A stretch of DNA of 64,000 nucleotides from Ehretia macrophylla (taxonomy: Eukaryota; Streptophyta; Magnoliopsida; Boraginales; Ehretiaceae). A program made the position numbers and the translations under genes. The stretch lies in the NCBI GenBank assembly GCA_037974665.1, contig CM075768.1, positions 7,961,501 through 8,025,500 of the forward strand, in the 5' to 3' direction. The number at the start of each line of letters is the position of its first letter. The stretch's first letter is position 1. The notes under the pieces are model-generated. The model did no database searches, had not been told where the DNA came from, and saw nothing but the letters and a program-made list of their open reading frames with translations. This document shows, piece by piece, positions 1 to 64,000 of the stretch.

Positions 1-142
1 CAAACACAACTTTTCATGCCTTTTCAGTCTTTTAAGTTTTCAACTCTCTATGTTCTTTCACTATATCCTTCCATTATCTTGTTTGCTATACTTTGCTTTA
101 CATTATTTTCTTTTCTCTTCAATTACCTAGTTTGCTAAATAC

Positions 143-156
143 AAAAAGGGGGAGAA
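143..156 (+). other. Second polypurine tract, upstream of the LTR
   Basis: AAAAAGGGGGAGAA lies about 330 bases before the tract that adjoins the LTR. It has the form of a plus-strand primer. It may be a leftover of an older internal end or an extra priming site; which one cannot be told here. Confidence 0.4.
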
Positions 157-297
157 CAAATGTGTAGAATAGTAATAAAAAGGCATGATAAAATTTAGAA
201 TTGCGAACTTGAGCTTAAAAGAAGACTCATACATTGAGAGGGTGCAAAAAATCAATTTTAGTAAAAGTATGCACAAGTTGAAGGGAGTTTGTACAAA

Positions 298-423
298 CTT
301 ATCACTTAAAATTTTAGGTTCAAGCAAACTTAAAGTGAACTCAATGCTCCCTTAAACTCACTTATCACTTAAAATTTTAGGTTCAAGCAAACTTAAAGTG
401 AACTCAATGCTCCCTTAAACTCA
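298..423. repeat. Perfect tandem duplication, 63 bp x 2
   Basis: Two identical 63-base units (298-360 and 361-423), each starting CTTATCACTTAAAATTTTAG, lie head to tail just before the polypurine tract of the copia element. Identity suggests a recent duplication. Confidence 0.95.
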
Positions 424-469
424 TTATGCTTACATTATTATTACTATTTAAGAAAGGTTTTGTCATCAT

Positions 470-481
470 AAAAAATGGGGA
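470..481 (+). other. Polypurine tract of the copia element
   Basis: AAAAAATGGGGA precedes the LTR start (TGTTAG at 485) by a few bases, which fixes the element on the plus strand and marks the LTR as the 3' one. Confidence 0.7.
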
Positions 482-884
482 TATTGTTAGCCTAAAAGGC
501 TTCTAATCTTACTTTTGATGATAACAAACCACAATTATATTTAATGAGTTTGTTTAAGTGTGCATGAATGAGATGAGTCAAGGTTGACTCCGGAACCAAG
601 TTCATCAAGCTAAAGAAGAAATAAAATCATCCATAAACTCAAGGAAATATAAACATTCGAAGATTGAAGATGGAGCTATAAGGATGGAGACGAAAGTCAT
701 AAGGGGTACCAGTTGAGACTTGACCAAGGTTTGCGTCTTGCAAATGGTATATTCTCTCCTAAAAGTATTTTTGAAAATATTCATCTATCTTTGAAAAAGA
801 TGTTACAAAAGATTTAATAAAAGAAGCATAAAAGAACCCAAGCCCTAGTACCTTTTGAGCAAACCAAACGACCCCAGGGGAACT

Positions 885-984
885 AGTCGACCATTGCCAA
901 AGGGGTCCTCCGCCCGAGGCTCCTGCACCGGACGAGGTCCCCTTGACCGATCGACTGGTGGAGCAGGGGTCGACCGATCAGGCC
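885..984. other. GC-rich block with TCGAC words in an AT-rich LTR
   Basis: About 100 bases of much higher GC content than the rest of the LTR, with three TCGAC palindrome cores (near 887, 949 and 969) and runs such as GGTCCCCTTGACCGATCGAC. A similar block occurs in an unrelated gypsy LTR at 32255-32385. Confidence 0.7.
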
Positions 985-1425
985 AAAACACTATTTTAAA
1001 AATAAAGCCATTTTATGAACATTGGAGAGCATTAAATGCACACATTTCAGTCTCTATTAATCTCTCTCAACTGCAATCTTTCAAAGTATTGATTCAAAGC
1101 AATTACTTTTGATTTCTAACATTATTTTCATCTTTGAATCATCATTGTGTTATACTAGAGCAAGACTTTGTGAGCAATATTGAGAGAAGCATTCATTGTA
1201 TTCATCTACCCTAAAAGAAGACTTTTATTGTTAGTCTCAAACACTTATCAAAAGAGAGAGTTAAATACTTTGAAAGGAAGGAATTCTTTGTCAAAGGTGT
1301 TGGGGTTGAAGCTTTGTATTGAGAAAGAATTTTTCTATTGTAAAAGCTTGAACTACCATTGTAGTTAGTTTGTGGACTCATCAACGTTTGAAGAGTCATA
1401 ATAGTGAAGATTGTTGAAATCCTAA

Positions 1426-1483
1426 GCGAGGAGCTTAGGTCGTGGACTTAGGCAGTGAGGAGCTTAGGTTGTGGACTTAGGCG
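1426..1483. repeat. Tandem repeat, 29 bp x 2
   Basis: Two near-identical units (1426-1454, 1455-1483) with the core GAGGAGCTTAGG followed by GTGGACTTAGGC. The downstream words AACCACGCTAAAT and CTCTTTCTCTC are typical of the 3' part of SIRE-like LTRs. Confidence 0.85.
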
Positions 1484-1689
1484 GGGGCCAAACCACGCTA
1501 AATTGTGATTTGCAATCTCTTTCTCTCAACTCTCTCTTTGCATTATTTTCTGCGCACTAAGTGTTTGTTAAATTGTCTCACTTACAATTTTTATTGCTAG
1601 AGTGCATATTTGATTAAAATTGTTTTTGATTAATCATTGGTAGTATATTATCTAATCGAAAAATTAGTATTATTGTCTATATAACCTAA

Positions 1690-1724
1690 TTCCCCCCCTC
1701 CCCCCTCCCTCCCTCCCTCTTCTT
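1690..1724 (+). repeat. Pyrimidine tract near the LTR end
   Basis: A run of only C and T (C-blocks then CCCT units) about 20 bases before the LTR end. C-rich tracts here are usual for Maximus/SIRE LTRs; the CCCT repetition looks like simple-repeat growth. Confidence 0.8.
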
Positions 1725-1745
1725 AGGTTCAATCAAGGGACAACA

Positions 1746-3290
1746 ATATGTTATGTAGTTAAGGTAATGTAGAGAATATTAGAGATTATAAGTGGTCTTA
1801 AAGTTAACCTCAAAGAATGTGTGTTGGTTAAATTACAATCAAATCTAACTTATCCTTAATTATGAATTCTATTTGAATTGCTAGTTATGGTGCAATTGGA
1901 GAAGGTTTGAAAGGGGTTATGGGCTTCTTAAAGGTGAGTGACTTGCATTATATTTGCATTTCTAGTTATGGCTATGCTTGTGTAACGTATTGGTTAGTTG
2001 ATGTATGGTGTTCCCACTTATATGAATTGTCAATGCTAATGTATATGTTATTTATTATGCAATTGTCTTTGTGTATTATTTTGAATTTAAATAATGTTGC
2101 ATATGTGATCGCTTGTGTTATAAATTGTTGCCTATTGATTGTAATTCATGTGCGGGGGCAACCTACTTTGTTGTCCCTCATTTATGTATTTATTGGCTTT
2201 TATTGTTATATTGCTTTATCATTGTTTTTTGTGGTTTCGTTTCTATGGTTGCACAACCTCATCATCGCGGTAGAAGTGATGGCCTCGTTGGGCGGCATTG
2301 GGCTTGCCAGTGTTGGTAGCCTTAACTCCATCTGCTATTCCCTGATTCACCTGGTCCGGAGATCGCCAGGGTATGTTGGGTCGTAGGTTTGATTACATCT
2401 AGAGTACCCATTGGTGTAAAGGGATGCCGACATAATGAATTCGAGTTCGTGGTTCGTGAGTTCATGGTTCGTGATTCAAAGGGTTAGAGTGATAAGGGTT
2501 ATCGCAATGTATCCTTTTAAAGTGTGTGGTATTTCATAGTTTAATTGTTTCTCTACTGTATAATTGCTATCTTCTGTGACTAACTGTTGCATTGCACGAA
2601 ATGATTTCAGAAACCTCCTCGGTTAACAGTTCCCTCCCTCACTGAGTATACATGTATTGTATGTTCACCCCTCCTTTCTAATATTTTACAGGTAAAGAAG
2701 TAACTGGATCTCTAGAGGGAGTTCGGAGGCTTCATTGCATGCTTGTAGTTGTGGATAATTGTTTTATGTATTGATGATGTAAATATGTTATCTTTTGAGA
2801 CCTATGGGTCTTATGTATATTTGAGTTGTTTTGGATGAATGTAAATTGAAGTTAAAAGTATTGTATAATGTTAGTAGTTAGTTGGGTTGTAATAACTTTA
2901 TGCTTTGCTTTAATGTTTAGTATTGCATGCTTGTGTGGCTGGTGGAAGTTAGTTGATTGTTTGACTAAATTTATAAGAAAGAAAGATAAATATGATTAAA
3001 GTGGTAAGATAAGCGGATTTAAAACATAGAATTTCAATGGAATTGATTTTGCATGCTTGTATGTTATATTGTCATGGTCTAAGGCTCGGATGGCCTTAAT
3101 GTTGGGAAAGTTGCGTGGTTGAAGTTTGGAGTTGTCGAGAATGTTATGGTATGTGGTTTGTGGTTTCATCTTTTGTTTACAGGTAACCAATTAGGCCTAA
3201 AAACAGGGAAAACGCCGCCTGTTTTTCTCATTTTTCGTGCCTAGGGTATTGTATCCGAGCTTCAATCTCGTGAGGGATCGGGGTGTTACA
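1746..3290 (+). repeat. 3' part of a long Ty3/gypsy LTR
   Basis: This stretch ends GGATCGGGGTGTTACA, the same ending as the long LTRs at 26718 and 31918, and carries in the same order the inner marks CCTACTTTGTTGTC (2162), GGCATTGGGCTTGCC (2294), AGAGTACCC and CTCACTGAG (2638). Its start was cut off by the copia element whose LTR ends at 1745, so at least 1.5 kb is missing to the left of the window. It abuts gypsy integrase sequence at 3291 and so was itself inserted into that element. Long translations in it are LTR sequence, not genes. Fossil. Confidence 0.75.
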
Positions 3291-3666
3291 ATACCGAGGG
3301 CAAAATAAAGTTGATAAGAATTAGATTGAAACAAGCTCAGGATTGTCAAAAGAGTTGGGCAGATAAACATAAAAAGGAGATTGAATTTCAAGTTGGAGAT
3401 CATGTATTCTTGAAAGTATCAGCAACTCGTGGAGTAGTTCATTTCCTAAAATGAGGGAAGCTTATTCCTCATTTCATTGGCCCGTTTGAAATTTTGGAAA
3501 AAATTGGCACTATGGCTTATCAATTGGCATTACCTCCATCATTGTGCAAAATTCATGACGAGTTTCATGTGTCACACCTTCGACGATATATGTACAACCC
3601 TGATCACATAGTACCAAGAAACCATTCGCTTAGTGTAGTTAAGAAAGCTACAGGCTTCACGGATTA
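3291..3666 (+). pseudogene. Gypsy integrase C-terminal domain fragment
   Basis: The translation shows the standard tail of a plant gypsy integrase: a helical LKQAQDCQKSWADK segment, then VGDHVFLKVS, the GPFEILEKIG strand, and FHVSHLRRY. In a live element this domain helps integrase bind DNA. No clear chromodomain follows, unlike the three Tekay-type copies elsewhere in the window, so this element may belong to another lineage or have lost that part. Broken fossil. Confidence 0.85.
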
Positions 3667-5016
3667 AAGTTATAAAATTTATATTCATGTAATCTAGGGG
3701 CTTCTTTTATTTCTATTTTAATCCATGCATTTTGTTTTAACAACTACTCTATCATAAAAGTCATTTAGTGCCTTAAGTGGTTCTGGTGCTACTTTTTCTT
3801 CAAATGTACATATTTATGTATTATATATTCTTATAACTTAATGTACGTTAAATGCATAGATATTTTTTCCATTATTCTGCATTAGATTTCTAACACAACC
3901 AAAATAAATTAGAAAGCTTTAAAACCAAGGCACCTTTTTAATGTCCTTTTGAAAATAGAAATTTTATCACTTAGAAAAGAAATTACCTTCAAAGAGTTGA
4001 TTTTGACCATTTCACATTTTGCAAAAATCTACGTAATGATTGCATTCGTAGTTATGTTATGACCTTTTGTTGAACGTCATTTTTAAGAGTTTTTCAACTA
4101 CCTAGTAAATTATCATTATACGAATAATGATTTGATGTACTATATACTATCGTTCCATTTCACGATACTATATCCGTGATATAATTTGAGAGTCTATTTT
4201 GTTTCTTGCCTTCTTGAAATGTAAGATTGCATACTTGTTCCATTTAGCCAAAAATGTAATGTCAAGAGTATCCTTACTTGTTTATTGATGGCTATCTCTT
4301 TCCTTTTTTAAACTGTACATTGACTATTACTGCTCGACAAGTTAAAATAATTAACTTGATAAGGGGGATAAAAACCTATCATAATAAACTTGATAGGAGG
4401 ATAATACCTATTAAAATGAACCTGATAGAGGGATAATACCTATCATAATAAACCTGATAGGGGAGATAATACCTTTCATAACGAACTTGATGGGAGGAAT
4501 AATACCTATCAAACTGTACTGATTACCGACGACCCTTTCTTCTGCCGGGGACTTCCATGATTAATTTATATGCGACCTATTATTTATATGACTTGTATAT
4601 TCCTATCACTTTTTGGCGAATGAGTCCTTACTGAGCTTTTGTTCACTTACCCCTTTTGTTTTTGCATGCTTTCTTTGCAGAGAAATAAGAGTAAGAATTC
4701 GAGTCTTGTGATGATATAGTGCAGAGAGATTTACCCATTCAAATATTATTTAGTGTTGGATTTGAATTTTAATTATAACATTCGAGTTTGTTTGTAATAA
4801 TTGAGGAGTTTTACCTCATGTTATGATCCTTGGAGTTACAAGCAACATTTGAGTATTTAGAGTATTTATTGGAGATTTCAATCATTAAGGTTTTAGTAGC
4901 TCTGCACTAATTGTATTAGGATTGTATGCATTGTGGGATTTAAGGGCTATACCTTTCAAGCACACGACATGTCATATGTCGAGGTCTGATCGACTATCGG
5001 ATTTTGGGGTGTGACA
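3667..5016 (+). repeat. 3' LTR region of the gypsy element (left edge unsure)
   Basis: Non-coding stretch between the integrase tail and the LTR end at 5016. It carries the mark TTACTGAGC (4628) followed by a pyrimidine-rich run ending TTTGCAG at 4680, as in other gypsy LTRs of this window, and a five-unit minisatellite. A possible LTR start is TGTAATCTAGGGG at 3689, but no good polypurine tract precedes it. Confidence 0.55.
4350..4512. repeat. Minisatellite, about 33 bp x 5
   Basis: Five diverged units of 31-34 bases with the form AACTTGATAGGAGGATAATACC plus TATCAT-like spacers, shown here only as the shared core GATAGGGGGATAATACC. It lies inside the gypsy LTR, upstream of the CTGAG mark. 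Confidence 0.8.
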
Positions 5017-6989
5017 GTTACTTTTTAAAAGAATGGGAAAAAATTGGGAAAATATGTAAATATCAAGGACTAAGCATGTCACTTTTGAAATAATAAAAAT
5101 AAAAAAGTAAAAAAGTACAAAGATTAGGGGACCATTTGCGAAATTTACCCTGTTGAGTTTTTGATCACTTTTTCTCTTTCACTTTTGTAAAAATGGAAAG
5201 AAATAGACTATTAGTAGCTATGCCGATTATGAAACTTGTTATGTTATGATTTAAATAATGTCCCAATATATATTATTGGGAAATTTTTTCATATTGACTT
5301 GGGACTAGAAATCACCACTTTGCTATCATTGTCTTTGGGGGAACCTGATGATGTTATTTTGAAGATTGGTACCATAGAACTCTAGTATTGATCAACTTTG
5401 TAACTTTACAAAAGACAATGCTTTAATTCCTATCACTGAAATTTATGTACTGAAGCCTTGGACTTTTAGAAGATTGATTATTGGGTTTGAAACTATGCTC
5501 ATTATTATTAATTATAAATTTTCTGAGTCTTGCTACTATAATTATCCGAGGGTTTGTGGTTTCTCAACTTTGATGGTTTTAGGGGATACTTCTTTTAGGT
5601 GTTTGACAATTATGTGTTAAAGTGTAAAATTCATTGTCCGAGCTGAGCACTTGACCTGCAAAACAAATGCACCACTGGAGGTTGTTTCCAGGGACTTCCT
5701 CCAACGATCAAATCAGTTAAATTGATCTGAGCACGAACAATATGATAAGGATTTAACAAGTAGTTGTTTTAGGCGAAGAGACAAGTTATATTTTTGTGAC
5801 TGTTGGTGTGCTTTTTGTACTATTCGATAAAGAATCTTTTTGGGATATATGGTGAGCCATAAAAATCAGAGAGATCTCTTAAAAAAGGATATGTCATCAG
5901 ATAGAACACTTAAGACAAATCAGATGTTAAATCGAGGGGTCGAAAAACTACCCTATCAATATAGAATAAATCCAAATAAGTGTTCATCGAGGGATAACGT
6001 GATCAAAACTAAGGAAATCAAGTATTGGAAAGAAATGGATATTTACTGTTGAAGACAAGAAGTTACTCAAAAAAAAAAGTGAAGAACATGAAACTGAAGC
6101 TCTAATAAATATCAATGATAGTATTAAGTTACCACTTTATTTGAAAATTTAAGTTGTTATAGAAGAATAGTTTGTTATATTTGTTTATTAGAGAGGAGTT
6201 TAATATATTTCTCGTCAATATGCTCTTGCACGTGTATGCGAGATTTAATTTTTTTAGCCTTGCACATAAAAAAATTTAACATTTTAAACAGGTGATGACG
6301 AGACTTGAATCCAATACCATTTGCTAAACTATGTTCTGATAATATATTAAATGATCGCTTTATCTAAAAGTTTAAGTTATTATAAATGAGTTCGTTATAT
6401 TTATCTATTGAGGGTGAATCTGTCATATTTATTTATTATGTTTAACACGTTGAGATGCTGAAAAATGAATTATCCAATCTAAAGCCAACATCATGAGTCA
6501 CCTTTATCATCAATAACTAAATACTCACGTTATTATTTTCTACATAATCAATGGGAGAAAGACTTTCAGGTCCCTAAGGTTTTGCATAAATCCTAAATAG
6601 ATTTTTCAATTTTTGTTATTTTCTTGGAAGATTTATTTTGTTAACAACTGTCTATTTTTCTACGCTTGATGGATATTTTAGTCATTTGTTCCTATTAAAT
6701 GAAAAGAAAAAAAGGACCTAGTCCACAATGTGCCACATGGACCATACTAACTCAAACGGTTCATGTGAGGAAGTGAAAAGGCTTCCTTCATTGAATCCAT
6801 CAGATAGTTTCCTCCTAAACCCCCTTCCCTCAATGATACCCTATAGCTTATTTTGGGGCTTTAAAAGTTGAAATTGGCTAATGATCAATAACGAGGATGA
6901 CATTGGCTTGTTCAAGCTTTGAGAACTGCATTTTGTGGCATTGCTGGTCTTTAACATATCAGGTTTTTTTCTTTTCCAAAGTAAGCAAA
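5017..6989. other. AT-rich interval without a recognisable gene
   Basis: Nearly 2 kb between the gypsy LTR end and the LINE 3' end. I see no coding sequence of a known family; the 70-codon reading frame at 5840-6052 has no recognisable motif. The stretch at 6555-6780, with words such as GGTCCCTAAGGTTTTGCATA, and the stretch at 5080-5150 look like degenerate dispersed repeats of a kind common in plant intergenic DNA, but I cannot name them. Confidence 0.6.
6120..6443. repeat. Pair of diverged direct repeats, about 90 bp
   Basis: 6120-6215 and 6348-6443 share an ordered set of words: ACTTTATTTGAAAATTTAAG versus GCTTTATCTAAAAGTTTAAG, then TTGTTATA/TTATTATA, then TTCGTTATATTTATCTATT-like sequence. 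The second copy is preceded by a degenerate TTTGCTAAACTATGTTCTGA, resembling the ends of a common plant dispersed repeat. Unclassified. Confidence 0.6.
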
Positions 6990-7385
6990 ATTGTGTGTTC
7001 TTGAAAGGGAAAGAATACAAAGAGTTTGTACAAACACAAATCACTCATGACAAAAGGTCACCTAGACAAAACATGAGAACTGAGACTAAAAAACACCCAA
7101 ACCCAAAAGAAAATAAGCCAAGCAATCAAACAAAGGGCTATGAGAAACAACCCCTAATGAGGGGAATGCGAAGATACTCAAACATGTGAATACAATAAAA
7201 TAATGGAAGAAACATCTAGCTATTCAACTGAATTTTATTGGCATAATGTCAATTGATGCTTGTGCTAAAGGATCGTTTATCTCCTCAGGACATATAGCTT
7301 TTAAGATCTCTATTACCTGCGAAAGAACAACCAAAAGTAAAAATAGAATCGAAAGTACATAAAGGGTGATCAATAAAAATAAGAT
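6990..7385 (-). other. LINE 3' untranslated region
   Basis: Downstream of the last coding motif, the minus strand reads as a T/G-rich stretch with TTTGTACAAACTCTTTGTATTC before CTTTCAAG-like sequence, a shape usual for the ends of plant L1 elements (the longest exact word I rely on is TTTGTACAAACTCTTTG). The poly(A) tail is worn away, so the 3' edge is set only roughly at 6990. Confidence 0.5.
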
Positions 7386-8329
7386 TTAAGCCTTCTTTCC
7401 AGATGCGCTTTGTAAAGATGGATTCGAAAAATAAATGGTCTCTGGACTCACAACCAAGATAGCAAAAAATACAATTAGCCCTAACAATAGTGCCCTAAGT
7501 GATAAGGCGGTATCTAGTGGCAAGTCTGTCAATTGATCATTTATGTTAGCACAAATGGAAATGTTAAAGTGAAGGGGATTAAGTTGTACAAAGGAAGGAG
7601 CGTAGATTGGCCAAACCCAATGGTCATGGTCAATAATATCAGAGACTTTACTCTCCAAGTAAGGATAAAGAATATGGATATCCTGCATGGGAAGAAGACT
7701 TCCCAAAGGGTACTAATTGTTATACCAAAAGAAAATGTCTTTGTCATTCCCAATCCTGTGAGTGATGAGATTACGAGTTACTGGTCTACGTTTAAGGAGT
7801 TTTCTCCAAGACCAAAAAGCATCACTAGGAATCTTCATAGTCCAAAAACATTTGTTCCTCATATGATTAGTCCAAACCCAATCACTCCAAGTGGTATCTC
7901 TTATAGAGTACATTCTCCAAAACAATTTCAAGAAAACAACCTTATTGATATCAGCACGTTTTCTAAGGCCCAAACCACCTTCTTGAAAGGGTTTATGGAT
8001 GGTCCCCTAACAAACTTTAGGACTAGATCACGCCAAAGGAATGCAATGAATTTTATCTCAATGTCATTGAGCACACCTCTAGGGATTAACATAGAACTTG
8101 CCCAGAAGAGATGAAAATGGTTAAGCACCGACTTTAAGAGTTGAAGTCTTCCAGCAAAAGATAACTAATTATGAGTTTAATAGCTAATATGTTTGGTAAC
8201 TTTGTCAATAATATTTTGACAATCCATTTTCCTAAGCCTACCAGAAATTAGAGGAACCCCAAGATATCAAACACGAAGAATCCCTTCCTTAAACCCCAAA
8301 GTGTTGATGATACAATCCTTCAAGATATT
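7386..8329 (-). pseudogene. LINE reverse transcriptase C-terminal part and zf-RVT-like tail
   Basis: On the minus strand the reading runs from the copia insertion leftwards: YLGVPLISGR, the SFAGRLQLLKSVL segment, FIAFLWRD, GGLGLRKRAD and finally a weak cysteine/histidine tail (IFC, then ESRDHLFF). These are the usual ordered blocks after the catalytic domain in plant L1 reverse transcriptases. The blocks lie in more than one frame with stops between, so the gene is broken. Plus-strand open frames over the same bases (7533-8114) are antisense shadows. Confidence 0.85.
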
Positions 8330-8334
8330 ATTGT

Positions 8335-9800
8335 TGGGAAATATACATGATAATTAAATTTTTAATTACACAGTGGAAAATAATCATGTATCCATTCATG
8401 GTTAATTACGCAGATTTAATGCATACAATAAATAATATTATGTAGAATTACCTCTTTAGGATTACCTCTTTGCGCGAATACTACAGTAGAATCTGAGATG
8501 AACTTCCCACGCGTAAAGCCTCCAAGATTAGTCCACACAGAATCCAGGCTATCAATTGTATGTCACCCCCACTAGGTTTTTAGAGAAACCCTATAATTTT
8601 ATTCTGACTTGAAAAGTATGATAGCTTTTTTCCTGACAGAATAGTACAATATATAGGAGACACATGTAACCTAGGACCACATGTGGACTGGACTTAAACT
8701 AACCAGTCTTGGACTCCATAATAACCAAATCACCATCCAATTACTACGAGCTCAATTAAATTAATATTTAGGACGATCCAAAATTTAATTTAATCTTTTC
8801 TCTAATCCAATTAATCTGCAAATTCTATTTGTGTGTGACCTCTCGGGTTCACCATTAATCGGTAGTGAATAATTAATTCTACTAATTAATTAAATTAGAA
8901 CTCCTTCTATTTAATTCGCAAATCATGAGTGACACCTAGTAGTATATCGCGATTATCCAATTAAAGATGAAGTGCAAGTATGCGAACCCATTAGTAATTT
9001 CTATGCAATCGAATCCTACTGTCTCAATTATCCCGATCGAGCCAGAGTCATGAATTAGGTCGTCAAACTCTATTACTCGATCATATGCCAAAATCTATTT
9101 AATTAGTAACTAATGAATAATCCATGGAATGACTTCCACTATTCCACCTAGGCCAAGGATTTCTAGTTACATAATTAATAGATCGCATAGAATTCCCAAT
9201 TGACAGTTCTCGTATCTACACACACATACCTCCATGATGGAATAGATCATAACCACTGAATACATTGTCTAATCCGTGATTAGGACTAGCTTAATTGCAC
9301 TAGCAAATTATGGTATTCTTAATCATGAGATAATCATGGTGTCTCAAGTTTGAGGATTAATTGCACGATTACATAATACAACGAATTATTGACATTCCAT
9401 GTAATTCGTTGTATTGGTGGTCAAGTCCAGTGACTTGTTCGTAACAAGCACTTAAACATCTAGTGTAATAATATGAGACTAATCGCCCAAATTAATATCT
9501 CATATAATTTGGTTAGTAGACTATAATCCAATCTATCTGAATAAATTAACGATCAATTAGTTTATCTTATGATCGGGGATAACTTTTAGAATATATTTGT
9601 GAATATAGATTCTGTCACTCATATCCTTACTTCTAAGGATTGAATTTATAAATAATATTCTAAGGACTTTATTTATTTAATTGAAACATTAATAATAAAT
9701 AAATAAACTGCCCCTATTAAATAATTTAATAAATTAAATAATACGTTATCCATAATTTCTAAATTACAATTAATTGGCTTTTAGAGCATTATTCCTAACA
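8335..9800 (-). repeat. 3' LTR of the copia element
   Basis: 1466 bases; on the minus strand it begins TGTTAGGAATAATGC and ends GTATATTTCCCA. It matches the 5' LTR (48526-48645 plus 57581-58923) along its whole length. It is AT-rich and free of coding sequence. Confidence 0.93.
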
Positions 9801-9810
9801 ATCCCCTACT
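9801..9810 (-). other. Copia polypurine tract
   Basis: Minus-strand AGTAGGGGAT directly before the 3' LTR start; the primer for plus-strand DNA synthesis in this class. Confidence 0.75.
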
Positions 9811-9814
9811 TGCA

Positions 9815-11400
9815 CTAAAGCCAATCAGAATGGTATCTCATACCCATCCTTTCCAGGTGTCGATCTAAAGACTGCTTAGTCAGAGCCTTGGTCAACGAAT
9901 CAGCAGTGTTATTTGCTAATGCTACTTTTTGCATTACTATGTCGTCTTTTCCTACAATTTCTCGGATAATATGGTAGCGCATCTCTACATGTTTGGATTT
10001 CTGGTGAGACCTTGGTTCCTTAGCTTGCGCTATTGCTTCATTATTATCACAATGCAAAAGGCATTGCGACCTCAATGGAAGGAATCACTTCAAGTTCCGA
10101 GACGAACTTCTTGATCCTAATTGCCTCTTTTGTTGCATCTGATGCTGTGATGTATTCGGATTCTATAGTGGAATATGCAGTCGTACTCTGTTTGGAACTC
10201 TTCCAACTAACTGCTCCTCCATTACAAACGAAAATGAACCCTGAGGTGGATTTACGATCATCCACATCTGACTGAAGATCCGAGTGAGTAAAACCCTAAA
10301 TTTTCAATTCCCCTCCTACATATACCAAGACTATGTCTTTAGTCTTATTTAGGTATTTTAGGATGTTCTTGATAGCTATCTAGTGTTCCTCACCTGGATC
10401 TGACTGATATCTACTTGTAACACTTACACATGTACAATATCAGGCCTAGTACATAGCATGGCATACATAAGGCTTCTAATAGCCGAAGCATATGGAATCT
10501 TATTCATCCTCTCTCTTTCCTCTGTTGTTTTAGGACTCATAGCCCTAGAGAGATGAATGTCATGTCTAAAAGGTAATAGCCCCCATTTAGAATCCTGCAT
10601 GTTAAACCTCTTTAACACCTTATCTATGTACGTACTCTGAGAGAGACCTCTTAATCCTTTCGATCTACCCCTATAGATCAAAATTCCTAGGATGTAGGTT
10701 GTTTCTCCCAAGTCCTTCACAGAGAATGTTCCTGATAACCAGACCTTAACAAATAACATCATGCCTTTGTCATTCCCAATAAGTAGTATGTCATCTACAT
10801 ACAAGTTAAGGAACGTAACTACTTTATTGCTAACTTTCTTGTAAACACAAGGCTCGTCTTCATTCTTAATGAAGCCAAACTTTTTAACAGCCTCATCAAA
10901 ACGCTTGTTCCAGCTCCTTGAGGCTTGCTTGAGTTCATAAATGGATCTCTTCAGCTTACACACTTTGTGACCTTTACCTATGGATTCACAACCCTTTGGC
11001 TGTTCATAGATGTCTTCTTCAATGAAGCCATTAAGAAAAGCCATTTTGACATCCATTTTTCATATCTCATAATCGTAGTGTGCAGCTATAGCCAATAAAG
11101 TCCTAATGGATTTAAGCATCGCTACTGGCAAGAAGGTTTCTTGATAGTCAAGTCTTTGTCTCTGACGGTAACCTTTTGCCACTAATCTCGCTTTGAAGGT
11201 CTCTACCTTTCCATCTGCACCCCTCTTTCTTTTATATACCCATTTGTATCCTATAGGTACAATACTTTCAGGTGGTCTACAAGATTCCAGACTTGATTGA
11301 TGTGCATTGAATCCATTTCAGATTTTATGGCTTTAAGCCATTTATCTGAGTCCTGATCAGAAATAGCCTCCTCATAGTTTAGGGGATCATCAATATGATC
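9815..11400 (-). pseudogene. Copia reverse transcriptase and RNase H
   Basis: Reverse transcriptase (RVT_2 type) runs from about 11400 to 10390. Visible blocks are the WLKAIKSEMDSM start, the MDVKMAFLNG block, LKRSIYELKQASRSW and the catalytic LYVDDILLIG (aspartates of the YVDD box present). Copia RNase H follows at about 10270-9815, with the STTAYSTIESEYITASDATK segment, the CDNNEAIAQAK block and KHVEMRYHIIRE. Together they copied the element RNA into DNA inside a virus-like particle. The region is broken; the catalytic box itself is well kept. Confidence 0.92.
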
Positions 11401-12079
11401 ACCATCGTCCAATGTGAACAACTCTTGTCCTTGACTATGCAGGTAGCTATATCTTGTGGGGGGACAAATAGTCCTTAAAGATTTGCGTATCTGTGGTGAA
11501 GCAATAGGTTCCTCTTGAATAGTTTCATCCTGGATCAAATCCTGGGTTTCTACCTGGTCAATTGGTTGCTCAATGTTTCCCTTATTGAGCTCTACTTTTC
11601 TTCCCAAACCACTTTCTTGGATGAACTCTTCCTTCAAGAATATGGCGTGTCTACTGACAAAGACTCCCTTATCAATAGGGGAATAAAAGTTGTATCCCAA
11701 TGAATCCTTGGGATAACCAATGAATCTGACCTTGTCAGACCACGCTTCTAATTTATCAGTTTTAAGCCTTTTAATATAAGCAGGACAACCCCATACTCTA
11801 ATATGATTAAAGCTGGGTTTCTTATTTCTCCATATCTTATAAGGAGTGGTTACAACTGATTTAGAAGTGACCCTATTCAAGATGTATACTGCAGTGAGAA
11901 GAGCATGGCCCCATAGGACAACAGGTAAATCGGTATAAGTTATCATTGACCTGACCATGTCCAACAAAGTCCTATTTTTCCTTCCTGATACACCATTAAG
12001 CTCAGGTGTTCCAGGTAGGGTCAATGAAATGACTATACCATTTTCTTTGAGATACTCTTGGAATTCAGCACTAAGGTAT
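11401..12079 (-). pseudogene. Copia integrase, C-terminal half
   Basis: Continues the integrase whose N-terminal half is at 34244-34700; the solo LTR block entered between them. Seen here: the AEFQEYLKENGI segment, the LPGTPELNGVSGRKNRTL block with the third acidic region of the catalytic core, LPVVLWGHALLTAVYILNR, and the GKD-like LGYNFYSP zone. The final stretch before 11430 is the low-complexity linker to the reverse transcriptase. Fossil. Confidence 0.9.
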
Positions 12080-12828
12080 TGTAAAGCCCCGCACGGAATC
12101 CAATGTGCATTTATATCATTTACTGTGCATATAAACCATTTAACATGCATGTCATATCATCTAATATATGTTTATAACAATTTACGTACATTTATATCAT
12201 TTAATACGCATTCATATCGCTTCACGTGTTTTTACCTTGATCTACATGCATTAGTATCGTTTCACGTGCATTTAGGTGTTTTACATATCGTAAACAATAA
12301 ATAAATTTTATTGAATTAGGATAGCTAACTAATTTGGTTGGAAATGGACCAAATGGCAAACTAAAAGATAGGCATTTAGTTAAAGGGCATAATGGTCTTT
12401 TGGCAAACTAAAATATCCTCTACCTAACTCTTCTAAACAAAACACCACACACACACATACACCTATTCATACCACACAACACACACCTCACACACAACCA
12501 CACCACTTGGCCAAAGAGAAAAGGGAGAAGAGAAGAAGAAGAAGAAGAAAGGTGAGGGAAGAAGGAAAGAAGAAGGAGGGAAATGAGGAGGATAAAGCCA
12601 TTTTCACCATTTTCAAGTTTTATCTTTGCATCTTCAACTATATCTCTTGTATCCAAACACAAAATTGAGGAGAGGATTGTTTTCATAAATGATTTACAAA
12701 GTCTGACAAAGTCATACAAAGTATGATTTATGGATATATGTGTACATTAAACTTGATCTAGTGCAACTATAAACCTATTTCATGCATTTGAGCTTAGTTG
12801 AAGTAGCTTGAGCTTCTAGTAGATGTTT
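12080..12828 (+). repeat. Left part of the solo gypsy LTR
   Basis: Starts with TGTAAAGCCCCGCACGG, then repeated short ATTTATATCGTTT-like words and a CA-rich to GAA-rich tract. It stops at the TGTTT target (12824-12828) of the nested long-LTR element and resumes at 31924. Confidence 0.85.
12436..12562. repeat. CA-rich then GAA-rich tract in the LTR
   Basis: ACACCACACACACAC-type sequence passing into AGAGAAGAAGAAGAAG-type sequence. The same order, (CA)n then (GAA)n, occurs at 13129-13232 and 28066-28170 in the LTRs of another family. Confidence 0.85.
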
Positions 12829-13128
12829 TGTGACACCCCATCCCGAACATATAATTATTTTATTAATGTGCATATATATATGTTTGCATAAAATTGTATA
12901 TTTATTGATTTACATGCATTTTCCCTATTTAACTTGCATTTATGCTCAATTACGTGTGCTTGTATGTTTTACATTATCGTGGATAATAATTAAATTCTAC
13001 CTCATAACATTAGCGAAATAGAATAGTTAGAAGTCAACTAAATGGCAAACCACAAATAAACAATTAGTTGAAGGGGCAAACTTGTCAATGAGCTTAAACT
13101 AAATATCTTACCTACCATGAATTAAATA

Positions 13129-13232
13129 AAACATACACAATCACACAAAACACACACAAAAATCAGACACACACACACACACATACACACACAAGAAAGA
13201 AGAAGAAAAAGAAGAAGAAAGGAGAAGAAATA
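13129..13232. repeat. CA-rich then GAA-rich tract
   Basis: Simple-sequence tract of CACACA words followed by AAGAAGAAGAAA words near the start of the 5' LTR; its partner lies in the 3' LTR at 28066-28170. Confidence 0.85.
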
Positions 13233-16200
13233 AGCAACCCTGAGCCAATTTCTTCGTATTTTTGTGCATTAGCTCGCGTTTCTAGCACGTATAAGGTGAG
13301 GGGATGCTTTTAAAAATCTGATTGGAATTTATTTGCATGGTTATTAATTAATATGCTTGTTAGTAGTTGGTTGTTGCAAGATATGGCTTATTTTTGCGCT
13401 AATGTCATGTTTATATGAACTAATGTTGTATCTATGGATTGATTGTTCCTAAAGGCTAAGGATTGTTGTACTAGATGATTTAGGTGATCATTGTAAGTAG
13501 TAGAACAAGACCTAGGGTGAATCTTGGCTGGAACAAGTGAAAACATAGCAAAATAGTAGAAATACTTTCTTGGACAGATTACAGCACCAGTCTTTCGGAA
13601 CTGATTTTCCATAGTAAACGAACTCGTAATTCAATGAAATTTGGACAGTAGTTATATGAGTCAATTTGGAACAAGTTTTATTTCTGGTGCAAAAGGCTAA
13701 TTCGACCGTTTTAGGCCACCGATTGTGCCATCTTTAAAGCTTAGCAGAAAACGACGTCAATCTAAAGAGCTTTGTGCACTTGAGTTGTTTTAGTCATATC
13801 TTGATGAATTTAGCTTGGAATTAGGTGCTTTATGATTCTAGATTTATCTACTTTTGAAGAGCTTTCCAAACATGTAAAAATCAGTTTCATAGGAGGTCAT
13901 TTTCTTATGTAATTGTGCAGTCAAAGTTGAGCTAGTGCTGAGATATTGAAATTGTTAAACTTATTTGTTTTGTGCTCTTATTGCTTCTTGAGGTTAAATA
14001 ATATACTATATATGCTTATCTATTCTTATTTTACTTTTAAATATGTGTATAGAACATGTCTATGTCATTGGATAAGTTGGTTCATTACAAGATTGCTCCA
14101 TCTTAAATTTCAAGTTAGGGTTTCATATGGAAATTGAGAATTTTTGGATAACCTCGCATTAATGCTTGATTGAATGTTAATTAGACTCAATTTAGGAGTA
14201 AATAAACCTAGAATAAAGCTTTGAATGGGATAAAAATGCTTGAATTGTAAGATCATTTAGTTAAAGTTAGTTAACGGGCACTATTCACGCAGACCCAAGA
14301 AATAATGCTCCAAACCTAAATCTAATGCTAGATATATGAAGTTGGGTGGATATAATGGCCCCACGTTAAGATTTATCAAATTCCAAAAACATTGATTTTC
14401 ATGACCCCTCATATGCGCACCTTAGAATTAATGCAATTAGAGTCATTAGAACTAATTTAATGCTTCAAATAGGTACCATAAATGGGTTAAAGAATGGCTA
14501 GATGCTTTAGTTAACTAAACCTTGGCTAAAACTAGTTCCGCCTTATTGAATTCAAAGGGGAAAATATTGAAGTTAGGATTTTATAGCTAGTATTTAACTT
14601 GTAGTTGATTATTAAAGTGTTTAATTGCATTGGTGTAGCTTGTATAATCTATTGGTGAAGTTCATGAATTGAATGACTTGACAATTTTGTTGGAACATGA
14701 CTATATCTTGTGTACGTTTCTATATAATTTGTTGAAACTTCTAATGTGTTAATAAGTTGAGCTACGTGTATGATGAACATTTAGTTTATATGTTAAGTGT
14801 TATTTTGATTAGTTATAGTTAGCTAATTAATTGTTAGTCAAGAGATTATTTTGCCACCCTTGTATGAGTTATATGTTAACTAAGTAGATAATATATATGA
14901 TAGCATGTTATATATCAATCTTAATATTTTCAAATCTAACTTGGAAGTAATATAATATGATTTAGTTGAAATTGGAAGTTAAGCGTAAATAAGACTATAT
15001 ATTACATGATAAAGTACTTTAATGTTAGTTGAATCTACTTATACAATTAGCATTTGGATTATATTTTAAGTATAGTTTGGTTAATTATAATTAGCTTAAC
15101 TTTATATCTTAGTAAATGCTTCTATGTGGTTACAAAGCTGTGTGATGTTACTAAAGAACCTGAAGTATTCTTGAGTTAAGTGAAGTTATGAAATGATTGC
15201 AAATAGAAGATTAGATAATGTTGTGTAGTGTATGAACTATGAAATGTATATGAGTGTATTCCATTAGTTGTCTTGATTGTTTGGTCCTTTTGATTGAAAA
15301 GAAGGTTTAATAACTAACTAGTTAAAGTTAACTTTATGTTATTAACTGCTAAGTATTCTACGCTACTAAAATGTATTTGGAAGAATATGCATGAAAATTA
15401 TTTGTAGGTCATGGTTATAGTTTAATTATGTTTACGTATTAAAGGTGGTCGTTTTGATTGAATACTCAACTTAATATTCCCTTGTGATATAAATGAAGTT
15501 GAATTAGTTATGAAGTTTAACTTGTTAAAGTAACATGTAGTTAATGTTCTTTGTAAGATTACATAAATGATTTTGAGTTATTTGTATGATTACTTGGGTT
15601 TTGTGGCGATATGATATACATAAGTAATTATATAAGTAACTTCTATTGAGTTAAGTTATAGTTAATATGAAATTGATATAGCTAATTGTTAAAGTGCTAA
15701 ACTTATATGAAAACACTAGGGCTACATATTTGAGCTAATTCAAGAAAGTTTGAAGTGAATTGGAGCTATTTTCTTGCATGCTTGGCTTAATTGCAGGTGA
15801 GGAAATCTTCATCTCTTTTGTGCATCTTATCTTATTTTATTGCTTCTAGATTGTATGTGCTTGTAGATGATTTATTATGTGTTTAAATACATGTCTAAGG
15901 TATAATCAAGCTAATTGAAGAGTTTGTGGAAATATATGTTCTTTGTCTATTTTATGTGTATATCGTTATTTCGTGATTAAAGACTTATATTGTATTTAGC
16001 TGTGAGGGCGGCCTACTTTGTCATCCTTCTTATGTGCTACTTGGAAATCTTGGCTCTCGTGAACTTGATTCGGGGTTGCGCAACCTATTCGGTCATGGTA
16101 GTATCGAGTAACACGGGTGGCATCGGGCTTGCCGTGCTCCCTCGGCCATCATGGTTTCCCAGTCTCTATCTCGCTAAGGCATACTCCCCTACCCCAGAGG

Positions 16201-16594
16201 CGTGGTTCACCTCGTTGGGGCATATAGACCTATCTCGGGAGATATGAGTCGTAGGATCGGGGTACATCTGGAGTACCCCATTTGGAGGAATAAGGGGTTT
16301 GTCGGCACTTGCTTGAAGATCTTGGCTCGTGGTTCATGATTGAAGACAAAAGTAGAATCGTATCCTTTTTATACGTGGTAAAATATTTGTCTAATTAGCT
16401 TTGTTATTTTGTGTTATATATGTTATTATCTTTATTGCATCTCAAGAAAGCATTCATCGGTATGCTGCATCACCTCCCTCACTGAGTAACTTTGGTTACT
16501 CATTCCTCGTTTTAACATGTTTCAGGTGCAATTAGAACAACTATCTTGTGTATCGTGTTGTTGGTTGCTTATCTTGCTGAGGTTGGAAGCTGTT

Positions 16595-18948
16595 TGTAAC
16601 GCCCCAACTCGACTCCACCTACGATTAGTCAGGACGCAACGGAATTTTGGTAGTATAACGACAGTAATACGGACATCAGGGCTCTAGTCCAACCCTTTAG
16701 AACATCATACAACCAACTCCACAAATCATTGACCAACTCCACAATCTAGTTAACAACATACAACGCAACCATATTATACATTAAACATTCTTTCAACAGT
16801 TCATTCATAGTTATACGTCTTCGTTCCAACATCATACATTGGCTATAACATAGACTTGCAAAATAGATTATACATCGGTCTAGCAATCTAGTCATATTCA
16901 AAATAAAGACTACTAAACTAGCATAGTACAAGTCTTATATTTCAGTAAGTTATATAATACAACATATTACAAAAACTAGGACAAACTCATGGCAACGAGT
17001 CCGGCACATAAGACTTGTCCACGTAAAGCACATTCTCATCTTCTTAAGGCACATACCTGTAATCCAGTTCAGTAACACCTGCTTGTAGATAATGAATGAG
17101 AGTGAGCTTATATAAAACAAGCTCAGTGAGGAATTCTACAGATCTTTCACAAAACATCAACTTTTCAATTTAAACACATAAATAACCATTCATTGAGAAA
17201 TTATACTCTAGTTGGTGTAGCTCCATACGCCATCACGATCTCAACCATCTTCTTATAACTCCACATTACTCACACACCCGAGGTACCTCAACTAGCCCCT
17301 CCCTCCATGGCATCTCTGCCCATGCGAGCTGGGGGTAGTCTATGATAGTCATGCCGTTTTCAACCCGACAGCCTGATGCTGCCTGAGAGGTGGCACACAC
17401 TTATCAAGACTCATGACAATAATAATAAACACTCATATCACAGGAGGACAACAAAAGTAGGTTGCCCATCTCCCGGCTTCATCAATATCAATCAATTAAC
17501 ATCATTTCAACAACTTAACATCAATTAATCAAGTAAACAACTAACAACTAAGTTAGATGACAAAGTAGACCACCCAACATAACATGCATTAAACCATACA
17601 ACCAATCCCGAATCTAACCATCAACAACCCGAGATTCAATCACTCAAACACCACCCAAACTACTAAAGACAATATTTCAACTTTTATAGAAAAACTACTC
17701 GAACTTCTAAAAGTCATAACTTACAATCTACTAATCCAATAACCACTAAACCAGTTTCTACTACTCACCTACTCAAGCATCTACATTAGCCCCCTTGAAA
17801 ACCAACCATAATCCATCCAAAACAAGCCCAACAACCCAAATTTTGGCAATACTCTTGGCTGAATTTTTTGGGTTTTTGCTACATCATTCCAATCAAAAAT
17901 TCGGCATTACAACATTACTACCACGTAATTAACGAACTTTTAGAAGCCATAAACAACCAATTCCAACCACCACAACAACAATTATTCAACATTAAGCCAA
18001 ATACTCAACTTTAATACCCAAAAATAGAAATATATGCTACTACCGTTCAAAACTTATATAAACGCACATAAACAATCCTTGGCATCTACTGAACAACAAT
18101 CTAACAACAATTTAACATTTCATCGGAGAAATAAACAGTTATATGAATTTGACAAAAATTAGCATTTTAAGATCTAGAATTTTTCTCTCACCTTTGATGT
18201 TATATGAAGCTAGAAAGATGTGCAATGGATGCCCAACAAGTAGAATCAAGCCTTGGATGAAGAAGTTTAGACTTCAAATGAGTTTTCTAGAGAAAATTTG
18301 CTTTGAAAATATGTTAAAAAAACTCTCAAAGATGGCTATGGAGTTTTAGCCCCTTGTGTGTGTTTGTGAGTGTGTTTGCTTTGTTTTAAATGTGTGTTGA
18401 TGCATAAATAGGCTAAGTCAACAAAAATAGAAAGTCAAAGTTAGTTTATTTAGTCTTTTAATTAGTATTTTTAGTATTTCTTTGTCTTTTAATTCTATTT
18501 CTTGACTATTTTGCTCACAACATGAAATTAACACTTAGCCTATTTTTAGATAGTTTATTTTTGGTTGACAACCAGTTTTACATGCAAACATTTACACCCG
18601 ACTTGGTTAAAAACTCGATTTTCGCAAAAGAAAGTGTAAAAACCTTTAAAATTTCTAATCCGATTTGGAATCCGTTTAAATCAAACATGGGTCTACTAAT
18701 ATCTGAGGACTAGGTTTTAAGACACTTAAAACACCCGCGTAAAAATTTTAGCGGACGTGCGTTCAAAATACCATTCACAAAAACCGACGATAAAATTTTC
18801 AATGCCATTTTTGGTAAAAAATTTCATGAATGCACACTTAGCATGTAATAGGAATATAAATCACAGAATTAGCGCATTCTAACTCATATAACACATAAAC
18901 AGGTCAAAACACGCAATTCAATGTAAAGGTAAAATCTGGGGTTTCACA
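16595..18948 (-). repeat. 3' LTR of the left Tekay element
   Basis: Minus strand begins TGTGAAACCCC and ends GGGGCGTTACA. It matches the 5' LTR over the full 2354 bases. It contains the shared marks on the minus strand: CCTACTTTTGTTGTCCTCC (17440 region), CTCACTGAG (17122-17130) and a TATATAAG word directly after it. Confidence 0.93.
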
Positions 18949-18962
18949 TTCTCTCCTCCTTA
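18949..18962 (-). other. Polypurine tract of the left Tekay element
   Basis: Minus-strand AAGGAGGAGAGAA ends exactly at the LTR start. Confidence 0.85.
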
Positions 18963-20460
18963 AAGAAATTTCATCCTCGAAATTCTTACTTGCTATAGAG
19001 AACAAATCTGGATACTGCTGCTGCATCTGATCTCTCCTCTCCCAAGTAGCTTCCTCAATCCCATGATACTTCTATAACACTTTGACCATCAAAATCTTCT
19101 TCGACCTCAACTCTCGTTCTATCTGATCCAGAATACGAATCGCCCGCTCATCATAAGTCAGATCTCACGAAGCTGTAATGACTCTGGCCCTAAAATATGA
19201 GAAGGATTCGGATTATACTTTCGCAAATTAGACACGTGGAAAACATCGTGAACATTAGAGAAATTCTATGGTAAAGCCAACTGATATGCTAACTTGACAA
19301 CCCTGCCGATAATCTCAAACGGCCCTGCAAACCTCGGACTTAGCTTACCACCTTTACCATAGCGAGCAAACCCCTTACGAGGAGACAATCTCAAGAAAAC
19401 TAGGTCCCCGACCGCAAACTCCAAATCCCGACGACGCTTGTCAGCATAACTCGTGTATCTGCACTGCGCTGTCAGCATTCTCTGCCTAATCAACTGAACA
19501 TTCTCAATCTTTTCTAGAAGCTTTGGCATAATAGGTGGATCAATAACCTTCATCTCCCCTACTTCATCCCAATACAAAGGTGATCAACACTTACGGCTGT
19601 AGAGAGCTGCAAAAGGTGTCATCCCAATAGTCACTTGATAACTATTGTTATAGGCAAACTCGGCAAGTGGTAGATGTTTCTCCCAGTTATTCCCGAAGTC
19701 TAGAACACAAGCCCTGAGCATATCCTCCAGAATCTGAATAGTTCTCTCAGACTGACCGTCGGTCTATGGATGATACGCTGTGCTGAAATTTAACTGAGTA
19801 CCCAAAGTCTCCTGAAGTTTTTCCCACAATCGAGAAGTAAACTGAGGATCTCGATCGGAGATAATGCTAGATGAAATCCTATGAAGTTTAACAATCTGAT
19901 CCATATAAAGATCTACCAATTTTATAACCTCATCTCCCAACCTCATCGGAATGAAATGAGCTGTCTTTATCAAACGGTCCACAACAACCCAAACTGCATC
20001 GTTATCTCTCGGTGTTCTAGGCAAACTAGAGACGAAGTCCATCGTAATATGTTCCTACTTTCATTCTGGTATTGCCAACGGCTTAAGTAACCCTGCGGGT
20101 CGTTGATGTTCTGCTTTCACCCGCTGACAAGTCAAACATCTGGATACAAACTGAGCAACCTCCATTTTCATATTATTCTACCAATAATGTTGTTTCAAAT
20201 CCTGCTACATCTTGTTTCCACCGGGATGAATGGTGTACTTAGAATTATAAGCCTCCTCCAAAATATCTCTCCTCAAACCCAGTTCATCGAGAACACGTAC
20301 CATGTTCCAAAACTGAAGAATACCATCCTCATGTACTTTGAAGTCAGACTGGCCATTCGTAATCTGATCCTTGATCTTCTGAAGTTTTACATCAAGTTGC
20401 TGAGCTTCTTTGATTTGAGACAGCAATAAAGGTTGAATACGGAGATGTGAACACATGACC
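18963..20460 (-). pseudogene. Tekay integrase with chromodomain
   Basis: Minus-strand order: zinc-binding H2C2 region (about 20460-20090; HPGGNKM block), catalytic core (about 20060-19600; [12 protein letters not shown], then [32 protein letters not shown]), the C-terminal domain (about 19580-19250; VGDLVFLRLSPRKGF and GPFEIIGR) and a chromodomain (about 19200-18965; YDERAIRILDQIERELR, VKVL, then EEATWERRDQMQQQYPDLF). The chromodomain directs chromovirus insertion to heterochromatin marks and places this element in Tekay. Broken fossil. Confidence 0.92.
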
Positions 20461-21790
20461 CTAACATGGGTCAATTCCGGTTTTCAATAACTGATTTCTT
20501 CAAGAACCTCGCACTTTTTAACAGCCAAACAAGCAATACTCGCCTTATGGTTGAGAGCATCTGCTACAACATTAGCCTTCCTAGGCAGATAATTGGTAGA
20601 ACAATTATAATCTCCCAGAAGTTCCATCCACCTCTGTTAACGCATATTCAACTCCTTCTGTGAGAACAAGTACTTCAGACTTTTATGATCGGTGAAAATC
20701 TCGAACTTACTACCCTACAGATAATGACACCTCTTTTTCAGTGCGAATACAACTGCTGCCAACTCAAGATCATGAGTCGGATAGTTCACCTCATACGGCT
20801 TCAACTTTCTAGAAGCATAGGCAATAACCCGACCATTCTACATAAGTACACAACCCAAGCCTTCCTTGGATGCATCGCTATAAATAACCTTATTATCGGT
20901 TCCCTCTGGTAGAGCAAGTACTGGAGCAATAGTCAACCTCTTTTTCAACTCTAGAAACCCACTCTTACATTTCTCATCCCAAGTAAAGCTGGTTCATTTC
21001 TAAGTTAACTTAGAAAGTGGCCCTACAATCTTAGAAAAGTTCTTCACAAACCTACGGTAATAACCTACTAAGCCAAGGAAGCTACGAACTTTCGAAACAT
21101 TCTCCGGTCGTTTCCAAGACATCACCACTTCAATCTTAGTAGGATCTACAGAAATACCGCTCTGTATAATCACATGGCCAATAAAAGATATTCGTTGCAG
21201 CTAGAATTCACATTTGCTAAACTTCGCAAACAACTAATGCTCATGCAGCTTTTGTAAGACAAGCCATAGATGTTTCTCGTGCTCTGATTCAGTCTTAGAA
21301 TAAACCAACATATCATCAATAAAGATTACCACGAACTGGTCCAAGTACGGCTGAAAGACCCGATGCATAAGATAAATGTTGTTGGTGCATTAGTCAGTCC
21401 GAAGGGCATAACTACAAATTCATAATGCCCGTACCGAGTCCTGAAAGCAGACTTTGGAACATCCTCCGTACGAATCCGAAGCTGATAATACCCCTGCCTC
21501 AAGTCAAATTTAGAGTAGACTTTGGCTCCCTGAAGTTGATCAAACAACTCATCAATTAGTGGTAAAGGATACTTGTTCTTGATGGTCACCTGATTCAAAC
21601 CACGATAATCAATACATAATCTCAAGATACCATCCTTCTTCTTCACAAATAAAATAGGTGCTCCCCACGGTGAAGAACTCTGCTGAATGAAACCCTTCTC
21701 TAATAACTCCTGTAACTGAGTTTTCAGCTCCTTCAGCTCAGCTGGTGCCATCCGGTACGCTGATTTAGAAATCGGTTGAGTACTGGAAAT
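20461..21790 (-). pseudogene. Tekay reverse transcriptase and RNase H
   Basis: Reverse transcriptase from about 21780 ([20 protein letters not shown]) through [43 protein letters not shown] and the catalytic [12 protein letters not shown] near 21310. RNase H follows at about 20990-20480, with [12 protein letters not shown] and YASRKLK. The domain order RT-RH-INT confirms gypsy. Broken fossil. Confidence 0.92.
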
Positions 21791-22430
21791 CAGATTAATC
21801 ACAAACTCAACATCTCTCTCTGGTGGCAATCCTAGCAACTCCTCAGGAAATACATTGGGATATTCCCGAATTATAGGAACTTCCTCTAGCTTTAGCTTAT
21901 CAGATGGCTTGTTGATCAAATAAGCTAGATAACCCGAGCACCCCTTACTCACCAACTTAATAGTTTTAGTTGATGAGATAATAAAACTCGTCTTGGTATC
22001 CTGGTTCCCCGCTACCTTAACCACTAGCTGTTCTGGCAATCGAAACCGTACTACCTTTGTTCTACAGCTTAATTGGGCATCATACTTAGAAAGCAAATCC
22101 ATACCCAAGATAATATCATACCCCCGGATAGGAAATAAGATAAGGTCCGAAGGAAAATCCTGACCTTTAACATGTATTATGCCATGTATTATGCAATGTT
22201 TACATACTAAACCAGTCACATATTTATCAGTCAAAGAAGTACTAATCTTAACCACATAAGGCAATCTTTCAAGTTATATGTTAACACGTTGTACACAAGT
22301 AGGTGTAATGAGAGAATGCGTATCACCAGAATCAATCAACACTTTAACAAGTTGATTGAGTATAAGGAAGTTACCTTCTACAACTGTCGCTGCCTCAGGT
22401 GCTTCCTCTAAATCCACTGCGTAGGCCCGA
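21791..22430 (-). pseudogene. Tekay aspartic protease region
   Basis: The LIDSG-type active-site word lies near 22340 on the minus strand and is followed by the THSLITP flap-like stretch, then [20 protein letters not shown], the usual second half of plant gypsy proteases. It would cut the gag-pol polyprotein. Part of the broken polyprotein. Confidence 0.85.
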
Positions 22431-23680
22431 GCTTGAACCCGCTGCTGCTGAGGTGCACCACCGGTAGGTCGATCCTGATAACCCTGGGTCGTTGGCTTAC
22501 CCTCAAGCCTCTGAAACCTAGGGCAATCCCTGACCCTTTATTGGTTGCTATCGCAACCTAAACATGTTCCTGCCTTTGCCCTACAGTTGGCCTCCAAATA
22601 GCCCTGACGTTTGCAGTAAGTACACTGCGGTGACGAAGCACTAACACTGTCCCTCGAAGACCCAGAAGTTGAAAATGTAGCTGTACCAGCCTACTGCTGG
22701 GGTCTTGCAACGCTAGGCCTATATTGACCCTGAGACTGGGCCAGCCTGTACTATGACTGAGCCTGGTAGGACCCTTGTTGAAACTGGGGCCTATAGAAAC
22801 CCTACTGACCCTGCGGTCTGAAAGAGCTCTGCTGTACTGGTGGCCTACACACAACCTACTGCACTGGAGGCCTAAACACACCTTGCTGACCCTACGACTG
22901 AAACGGTATCTTACTAGGCTGACTAGGACCAATTTGCTCCCCTTTTCTCTTCTCCAACCGAGAAGCCGCATCAAAGGCCTCAGAAAATATATCATACTGA
23001 TTCAGGGCCATTGCATCCTGAATCTCTGGCCTCAATCCCAACATAAACCTCCGAGTCTTACGCTCCTCATCTGCTACAAATTATGGTGTAAATCGGGACA
23101 GTTTGGTAAAATTGGCCTCGTACTGGGCCACTGTAGAATCACCCTGAACCAGAGATAGGAACTCTGCCTCTCTTCGTTCCCGTGCAATCCTCGAAATGTA
23201 TTTAGCCCGGAACGCCCTAAGAAAGGTATCCCAAACATAAGGAGTACCTCGTGCCTCCCAACCGGCTTTCACTGTATGCCACCACTCTTCGGCCTCATCA
23301 TTAAACAAATAAACTGCAAAGGTAACTTTCCTTTCGTCAGTGTAATCCAAAGGATCAAATATCTTCTCAATTTTATTAATCCAACCCTCTGCCTTTCTAT
23401 TATCTGGCTTGCCCTGGAATCTCAGTGGAAAGTAACCCAGAAATTCCTTCAATGTATTTCGCCCGTGATAACCACCCTGTGTGTTCATCATATGTGCCTG
23501 CACAGCCTGTGTCTGGGCAGCCTACCCTGCTAATATCTGTGCCTGACCCGCTATGATTTCCGTCATTCTATCCATAGCTGCAGCAATACGGTCACCACCT
23601 TGATCTCAGCCCGGTGCCATATTACCCGGTGCCTCGATATCTGCCTCTGGCCTACCTCTTGTTCTCGGTCGACCAGCCAT
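22431..23680 (-). pseudogene. Tekay gag
   Basis: Starts at a methionine (23680) with MAGRPRTRGRPEADIEA, the typical Tekay gag start, then a capsid-like core including EEWWHTVKAGWEARG and FRAKYISRIARERREAEFLS, and a Q/G-rich tail with a CCHC-like knuckle region near 22600-22550. It forms the particle shell. Broken fossil. Confidence 0.9.
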
Positions 23681-23933
23681 TCTACTAACAAAAAGTTAGC
23701 ACAGGTTATAGCACATAGACATGCTATAGACAATTATTAGCACATAAGCAACAAACTCACGTAAATCACGTAAGTCACTTAAACAAATTGATCACATATT
23801 CATTTAGTCACTTAATCACATAATCACTTAGTCATATTATCACATATTTCACTTTTCTTTCACCTCATACATACTTTCATGCTAAGTCCATTACCCATAT
23901 TCTGAGAATACCCCGGCTGACAACTAAACATAA

Positions 23934-23945
23934 GCTCTGATACCA
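23934..23945 (-). other. Primer-binding site, initiator tRNA-Met
   Basis: Minus-strand TGGTATCAGAGC lies five bases after the 5' LTR end, an exact match to the usual plant initiator tRNA-Met primer site. Confidence 0.92.
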
Positions 23946-23950
23946 CTTAA

Positions 23951-26304
23951 TGTAACGCCCCAACTCGACCCCACCTACGATCAGTCAGACGTAAATGAAT
24001 TTTGGCAGTATAACAACAGTAACACGGACATCAGAGCTCTAGTACAACCCTTTAGAATATCATACAACCAACTCCACAAATCATTGACCAACTTCACAAT
24101 CAAGTGAACAGCATACAACGCAACCATATTAAACATTAAACATTCTTTCAATAGTTCATTCATTGTTATACGCCTCCGTTCCAACATCATACATTGGCTA
24201 TAACATACACTTGCAAAATAGATTAAACACCGGCCTAGAAACCCAGTCATATTCAAAATAAAGACTACTAAACTAGCATAGTACAAGTCTTATATTTCAG
24301 TAAGTTATATAATACAACATATTACAAAAACTAGGACAAACTCATGGCAACGACTCCGGCACATAAGACTCGTCCACATAAAGCACATTCTCATCTTCTT
24401 GAGGCACATACCCGTAATATGGTTCAGTAACACCTGCTTGCAGATAATGAATGAGAGTGAGCTTATATAAAACAAGCCTAGTGAGGAAATCTACAGATCT
24501 TTCACAAAACATCAACTTTTCAATTTAAACACATAAATAACCATTCATTGAGAAAGGATACTCTAGTTGGTATAGCTCCATACGCCATCACGATCTCAAC
24601 CATCTTCTTATAACTCCCCATTACTCACACACCCAAGGTACCTCAACTAGCCCCTCCCTCCATGGCACCTCTGCCCATGCGAGCTGGGGGTAATCTATGA
24701 TAGTCATGTCATTTTCAACCCGACAGTCCGATGTTGCCCGAGAGGTGGCACACACTTATCAAGACTCATGACAATAATAATAAACATTCATATCATAGGA
24801 GGACAACAAAAGTAGGTTGCCTATCTCCCGGCTTCATCAATAATCAATCAATTAACATAATTTCAACAACTTAACATCAATTAATCAAGTAAACAACTAG
24901 CAACTAAGTTAGATGACAAAGTAGGCCACCCAATATAACATGCATTAAACCATACAACCAATCCCGATTCTAACCATCAACAACCCAAGATTCAATCACT
25001 CAAACACCACCCAAACAACCAAAGACAATATTTCAAATTTTAAAGAAAAACTACTCAAACTTCTAAAAGTTATAACTTACAATCTACTAATCCAATAACC
25101 ACCAAACCAGTTTTTACTACTTTCCAACTCAAGCATCTACATTAGTCCCCTTGGAAACCAACCATAATCTATCCAGAACAAGCCTAACAACCCTAATTTT
25201 GGAAATACTCTTGGCTGAATTTTCCGGGTTTTTGCTACATCATTCCAATCAAAAATTCGACATTACAACATTACTACCACATAATTAACAAACTTTTAGA
25301 AGCCATAAACAACCAATTCCAACCACCACAACAACAATTATTCAACATTAAGCCAAATACTCAACTTTAATACCCGAAAAATAGAAATACATGCTACTAC
25401 CATTCAAAACTTATATAAACGCATATAAACGATCCTTGGCATCTACGAAGCAACAATCTAACAACAATTTAACATTTCATCGGGGAAATAAACAGTTATA
25501 TGAATTTGACAAAAATTAGCATTTTAAGATCTAGAATTTTTCTCTCACCTTTGATGTTATATGAAGCTAGAAAGATGTGCAATGAATTCCCAACAAGTGT
25601 AATCAAGCCTTGGATGAAGAATTTTGGACTTCAAATGAGTTTTCTAGAGAAAATTTGCTTTGAAAATATGTTAAAAAAACTCTCAAAGATGGCTATGGAG
25701 TTTTGGCCCCTTGTGTGTGTTTGTGAGTGTGTTTGCTTTGTTTTAAATGTGTGTTGATGCATAAATAGGCTAAGTCAACAAAAATAGAAAGTCAAAGTTA
25801 GTTTATTTAGTCTTTTAATTAGTATTTTTAGTATTTCTTTGTCTTTTAATTCTATTTCTTGACTATTTTGCTCACAACATAAAATTAACACTTAGACTAT
25901 TTTTAGGTAGTTTATTTTTAGTTGACAAGGAGTTTTACATGCAAACATTTACACCCGACTTTGTTAAAAATTCGATTTTCGCAAAAGAAAGTGTAAAAAT
26001 TTTTAAAATTCCTAATCCAATTTGGAATCCGTTTAAATCAGACACGGGTCTACTAATATCTGAGGACTAGGTTTTAAGACACTTAAAACACCCGTGTAAA
26101 AATTTTAGCAGACGTGCGTTCAAAATACTATTCACAAAAATCGACGAAAAAAATTTCAATGCCGTTTTTTATGCAAATTTCATGAATGCACACTTAGTAT
26201 GTAATAGGAATATAAATCACAGAATTAGAACATTCTAACTTATATAACATATAAACAGGTTAAAACACGCAATTCAATGCAAAAGTAAAATTTGGGGTTT
26301 CACA
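23951..26304 (-). repeat. 5' LTR of the left Tekay element
   Basis: 2354 bases, same termini and inner marks as the 3' LTR at 16595-18948. Open frames within it (for example 25500-25757 and 23981-24286) recur in the partner LTR and are LTR sequence, not genes. Confidence 0.93.
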
Positions 26305-26722
26305 CTATTTGTGAATATGGGACTTGATGTGTTTATATTCTGTTTTGAGACCCTTGAGGTCTTATAGATATTTTTGGTATGCCTTGTTGGATTGTAAACT
26401 AAATTAAAGACTTATGTAATTTGATAGAGTAGTGGCATGTAATAGCTACAGTTAGACTTTATTGTCTTTTGATTACATGCTCGTGTGGTTATGTTTTTTT
26501 GTCTAAGGCTCAGATGGCCTTGAGACAGGGAAAAGTGGGACGGTTGGAGTTGGGGTGTTTTATTGTGGTTATACTTATTGCTTGCAGGTTTTTGATTAGT
26601 CCTATAAACAGGGAAGACTCCGTCCGTTTTCCTTAAATTTTGTGCCCGGGTTTGCATATGGGTTGAGAATAGCATGATTAATAGGAGTTATGGTTCCGTG
26701 AAGGATCGGGGTGTTACAAAAG

Positions 26723-26734
26723 TGGTATCAAAGC
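26723..26734 (+). other. Primer-binding site of the long-LTR element
   Basis: TGGTATCAAAGC, one base off the initiator tRNA-Met complement, starts five bases after the 5' LTR end at 26718. It sets the element on the plus strand. Confidence 0.88.
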
Positions 26735-27344
26735 TTAAATAGCTCTCAGTCGGGATAGGGTCCTCAGTCTGTTGGGTAGCAACCCTCGAGTGCGTGCATA
26801 TGGAGTGTATCTTGAATAGTTGAGTGCTTGTATGTGAGACTTGTGTGTACTTGAATGAGAATGTGTACTTATGTGTCATACTTGTGTAAAATGTGAAAGA
26901 TGTGTAATATGTGCAATTTTGTGGCCATGAGTGCACTTAATTGATTCTATGAGTCATTGATTGTCTTAGATATTGTTACTAAGGTGTGTGTTAGGCTTTA
27001 TGAGCTAAATTGTCATTTAAACTAGTGTATCTTGTTAATTAAACTACGTGTTATTGAACTCTAACATGTTGATAGTTGCATAATATGTGAAAAGTATATG
27101 ATATGTGTAATTATGTGACTATGTACATCTAAGTAAATAATAGTTGCATACTAGTTTAAAGTGATAATTGTATCTATGTAATAGTTGCTTGGTATATCCT
27201 ATGTGGTTACAACTGCATATATGCATTCCTCGTTGAAATGGTAAATAAACTCTTCCCCATGTAAAAAGATGGCTAGTGGCAGACCTTCCAATGATGGAGA
27301 CCAGTGGGAAGAGAAGCATTTGATCAGACATCTATTGAAGAGTT

Positions 27345-27640
27345 AGTGTTCATATTTGGAACTCGACTATTGGGATTCTTATTGGGTATTCTCTCAGAAT
27401 TCTTATTTGGTATTATCTGTGGTATTCATACTCGGATCTTTTATTCGTATTTTCTCGGCATTCTAACCCGAACTCTTATATGGATATCTTATTCGGGAAT
27501 TATGAGTTAGTGTTTTCAATCGGAGCCTTTATTTGGCATCCTTATTTCGGGATTTTCAATTGGTATTTTCTTGGTATTCTTACGGGAGATCCTTATTGGT
27601 ATTCTTGAGCGGTACTCCTACATGTTAATTGGTAATGGAT
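27345..27640 (+). repeat. Degenerate short-word repeat
   Basis: Many irregular copies of a word close to TTCTTATTTGGTATTCT, spaced about 16-20 bases, as in ATTCTTATTGGGTATTCTC, ATTCTTATTTGGTATTATC and ATCCTTATTGGTATTCTTG. It fills most of the second half of the interior where gag-pol would lie. Confidence 0.75.
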
Positions 27641-27748
27641 AACCAGAGTTGACATTTGGTATTTCCATTTGGATACCTGAATCGGAGATGTTGCAGCTTG
27701 ATGAAAAATTGATTTATGAAACAAAAGTTGCGAGGACGCAATTGTTTT

Positions 27749-27761
27749 AAGGGGGGGAGAG
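27749..27761 (+). other. Polypurine tract of the long-LTR element
   Basis: AAGGGGGGGAGAG ends right at the 3' LTR. Confidence 0.88.
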
Positions 27762-30700
27762 TATGACACCCCGTCCCGAATATATAATTATTATATTAAT
27801 GTGCATATATATATGTCTGCATAAAATTGTATATTTATTGATTTACATGCATTTGCCCTATTTAACTTGCATTTATGCTCAATTACGTGTGCTTGTATGT
27901 TTTACAACATTGTGGATAATAATTAAATTCTACCTCATAACATTAGCGAAATAAAATAGTTAGAAGTCAACTAAATGGCAAACCAGAAATAAACAATTAG
28001 TTGAAAGGGCAAACTAGTCAATGAGCTTAAACTAAATATCTTACCTACCATGAATTAAATAAAACATACACAAGCACACAAAACACACACAAAAATCAGA
28101 CACATACACACACACACACACTAGAAAGAATAAGAAAAAGAAGAAAAAATGAGAAGAAATAAGTAACCCCGAGCCAATTTCTTCACATGTTTGTGTATTA
28201 GCTCGCGTTTCTAGCACGTATAAGGTGAGGGGATGCTATTAAAAATCTGATTTGAAGTTATTTGCATGGTTATTAATTAATATGCTTGTTAGTAGTTGGT
28301 TGTTGCAAGATATGGCTTATTTTCTGCTAATGTCATGTTTATATGAACTAATGTTGTATCTATCAATTGATTGTTCTTAAAGGCTAAGGATTGTTGTAGT
28401 AGTTGATTTAGGTGATCATTGTAAGTAGTAGAACAAGACCTAGGATGAATCTAGGCTGGAACTAGTGAAAACATAGCAAAATAGTAGAAATGCTTTCTTG
28501 GACAGATTACAACACCTGTCTTTCGGAACTAATTTTCTATAGTAAACGAACTCATAATTCAATGAAATTTCAAAAGTAGCTAGATGAGTCAATTTGGAAC
28601 AAGTTTTATTTCTGGTAAAAAAGGCTAATTCGACCATTTTAGGCCACCGATCTTGCCATCTTTAAAGCTTAGCAGAAAACGACGTCAATCTGAATAGCTT
28701 TGCGCACTTGAGTTGTTTTAGTCATATCTTGATGAACTTAGCTCGGAGTTAGGTGCTGTTTGATTCTAGAATTATCTACATTCGAAGATCATTCCATACA
28801 TGAAAAAATCAGTTTCATATGAGTCATTTGGTTAGGTAATTGTGCAGCCAAATTTGAGCTACTGCTGAGATGTTGAAATTGTTAAACTTATTTGTTTTGT
28901 GCCCTTATTGCTTCTTGAGGTTAAATAATGTACTATATATGCTTATCTATGCTTATTTTACTCTTAAATATGTGTATAGAACATGTCTATGTGATTGGAT
29001 AATTTGGTATATTACTAGATTGCTCCCTCTTAAATTTCAAGTTAGGGTTTCATATGGAAATTGGGGATTTTTGGGTAACCTCACATTAATGCTTGATTGA
29101 ATGTTAATTAGACTCAATTTAGGAGTAAATAAACCTAGAATAAAGCTTTGAATGTGATAAAAATGCCTGAATTGTAAAATATTTAGTTAAAGTTAGTTAA
29201 CGGCACTATTCACGCAGACCCAAGAAATAATGCTCCAAACCTAAATCTAATGCTAGATATATGTTGTTGGGTGGATAAAACGACCCTACATTAAAATTTA
29301 TTGAATTCCAAAAACATTGATTTTCATGACCCCTCGTATGCGCACCTTAGAATTAATGCAATTAGAGTCTTTAGAACTAGTTTAATGCTTCGAATAGGTA
29401 CCATAAATGGGTTAGAGAATGGCTAGATGCTTTAGTTAACTAAACATTGGCTAAAACTAGTTCCAGCTTATTGAATTCAAAGGGAAAAATATTGAAGTTA
29501 GGGTTTTATAGCTAGTATTTAACTTGTAGTTGATTATTAAAGTGTTTAATTGCATTGGTATAGCTTGTATAATCTATTGGTGAAGTTCATGAATTGAATG
29601 ACTTAACTATTTTGTTAAAACATGACTATATCTTGTGTACGTTGCCATATAATTTGTTGAAACTTCTTATGTGTTAATAAGTTGAGTTACATGTATGATG
29701 AACATTTAGTTTATATGTTAAGTGTAATTTTGATTAGTTATAGTTAGCTAATTGGATTGTTAGTCAAGAGATTATTTTTCCACCCTTGTATGAGTTATAT
29801 GTTAACTAAGTAAATAATGTATATGATAACAAGTTATATACCAATCTAACATTTTCAAATCTAACTTGGAAATAATATGATTTAGTTGAAATTGGAAGTT
29901 AATCATAAATAAGACCATATATTACATGATACAGTACTTTAATGTTAGTTGAATCTACTTATACAATTAGCATTTGGATTATATTTTAAGTATAGTTTGG
30001 TTAATTATAATTAGCTTAACTTTATATCTTAGTAAATGCTTCTATGCGGTTACAAGGTTGTGTGATGTTACTAAAGAACCTGAAGTATTCTTGAGTCAAG
30101 TGAAGTTATGAAATGATTGCAAATAGAAGATTAGATAATATTGTGTAGTGTATGAGCTATGAAATGTATATGAGTATATTCCATTAAGTATCTTGATTGT
30201 TTGGTCCTTTTGATTGAAAAGAAGGTTTAATAAATAACTAGTTAAAGTTAACTTTATGTTATTAACTGCTAAGTGTTCTACGCTACTAAAATGTATTTGG
30301 ATGAACATGCATGAAAATGATTCTTAGGTCATAGTTATAGTTGAATTATGTTTAAGTATTAAAGGTGGTCGTTTTGATTGAATACTCAACTTAATATTCC
30401 ATTGTGATATAAATAAAGTTGAATTAGTTATGATGTTTAACTTGTTAAAGGTTAATGTAGTTAATGTTCTTTGCAAGATTAAAGAAATGATTTTGAGTTA
30501 TTTGTATGATTACTTGGGCTATGTGGCGATATGATATACATAAGTGATTATATAAGTAACTTCTATTGAGTTAAGTTATAGTTAAGTTAGAATTGATATA
30601 GCTAATTGCTAAAGTGCTAAACTTATATGAAAACACTAGGGCTACATATTCGAGCTAATTCGAGAAAGTTTGAAGTGAATCAGAGCTATTTTCTTGCATG

Positions 30701-31918
30701 CTTGGCTTAATTGCAAGTGAGAGAGTCTTCATCTCTTTTGTGCATCTTAACTTATTTTATTGCTTCTAGATTGTATGAGCTTGTAGATGTTTTATTATGT
30801 GTTTAAATACATGTCTAAGGTATAATCAAGCTAATTGAAGAGTTTGTGGAAACGTATGTTCTTGGTCTCTTTTATGTGTATATCGTTATTTCGTGATTAA
30901 AGGCTTATATTGTACTTAGCTGTGAAGGCGGTCTACTTTGTCGTCCCTCATATGTACTACTTGGAAATATTGACTCTCGTGAACTTGATTCGGGGTTGCG
31001 CAACCTATTTGGGCATGGTAGTGTCAAGTAACATGGGTGGCATCTGGCTTGCCGTGCTTCCTCGGCTACCATGGTTTCCCAATCCTTATCTCACTAAGGC
31101 ATACTCCCCTACCCCAAAGGCGTGGTTCACCTCGTTGGGGCATACGGACCTATCTCGGGAGATATTGGTCATAAAATCGGGGTACATCTGGAGTACCCCA
31201 TTTGGAGGAATAAGGGGTTTGCCGACACTTGCTTGAAGATCTTGGCTCATGGTTCATGATTGAAGACAAAAGTAGAACTGTATCCTTTTTATACGTGGTT
31301 AAATACTTGTCTAATTAGCTTTGTTATTTTGTGTTGTATATGTTATTATTTTTGTTGCATCTCATGAAAGCATTCCTCGGTATGCTGCATCACATCCCTC
31401 ACTGAGTAACTTTGGTTATTCATTACTCATTTTAACATGTTTCAGATGCAATTAGAACAACTATCTTGTGTGCCGTGTTGTTGGTTGCTTATCTTGCTGA
31501 GGTTGGAAGCTGTTTGTGAAGATGGGACTTGATGTGTTTATGTTCTATTTTGAGACCCTTGAGGTCTTGTAGGTATTTTTGGTATGGCTTGTTGGATTGT
31601 AAACAAAATTAAAGACTTATGTGATTTGATAGAGTAGTGGCATGTAATAGCTAAAGATAGACTTTATTGTCTTTTGATTGCATGCTTGTATGGTTATGTT
31701 TCTTTGTCTAAGGCACGGATGGCCTTGAGACAGGGAAAAGTGGGATGGTTAGAGCTGGGGTGTTGTATTGTGGTTATACTTGCTGCTTGCAAGTTTTTGA
31801 TTAGTTCTATAAACAGGGGATACTTCGTCTATTTTCCCTAAATTTTGTGCCCGGGTTTGGATATGGGTTGAGAATAGCATGATTGAGTCCTGGTTCAGTG
31901 TGGGATCGGGGTATTACA
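27762..31918 (+). repeat. 3' LTR of the long-LTR element
   Basis: 4157 bases, from TATGACACCCC to GGGGTATTACA; uninterrupted, so it serves as the reference for the site into which the left Tekay element went (near 31510). Inner marks: CTACTTTGTCGTCC (30930), CTTGCC (31049), CTGGAGTACCCC (31188) and CTCACTGAG (31398). Confidence 0.92.
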
Positions 31919-31923
31919 TGTTT

Positions 31924-34238
31924 GATGTCTTAAAGTCTTGTAATTTGCTATCTATTGTTTACTCATGCTTATGTAGACTCTTATAATGCTTGGAGATGAG
32001 TAGTACACTTGACTTATAGGTAGAAAGAATAATGTTGCAACTCTAGAAAACAAATCTTGCATTAAGATCAAGTTAGGTATATAGTTGAATGTTGCTAGCC
32101 CTTGTTGAATTGTGTGGTTGTTAAGTTCAAATGTGTTGCAATATACTTAGAGGATGTAATAAGGATGTGTGTGAGAAGGCTTGAGACTTGAAAGTGGTGA
32201 ATTTGAAGCTAGGAAGATGATAGAAACAAGACAATATGTTAAAGAAATGCTGCCCAGGCCGGTCGACTAAGTCGGGCGACTAAACTCGCCTGAATACTCA
32301 ACCGACATTCGCCTTTACTCACTGACCATGCAGGTCAACTAGGCCGGTCGAGTAACTCAATCGACTACTCGACCGACTTGCCCTATTTTAGCTTATATGT
32401 TTGCATTCTTTTCAAGGTTGTATGTGGTTGTTTGTTGCCTAGTTCTTGGTCATTGATTGGTAGCATGACATTAACTTGTGTAAGTGCAACCACTACTACA
32501 TATATAACACTTCTAAGTGCATTTCATCTCAATGCTATGTGGCATGTTCCAAGTTTTAAATGCAAGAATGCTTACATGAATATTCATTATCCCTCGCCCA
32601 ACTCCCCTGTCTTCCTTTGCATACTTAGCCATATTTGCCCCCTTTCTTTGCACACTTTGTTATGCTGTTCCTAACTTGTTCCATGAACCTTCTAGAACTC
32701 TTATTTGATAAGCATTGGACATATATGGTAACCTTTGCCTCACATATGCATATGCGTTACGCTAGAACCTAACTATGAACATCGAATTATCACGAACTTC
32801 TTGTTGCATCGTGATTATGCTTGCTATCGGAGGAACCCTACTTGGATGACCTTTCTATGCATGTTTATATGTTCTATGAACTCTATTTGGATCATGACTG
32901 TATTATTATGTGTTTAATTACTATCACTAATCGGTGGAAACCTACTTTGTTGCCTCCAAGCTTGTTTATACGTTTGAAATGCTCTCTCGCTTTGTAAATT
33001 CTCCTTGGAGAGATGGAATGTGAATAAATGATTAAAATAAGTTATTAAACCCCACAGTAGAAGTACTGGGCCTCCTAGGCGGCGTTGGGCTTGCCAGGAC
33101 GGACTCGGCTACTGTGGTTTGGGTTGTCTTCAGAGTACCCTCTTATTTGGTGTATAGGGTTGTGATATTGACGAAGCATCGAGACTGGCGATCTCCTACT
33201 TTTGCAACCATTCTCGCTTGGTCCTTTGAGGTCCTCGAGGAAAGTGTTGGCCGTATCCTTTTATTTTATGTTCAACCACTCCCGCTCAGGGAGAAGAGTT
33301 GATTACTTGTTTATATGTTTAATTTTTGTTTCTTACTACATAACCAAGATTTCATGTTTCTTATATGCAATTCATGTATCTTTGTGCACGACGTAGTTCC
33401 TTGATCATGTTTAATTTTGTTATTATCATGCTTGACTTCTTTTTCATTAAATGTTTAGGATATACGTTTTCTACTAGTATTACTTGTTTTATCATACTCA
33501 AACTAGTTTCTTTATCAGTTTTTACCTTATTTCTTATTAACTATCTATCTGTGCATGGCACGACTTTCAAACGCTTTGTAAATGGTAAAAATGTTTGTGA
33601 AAAACTCCTGTTTCCCCTTATCCCTCACTGAGCTAGGTGTAACTCACTCCCTCTTTCTGACAATTACAAGTGAATCTGGATTCAAGCCCAATCCCCAAAG
33701 TTGATGCAAGAGCTTCTCTATCTGTCAAGATGTGCTTATGTTCTTGTGATGTACATACTTGTTGTTGTAGCTATAACCTTTATAATAGGGGATTATGTTG
33801 TAATTTAAACATCTTGATGTAATGTATTAACTTTTGGATATTAAGACTTGTATTTAACCTAGTCTTTATTCTTTTGAGACCTAGGGGTTGGTTGGGCTAA
33901 ATTTAGGTATGAGCAATTGAACCTAAGTCTTGTAATGTGACTTCGGTGGTTGTAATCTTAGCTAATAGTGATGAAGTTTGTGTAATGCCTTTTATTAGAA
34001 TTGATGCAACCATAGGTGATGTGATGGTAATATTAGCATCTTGATTTTATAGTTTTATGGATATTAGAGTTCGGGCTAATGTTTTGTACCTTAGCGGACT
34101 TAGGAGGAGCGATCTTCTTAAACCCGTGGTATCTCGATCCCAGATTTTGAGGCTCGTGTAAGTTTGATTATATCTCTTTTCTGGTCATTAATGCGATATC
34201 AGAGACTATTGTAATAATTAAGCATTGGGGTCGTGATA
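31924..34238 (+). repeat. Right part of the solo gypsy LTR
   Basis: Continues 12080-12828 after the nested element. Contains the TCGAC-rich block (32255-32385), CCTACTTTGTTGCC (32941), GGCGTTGGGCTTGCC (33077), AGAGTACCC (33130) and CTCACTGAG (33624). Open frames at 32378-32674 and 33114-33631 are LTR sequence without any known domain. Confidence 0.85.
32255..32385. other. GC-rich block with TCGAC words
   Basis: Raised GC content and repeated TCGAC, CGACT and ACCGAC words, for example GGTCGACTAAGTCGGGCGAC. Its like is the block at 885-984 in a copia LTR. Confidence 0.7.
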
Positions 34239-34243
34239 GGTAT

Positions 34244-34960
34244 TCCCCTCCTCGATCAGATCGAAGTGCCTTAATCCTTTTTCCAATCTGGGTTTTCCAC
34301 TTTAGCTCTGTATTCTTTGAACCTTTCAAAGGATTCATATTTGTATTTCATAAGATACACATACCCATACCGAGACATATCATCAGTAAAGGTAATAAAG
34401 TAGGCAAACCCACCTCGAGCCAATTCACCAAAAGGCCCACACACATCAGTGTGTACCAACTTTAAAATGCTTTTAACTCTTTCCCTTTGTCCCACAAAGG
34501 GTGATTTGGTCATCTTACCAAGGATGCAGGATTCACATGCTGGGAATAGACCCGGCCCGCATGGGCTTATAAGTCCTACTTTCTCCAACTTCTTGATTCT
34601 AGCTTCCCCTATGTGACATAATCTCAAGTGCCACAGATATTTAGTGCTAAGGGTATCTCTAGACCTTTTAAAGGTCTGAACATTCATCAATTACTCATTT
34701 GTTTGTCATCTTTCTTTATATCAAATATATAAAAACCATTTACTAATTTGCCAGTGCCAATACATTTATTTTGCAAATAAATAAAACATCAATTATCCAT
34801 AAATTTAAATTTAAAACCATTTTGAACTAAAACAGAAACGGAAATAATGTTTCTCAAAGCACTGGGCGAGACCAAACAATTGTCCAAAATTAAAGTAAAT
34901 CTAGATGACAAAGTAAGACAAAATATCCCTACAGCTAATGCAACAACTGTTGCTCTATTT
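34244..34960 (-). pseudogene. Copia protease end, GAG-pre-integrase and integrase N-terminal half
   Basis: Minus strand from 34960: the protease tail (VGNRATVVALAVG, then LRNIISVSVLVQNGF), then the GAG-pre-integrase zinc region (LWHLRLCHIGEARIKKLE, CESCILGKMTKSPF) and the start of the catalytic core (HTDVCGPFGELARGG, FITFTDDMSRYGYVYLM). Its right edge is the TSD of the Tekay element (CCCAC, 34961-34965); its left edge is the TSD of the solo LTR (34239-34243). Broken fossil. Confidence 0.9.
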
Positions 34961-34965
34961 CCCAC

Positions 34966-37397
34966 TGTCACGCCCCAACTCGACCCCACTTACAATCAGT
35001 TAGGACGCAACAAAATTTTGGCATTATAATATTTGTAACACGAACATCAGGGCTCTAAACTAACCCTTTATAACAACACATAACCAACTCCAATTATCAT
35101 CAACAACCCCACAATCATTCATCAACATTCAACATCATATATTAACAACCAAATTACATACAAACCACAAACCATATGCCTCCGTTTCAACAACGTACCA
35201 CAAGCTATAACATACATTGCAAAATAGATTATAAACTAGTCTAGCAACCTAATCATATTCAAAAGTAAGACTACCAAACTAGTAATATACAATCTACTAT
35301 CTTTAGATCATCTTATACAATATAACTCCAAAGTAAATACAATCCAACTAGTTCTATATACAATATAACAAAAGAGAACTACAGCTCAGACATCATGGAC
35401 AAGACTCTGGCACATAAGACTCGTTCACATAAGGCACATTCTCAGCTTCCTGAGGAACGTACCCGAAATCTGGTTCTGTAACATCGGATGGCAATAAACG
35501 AATGAGGGTGAGCTTATATATAACAAAGCTCAGTGAGGATTCAAAAGATCATTTGAAAACATTTACTTTACCCTTTGGGAAATCATCCTATGAGTAAATA
35601 ACATACCATAAACTTTAATAACAATACAAATACAATGACAGTAAACAAATACCAAGGATACGACACACTTGTTGATGTAGCCCCGTATGCCGTTCCAATG
35701 TTAACCAACTTCTCCAAAACCTAATGACACAATCCTGAGGTACCTTATTCTAGACCCACACTCCATGGCACCTTCCGACTACACGAGATAGGGATTAGCC
35801 ATGATAACTATGCCAGCAACCCAGGATGCCTCCCGAAGTGACACAGCACTATCATGACTCACAACAACAATGACACTTGACTCTTTACATTCCGAGAGAT
35901 CAACAATGAAAGTTGCCAGACTCCCGGTACTTCAACAATCAACAATCAATTAACAATATTTCAACAATCGATTAAACAGCATTTAAACAATCAAAAACTA
36001 TACAATTCTAAAACAATTAAGTTAGATGACTAAGTAGGCCATCCAGCTGAACGTGCATTTGAACATACATTCAATCTCGAACCCAATCAACAACAACCCA
36101 AGAATCAACTACACAAACACTACCCAAGCATTCAAGGACAACATTTCAACTCTTTAAAGAAAGACTACCCAAACTTCTAAAAGTCATAACTTACAATCTA
36201 GAAATCCAATAGCCGTCAAACCACTTTCTATCACTCAACCACACATGCAACTACATTAACGCCACCAGAAACCAACCAAAACCCATCCAAAACAAGCCCA
36301 ACAACCCTAATTTTGTCAATGTACTTGGCTGAAATTTCCAGACTTTTGCTACAACATTCGAATAAAAAATCCGGCATTACAACATTACTACCCCGCAATT
36401 AAAAAACTTTAAGAAGCAACAATAAATCAATTCCAACCACTACAACAACAATTATTCAACAATGAACCTATAAGCCAACTTTAATACCCGAAAAATAGAA
36501 ATATATACTACTACCAATGAAAAGAGTTGTAAATACATATAAATGATCCTTGGCAACTACTGAGTAATAATCTAAAGACAATTCAACAAAACATCGGATA
36601 AAAATACAGTTATATGAAATTGACATAAAAAGCATTCTTAGATCTAGAATTTTTCTCTCACCTTAGATGCTATATGATACTAGAAATGTGTTCAATGGAT
36701 GCCCAACAAGTGAAATTAATCTTTGGATGATAAGTTTTGGCTTTGAAATGCAAAATCTATGAGAAATTTGCGTTGAAAACTAAGTAGAAAACTTCTCTTT
36801 TCCCCTTTGAAGCTCACGGCCAGCTAGGTGAGAAATGGAGGGGGTTTTTTGTGTTATTTTGGCTCATTTGTTTGTATAAATAAGCAAAATGAAAAGTCAA
36901 ACAAATAAGTCTTGGTCAAAGTTGGCTATTTTAGTCTTTTAATTGTATTTCTAGTCTTTTAATTATATTTTTTGACTGTCTTATATACTTATATATATAT
37001 CTATCATATATACTATATTTAGTAGTTCAAGAATAGGTGACAACATTTTCATATGCATACATATACATACAAATAGCTATAAAACTCAATTTTTGCAAAA
37101 GAATGTGTAAAAACATTTTAAATTCCTAATCCGATTTAAAATCCATTTTAATCAAACACATGTCTATTAATATCCGAGAACTAGGTTTTCAATCACTAAA
37201 AACACCCGTGTCAAAAATATTATTCACAAAACTCGACGATAAAATTTTCAATGCCAATTTTTGCGAAACTTTCACGAATGCTCACATAGCATGTAATAAG
37301 AGTATAAATCAAAGAATTAGCGCATTCTAACTCATATAACACATATACAGGTCAAAACACGCAATTTAATGTATAGATGAAATCTGGAATTTCACAT
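34966..37397 (-). repeat. 3' LTR of the middle Tekay element
   Basis: Minus strand begins TGTGAAATTCC and ends GGGGCGTGACA. Holds CTCACTGAG with GCTTTGTTATATATAAGC just after it on the minus strand (35510-35537). Confidence 0.92.
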
Positions 37398-37410
37398 TCT
37401 CCACCCCTTA
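37398..37410 (-). other. Polypurine tract of the middle Tekay element
   Basis: Minus-strand AAGGGGTGGAGAA directly before the LTR. Confidence 0.85.
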
Positions 37411-38876
37411 AAGAAATTTCGTCCTTGAAATTCTTACTTGTTGCTCGGAATAAGTCTGGGTATTGTTGTTGAATCTAATCCCTTCTTTCCCAAGTAGCTT
37501 CTTCGATCCCGTGATGTTTTCACAATACTTTGACCATTGGAATCTTCTTCGACCTCAACTCCCGTTCCATCTGATCAAGAATACGAATCGGCCACTCATC
37601 ATAAGTTAGATTCTCACGAAGCTGTAATGGCTCTGGTTCTAGAATATGAGAAGGATTCGGATAATACTTTCACAAATTAGACACGTGAAAGATATCGTGG
37701 ACATTCGAGAAGTTCTCCAGTAAAGCCAACCGATACGCCAACTTACTAACCCTACTAGTAATCTCAAACGGCCCTAGAAACCTCGGACTCAGCTTACCAC
37801 CTTTACCATAATGAGCAAACCCCTTACGAGGAGACAATTTCAAGAAAACTCGGTCCCCGACTGCAAACTCCAAATCCCGACGGCGCTTATCAGCATAACT
37901 CTTGTATCTACTCTATACTGCCAGCATTCTCTGCTTGATCAACTAGATATTTTCAATCTTCTCTAGAAGCTCTAGCATTATAGTAGGATCAATAGCCTTC
38001 ATATCCCCTACTTCATCCCAATACAAAGGTGATTAGCACTTTCGGGCGTAGAGAGCTGCAAAAGGTGCCATCCCAATAGTCGCTTGATAACTATTATTTT
38101 AGGCAAACTCGGCAAGCGGTAGATGTTTCTCCAAGTTCTTCCCAAAGTCCAGAACACAAGCCCTAAGCATATCTTCCAGAATCTGAATAGTCCTTTCCGA
38201 CTGGCCGTCGTTCTGCAGATGATACGTTGTGCTGAAGTTAAACTGAGTACCCAGAGTCTCTTGGAGTTTATCCCAAAGTCGAGAAGTAAACCAAGGATCT
38301 CGATTAGAAACAATACTAGATGGAATCCCGTGAATATTAACAATCTGATCCAAATAAAGATTTGCTAACTTTGCAACTTTATCTCCTGTCCTCATCGGAA
38401 TAAAATGAGTTGTCTTCGTCAAATGGTCCACAATAACCCAAACCGCATCGTTACATCTCGGTGTTCTAGGCAAACTAGTGATGAAGTCCATCGTAATATG
38501 CTCCCATTTCCATTCTGGTATTGCCAACAGCTGAAGTAACCCTGCGTGTCGCTGATGTTCGGCCTTCACCCGCTGACAAGTCAAACATCTGGATACAAAC
38601 TAAGCAACCTCCCTTTTCATGTTATTCCACCATTAATATTGTTTCAAATCCCAATACATTTTGTTTCCACCGGGATGAATGGTGTACTTAGAATTATGAG
38701 CCTCTTCCAGAAAACCTCTCCTCAAACCCGGTTCATCGGGAACACAAACCCTGTTCCGAAACCGAAGAATACTATCCTCATGTAATTTGAAGTCAGACTG
38801 ATTATCCATGATCTGATCCTTGATCTTATGAAGTCTTGCATCAAGTTGCTGAGCTTCTCTAATCTGAGACAGCAAT
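37411..38876 (-). pseudogene. Integrase with chromodomain, middle Tekay element
   Basis: Minus-strand order: H2C2 zinc region (KYTIHPGGNKMYWD near 38650), catalytic core (WEHITMDFITSLPRTPR, DHLTKTTHFIPMRTGD, IPSSIVSNRDPWFTSRLW), C-terminal domain (VGDRVFLKLSPRKGFAHYG, GPFEITSR) and a chromodomain-like tail at about 37640-37415. Close to the copies at 18963-20460 and 51013-52410. The right edge is the target copy (GCAAT) of the nested solo LTR. Confidence 0.9.
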
Positions 38877-41800
38877 TGTCACGCCCCAACCCGGCCTATA
38901 AAGGTTAGACTAGGGTGTGATCTAAACATTCAAGTCCTTTCACATTCTTAATCATTTTAGGAGGTTTAACACTTAACGTTTTATTCTAGACTTCAAAATT
39001 TTTCCAGAAATCCGGCAGCATAACGGCTGTAATTGGGCTATTTGTTTTGACCTAAATTTTCTAACAGCCTCAAAACTTTCAATTCAAGTTCATTCCCGAC
39101 TAGAATTTACTACTTAATCATCAATTGAATTGCCTATTGGTTATTTCGACGTCCCGTTTGATTTATAACCTAGCATAATACTATGCCTCGTTAGTCCATT
39201 TATTCTCGTTTCAAAATATGCCTGTTTATCATAGCTTATTAGCGAGTACCTGTTGAGATTGGATAAGTTCATTTACCTATTCCTTAACCAAGCATCATAA
39301 CCTGCGATAGATACTAGCGGTAGTAAAAGCAAAACGATCAAAGTAGTGTCATGTCTAGTAGCGGTCTACCTAAAATAAGTACAAATCAAAATTAGACCCC
39401 AAATTACAACGGGGGTCTTATACATTAGCAACAGCAAGCAACATAAGATAAATGGTCTTCAAGCAGCACAAAATACACAAGTAATCACATTCATGCAAAA
39501 CAACAATAACAGGCAATCACTCCAGGGGTTCATCATTAGGTACATTATCCTCATGTTCCTGTACCTGTTCTTCTTCACCTGAAATGATAAAAGAGGGTGA
39601 GTCCTTATGAACTCAGCGAGGGGGAACGAGAAATAAATTTTGAAACTCATTTTCCGGTTCACTTTATGAAAACCCCTTTTTAAAACATGTCACATATTAC
39701 AAATAATATGGTAAGCAGTTATAAGAAACAAATCGAGAAACGGATACAATTACCAATCATTTCAAGGATACGGTGAGCATTTGCTCTCAATTTCAATTTC
39801 GAATTATTTGGTGCGGCCGACTTCAATAATCCACTTATCACTCCCAAATGGGTGTACTCCGGATGTACCCCGAAACCTACGACCCAACTCTCCGAGGGTG
39901 AAATGCCAAGCGAGAGAGGGAATTGGACCATGGTAGTCACGGTAACACCGGCAAGCCCGATGCCGCCCGGCGTGCGTGAAACACTACCACGCCACACGAA
40001 AGGTTGCAACCTCGTATGCAATGCACATTTATAACAATTATCATATCACATTAGGAGGACAACAAAGTAGGTTGCCTCCGAGTAGTTATAAGATCGCATG
40101 TTGACAAGTAGTCAAACGAAGCACGATAAGGCAAGTAATTTCACATGAAGGCAAATAGAGTCATATGAACATTAATCGGGCAGCGATGTAACACATATAA
40201 AACAGGCCATATAACACATTAAGAAGCTCACGGGATCAAGTGATAAGTTTATGCAACAGGAGAGGATATCAAAGGGGTTTGGGTGCAAGAAAAGCTTATT
40301 TGTCAACATGCAATGGCCTACTCACATTTGGAACTATAAAACATTTTACGGGCAGCCCACGCAACGTACATTTTCCACACAATAACCCCCGGTTAACACT
40401 TAACAAGAATACCTAGTCATTAGGGTTCGCTTTTCATGCAAAATCGTGCGATCAAAACCCTAAATCAACTCAATCATCATTCCAAAGTCATGCATCGTCT
40501 CATTCAACATCCTCAACATTCAATACAGTCCACACAATATTCCAATACTACCATTCCAAGCAATTAGTACCACAAAAGAGGTTCAACAAGTTTTCCCAAG
40601 CACATAGTCAATTGAAATCCTAACTACAATAAGCTGTTTTCTCACAATCAACTGGGCAGGCAAATGAACTCCAAATTCAGTGAATAATATATCAAATTAA
40701 AGCTTAAGAAGTTAACTAAAATCAGAAACAAACCTTGCATCAATTGGAGTTCTGGATCGTTAGTTATAGCCAAAATGGTGGAACTGCTCAAAACTGTCCA
40801 GATTTGCCTATCTTTCGATATTGCATGATTTTGAGGTCCTTAGGTTCATTTTTAGCCTAAGCCTATTTCTGGAAAAAATGTCCACAACTCAAAAATCTAG
40901 CAGAACAAAAATTTTCACGCATTTTGGATGTCGTTTGCTATGTCAAAATCATCTCGTTCCACACGGGCAGTAAATCTGCCAAACTGCTTCCTTTTTCTCA
41001 AAACTTTCCAGATTTAGCTATATTACGTGATTTTGCCATTTTGAGGGCCTTAGAGCCAAAATTTGACTTTGCTTATTTGTGCGAAAAATGTTCAAAATTG
41101 GCCAAACTAGTCACCTAGGGATTTTCACGCAATTTCAACATCATTTGCTTAACCAAAAATTGCCTCGAACAGACGGGTCAGAAGCAGTCTCAAATTTCGA
41201 CTTTGTCTAGTATCATTTTCAAGCCAAGTTATTGCCATGCATGGTTGTTTAAACTCATGAACGACCACATAGCTCAAGCACAGAAGCAAATACACACATT
41301 CATGGTCATGCATGTGATTTTTAAAGATTTTTCCAAAAGTTTTGAACCCTCACCTTATCAAAACAACCAGGTAGATGCAGAATGTTCTTGAAAATGCACC
41401 AATGAAGCTTCTTTCTTGCTTTGGCCGAGAGAGATAGCTTGTTTTCCTTTAATTCCCAACTGAGTTAGCAAGTGAGGAGGGTGTGCATGTGGTTGTAACC
41501 AAAAGAAATGGAAGAAATCTTAGCAAAGCATACCTAAGACCGAAATGGACAGATTTGTGAGCATGTATGAGTTCTTCTTGCTTCTAGTTGCTTGGCCGAA
41601 TTTCTTTTGCTTGTGGCTTGCTTGGCTGACTATGATATAATGAAGAGAAGCTATAGAAGTGGTAATGTGCAGCTAAAGCCGAGAGAAGAGAGAAATGAGA
41701 GGAAGAGAGAGAGAACCGAAAGAGAAATGAAGAAAGACAACAAATGAAGGCCTTGCAATTTTTTTGAGGTTGTGGTCGATCCTTGGGCAGTCCAAATTCT

Positions 41801-42438
41801 GCATTCTTGTCTTCAATATGCTATTTTCAAATTTCTAGGATGGGCATGCAAAGGCTGGTCGGGTATGGTGAGGAAATGAGAGGAATTGAGCAATTATTTT
41901 AATGCCTTATGTCATTTTTTTTTTTTTTGTCCTTGCATGCAAATTTAATTTATGTTGTTCAAAGCTTGTGCAAAAAGCTTGATATGGTCGGCCAAGGCAT
42001 TAAAGAATGCTGAATTTTGTCAACTTAAGCATTATTTAATTGTATATTGGAAGTGCAAAAAAAAGAATAATGCAAAAAGAATAAAGAATGTTTTGTTTTT
42101 GGTGCATTTTTGTCTTCTAGTGAAAGGAATTTGGATTATTATATTGTTAGTGGATTTTGTAGGATTGTTTAATAGCCTAGTGCTTCGTGTAAGATGCTTT
42201 CTTGATTAGCGTGAAGACACGCTTTCCTAGGTTTAGGGCACGCACTTCGAGGTGGGACACGAACTACAAGACGAACACACGTTTTTCAAGTAAACGCACG
42301 TAACCCTATATGAATGCACGAAATTCAATGCAAGGCACACAAACTAAATACAATTCTCAAACCTAGGTCATGGCACGCAAATCTAGTTTAGGGCACGCAA
42401 AACGAGGTATCGCACGCAATTCGGGGTCGGGCCTCACA
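38877..42438 (-). mobile_element. Solo LTR of another gypsy family
   Basis: 3562 bases with an exact TSD, GCAAT, at 38872-38876 and 42439-42443. It begins TGTCACGCCCCAACCCGG and ends GGGTCGGGCCTCACA on the plus strand. The marks CCTACTTTGTTGTCCTCC (40051-40074) and CTCGCTGAG (39612-39620) read on the minus strand, as does a TTTCAGGTGAAG word at 39575. No PBS, polypurine tract or pol is seen, so it is a solo LTR. GC content is higher near 39840-40020 than around it. Confidence 0.85.
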
Positions 42439-42443
42439 GCAAT

Positions 42444-42990
42444 AAAGGTTGAATACGAAGATGTGAACACATCACCCCAACCTGAGTCAACTCCGGTCTC
42501 CAATAACTAACTTCCTTAAGCATCTCCTACTTTTTAACAGCCAAACAAGCAACACTCACCTTACGGCTAAGAGCATCTGCTACAACCTTCGCCTTCCCAG
42601 GTAGATAATTGATAGAACAATTATAATCTCCGAGAAGTTCTATCCACCTCCGTTGTTGCATATTCAACTCCTTCAGTGAAAACAAGTACTTCAGACTATT
42701 ATGATCAATGAAAATCTCGAACTTACTGCCCCACAGATAATGGCGCTACTTTTTCAGTGTGAATACAACTACTGCCAACTCAAGATCATGAGTTGGATAA
42801 TTTCCCTCATACAGTTTCAACTTCCTAGAAGCATAGGCAATAATCCGACCATTCTGCATAAGTACGCAACCCAAGCCCTCCTTGGATGCACCGCTGTAAA
42901 TGACCATATTATCGGTTCCCTTTGGTAGAGCAAGTTCCGGAACGGTAGTCAATATCTTTTTCAACTCCAGAAACCCACTCTCAAATTCTC
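42444..42990 (-). pseudogene. RNase H region, middle Tekay element
   Basis: Minus strand: [18 protein letters not shown] (20 residues or fewer quoted), [19 protein letters not shown] and [17 protein letters not shown] are the usual start and core of gypsy RNase H. It lies close to the PBS and 5' LTR, which is unusual, and shows how short the interior is. Broken fossil. Confidence 0.88.
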
Positions 42991-43023
42991 ATCCCAAATA
43001 AAGCTGGTTCGTTTTTTATACCA

Positions 43024-43034
43024 CTCTAATACCA
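43024..43034 (-). other. Primer-binding site, middle Tekay element
   Basis: Minus-strand TGGTATTAGAG, initiator tRNA-Met type with one change, a few bases after the 5' LTR end. Confidence 0.8.
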
Positions 43035-43040
43035 CTTAAA

Positions 43041-45054
43041 AGTCACGCCCCAACTCGACCCCACTTACAATCAGTTAGGATGCAACGGAATTTCGGCGTT
43101 ATAACGTTTGTAACACGGACATCAGAGCTCTAAACCATCCCTTTATAACAACACATAACCAACTCCAATTATCATCAACAACCCCATAACCATTCATCAA
43201 CATTCAACACCATATATTAACAACCATATATTAACAACCAAATTACATACAAACCACAATATATGCCTCCATTTCAACAACGTACCACAAGCTATAACAT
43301 ACATTGCAAAATAGATGATAAACTAGTCTAGCAACCTAATCATATTCGAAAGTAAGACTACCAAACTAGTAATATACAATCTACTATCTTTAGATCATCT
43401 TGTACAATATAACTCTAAAGTAAATACAATCCAACTAGTTCTATATACAATATAACAAAAGAGAACTACAGCTCAGACATCATGGACAAGACTCTGGCAC
43501 ATAAGACTCTTCCACATAAGGCATATTCTCAGCTTCTTGAGACACGTACCCGAAATCTGGTTCTGTAACACCGGATGGCAATAAACGAATGAGGGTAAGC
43601 TTATATATAACAAAGCTCAGTGAGGATTCAAAAGATCTTTTGAAAACATTTACTTTACCCTTTGGGAAATCATCCTATGAGCAAATAACATACTATAAAC
43701 TTTAATAACAATACAAATACAATGACAGTAAACAAACACCAAGGATACGACACACTACTTGACGTAGCCCCGTCTGCTGTTCCAATGTTGACGAACTTCT
43801 CCAAAACCCAATGACACAATCCTGAGGTACCTTATTCTAGACCCACACTCCATGGCACACTCCGACCACACGGTATAGGGATTAGCCATGATAACTATGC
43901 CAGCAACCCAGGAGGTCTCTCGAAGTGACACAACATTATCATGACTCACAACAACAATGACACTTGACTCTTTACATTCTGAGAGATCAACAACGAAAGT
44001 TGCCCAACTCCCGGCACTTCAACAATCAACAATCAATTAACAATATTTCAACAATCGATTAAATAGCATTTAAACAATCAACAACTATACAATTCTAAAA
44101 CAATTAAGTTAGATGACGAAGTAGGCCATCCAGCTCAACATGCATTTGAACATACATTCAATCCCAAACCCAATCAACAACAACCTAAGAATCAACTACC
44201 CAAACACTACCCAAGCATTCAAGGACAACATTTCAACTTTTTAAAGAAAGACTATCCAAACTTCTAAAAGTCATAACTTACAATCTAGAAATCCAATAGC
44301 CTCCAAACCACTTTCTATCACTCAACCACACATGCAACTACATTAACCCCACTAGAAACCAACCAAAAGCCATCCAAAACAAGCCCAACAACCCTAATTT
44401 TGGCAATGCACTTGGCTGAAATTTCCAGACTTTTGCTACAACATTCGAATCAAAAATTCGGCATTACAACATTACTACCCCGCAATTAATAAACTTTTAG
44501 AAGCAACAACCAATCAATTCCAACCACTACAACAACAATTATTCAACAATGAACCTATAAGCCAACTTTAATACCCGAAAAATAGAAATATATGCTACTA
44601 CCAATGCAAACAGTTATAAATACATATAAATGATCCTTGGCAACTACTGACCAATAATCTAAAGACAATTCAACAAAACATCGGATAAAAATACAGTTAT
44701 ATAAAATTGACATAAAATAGCATTCTTAGATCTAGAATTTTATTCTCACCTTAGATGCTATATAATACTAGAAATATGTGCAATGGATGCCCAACAAGTG
44801 AAATCAAGCTTTGGATGACAAGTTTTGGCTTTGAAATGCAAAATCTATGAGAAATTTGCTTTGAAAACTAAGTAGAAAACTTCTCTTTTCCCCTTTGAAG
44901 CTCACGGCCAGCTAGGTGAGAAATGGAAGGGGTTTTTTGTGTTATTTTGGCTCATTTGTTTGTATAAATAAGCAAAATGCAAAGTCAAACAAATAAGTCT
45001 TGGTGAAAGTTGGCTATTTTAGTCTTTTAATTGTATTTTTGACTATCTTACATA

Positions 45055-45102
<48 letters not shown>

Positions 45103-45499
45103 GTAGTTCAAGAATAGGTGACAACATTTTCATATGCATACATATACATACAAATAGCTATAAAACTCAATTTTTACAAAAGAATGTGTAAAAACCTTTT
45201 AAATTCCTAATCCGATTTAAAATTCATTTTAATCAAACACAGGTCTATTAATATATGAGGACTAGGTTTTCAAACACTAAAAACACCCGTATCAAAATTT
45301 TAGCGGACGTGTTTCAAAAATACTATTCGTAAAACTCGACGATAAAATTTTCAATGCCGATTTTTGCGAAACTTTCACGAATGCTCACATAGCATGTAAT
45401 AGAAGTATAAATAACAGAATTAGTGCATTCTAACTCATATAACACATATATAGGTCAAAACATGCAATTTTACGAATAGATAAAATCTGGTATTTCACA
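43041..45499 (-). repeat. 5' LTR of the middle Tekay element
   Basis: 2459 bases, matching 34966-37397 throughout. It carries a long TA microsatellite at 45057-45099 that is short and imperfect in the partner. Confidence 0.92.
45057..45099. repeat. (TA)n microsatellite
   Basis: About 21 uninterrupted TA units. The partner LTR has only a short broken TA run near 36990, so most units were gained after insertion. The reading frame over it (repeated I-Y) is an artefact. Confidence 0.95.
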
Positions 45500-45504
45500 C
45501 CCAC

Positions 45505-46506
45505 CTTCAGGACCACATCGTCTTCTCCCAAAGCTCTACTTCTCATCAACTCTTATACAGAAGTACATATGTAAGACGTGGCGCCAGAGTCTAGCACCCA
45601 TGAAGTAGAGTGATGATTAATCGAAAGATTAATCTCTAACATGAGCAATTGAGACATACCTACAGAGGCCTTGCCCTTTCCCTTCAAACTCTTGAAGTAC
45701 TCTGGACAATTCCACTTCCAATACCTTTCTTTCTCACAGTGGAAACAGGTTCCTGGCTTTGTTACCTTCCCCTTCTTCTTGGATACGCCTCCAGTAGGCT
45801 TGCCCTGAGGGGCCTTCTTGCATTTCTTCTTCTTCTCTTTCTGCCTTTTAGCTAATGAAGAAAAGGCAAATGCCAGCACCATCTTCTTACATTTTCCTTT
45901 CATCTGCCCTTGATACACAATCATTTACCCTTGACACACAACCAGTATATTCAAGAGCTGAGGTAAAGTACACTCGATGTCATTCATTTGGAAATTGACA
46001 ATAAAAGGATGAAATGATTCAGGAAGAGACTGAAGTATCAAGTCAATTTGCAAGTTCGAATCCATAGAGAAATTCAAGGATTCAAGATGCTCGATCAAAC
46101 CGATCATCTTAAGAACATTGGCATTGACATCTGATCCTTAACTCATCCTCAATCGGAAAAATTCCCTAGATATCTCATATCTAGCAACCCTGTTCTTCAC
46201 ACCATACAACTCATGTAAGTGTGTGATAATTGCAGTGACATCTTCCATGTCCTCGTGCTGACGTTGAAGTTCATTTGACATTGAAGCCAAAACATAACTC
46301 CTGACCTTCAATGCATCATCACGCCATTTCCTAATGGTTTCTAGTTCCTCTTTAGTTGCCTCCTCAGGCAGCATTTTAGGAAGTCGACCATCAAGCACAT
46401 ACTCAATATTTTCGGAACTCAATATAATTTTCAAATTGCGATACTAGTCAGCAAAGTTTGATCCGGTCAAACAGTTCTTATCTAAGATAGTTGCAAGGGG
46501 ATTCAT
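45505..46506 (-). pseudogene. Copia gag and start of protease
   Basis: Starts at the methionine at 46506 (MNPLATILDKNCLTGSNF), the usual opening of this copia gag type. Then SENIEYVLDGRLPKMLP, the WRDDALKVRSYVLASMS helix region, MEDVTAIITHLHELYG, a lysine-rich stretch, a zinc knuckle (CFHCEKERYWKWNC, near 45747-45706, with its histidine not conserved) and the protease active site in SWVLDSGATSYIC (near 45600-45565). Fossil, broken in a few places. Confidence 0.9.
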
Positions 46507-46690
46507 TTTTGACATATAACTGCAGAAATTAATTGAAATTAGATAATGCATTATTAACTATTCGATTTGGGTCTTTAAATCAAATAGTACCCCTACTAAT
46601 TTTTTTTCGAATTCTACACTTCCCTAGTAGAAATCGAAAAGTCAAATGAATGAGTTTCTTAGTGGATTGGAGACCCATTAATTTTTGTTT

Positions 46691-46903
46691 CACCTCACAT
46701 TATAGATTTTTGGTGAATCAAAAACTAATAGGTGAATAACAATTTATTCAATGTATCTCATACAAATCCCAATTTACTTGCCTACAATTCTTTTGACATC
46801 ACATTGTAGATTTTTGGTCTCTAAGAATTGTTTAAGTTGAACCCATTATCCTAGTAAATTTGGATCAATGCAATACCGACACCTCACATGATAGATTTTT
46901 GGT
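46691..46903. repeat. Thrice-repeated 24-base motif in the leader
   Basis: Copies at 46691-46714, 46795-46818 and 46880-46903 share the form CACATNATAGATTTTTGGT (the middle one CACATTGTAGATTTTTGGT), usually preceded by ACCT. Spacing is 104 and 85 bases; the sequence between is not alike. Confidence 0.85.
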
Positions 46904-48049
46904 AGCCAGTAAGAATCCAAATTCTCCTACATCTCATGCTTTATAGACTTAGTTTACATATTAATACAAATAAATAGTCTATATGTGTCCACAACCAGCT
47001 ATTCACTTGCCTAACACATAAACTAATCTACGATAATAGAAGGCAATGATATAATCTACTCTAGACTATATCATTTTTGACTTAATACTTGAAGTGGGAA
47101 GGTTTGCATGTCTTTAATTAAGTTCTCACTTTTCACATGCATCTGATTTCAATTTATCTCATAAACTAAAATTAGAAACATCCACGCATTTAATATATAT
47201 CGCATAATAAATAAATGCATGTAAATAAATGGGATGATCATGAACTAGGAGCACTATCAACCGGAGCCACTGGGTTGAATTCCTAAAAATAAAATTAGGG
47301 CCCAATCATTGGGCTACTCCTTGTTGGGCATCACAAAACTCCTTTTGCGAACCGGGTCTATCAACTCCTTGATGCGTCCTGCTTGATCTTTTTCTTACAT
47401 TTATGTACATAGATTCCTAATCTAGTGGGATACATAAATGAGAATAGGAGTTTTACATTATCAAAATGAGTAAGAGGCATGCAAGCCCTATTTAACTAAT
47501 TAAATAAAACCCAAATAAATAAATAAACATACATCCATTCATTCATTCTAGTCCATGATCATCCATTCACACAACCATTCAATCAAAGGTAATCCATGAG
47601 TATGGCACAATTAATTATATATAATCTCATTATATTAATTTTGCCTATTTAATAAATCATTTATCAAACAAGCAAAATATTCAATAAATAAAACCCCTTT
47701 TATTTATTTAATTTAACAAACTATTTATTAAATAAAATCTCAAAATATTATTTGGGCTAAAATAAATAAGTATGGGTTAAAATAAAGTTGGGCTGAAATT
47801 AAATAAAACAAATTCTATTTAAAGACATTTAGCCCAATAACCTTTAAAAACTCCCTTTTTAAAAACAACCCAAACAGCGCAATATGCCCAAATAGTCCAA
47901 TCAGAAAAGAAAAATGCCAAAGCCCAAAACCCATCAACCCAAACCCTTTTAGGCCATGGGTTTCGGATCTGGACCCAAATCCAAAATGGATATGGGTCTG
48001 GGCCAAAAATCCTAACCCTAAATTAATCAAAAAAAAAATCTTTTCTTTG

Positions 48050-48240
48050 TCCCTCAGCCGCCACCCTTTTTTCCTTTCTATTTCTGCAGCGGCGTCGATG
48101 CCTCTCTACACGTGGCGCTGCTGCACCTTTGCAACAGCGCCACTGCTCAGGCAGCGTTGCTGTGCAGCACTTTACTGCACTGCCCAGCAGCACAGCGCAA
48201 CAGCGCTACTGGAAGCAGCTCCTTGCTGCCGACGAATGGG
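48050..48240. other. GC-rich block in the copia leader
   Basis: About 190 bases with many GCAGC, GCTGC and CAGCGC words, some inverted, in an AT-rich setting. Local hairpins are likely on the RNA. Confidence 0.7.
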
Positions 48241-48508
48241 AGGGGGGCTGGAAATTTTTAAAAAAAAAACTGTTTTACAAAACAATTTAAATATTCTAAA
48301 AATTAAAATTAAAAACAGAGAAATAAAATTTTCCAAAAAACCCTTTTATTGAAAAATCATAAAATATGTAAAACACTTTTTACATAAATTGAGGGATTGA
48401 TTACGGACTAATTATCTAGGCATAAGAGATTAACGACTTAATCAAAAATACAAGAGATAGAAATTAATTGTACCATAAACATTAAATCATGTAATAAATA
48501 TGAACGGT

Positions 48509-48521
48509 GGCTCTAATACCA
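48509..48521 (-). other. Primer-binding site of the copia element
   Basis: Minus-strand TGGTATTAGAGCC, one base off the initiator tRNA-Met complement, four bases after the 5' LTR end. Confidence 0.9.
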
Positions 48522-48645
48522 CTATTGGGAAATATACATGATAATTAAATTTTTAATTACTCAGCTAAAAATAATCATGTATCCGTTCATGGTTAATTAC
48601 GCAGATTTAATGAATACAATAAATAATCTTATTAAATATCATAGC

Positions 48646-50999
48646 TGTCACGCCCCAACTTGACCCCACTTGCATTCAGTCAGGACGCAACGCAATTTCG
48701 GTGATATAGCGACTGTAACATGGACAACATGACTCTATCCAATCCTTTTAAAACATAACACTACCAAGTTTAGCAACAACTCCAACATCTATTCAACAAA
48801 TACAAAGCCGTTCATTTAACATCCATACGACATTCCAACATAAGTCATAAACCTCCGTTTCAACAACATACCACAAGCTATACTATACATTTGCAAAATA
48901 GATTATAAACTAGTCTAGCAACCTAATCATATTCAAAAGGAATACTACTAAACTAGTATTATATAAACCACAATTTTTGAGTAAGTTATACAATACAACA
49001 TACTATAAAAGTAAAGACAAAAACATGAAGCACTCCAACATAACTCATGGATAAGACTCTAGCACATAAAACTCCTCCACAGAAGGCACAAACTCAGCTT
49101 CCTGAGGAACGTACCCAAAGTCTGGCTTAGTTACACCTTATGACAATAAACGAATGAGGGTGAGATTATATATAACAAAGCTCAGTAAGGATTCGAAAGA
49201 TGTTTTGAAAACCTTTACTTTACCACATGGGAAATCATCCTCTGAGCAATAACACACATTAAACATCATTAACATCGACATTTTATTTCAAACCACATAA
49301 ATAACCATCCAATTGAGAAAGGATACACTAGTTGGTGTAGCTCCATACGCCATCACGATCTCAACCAACTTCTTGTAACTCCCATAATACATAACTGAGG
49401 TACCTCATCTAGCCCCTCCCTCCATGGCATCTCCGCCCATACGAGCTGGGGGTAGTCTATGATAGTCATGCCGTTAACAACTCGACAGCCCGATGCTGCC
49501 CGAGAGGTGGCACACACTATCAAGACTCATGACAATAATAATAAACATCTTATATTCTGGAAAGATAACAAAGTAGGTTGTCCTCCAGTCCATCATCAAT
49601 CATCAATCAGTTAACAACATTTCAATCAACATAACATCAATTAAACAACTAAAACAACTAAGTTAGATGACAAAGTAGGCCACCCAACTTAACATACATT
49701 TAAACATACTTCCAAACCCGATCCTACTCAACAACGATCCAAGAATCAACTACCCAAACACTACCACACAACCAAAGACAACATTTAACCATTCAAAGAA
49801 AGACTATACAAATTTCTAACATTCATAACTTACAATCTAGAAGCCCAATAACCTCCAAACCACTTCCTACCACTCCACCACACATGCAAACATATTAACC
49901 CCACCGAAAACCAACCAAAAACCATCCAAAGCAAGTCCAACAACACTATTTTTGGCAATGCACCTAGGCTGAATTTTCAGAATTTTGCAACGACATTCAA
50001 ATTGAAAATTCGGCATTACAACATTATTACAAAATAATTAACAAACTCATAGAAGCAACAACCACTCAATTCTAACCACTACAACAACAATTATTCAACT
50101 ATAAGCCAATACATTAATTTTAATGCCCGAAAACTAGAAATACATGCTATTACCGTTCAAATAGCTATAAATACATATAAATGGTCATTGGCAACTACTG
50201 AGCAATAATCTAAAGACAATTTAACGAAACATTGGATAAATATGCAATTATAAAAATTTGACAAGAAATAGCATTTCTAGATCTAAAAATTTTCTCTCAC
50301 CTTTGGTCTAAAGTAAAACTAGGAATACATGCAATGGATGCCCAACAAGCGGAATCCAACTCGGAATGAAAAGCTTTGGACAAAAAAAGAGTTTTTTTAA
50401 GGAAAAATTGCTTTGAAAACCAAGTGAAAAATCTCCCTTTTTTCTCTGTGGAGTTTTGGTGACGTGTGTGAGAAATGAAGGGGTTTTGAGATATTTTTGA
50501 TGTATTATGTAGCTATTTTGTATATATAATGCAAAGTCAACAATTTAATAAAAGTCAAAGTTTGCCTACATATATGTAAACTACTATTAATACTATATTT
50601 AATAGACTTAATTTAGTTGACAATAACTTTCATATACATACATATACTTACAACTAGGTACAAAACTCAATTTTTGTAAAAAAACGTATAAAATCCCTTT
50701 TAATTCCTAACTCGTTTTAAAATCCGTTTCAATCAGACAAGGGTCTATTAATATCCGATGACTAGGTTTTAAGATATTAAAAACACCCGTGTTAAAATTT
50801 TAGCGGATGTGTTTCGAAAATACTATTCATAAAACTCGACGATAAAATTTTCAATGTCGATTTTTACAAAAATTTCATGGATGCTCACACTACATGTAAA
50901 AGGAGTAGTAATCACAAAATTAGCACATTTTAATTCAAATAACACATATATAGGTCAAAACACGCAATTTCACATAAAGACGAAATTTGGGGTTTCACA
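48646..50999 (-). repeat. 3' LTR of the right Tekay element
   Basis: Minus strand begins TGTGAAACCCC and ends GGGGCGTGACA. Shared marks on the minus strand include CCTACTTTGTTATC (49570 region) and CTTACTGAGC (49180). Confidence 0.92.
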
Positions 51000-51012
51000 T
51001 TCTCCCCCCCTT
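51000..51012 (-). other. Polypurine tract of the right Tekay element
   Basis: Minus-strand AAGGGGGGGAGAA directly before the LTR. Confidence 0.88.
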
Positions 51013-52410
51013 GGAATAAATCTGGGTATTGCTACTGAATCTAATCTCTTCTCTCCCAAGTAGGTTCTTCAATCCCGTGATGTTTTCACAATACTTTAAC
51101 CATCGAAATTTTCTTCGACCTCAACTCCCGTTCCATCTGATCTAGAATGCGAATCGGTCGTTCATCATAAGTTAGATTCTCACGAAGTTGTAATGGCCTT
51201 GTCCTAGAATATGAGAAGGATCCAAAAAATACTTCCTCAAAGTAGACACGTGGAAAACATTATGAACATTAGAGAAGTTCTCCGACAAAGCTAATCGATA
51301 CACTAACTTGCCAACTCTGCCAGTAATCTCAAACGGCCAAACCTCAGACTCAGCTTACTACCCTTACCATGACGAGAAAAACCCTTACGAGGAGACAATT
51401 TCAAGAAAACCCGGTCCCCGACTGCAATTTCCAAATCCCGACGGCGTTTATTAGCATAACTCTTGTATTTGCTCTGCGCTGTCAACATTCTCTGTCAGAT
51501 CAACTGTACATTCTCAATCTTCTCTAGAAGCTCTGGCATTATAGTTGGGTCAATAGCCTTCATCTCCCCTACCTCGTCCTAATACAAAGGTGATCGGCAC
51601 TTACGGTCGTAGAGAGCTGCATAAGGTGTCATCCCAATAGTCGCTTGATAACTATTGTTATAGGAAAACTCGGCTAGCGGTAGATGTTTCTCCCAGTTCT
51701 TCCCAAAGTCCAAAACACAAGCCCTGAGCATATCCTCCAGAATCTGAATAGTTCTCTCTGACTGGCTGTCGGTCTGAGGATGATACGCTGTACTGAAGTT
51801 CAACTGAGTACCCAAAGTTTCCTGAAGTTTCTCCCACAACCGAGAAGTAAACCGAGGATCTCGATCAGAGATAATACTAGCTGGAATTCCGTGAAGTTTA
51901 ACAATCTGATCCAAATAAAGATCTGCTAACTTTGCAACTTCATCTCTCATCCTCATCAGAATAAAATGGGCTGTCTTTGTCAAACGGTCCACAATAACCC
52001 ATACCGCGTCACATCCTCTTGGTGTTCTAGGCAAACTAGAGACGAAGTCTATTGTAACATGTTCCTATTTCTACTTTGGTATTGCCAACGGCTGAAGTAA
52101 CCCTACGGGTCGTTGATGTTCTTCTTTCACCTGCTGACAAGTCAAAATTTTGGACACAAACTAAGCCACCTCCATTTTCATGTTGTTCCACCAATAATGT
52201 TGTTTCAAGTCCCGGTACATCTTGTTTCCACCGGGATGAATGGTGTACTTAGAATTATGAGCCTCCTCTAGAATACCTCTCCCCAAACCTGGTTCATCAG
52301 GAACATACACCTTGTTCCGGAACCGAAGAATACCATCCTCATGTACTTTGAAGTCAGACTGATCATCCTTGATCTTCTGAAGTTTCTCGTCAAGTTGTTG
52401 AGTTTCTCTG
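51013..52410 (-). pseudogene. Integrase with chromodomain, right Tekay element
   Basis: Minus-strand order: H2C2 region (about 52400-52190), catalytic core ([62 protein letters not shown]-like block), C-terminal domain (VGDRVFLKLSPRKGFSRHG) and a chromodomain remnant near 51220-51020 (NDERPIRILDQMERELR-like). Broken fossil. Confidence 0.9.
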
Positions 52411-53660
52411 ATCTAAGACAGCAATAAAGGTTGAATCTGGAGATATGAACACATCACCCCAACCTGAGTCAACTCTAGTCTCCAATAGCTAATTTCCTCA
52501 AGCACCTCCCATTTCTTAACTGCCAAACAAGCAATACCCACCTTTCGACTAAGAGCATCTGCTACAACATTTGCCTTCCCAGGCAGATAATTGATAGAAC
52601 AATTATAATCTCCTAGAAGTTCCATCCACATCCGTTGTCGCATATTCAACTCCTTCTGTGAGAACAAGTACTTCAGACTTTTGTGATCTGTGAAAATCTC
52701 GAACTTACTGCCCCATACATAGTGTCGCCACTTTTTCAGTGCGAATACAACCACTGCCAACTCAAGATCACTAGTCGGATAATTTACCTCATATAGTTTT
52801 AACTTTCTAGAAGCATAGACAATAACTCGACCATTTTGCATAAGTACACAACCCAAGCCCTCTTTGGATGCATTGCTATAGATGACCATATTATCGGTTC
52901 CCTCTGGCAATACAAGTACCGGAGTGGTAGTCAATCTCTTTTTCAACTCCTGAAACCCACTCTCACACTTCTCATCCCAAGTAAAGCTGGTTCGTTTCTG
53001 AGTTAACTTAGAAAGTGGCCCTACAATCTTAGAAAAATCATTCACAAACCTGCGGTAATAACCCGCCAAACCAAGGAAGCTGCGAACCTCCGAAACATTC
53101 TCCGGTCTTTTCCAAGACATCACCACTTCAATCTTAGTGGGATCTACTGAAGTACCATTCTGAGTAATCACATGGCCAAGAAAATATATTCGTTGTAGCC
53201 AGAATTCACATTTGCTGAACTTTGCAAACAACTTATGCTCCTGAAGCTTTTGTAGGACAAGTCGTAGATGTTGTTTGTGCTCCGATTCAGTCTTGAAATA
53301 TACAAGATATTATCAATAAGGATTACCACGAACTGGTCCAAGTACGGCTGAAAAACTCGATGCATAAGATCTATGAATGCTGCTGGTGCGTTAGTTAGTC
53401 CAAGTTGATCAAACTTAGAGTAGACTTTGGCTCCCTGAAGTTGATCAAACAACTCGTCAATTAGTGGCAAAGGATACTTGTTTTTGATGGTCACTTGATT
53501 CAAACCACGATAATCGATACACAATCTCAAGGTACCATCCTTCTTCTTCACAAATAAAATGGGTGCTCCCCACTGAGAAGAACTCTGTTGTATGAAACCC
53601 TTCTCTAATAATTCCTGCAACTGTGCTTTTAGCTCTTTAAGTTCAGCTGGTGCCATCCGG
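52411..53660 (-). pseudogene. Reverse transcriptase and RNase H, right Tekay element
   Basis: Reverse transcriptase starts near 53656 ([20 protein letters not shown]) with [17 protein letters not shown] and [18 protein letters not shown], and continues to the [18 protein letters not shown] block near 53230. RNase H at about 52960-52440 has [26 protein letters not shown] and [15 protein letters not shown], the usual end of the domain. Broken fossil. Confidence 0.92.
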
Positions 53661-54340
53661 TACGCTGATTTAGAAATAGGTTGAGTACCGGGAATAAGGT
53701 TTTCACAAACTCAATATCTCTCTCTGGCGGCAATCCTGGTAACTCCTCGGGAAATATATTGGGATATTCCCGAATTATCGGAACTTCCTCTAGCTTTAGC
53801 TTATCATATGGCTTGTTGATCAAATAAGCTAAATAACCTGAACACCCCTTACTCACCAGCTTAATAGCTTTAACTGGTGAGATAATGAAACTTGTCTTGG
53901 CATCCTGGCTCCCCGCTACCTCAACCACTAGATGTTCTGGCAACTGAAACTGTACCACCTTTGTTCTACAGTTTAACTGAGCATCATACTTGGCAAGCCA
54001 ATCCATACCCAAGATAATATCATACCCTCAAATAGGAAATAAGATAAGGTCCAAAGGAAAATCGTGACCCTTAACATGTATTTTACAATCTTTACATACT
54101 AAGCCAGTCACATACTTATCAGTCAAAAAAGTACTAATCTCAACCACATAAGGTAATTTCTCAGGTTGCACATTAACACGCTGCACACAGGTAGGTGTAA
54201 TGAAAGAATATGTAGTACCAGAATCAATCAGTACTTTAACAAGTTGATTAAGTATAAGAAAGTTACCTTCCACAACTGCCGCTGCCTCAGGTATCTCCTC
54301 CAAGTCCACTGTGTAGGCTTAAGCCTGAAACCGCTGCTGC
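53661..54340 (-). pseudogene. Aspartic protease region, right Tekay element
   Basis: Minus strand: NQLVKVLIDSGTTYSFITP with the active-site DSG near 54225, then GLVCKDCKIHVKGHDFPLD and GMDWLAKYDAQLNCRTK. Typical of the plant gypsy protease between gag and reverse transcriptase. Confidence 0.88.
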
Positions 54341-55477
54341 TGAGGTGCACTGCCTACAGGTCTACCCTGATAACCCTGGCCTACTAGCTGACTCTCAGAT
54401 CTCTGATACCTGGGACAATCTCTTGCCCTGTGTTGGTTGCTACTGCAGTGTCGGAGCATTAATACTACCTCCTGAAGAACCAGAAGCTGAATAAGAAGCT
54501 GTACCAGCCTGCTGCTGAGGTCTCACAACATATGGCCTGTACTAACCCTGAGACTGTGCTGGCCTATGCTGTGACTGCGTCTGGTAGGATCCCTGCTAAA
54601 ACTAGGGCCTAAATGAACTGTGCTGCCCCTGAGGTCTGAAAGAACCCTACTACACTGGGGGCCTGTAACCACTCTGCTGCACTGCAGGCCTATAACCAAC
54701 TTGTTGACCCTGAGGCTGAAACGGCCTCTTACTAGCCTGACTAGAACCAGCCTGTTCCCATTTCTTCTTTTCCAACCTAGAAGCCTCATTAAAGGCCCCA
54801 TAAAACTCATCATATTGTATCAAGGCCATCGCATCCTGAATCTCGGGCCTTAGACCCAAAATAAACCTTCGGGTCTTTCGTTCCTGATCAGCCACAAACA
54901 CCGGTGCATACCGGGACAGCCTGGTAAAGTTGGCCTCATACTGAACCACTGTGGAATTACCCTGAACCAGTGATGTGAACTCCTTCTCCCGTCGTTCTCG
55001 GGCAATCCACGGGATATACTTGGCCCGAAACTCCTGTAGAAAGGTAGCCCAAACATAGGGAGTACCATGAGCTTCCCAATTAGACCTCACCATACGCCAC
55101 CATTCTTCAGCCTCATCATCAAATAAATACACTGCAAAGGTAACCTTCCTCTCATCAGTGTAATCAAGGGGATCAAATATTTTCTCAATTTTACTAATCC
55201 AAGCTTCAGCCTTCCGGTCATCAGGCTCACCCTAGAACCTCGATGGATAATATCTCAGAAATTCCTTCAACAAACTACCCCCTCGATAACCACCCTGCGC
55301 ATTTTGCATCTGAGTCTGCACAGTCGGTGCCTGAGCAGCCTGCCTCGCTATGACCTCCGTTATCTAGTCCATAGCCACTGCAAGACGATCATAACCCTAT
55401 TCTCGGCCTGGTGCCACATTCCCCAGTGCCTCATTATCTTCTTGAGGCCTACCACATGTTCTTGGACATCCAGCCAT
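54341..55477 (-). pseudogene. Gag, right Tekay element
   Basis: Starts at the methionine at 55477 (MAGCPRTCGRPQEDNEAL) and includes the capsid-like segments EEWWRMVRSNWEAHGTPYVW, FRAKYIPWIARERREKEF, VVQYEANFTRLSRYAP and FILGLRPEIQDAMALIQYD, then a Q/G-rich tail. Close kin of the gag at 22431-23680. Broken fossil. Confidence 0.9.
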
Positions 55478-55721
55478 TCTACTATCAAAGAGTTAGCACA
55501 TGTTATAATTCATAGACAGGCTATAGACAGTTGATAGCACATAGGTACGAAGCTCACGTAAGGCACATAGATCATATAAGGGTTAGTCACATAAACAAGT
55601 CAATCACATAATCACATAATCATATCAACACATAATTCACTTTTCTTTCACTTCATACATACTTTCATGCTAAGACCACTACCCATATTCCAAGAATAAC
55701 CCGATTGACAGCTAAACATGC

Positions 55722-55733
55722 GCTCTGATACCA
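55722..55733 (-). other. Primer-binding site, right Tekay element
   Basis: Minus-strand TGGTATCAGAGC, exact initiator tRNA-Met type, five bases after the 5' LTR end. Confidence 0.92.
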
Positions 55734-55738
55734 CTTGA

Positions 55739-57575
55739 TGTTATGCCCCAACTCGACCCCACATGCATTCAGTCAGGACGCAACGGAATTTCGACTATAT
55801 AACGACTGTAACATGGACAACAGGACTCTATCCAATCATTTTAAAACATAACACTACTAACTCCAAGTTCAGCAACAAATCCAACATCCATTCAACAAAT
55901 ACAAAGCCATTCATTTAACATCAATACAATATTCCAACATAAGTCATAAGCCTCCGTTTCAACAATATACCACAAGTTATACTATATATTTGCAAAATAT
56001 ATTATAAACTAGTCTAGCAACCTAATCATATTCAAAATGAGGACTACTAAACTAGTCTAGCATATAAGACTCTTCCACATAAGGCACAAACTCAGCTTCC
56101 TGAGGAACGTACCCAAAGCTTGGCTCAGTTGCACCTTATGACAATAAACGAATTATGGTGAGCTTATATATAACAAAGCTCAGTAAAGATTCGAAAGATG
56201 TTTTGAAAACCTCTACTTTACCACATGGGAAATCATCCTGTGAGCAATAACACACATTAAACATCATTAACATCAACATTTCATTTCAAACCACATAAAT
56301 AACCATCCAATTGAGAAAGGATACACTAGTTGGTGTAACTTCATACGCCATCACGATCTCAACCAACTTCTTGTAACTCCCATAATACATAACCGAGGTA
56401 CCTCATCTAGCCCCTCCCTCCATGGCATCTCCGCCCATGCGAGCTGGGAGTAGTCTATGATAGTCATGCCATTATCAACCCGACAGCCCGATGCTGCCCG
56501 AGAGGTGACACACATTATCAAGACTCATGACAATAATAATAAACATCTCATATTCTAGAAAGACAACAAAGTAGGTTATCCTCCAGACCGTCATCAATCA
56601 TCAATCAGTTAACAACATTTCAATCAACATAACATCAATTAAACAACTAAAACAACTAAGTTAGATGACAAATTAGGCCACCCAACTTCACATACATTTA
56701 AACATACTTCCAAACCCAATCCTACTCAACAACAATCCAAGAATCAACTACCCAAACACTATCACACAACCAAAGACAACATTTAACCATTCAAAGAAAG
56801 ACTACACAAACTTTCAACATTCATAACTTACAATCTAGAAGCCCAATAACCTCCAAACTACTTCCTATCACTCCACCACACATGCAACCACATTAACCCC
56901 ACCGAAAACAAACCAAAAACCATCCAAAGCAAGTCCAACAACCCTATTTTTGGCAATGCACCTAGGCTGAATTTTCGGACTTTTGCTATGACATTCAAAT
57001 TGAAAATTTGGCATTACAACATTACTACACAATAATTAACAAACTCATAGAAGCAACAATCACTCAATTCCAACCACTACAATAACAATTATTCAACTAT
57101 AAGCCAATAAATCAATTTTAATGCCCGAAAATTAGAAATACATGCTACTACCGTTCAAACAGCTATAAATACATATAAATGGTCCTTGGAAACTACTGAG
57201 CAATAATCTAAAGACAATTTAACGAAACATCGGATAAATATGCAATTATAAAAATTTGACAAGAAATAGCATTTCGAGATCTAAAATTTTTCTGTCACCT
57301 TTGATCTGAAGCAAAGCTAGGAATGTGTGCAATGGATGACCAACAAACAGAATCTAACCCGGAATGAAAAGCTTTGGACAAAAAATGAGTTTTCTAAGGA
57401 AAAATTGCTTTGAAAACCAAGCGGAATCCAACCCGATTTTTACGAAAATTTCATGGATGCTCACACAGCATGTAATAGGAGTAGTAATCACAAGATCAGC
57501 GCATTTTAATTCAAATAACACATATACAGGTCAAAACACGCAATTTCACATAAAGACGAAATTTGGGGTTTCACA
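55739..57575 (-). repeat. 5' LTR of the right Tekay element
   Basis: 1837 bases with the termini of the partner LTR (48646-50999) but shorter. It keeps the shared CTCAGTAAAG and AGGTTATCC marks in worn form. Confidence 0.9.
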
Positions 57576-58928
57576 ATAGCAGTAGCTTTAGGATTACCTC
57601 CTTGTACGAATATTACAATAGAATTTGAGATGAGTTTCCCATGCATGAAGCCTCCAAGATTAGTCCACACAAAATCCACGCTATCAATTGGATTTCACCC
57701 CCACTAGATTTTTAGAGAAATCCTATAATTTTATTCTGACTTGAAAAGTGTGCTAGTTTTTTTCCTGAAAGAATAGTACAATATATAGAAGACACATGTG
57801 ACCTAGGGCCACATGTGGATTGGACTTAAACTAACCAGTCTTGGACTCTATAATAACCAAATCACCATCCAATTACTACGAGCCCGAATAAATTAATATT
57901 TAGGATGATCCTAAATTTAATTTAATCTTTTCTCTAATCCAATTAATCTGCAAATTTCATTTATGTGTGACCTCTCGGGTTCACCATTAATCAGTATCGA
58001 ATAATTAATTAGTAGAATTAATTAAATTAGAACTCCTTCTAATTAATTCGCAAATCGCGAGTGACACCTTGCAGTATATCGCGACTATCCAATTAAAGAT
58101 GAAGTACAATTATGCGAACCCATTAGTAATTTCTATGCAATTGAATCATACTGTCTCAATTATCCTGATCGAGACAGAGTCGTGGATTGGGTCGTCAAAT
58201 TCTATTACTCGATCATATGCCAAAATCTATTTAATTAGTAACTAATGAATAATCCGTAGAACGACTTCCACTATTCCACCTTGGCCAGGGATTTCTAGTT
58301 ACATAATTAATAGATCGTATAGGATTCCCAATTGACAGTTCTCGTATCTACACACACATACCTCCATGATGGAATAGATCATAACCACTGAATACATTGT
58401 CTAATCCGCGATTAGGACTAGCTTAATTGCACCAGCAAATTATGGTATTTCTAATCATGAGATAATCGTGGTGTCTCAGGTCTAAGGATTAATTGCACGA
58501 TTACATAATACAATGAATTATTGACATTCCATGTAATTCATTGTATTAGTGGTCAAGTCTAGTGACTTGTTCGTAACAAGCACTTATACATCTACTGTAA
58601 CGACATGAGACTAATCGCCCAAATTAATAACTCATATAATTTGGTTAGTAGACTGTAATCCAATCTATCCGGATAAACTAATGCCCAATTAATTTATCTT
58701 ATGATCGGGGATAACTTTTAGAATATATTTATGAATATAGATTTCATCACTCATATCCTTACTCTTAAGGATGAAATCTATAAATAATATTCTAAGGACG
58801 TTCTTTATTTAATTAAAACATTAATAATAAATAAATAAACTGCTCATATTAAATAATTTAATAATACATTATCCATAATTTTTAAATTACAATTAATTGG
58901 CTTTTAGGGCATTATTCCTAACAATTAT

Positions 58929-60110
58929 CACCACCTCCAAAAAATACCTCATTTTTTTTTAAAATTATATTTCAAGCCTGAAAATCTATGGAAAAGGTTA
59001 AGAGAAGTGACTATGCCTTTAATAGATTTCATATCCATTTTACAAAAAATGAGGAAGTCATCTGCAAAACAAAGATGATTAAGTCTAAGTCTATCACATT
59101 TTGGGTGAAACCTAAAGTCATGTCTATTACCCAGTCTGTTAAGTAGACAAGTAAAAGGGAGATAGGATCACCCAGCCTAATATAATTTGTACCATTAAAA
59201 GAACCTTCCAAACTACCATTAATAGAAATAAAGAAATAAGGAGTAGATATGCAAGCATGAATCTAGTTAACAATGTTAGAAAGAAACCCAAACGCATGAA
59301 GGATAATAAGAATAAAATCCTATCTTAAGGTATCAAATACCTTCATGATATCAACTTTTAAAGTGCAACAGGGAGTAGAATTATGCTTGTGATAACCACA
59401 GATAATGTCTTGGGCAATAAGAATGTTCTTAGTTATAAGCCTATTTTTCACAAAAGCAGATTAATTGCAAAAAATAATATGGGTAAGACAACCCTTAATG
59501 CAATTAGCAATAATCTTAGTAGTGCACTTATAAATAGTATTACAACAAAAGATAGGTGTGTAATCTTAACCATGCATGAATCAGGAACTTTAGAGACAAG
59601 AGCAATGATAGTAGAGTTTACATTGCGAAGTAAAGAGGAAAAGGAAAAGAAGTATTGAATTGCAGTAATAACATCCTCACTGACAATATCCCAAGAAACT
59701 ATATAAAAATGGGCGATAAATCTATCAAGACCTGGGCTTTTGTTGGCATCCATAAAGAACATGGCATCATGAATTTCCTCACAAATAACATGAGAGCTAA
59801 GATCTTGAACGAGCTCTTGATGAATGGTCTTACGGATGATAGCTTGAATATCTTCAATAGTGAAAGATTCCCTGGAGGTAATGTTAGAACCAAGAAGATT
59901 AGTAAAGAAATTTAAAAATCTATCACCAACCTTATCATCATTAGTAAGGATGTATCCATGCGAGTTGAAGATCCAAGTAATAGTGTTCCTAACAATTTTC
60001 CCTTAATGGCTTGATGATAAAAAGAAGTGTTGAAGTTGTCTTCTTTTAACCATTGAATGCGAGACTTTTGTTTGAGCATTGCTTCATGAGCATCCAATAA
60101 CTTCTCAATC
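58929..60110 (-). pseudogene. LINE reverse transcriptase, N-terminal and catalytic part
   Basis: Minus strand, after a linker with KSRIQWLKEDNFNTSFYHQ (about 60075-60015): ANKSPGLDRFIAHFY, WDIVSEDVITAIQYFF, NSTIIALVSKVPDS, then LGDPISLLLVYL and the catalytic box LNHLCFADDFLIFC at about 59090-59049, with both aspartates kept. Then the frame reads FSGLKYNF and GGGDN to the copia insertion, and continues at 8329 with NILKDCI. Frame changes and stops lie between the blocks (for example the FADD box is in a different frame from the GDP block), so it is a dead copy. Confidence 0.88.
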
Positions 60111-61200
60111 TCCTCAGAAAGAAGTTTACTTTGGTAAAGGCATTATAATTGGCATTCCCTGGAAGAATATCTTGTTGGACAGAAAAATAACTCTTCCCGA
60201 AGGGATGTAAGACTGGATGGGATGTTAGTAAAGTGCTAAGAGTAAAAAGCCTTAAGTGCAATTTTAAGTTTCTTCTGTTTTTGTGCAAGGCAGAACATAG
60301 GGGTGGCCTGGATATCAATGTCCTAGTTATTAGAAACCAAGTTCAAAAACCAATTATGTCTAGTCCAAGCATTAAAAAACTTGAAAGTTTTAGGGTAGAA
60401 CGCAATTAGACTAAATATGGTAAGAATAAGAGGGACATGGTCAGAAGGCCCCAAACAATCAATGTAAAGGAAGGAAGAAGTGTAGGTTAAGAACCAGGAA
60501 GCGTTAACTAAAGCCCAGTCAAGTTTACTAGATTTAAAATCAGTCTCACTTTTATTAGTCCAAGTAAAAAAGGGCATATGCTCGGGTGCTCATGGAGATT
60601 GGCATACAACATAAAATTTTGAAAGTGAAAGAAACTATAGGATGGGGTGTAATTAGGGGTTCTATCTTCAGTCTCAAGGATCTCATTAAAATCTCCCATA
60701 ACACACCAAGGGGAAGGACCAAGTAATTGACTTCAACTAGCAATTTTTAATCAAAGACTTTTGCGTTCATGAGGGGAATTGCAACCATACACAAAAACAA
60801 TATGGTCCAGAGTGCCACTAGCATTAAGAACATGACAAAGTATAGCTTGGTCAAAAGAGTCAATTTTGATAACATTATGCACTTTATGATCCCAAAAAAA
60901 CCAAATACGACCACTAACACAAACATTATAATTATGAAGAAAATGAAAATTCTAGAATCGATTAGAAATTATATTATTAGCATTAGTTTCCTTAACTTTG
61001 ATTTTAAGAATACCAAAAATTCCAATAGAATTATTTTTCACGAAGTCCATTTAAGAAGTTTTCAAAATCATGGAAAGTTTGCCTTTAGAAGGAGAGAGGA
61101 TTTGTCCTTCTTCAACTTCATTCTCTTCATCTTCCACATTTGCAACCACTATGGCTGAATTGGAGGGGGTTCAACTAAAGTATCCTTGGCCAAGGAATCA
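60111..61200 (-). pseudogene. LINE apurinic-type endonuclease
   Basis: Minus strand: an IGIFGILKIKVKETN segment (the ETK block, near 61020) in which the usual glutamate/threonine pair is changed, HVLNASGTLDHIVFVYG and NSPHERKSL (near 60830-60750), MGDFNEILETEDR (60699, the catalytic GDFN), and DWALVNASWF with GPSDHVPLILTIF (near 60450, the SDH motif). This enzyme nicks target DNA to prime reverse transcription. Stops and frame changes break it. Confidence 0.88.
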
Positions 61201-61429
61201 TTTTTAGTTTGGGGGGATAGTGTAATTAACGGTTGATCGTTATGTTTGGGCAATTTTTCTATGGATGGAATAGTTTCCACATCCTCAACCTTATCCTCTT
61301 CGAGGCAAATAATTGACTCTTCTTGGCTTGATTCAACATTGAGGACCTCAAATTTGTTTCTTGAAACAACCTCTTGGACAAGACTTTATGTATTTTCTTT
61401 TAATCCAACAACTTTCCAAACTTTATCTT

Positions 61430-62846
61430 TTGGCTTTGGGCAAAGTTGCTTTGGGGGAATTAACTTCCTCTCTAGGAGAAAGAGGTTTAGGCTTAGCACA
61501 GTTCTACTGGTATACCCGCCAACTTGACAAATAGAGCATCTTGGTGGATTTCATTGATATTCAATTTGGATTTCTGCACGAGTACCATCTTTGATCGTAA
61601 CAAAAGTGGAATTAGGAAGCTGATTCTCAATATTCATCTCTACGCATATTCTAGCATAACTTAAGTGGGTTCTTGACTCCGTAAGTGTGTCCATTTGTAA
61701 TGGAGTGCCAAGATTGCTACCAATAAAGCTAAAACCAATATTCCATAACTTCATCCATATAGGAACTTTGTCACATTTAAAATTTACCAAATGAGTGTTA
61801 GGCTCCCATTTACAAAGAAGTAAAGTATGATGATTGACATGCCAAAGTTGCCCAGGTATCTTCTCATAAACAACTTCACTTTCAAGTTGGAATAAAAATA
61901 AGCTATTACTAAGTGAGTGAATATTCACTTTTCCAAACTTATTCCATTGTGCTTGAATTATTTTCCTAAGATAGGAAGTGGTTTACCCACAAATTGACCA
62001 TTGAGATAACTTTTTCATGTGGTATCAATTTTTTTGAACATGCTTGGTGGGAGATTGGCAACCACATTTCCATCAACAATCTCCGGGCGTATACTCACTT
62101 CTTTCAATTTGAGGGATCTAGACAAGTTACCCACAAAAAGATTCTTCCAATTTGAAATAGTTGGAACATTGTGGTGGTGTTGGAGGAAAGGCTTTCTTGA
62201 AAGAAATTTGGGCCTAGGACCAAGGATGGAAGGTCCATCTTTGGGTGGCAAAGTGGTATTCAAAGTTGAGGAGGAGAAGGGTGGAAAACATTAGGTGAGA
62301 AGGTGCGGTTAGAAGGAGAAACAGGTGAAGAACTAGTAGTATTCCCATGAGTGGATGGTGATGAATAACCATTAGTGGACGGTGAGAAATTGGGGGAAAA
62401 AGGAGAAATTAGCATTCTTAATGGTTTGAACATTAACATTGGGGGATTTTTGAGGAAAATTGCAATTCATATGATTAGGATATGTTAAGAAGAGAATGAG
62501 GTAAGGGATTCTTACCACAACACCCAATTTTAGTGGGTGAAGATTGGTTGCCCAAATAAGGAGAAAGTGAGTAATTCCTTGGGCTCTTGGGTAGAGAGGA
62601 AGAAGATGAAGATGGAAGTGATAGATAGTACTCCAAATTTGAAGGTGGAATAATAGTACCTTCTTTTTCATCTTCATAGTGGGAGAAAGAGTCTTCTTCA
62701 ACCATATCTTCTTTCACTTGCTCTTGAATTGATGAAAGAATCTTAGCCTTAGAAGCAAGTCTAGTACTTGACCTTGGAGGATGAGGTGTTCTGGAATGTA
62801 AAAGTGAGGAAGAAATAAAAGCTTTCTTCCTAGGTCTACCAGCCAT
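61430..62846 (-). pseudogene. LINE ORF1 (DUF4283-like RNA-binding protein)
   Basis: Start at the methionine at 62846 (MAGRPRKKAFISSSLLH), giving a basic, serine-rich N-terminal part, then NWKNLFVGNLSRS (near 62150), then a DUF4283-like region with LWHVNHHTLLLCKWEPNTH, VPIWMKLWNIGF and ARICVEMNIENQLP (61928-61600), and a knuckle remnant PPRCSICQVGGY near 61550-61510 in which the histidine and last cysteine are not found. The pieces lie in at least two frames (62475-62846 and 61551-61928 in one, 62015-62263 in another) with stops between. This is the order of plant L1 ORF1. Confidence 0.85.
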
Positions 62847-63100
62847 GAAGGCTTGAAATCAAGAGGATGGGGTTTAAAAAAATAGGGCAATAAAATGAGG
62901 GCAAAATGGTAACTAAATGTATGTGGTTGCAAATGAAATGAAGATGGGTAGAAAAAAGGTAGTTGGAGGTGCTGGCTGGTCTGATGAAGGCTGGGCTAAA
63001 GTGAAGGCCTTTGGCCAACAACAAAAAATCTGTACAAATGGGGTTGAATATTGAGGTTGGTGAAGGGTTAGGGAAGTCGGCCGAGGGGGTGATGGATCGG
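62847..63100 (-). other. LINE 5' untranslated region (edge approximate)
   Basis: Between the ORF1 start and AT-rich DNA of a different character. The minus strand has CCCTAACTAACCCGATCC-like sequence near 63110-63090, a plausible LINE 5' end; no target duplication was found to fix it. Confidence 0.4.
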
Positions 63101-63218
63101 GTTAGTTAGGGTTTTATATGCTTTTGGTAAATCAATTTTAATAATCATTATTTTGTTACTAATTGCTTTAAATATGATATATCTAACAAAATAATGGGGG
63201 ATAATTTGCTTGAATGTT

Positions 63219-63488
63219 GTTTTTTGAGTTTGGTGTTCTAATTTTTTTTATTAATTTTATTGTAATAAAATATATGATCGTCATCCTAAAAACTGTGTGG
63301 ATATCACTCTTGTTGATTTTTGTTGGAACAGAGTATGCTAGTTTATTTTTCGAGTTTAGTATTTTAATTTATTTATTTATTTATTTTATTTTAATGAAAC
63401 ATATGATTATAATCATAAAAATCGTATGGATATCATGTTATTGATAGTTGTTGGAATAAGTTTGTTTTTCAAGTTTAGTGTTTTAGGT
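63219..63488. repeat. Diverged tandem repeat, about 120 bp
   Basis: Units at 63219-63340 and 63341-63459 plus the start of a third at 63460. Shared words are TTTGAGTTTGGTGTTCTAAT versus TTCGAGTTTAGTATTTTAAT, ATATGATCGTCATCCTAAAA versus ATATGATTATAATCATAAAA, and TGGATATCA followed by GTTGGAA. Confidence 0.8.
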
Positions 63489-63693
63489 TTCGTTTGTTTG
63501 TCATAAAATATTTTTTTGATTTTTCAGTGTTTGGTAATACTAGAAAATTGGTACTTAAAAAATATTTTCCAATTAAAGAAAAAATATTTAGTTTAAAACA
63601 GTGAAAAGTATTTTCATCTTATTTGGGAAAAGAAAACATTTACCGCATATTCTACCTTACCTTCACCAACCCCCATCCCCACCCCCACCCCAC

Positions 63694-63731
63694 CCCACTC
63701 CACTCCACTCCACTCCACTCCACTCCACTCC
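63694..63731. repeat. (CCACT)n microsatellite
   Basis: About seven to eight CCACT units, preceded by a C-rich CCCCCACCCC stretch. Isolated GC-rich tract between AT-rich flanks. Confidence 0.92.
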
Positions 63732-64000
63732 CGTCATATTTTTTATTAATTGTTATTAATTAATTTAATAATAAAAAATAATTAATTTTAATTTAATAAA
63801 ATTAAATAATTGATTAATAAAAAATAATTAATTAATAACTAGTAATTTAATTAATTTCATTTAAATAATAACTAGAACTTTAATTAATCTCATTTTAAAC
63901 TAATAAATTAATATTAATTAATAATAATTAATTAACAAATTAGTTACTAGTAATCAATTATTTAATTAATTTAAGCTTTTTATTTATTAATTAAAATTTT

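Follow-up and report, generated by a model that had tools for sequence, protein, structure and literature searches.

The LTRs of several gypsy-type families in Ehretia macrophylla carry a common module, and the short conserved marks that define it are parts of RNA hairpins. Three of these (hairpins 1, 2 and 4) show compensatory changes in their stems and are well supported. The conserved order is hairpins 1 to 3, the motif RTATCCTT, hairpin 4 and, at a nearly fixed distance, an acceptor-like sequence. From these letters we infer that the module consists of a structured RNA domain and a candidate U12-like intron.

The window, i.e. the whole analysed stretch of 64,000 nt, contains eleven LTRs with the module. 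The original prediction had described five ordered marks in the LTR piece at 1746-3290 (M1), and all five were found there exactly, at 2162, 2294, 2401, 2638 and 2684. The same order, said to recur with small changes in other LTRs, was recovered in the two 4.2-kb LTRs B1 and B2 with mark 1 at 16012 and 30932 (2 mismatches each), mark 2 at 16119 (1 mismatch) and 31039 (2 mismatches), mark 3 at 16270 and 31190 (1 mismatch each) and mark 4 as CTCACTGAG, exact, at 16478 and 31398. In the solo LTR S1 marks 1 to 4 lie at 32941 (1 mismatch), 33081 (1), 33132 (0) and 33624 (0). Mark 5 is present in these three LTRs in changed form only, as GTTTCAGG and GTTTCAGA in the 4.2-kb LTRs and as ATTACAAG in S1. 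On the minus strand of the 3.56-kb solo LTR D1 marks were found at 40058 (0 mismatches), 39950 (1) and 39612 (1), and mark 3 is recognisable with one base inserted. For the Tekay LTRs the claim holds by alignment and by a covariance model of hairpin 2; marks 2, 3 and 5 are greatly altered there, and the 15-mer given for mark 2 has no match in them at up to 3 mismatches. The model matched all 11 window LTRs (E 1.3e-16 to 0.0084; window LTRs, the M1 copy included, supply two of the 26 training rows) and one further place in the window (E 0.39). The copies are arranged as follows.

2155-2177, plus strand: M1 LTR, hairpin 1 (mark 1), loop CUACUUU at 2163-2169
2268-2331, plus strand: M1 LTR, hairpin 2 (mark 2), covariance model match (copy in the training set)
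2391-2409, plus strand: M1 LTR, hairpin 3 (mark 3), loop AUCUAGA, stem imperfect here
2509-2516, plus strand: M1 LTR, GTATCCTT, candidate U12-type 5' splice site
2638-2670, plus strand: M1 LTR, hairpin 4 (mark 4) plus CTCACT and ACCC flanks
2671-2692, plus strand: M1 LTR, pyrimidine-rich stretch, CTAAT, ACAG/G (mark 5), candidate branch and 3' splice site
2509-2691, plus strand: M1 LTR, candidate intron
16006-16525, plus strand: B1 (4.2-kb LTR) module; hairpin 2 16093-16156, hairpin 3 core 16263-16275, GTATCCTT 16360-16367, hairpin 4 16478-16505, acceptor AG 16524-16525
30926-31445, plus strand: B2 (4.2-kb LTR) module; hairpin 2 31013-31076, hairpin 3 core 31183-31195, GTATCCTT 31280-31287, hairpin 4 from 31398 (CTCACTGAG exact; 3' arm GTTATTC deviates from the search pattern)
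32935-33670, plus strand: S1 solo LTR module; hairpin 1 32935-32955, hairpin 2 33055-33119, GTATCCTT 33253-33260, hairpin 4 33624-33649, acceptor CAAG (changed from CAG) ending at 33670
39579-40077, minus strand: D1 3.56-kb solo LTR module; hairpin 1 40057-40077, hairpin 2 39926-39992, hairpin 3 core 39855-39867, GTATCCTT 39764-39771, hairpin 4 39595-39620, acceptor AG 39579-39580
17055-17463, minus strand: T1 Tekay LTR module; mark-1 remnant 17450-17463, hairpin 2 17338-17409, hairpin 4 17100-17130, RTATCCTT absent
24554-24818, minus strand: T2 Tekay LTR; mark-1 remnant 24805-24818, hairpin 2 24693-24764, GTATCCTT 24554-24561, hairpin 4 unmatched by the pattern
35506-35914, minus strand: T3 Tekay LTR; mark-1 remnant 35901-35914, hairpin 2 35797-35857, GTATCCTT 35654-35661, hairpin 4 35506-35537
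43593-44001, minus strand: T4 Tekay LTR; mark-1 remnant 43988-44001, hairpin 2 43884-43944, GTATCCTT 43741-43748, hairpin 4 43593-43624
49158-49579, minus strand: T5 Tekay LTR; hairpin 1 core 49566-49579, hairpin 2 49455-49525, GTATCCTT 49319-49326, hairpin 4 49158-49189
56317-56577, minus strand: T6 broken Tekay LTR; hairpin 1 core 56564-56577, hairpin 2 56453-56523, GTATCCTT 56317-56324, hairpin 4 not found

The T4 LTR also contains a perfect 42-nt self-complementary stretch at 45057-45098.

Across the genome (1.58 Gb, 20 contigs) the mark 4 pattern TCACTGAGN{6,18}CTCACYC occurs at 21,011 places, compared with 31 for the reversed control, and the mark 2 word GGGCGGCATYGGGCTTGCC at 13,457 places, compared with none for its control. 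These counts and those in the window rule out a chance origin of the marks; the observation as a whole is confirmed.

For the analysis of the hairpins about 0.8 kb was fetched around 40 diverse places and pooled with earlier loci and the window. The matches clustered into 40 groups, of which 38 were kept; two judged false on visual inspection were removed (L009 at 711, and L093, which lacks the stem and whose exclusion favours the hairpin). Each cluster was represented by one copy. Loops or tips served to locate the other marks and were found in 19 of the 38 for hairpin 1, 26 for hairpin 2 and 28 for hairpin 3. The hairpin 4 alignment has 36 rows, three of the 38 being absent (one as a duplicate string) and one extra copy of cluster B being included; for hairpin 3, 24 of the 28 picks were aligned and four without a recognisable loop left out. 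Each alignment was compared with 500 shuffles, which ignore kinship among the rows, and with slid versions.

Mark 1 corresponds to the CUACUUU loop of a hairpin whose stem varies (for example GGUGAC/GUCACC, GGCAAC/GUUGCC or GGUGGC/GUCAUC), and 76.7% of the cells are paired over 19 rows, compared with 61.1% in the shuffles. Mark 2 is the tip of a hairpin of about 62 nt with up to three stems, which vary for example between CAUGGUAG/CUACCAUG and CAUAGUAG/CUACUAUG; 78.8% of the cells are paired over 26 rows (shuffles 70.7%), and the long fold is not the minimum-energy structure in some families, M1 included. Mark 4 is the 5' arm of hairpin 4, CACU-GAGnnn..nnnCUC-AC. Among the first 100 places listed per search its stem keeps the complement as GAGTATAC/GTATACTC, GAGCTA/TAGCTC, GAGCTT/AAGCTC, GAGCAA/TTGCTC, GAGCAT/ATGCTC and GAGTTC/GGACTC, and the window has GAGTAAC/GTTACTC. 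Since the search patterns fixed GAG and CTCAYYC and left the inner letters free, the inner cells were counted separately: 326 of 390 pair over 130 distinct strings, compared with a mean of 216.8 and a maximum of 241 for shuffled arms. In the 36-row alignment, whose GAG/CTC pairs were set by the search, 95.8% of the cells are paired (shuffles 80.4%). For hairpins 1, 2 and 4 alike, the covariation score was attained by none of the 500 shuffles, the percentage paired and the double-change cells exceeded all of them, and the slid versions scored lower in percentage paired and covariation. The number of pairs with double changes was not clearly above the shuffles (146, 422 and 39 of 500, respectively).

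Mark 3 is probably a third hairpin, weaker than the others, with a loop near [AU]UCYRGA. A check for self-complementarity found this loop often as UCCGGA and at times as UCUAGA or altered, in a hairpin that is itself weak. Strong covariation is unsupported here: over 24 rows the covariation is not significant, and 78.5% of the cells are paired compared with 78.0% in the shuffles and 27-60% in the slid versions. A second count gave weak support (97 of 140 cells paired, shuffles 82.5, maximum 98).

The folding energy of the block of hairpins 1 to 3 is ordinary (z -1.80 to +1.05 in six LTRs), and the reverse strand scores lower in four of the six. Hairpin 2 has a mean z of -1.31 (13 of 26 below -2), its antisense -1.34 (9 of 26), and hairpin 4 a mean z of -2.85 (26 of 38 below -2). 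We considered whether the module might instead act in regulation at the DNA level, its inverted repeats binding dimeric factors or forming a promoter or CpG island as in published Del LTRs. Palindromes, GGTTGCAACC among them, would agree with this, as would the similar scores of hairpin 2 on both strands and a 3' CpG-island region conserved in some Del groups according to the available text of PMC4029996. Against it, the stem letters vary freely while the complement is kept, and the loop lengths differ. G-U pairs also outnumber A-C pairs (128 and 47 across the four alignments); relative to the shuffles only A-C is lower, at 7 compared with 14.5 in hairpin 1 and hardly so in hairpin 3 (10 compared with 11.4). 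We regard regulation at the DNA level as very unlikely, and the module is very probably structured at the RNA level.

Several other identities were considered and rejected. Rfam gave no match in the window at the gathering score and none at E up to 1 in 2120-2760; no known RNA family was recognised. A conserved small protein was rejected, since in none of the 24 families with the hairpin 2 tip is any frame open over 240 nt; open reading frames occur in the module region of single copies. A TATA-box reading of hairpin 4 (TATATAA in the Tekay copies) fails as a general one because most other loops among those listed lack TATA. The apparent relatives of hairpin 4 among the matches listed in viral and prokaryotic contigs are background: with the identical pattern 118 of 321 inner cells pair over 107 distinct viral strings, and only four of these strings have all three inner pairs. 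In the six viral matches to the hairpin 2 word, three of them identical in sequence, the stem is absent by eye.

The carriers of the module are Tekay/Del-like chromoviruses, a lineage name taken from their structure and from the label in the original prediction, together with relatives that are apparently non-autonomous. Gypsy-type pol was found in T and D elements only, in pieces (Pfam RVT_1, RVP_2, RNaseH and rve); D elements additionally contain SH3_Tf2-1, and their Chromo match (E 0.0017) scores 18.6 bits, short of the Pfam cut-off of 25.1. The type A U5 end of Del elements has GGG at -8 to -10 and A, C, A and G at -1, -2, -3 and -6 (PMC4029996, available text). It is present in M1 and B1 (GGGGTGTTACA), T1 and T2 (GGGGCGTTACA) and D1 (GGGGCGTGACA), and B2 (GGGGTATTACA) and T6 (GGGGCATAACA) deviate at -6. 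Each 5' LTR end that was inspected is followed by a primer site resembling TGGTATCAGAGC. The B element (12829-16594 and 26305-31918) has 4.2-kb LTRs and only about 1 kb of internal DNA; its primer site follows 26718, and its 5' LTR holds a nested Tekay element at 16595-26304. Copia-type pol fragments (RVT_2 and a retroviral SH3-like domain) lie on the minus strand at 10427-12156. D LTR segments repeat about every 8.38 kb at C3:22183251-22208450, C2:83925299-83942121 and C1:39534936-39551761, as in tandem LTR-internal-LTR arrays.

No pol was found in one 2.5-kb internal stretch each, from one copy each, of L009 (L110) and M1, and on this basis both families are apparently non-autonomous. That they keep hairpin 4 without pol would fit a signal needed in cis. 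L009 is the commonest hairpin 4 class among the matches listed, and its LTRs (e.g. C1:378588 and 383326) are often paired about 4-5 kb apart; it is probably a very numerous non-autonomous family.

As had been claimed, the sequence outside the marks is unlike between families. BLAST of whole LTRs aligns mainly the module: the pairs D-B, D-M, D-S and M-S are alignable there only, the B-M match runs from the module to the 3' end, and B-T and D-T have additional short weak matches outside it (E 3.7e-4 to 0.003). The original prediction had left two readings, a functional segment under selection or one exchanged between families. The first is supported in a more specific form, as the stems change on both sides and the pairing is kept. 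Recent exchange of the segment by recombination might be read from a sharp island within otherwise unalignable LTRs; identity between the islands of different families is no more than about 60-81%, the compensated stems are particular to each family, and a common origin is explained by the alike pol of D and T (67-75% amino-acid identity in five fragments, 41% in one 44-residue piece). Exchange is thus neither needed nor shown, and we consider it extremely unlikely as the explanation, though single cases are conceivable. Common descent with a constrained segment fits the likeness of pol, the family-own stems and the 3' part shared by B and M.

A word count over the 38 family representatives brought up GTATCCTT, which is absent from the five marks described originally and lies between hairpins 3 and 4. 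Within 640 nt upstream of hairpin 4, [AG]TATCCTT occurs in 22 of the 38 families and on the antisense strand in none; Markov shuffles gave 1.7 (maximum 5), and the most frequent of 104 other anagrams reached 7. Sixteen families begin the motif with G and six with A, and positions 9 to 11 are T in 16, 16 and 12 of the 22. The exact form is absent in the other 16 families, including the most abundant, L009. In the window it lies within the module in 10 of 11 LTRs and occurs 18 times in all, compared with 6.7 expected. Among 30 loci picked by the hairpin 2 word alone, about 23 of them from family D, RTATCCTT follows 177-221 nt downstream in 27 and hairpin 4 is present in 29 (at most one mismatch per arm). 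RTATCCTT lies 73-135 nt after hairpin 3 in 12 of 14 families; the outliers, L086 (326 nt) and L098 (48 nt), may be wrong picks. The interval from RTATCCTT to hairpin 4 ranges between 102 and 361 nt across 14 families, a variability expected of an intron body. Further words conserved across families lie about 415 nt (GGTTGCAACC), 290 nt (GGTCGTAGGAT) and 50 nt (GCATTGCACGA) before hairpin 4.

RTATCCTT is identical in sequence to the nearly invariant 5' splice site of U12-type introns, which the available texts give as ATATCCTT at +1 to +8 (PMC2831892) and exemplify by GTATCCTTTT (PMC7367187). The genome has two U11 snRNA genes above the family cut-off (C14:48308605-48308732 and C18:15726979-15727138), and both begin with AAAAAGGG, which is complementary to CCTTTTT.

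Mark 5 is the end of a pyrimidine-rich, acceptor-like stretch shortly after hairpin 4. Pyrimidines make up 76% of this stretch. Past position 8, 35 families have a [CT]A[AG]G, and in 34 of them the first such site ends 16-22 nt from hairpin 4. The acceptor-like [CT]T[TA]?[CT]A[AG]G is found in 33 of 38 families (shuffles 4.3, maximum 12); a plain YAG is not above chance (30 of 38, shuffles 26.3). A branch-like YTNAY together with the acceptor occurs in 26 families (shuffles 2.9, maximum 7), and in the strict form in 12 (shuffles 2.2, maximum 6). Only 9 of 22 families (1.5 expected) have their highest score at a TCCTTAAC-like, i.e. U12-like, branch; the branch is often CTTTCTAAC, and CTAAC, resembling U2-type sites, is frequent. 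The distance from branch to AG was 7-12 nt in the 16 families measured. The terminal pair GT-AG fits 16 of 22 families, and the six A-starting families end in AG, a combination placed in the class 'other' with 0-3.8% of plant U12 introns (PMC7367187, available text).

Intron-less LTR copies would be expected because spliced RNA, if copied, would leave them. None was found among the best 40 of 2,398 D candidates or the best 40 of 230 M1 candidates scored, each with one choice of splice points. An 18-base D junction word matched 510 places at up to 2 mismatches; the best among those listed had 1 mismatch, none was exact, and most of the 100 listed belong to one unrelated-looking repeat. These results favour an alternative in which the hairpins are real and the splice-like signals unused; the module would then be a structured domain for export, packaging or dimerisation, with RTATCCTT conserved as a binding site for a protein or an RNA. 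Two further points agree with it: the abundant L009, without RTATCCTT, keeps hairpin 4, the acceptor-like end and hairpin-2-like and hairpin-3-like sequence, and structured elements for export are present in mouse IAP and MusD (PMC12786077, available text). The purine-initial RTATCCTT and the acceptor-like end at its near-fixed place, both far above the shuffles, speak against it, and we regard unused signals as possible and rather unlikely. A candidate U12-like intron in the LTR is the reading towards which we lean slightly. The original prediction's proposal to map splice junctions was well chosen in this respect.

The position of the module relative to the transcription start also had to be weighed. 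If it lay in U3, upstream of the start, it would act only at the 3' end of the RNA, in processing or stability of the 3' UTR. In favour of this location, no TATA-like word recurs consistently before hairpin 1, and TATAAAT lies 422-427 nt after hairpin 4 in three of four D-type copies examined. A downstream TATA-like word common to families was not found, and RTATCCTT is unexplained by a U3 location alone, so that we consider it very unlikely.

A structured RNA module combined with a U12-like intron is, by a modest preference, the best overall explanation of these sequences. On this view transcripts of Tekay/Del-type LTRs would contain an RNA module acting in cis; selection on its structure and on the splice-like signals would preserve it while the remaining LTR drifts. 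Transcription would start upstream of hairpin 1, so that hairpins 1 to 3 would form a folded 5' leader, RTATCCTT...YAG would be a U12-like intron of about 165-420 nt in four window LTRs, and hairpin 4 would stand directly before the intron branch region. Minor-class introns are spliced slowly. Slow splicing may leave part of the RNA unspliced, to be copied, with the spliced part serving as message; this division of the transcript into message and genome is proposed tentatively. HIV-type packaging leaders have hairpins with conserved loops in non-coding RNA, and the folded leader might be what allows unspliced RNA to be exported, packaged or dimerised, export being as good a guess as packaging. 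A fuller and similarly doubtful version would have a minor-spliceosome intron in the LTR with a hairpin-gated branch region, its slow splicing yielding message and genome, a three-hairpin leader, perhaps with a kissing loop, marking unspliced RNA for export, dimerisation or packaging, and abundant non-autonomous relatives surviving by keeping parts of the system.

Comparison with known systems draws on the available parts of the cited texts. The Tekay/Del LTRs of PMC4029996 are alike in their long LTRs of variable length, the type A U5 end and a conserved stretch within a variable LTR, but conservation was described there within groups, whereas here hairpins are shared across families; the words intron, splic-, hairpin, palindrom- and secondary structure do not occur in its text. 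Plant Metaviridae LTR models could not be built in a 2013 study owing to length variation (PMC3601003). The LTRs of copia-type Sireviruses also have conserved motifs in otherwise divergent sequence, but these are repeated CGG-CCG boxes and a TATA box without covarying hairpins (PMC2829016). U12-type introns (PMC2831892, PMC7367187) share with the module the 5' site ATATCCTT/GTATCCTT and a branch-like sequence near the acceptor; unlike them, the module often has the branch CTTTCTAAC instead of TCCTTAAC, its A-starting cases end in AG, and the candidate intron sits in transposon LTRs. According to a 2025 review, which names Ogre and EVADE as exceptions and also mentions splicing in BARE1, plant LTR elements are generally without introns (PMC12786077). 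These three resemble our case as plant LTR retrotransposons with spliced and unspliced RNA, but their introns serve gag/pol expression, whereas the candidate here is U12-like and inside the LTR. The MusD MTE and IAP RTE treated in the same review are likewise conserved-loop hairpins in non-coding RNA of LTR elements; 'dimeri' and 'stem-loop' do not occur in its text. Unlike such export elements and structured retroviral leaders, the module has no sequence or Rfam relation to them, and its role is putative.

A U12-type intron in LTRs would be unexpected; judged by title or abstract start, it is the subject of none of the open-licence papers that our searches listed. A shared covarying module would give these LTRs a common internal landmark and a route to solo LTRs across families, and it would offer concrete sites at which to test the allocation of gypsy RNA to translation, export and packaging. 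The results suggest that unlike families keep common hairpins and intron-like signals, an unrecognised RNA control region in abundant mobile DNA.
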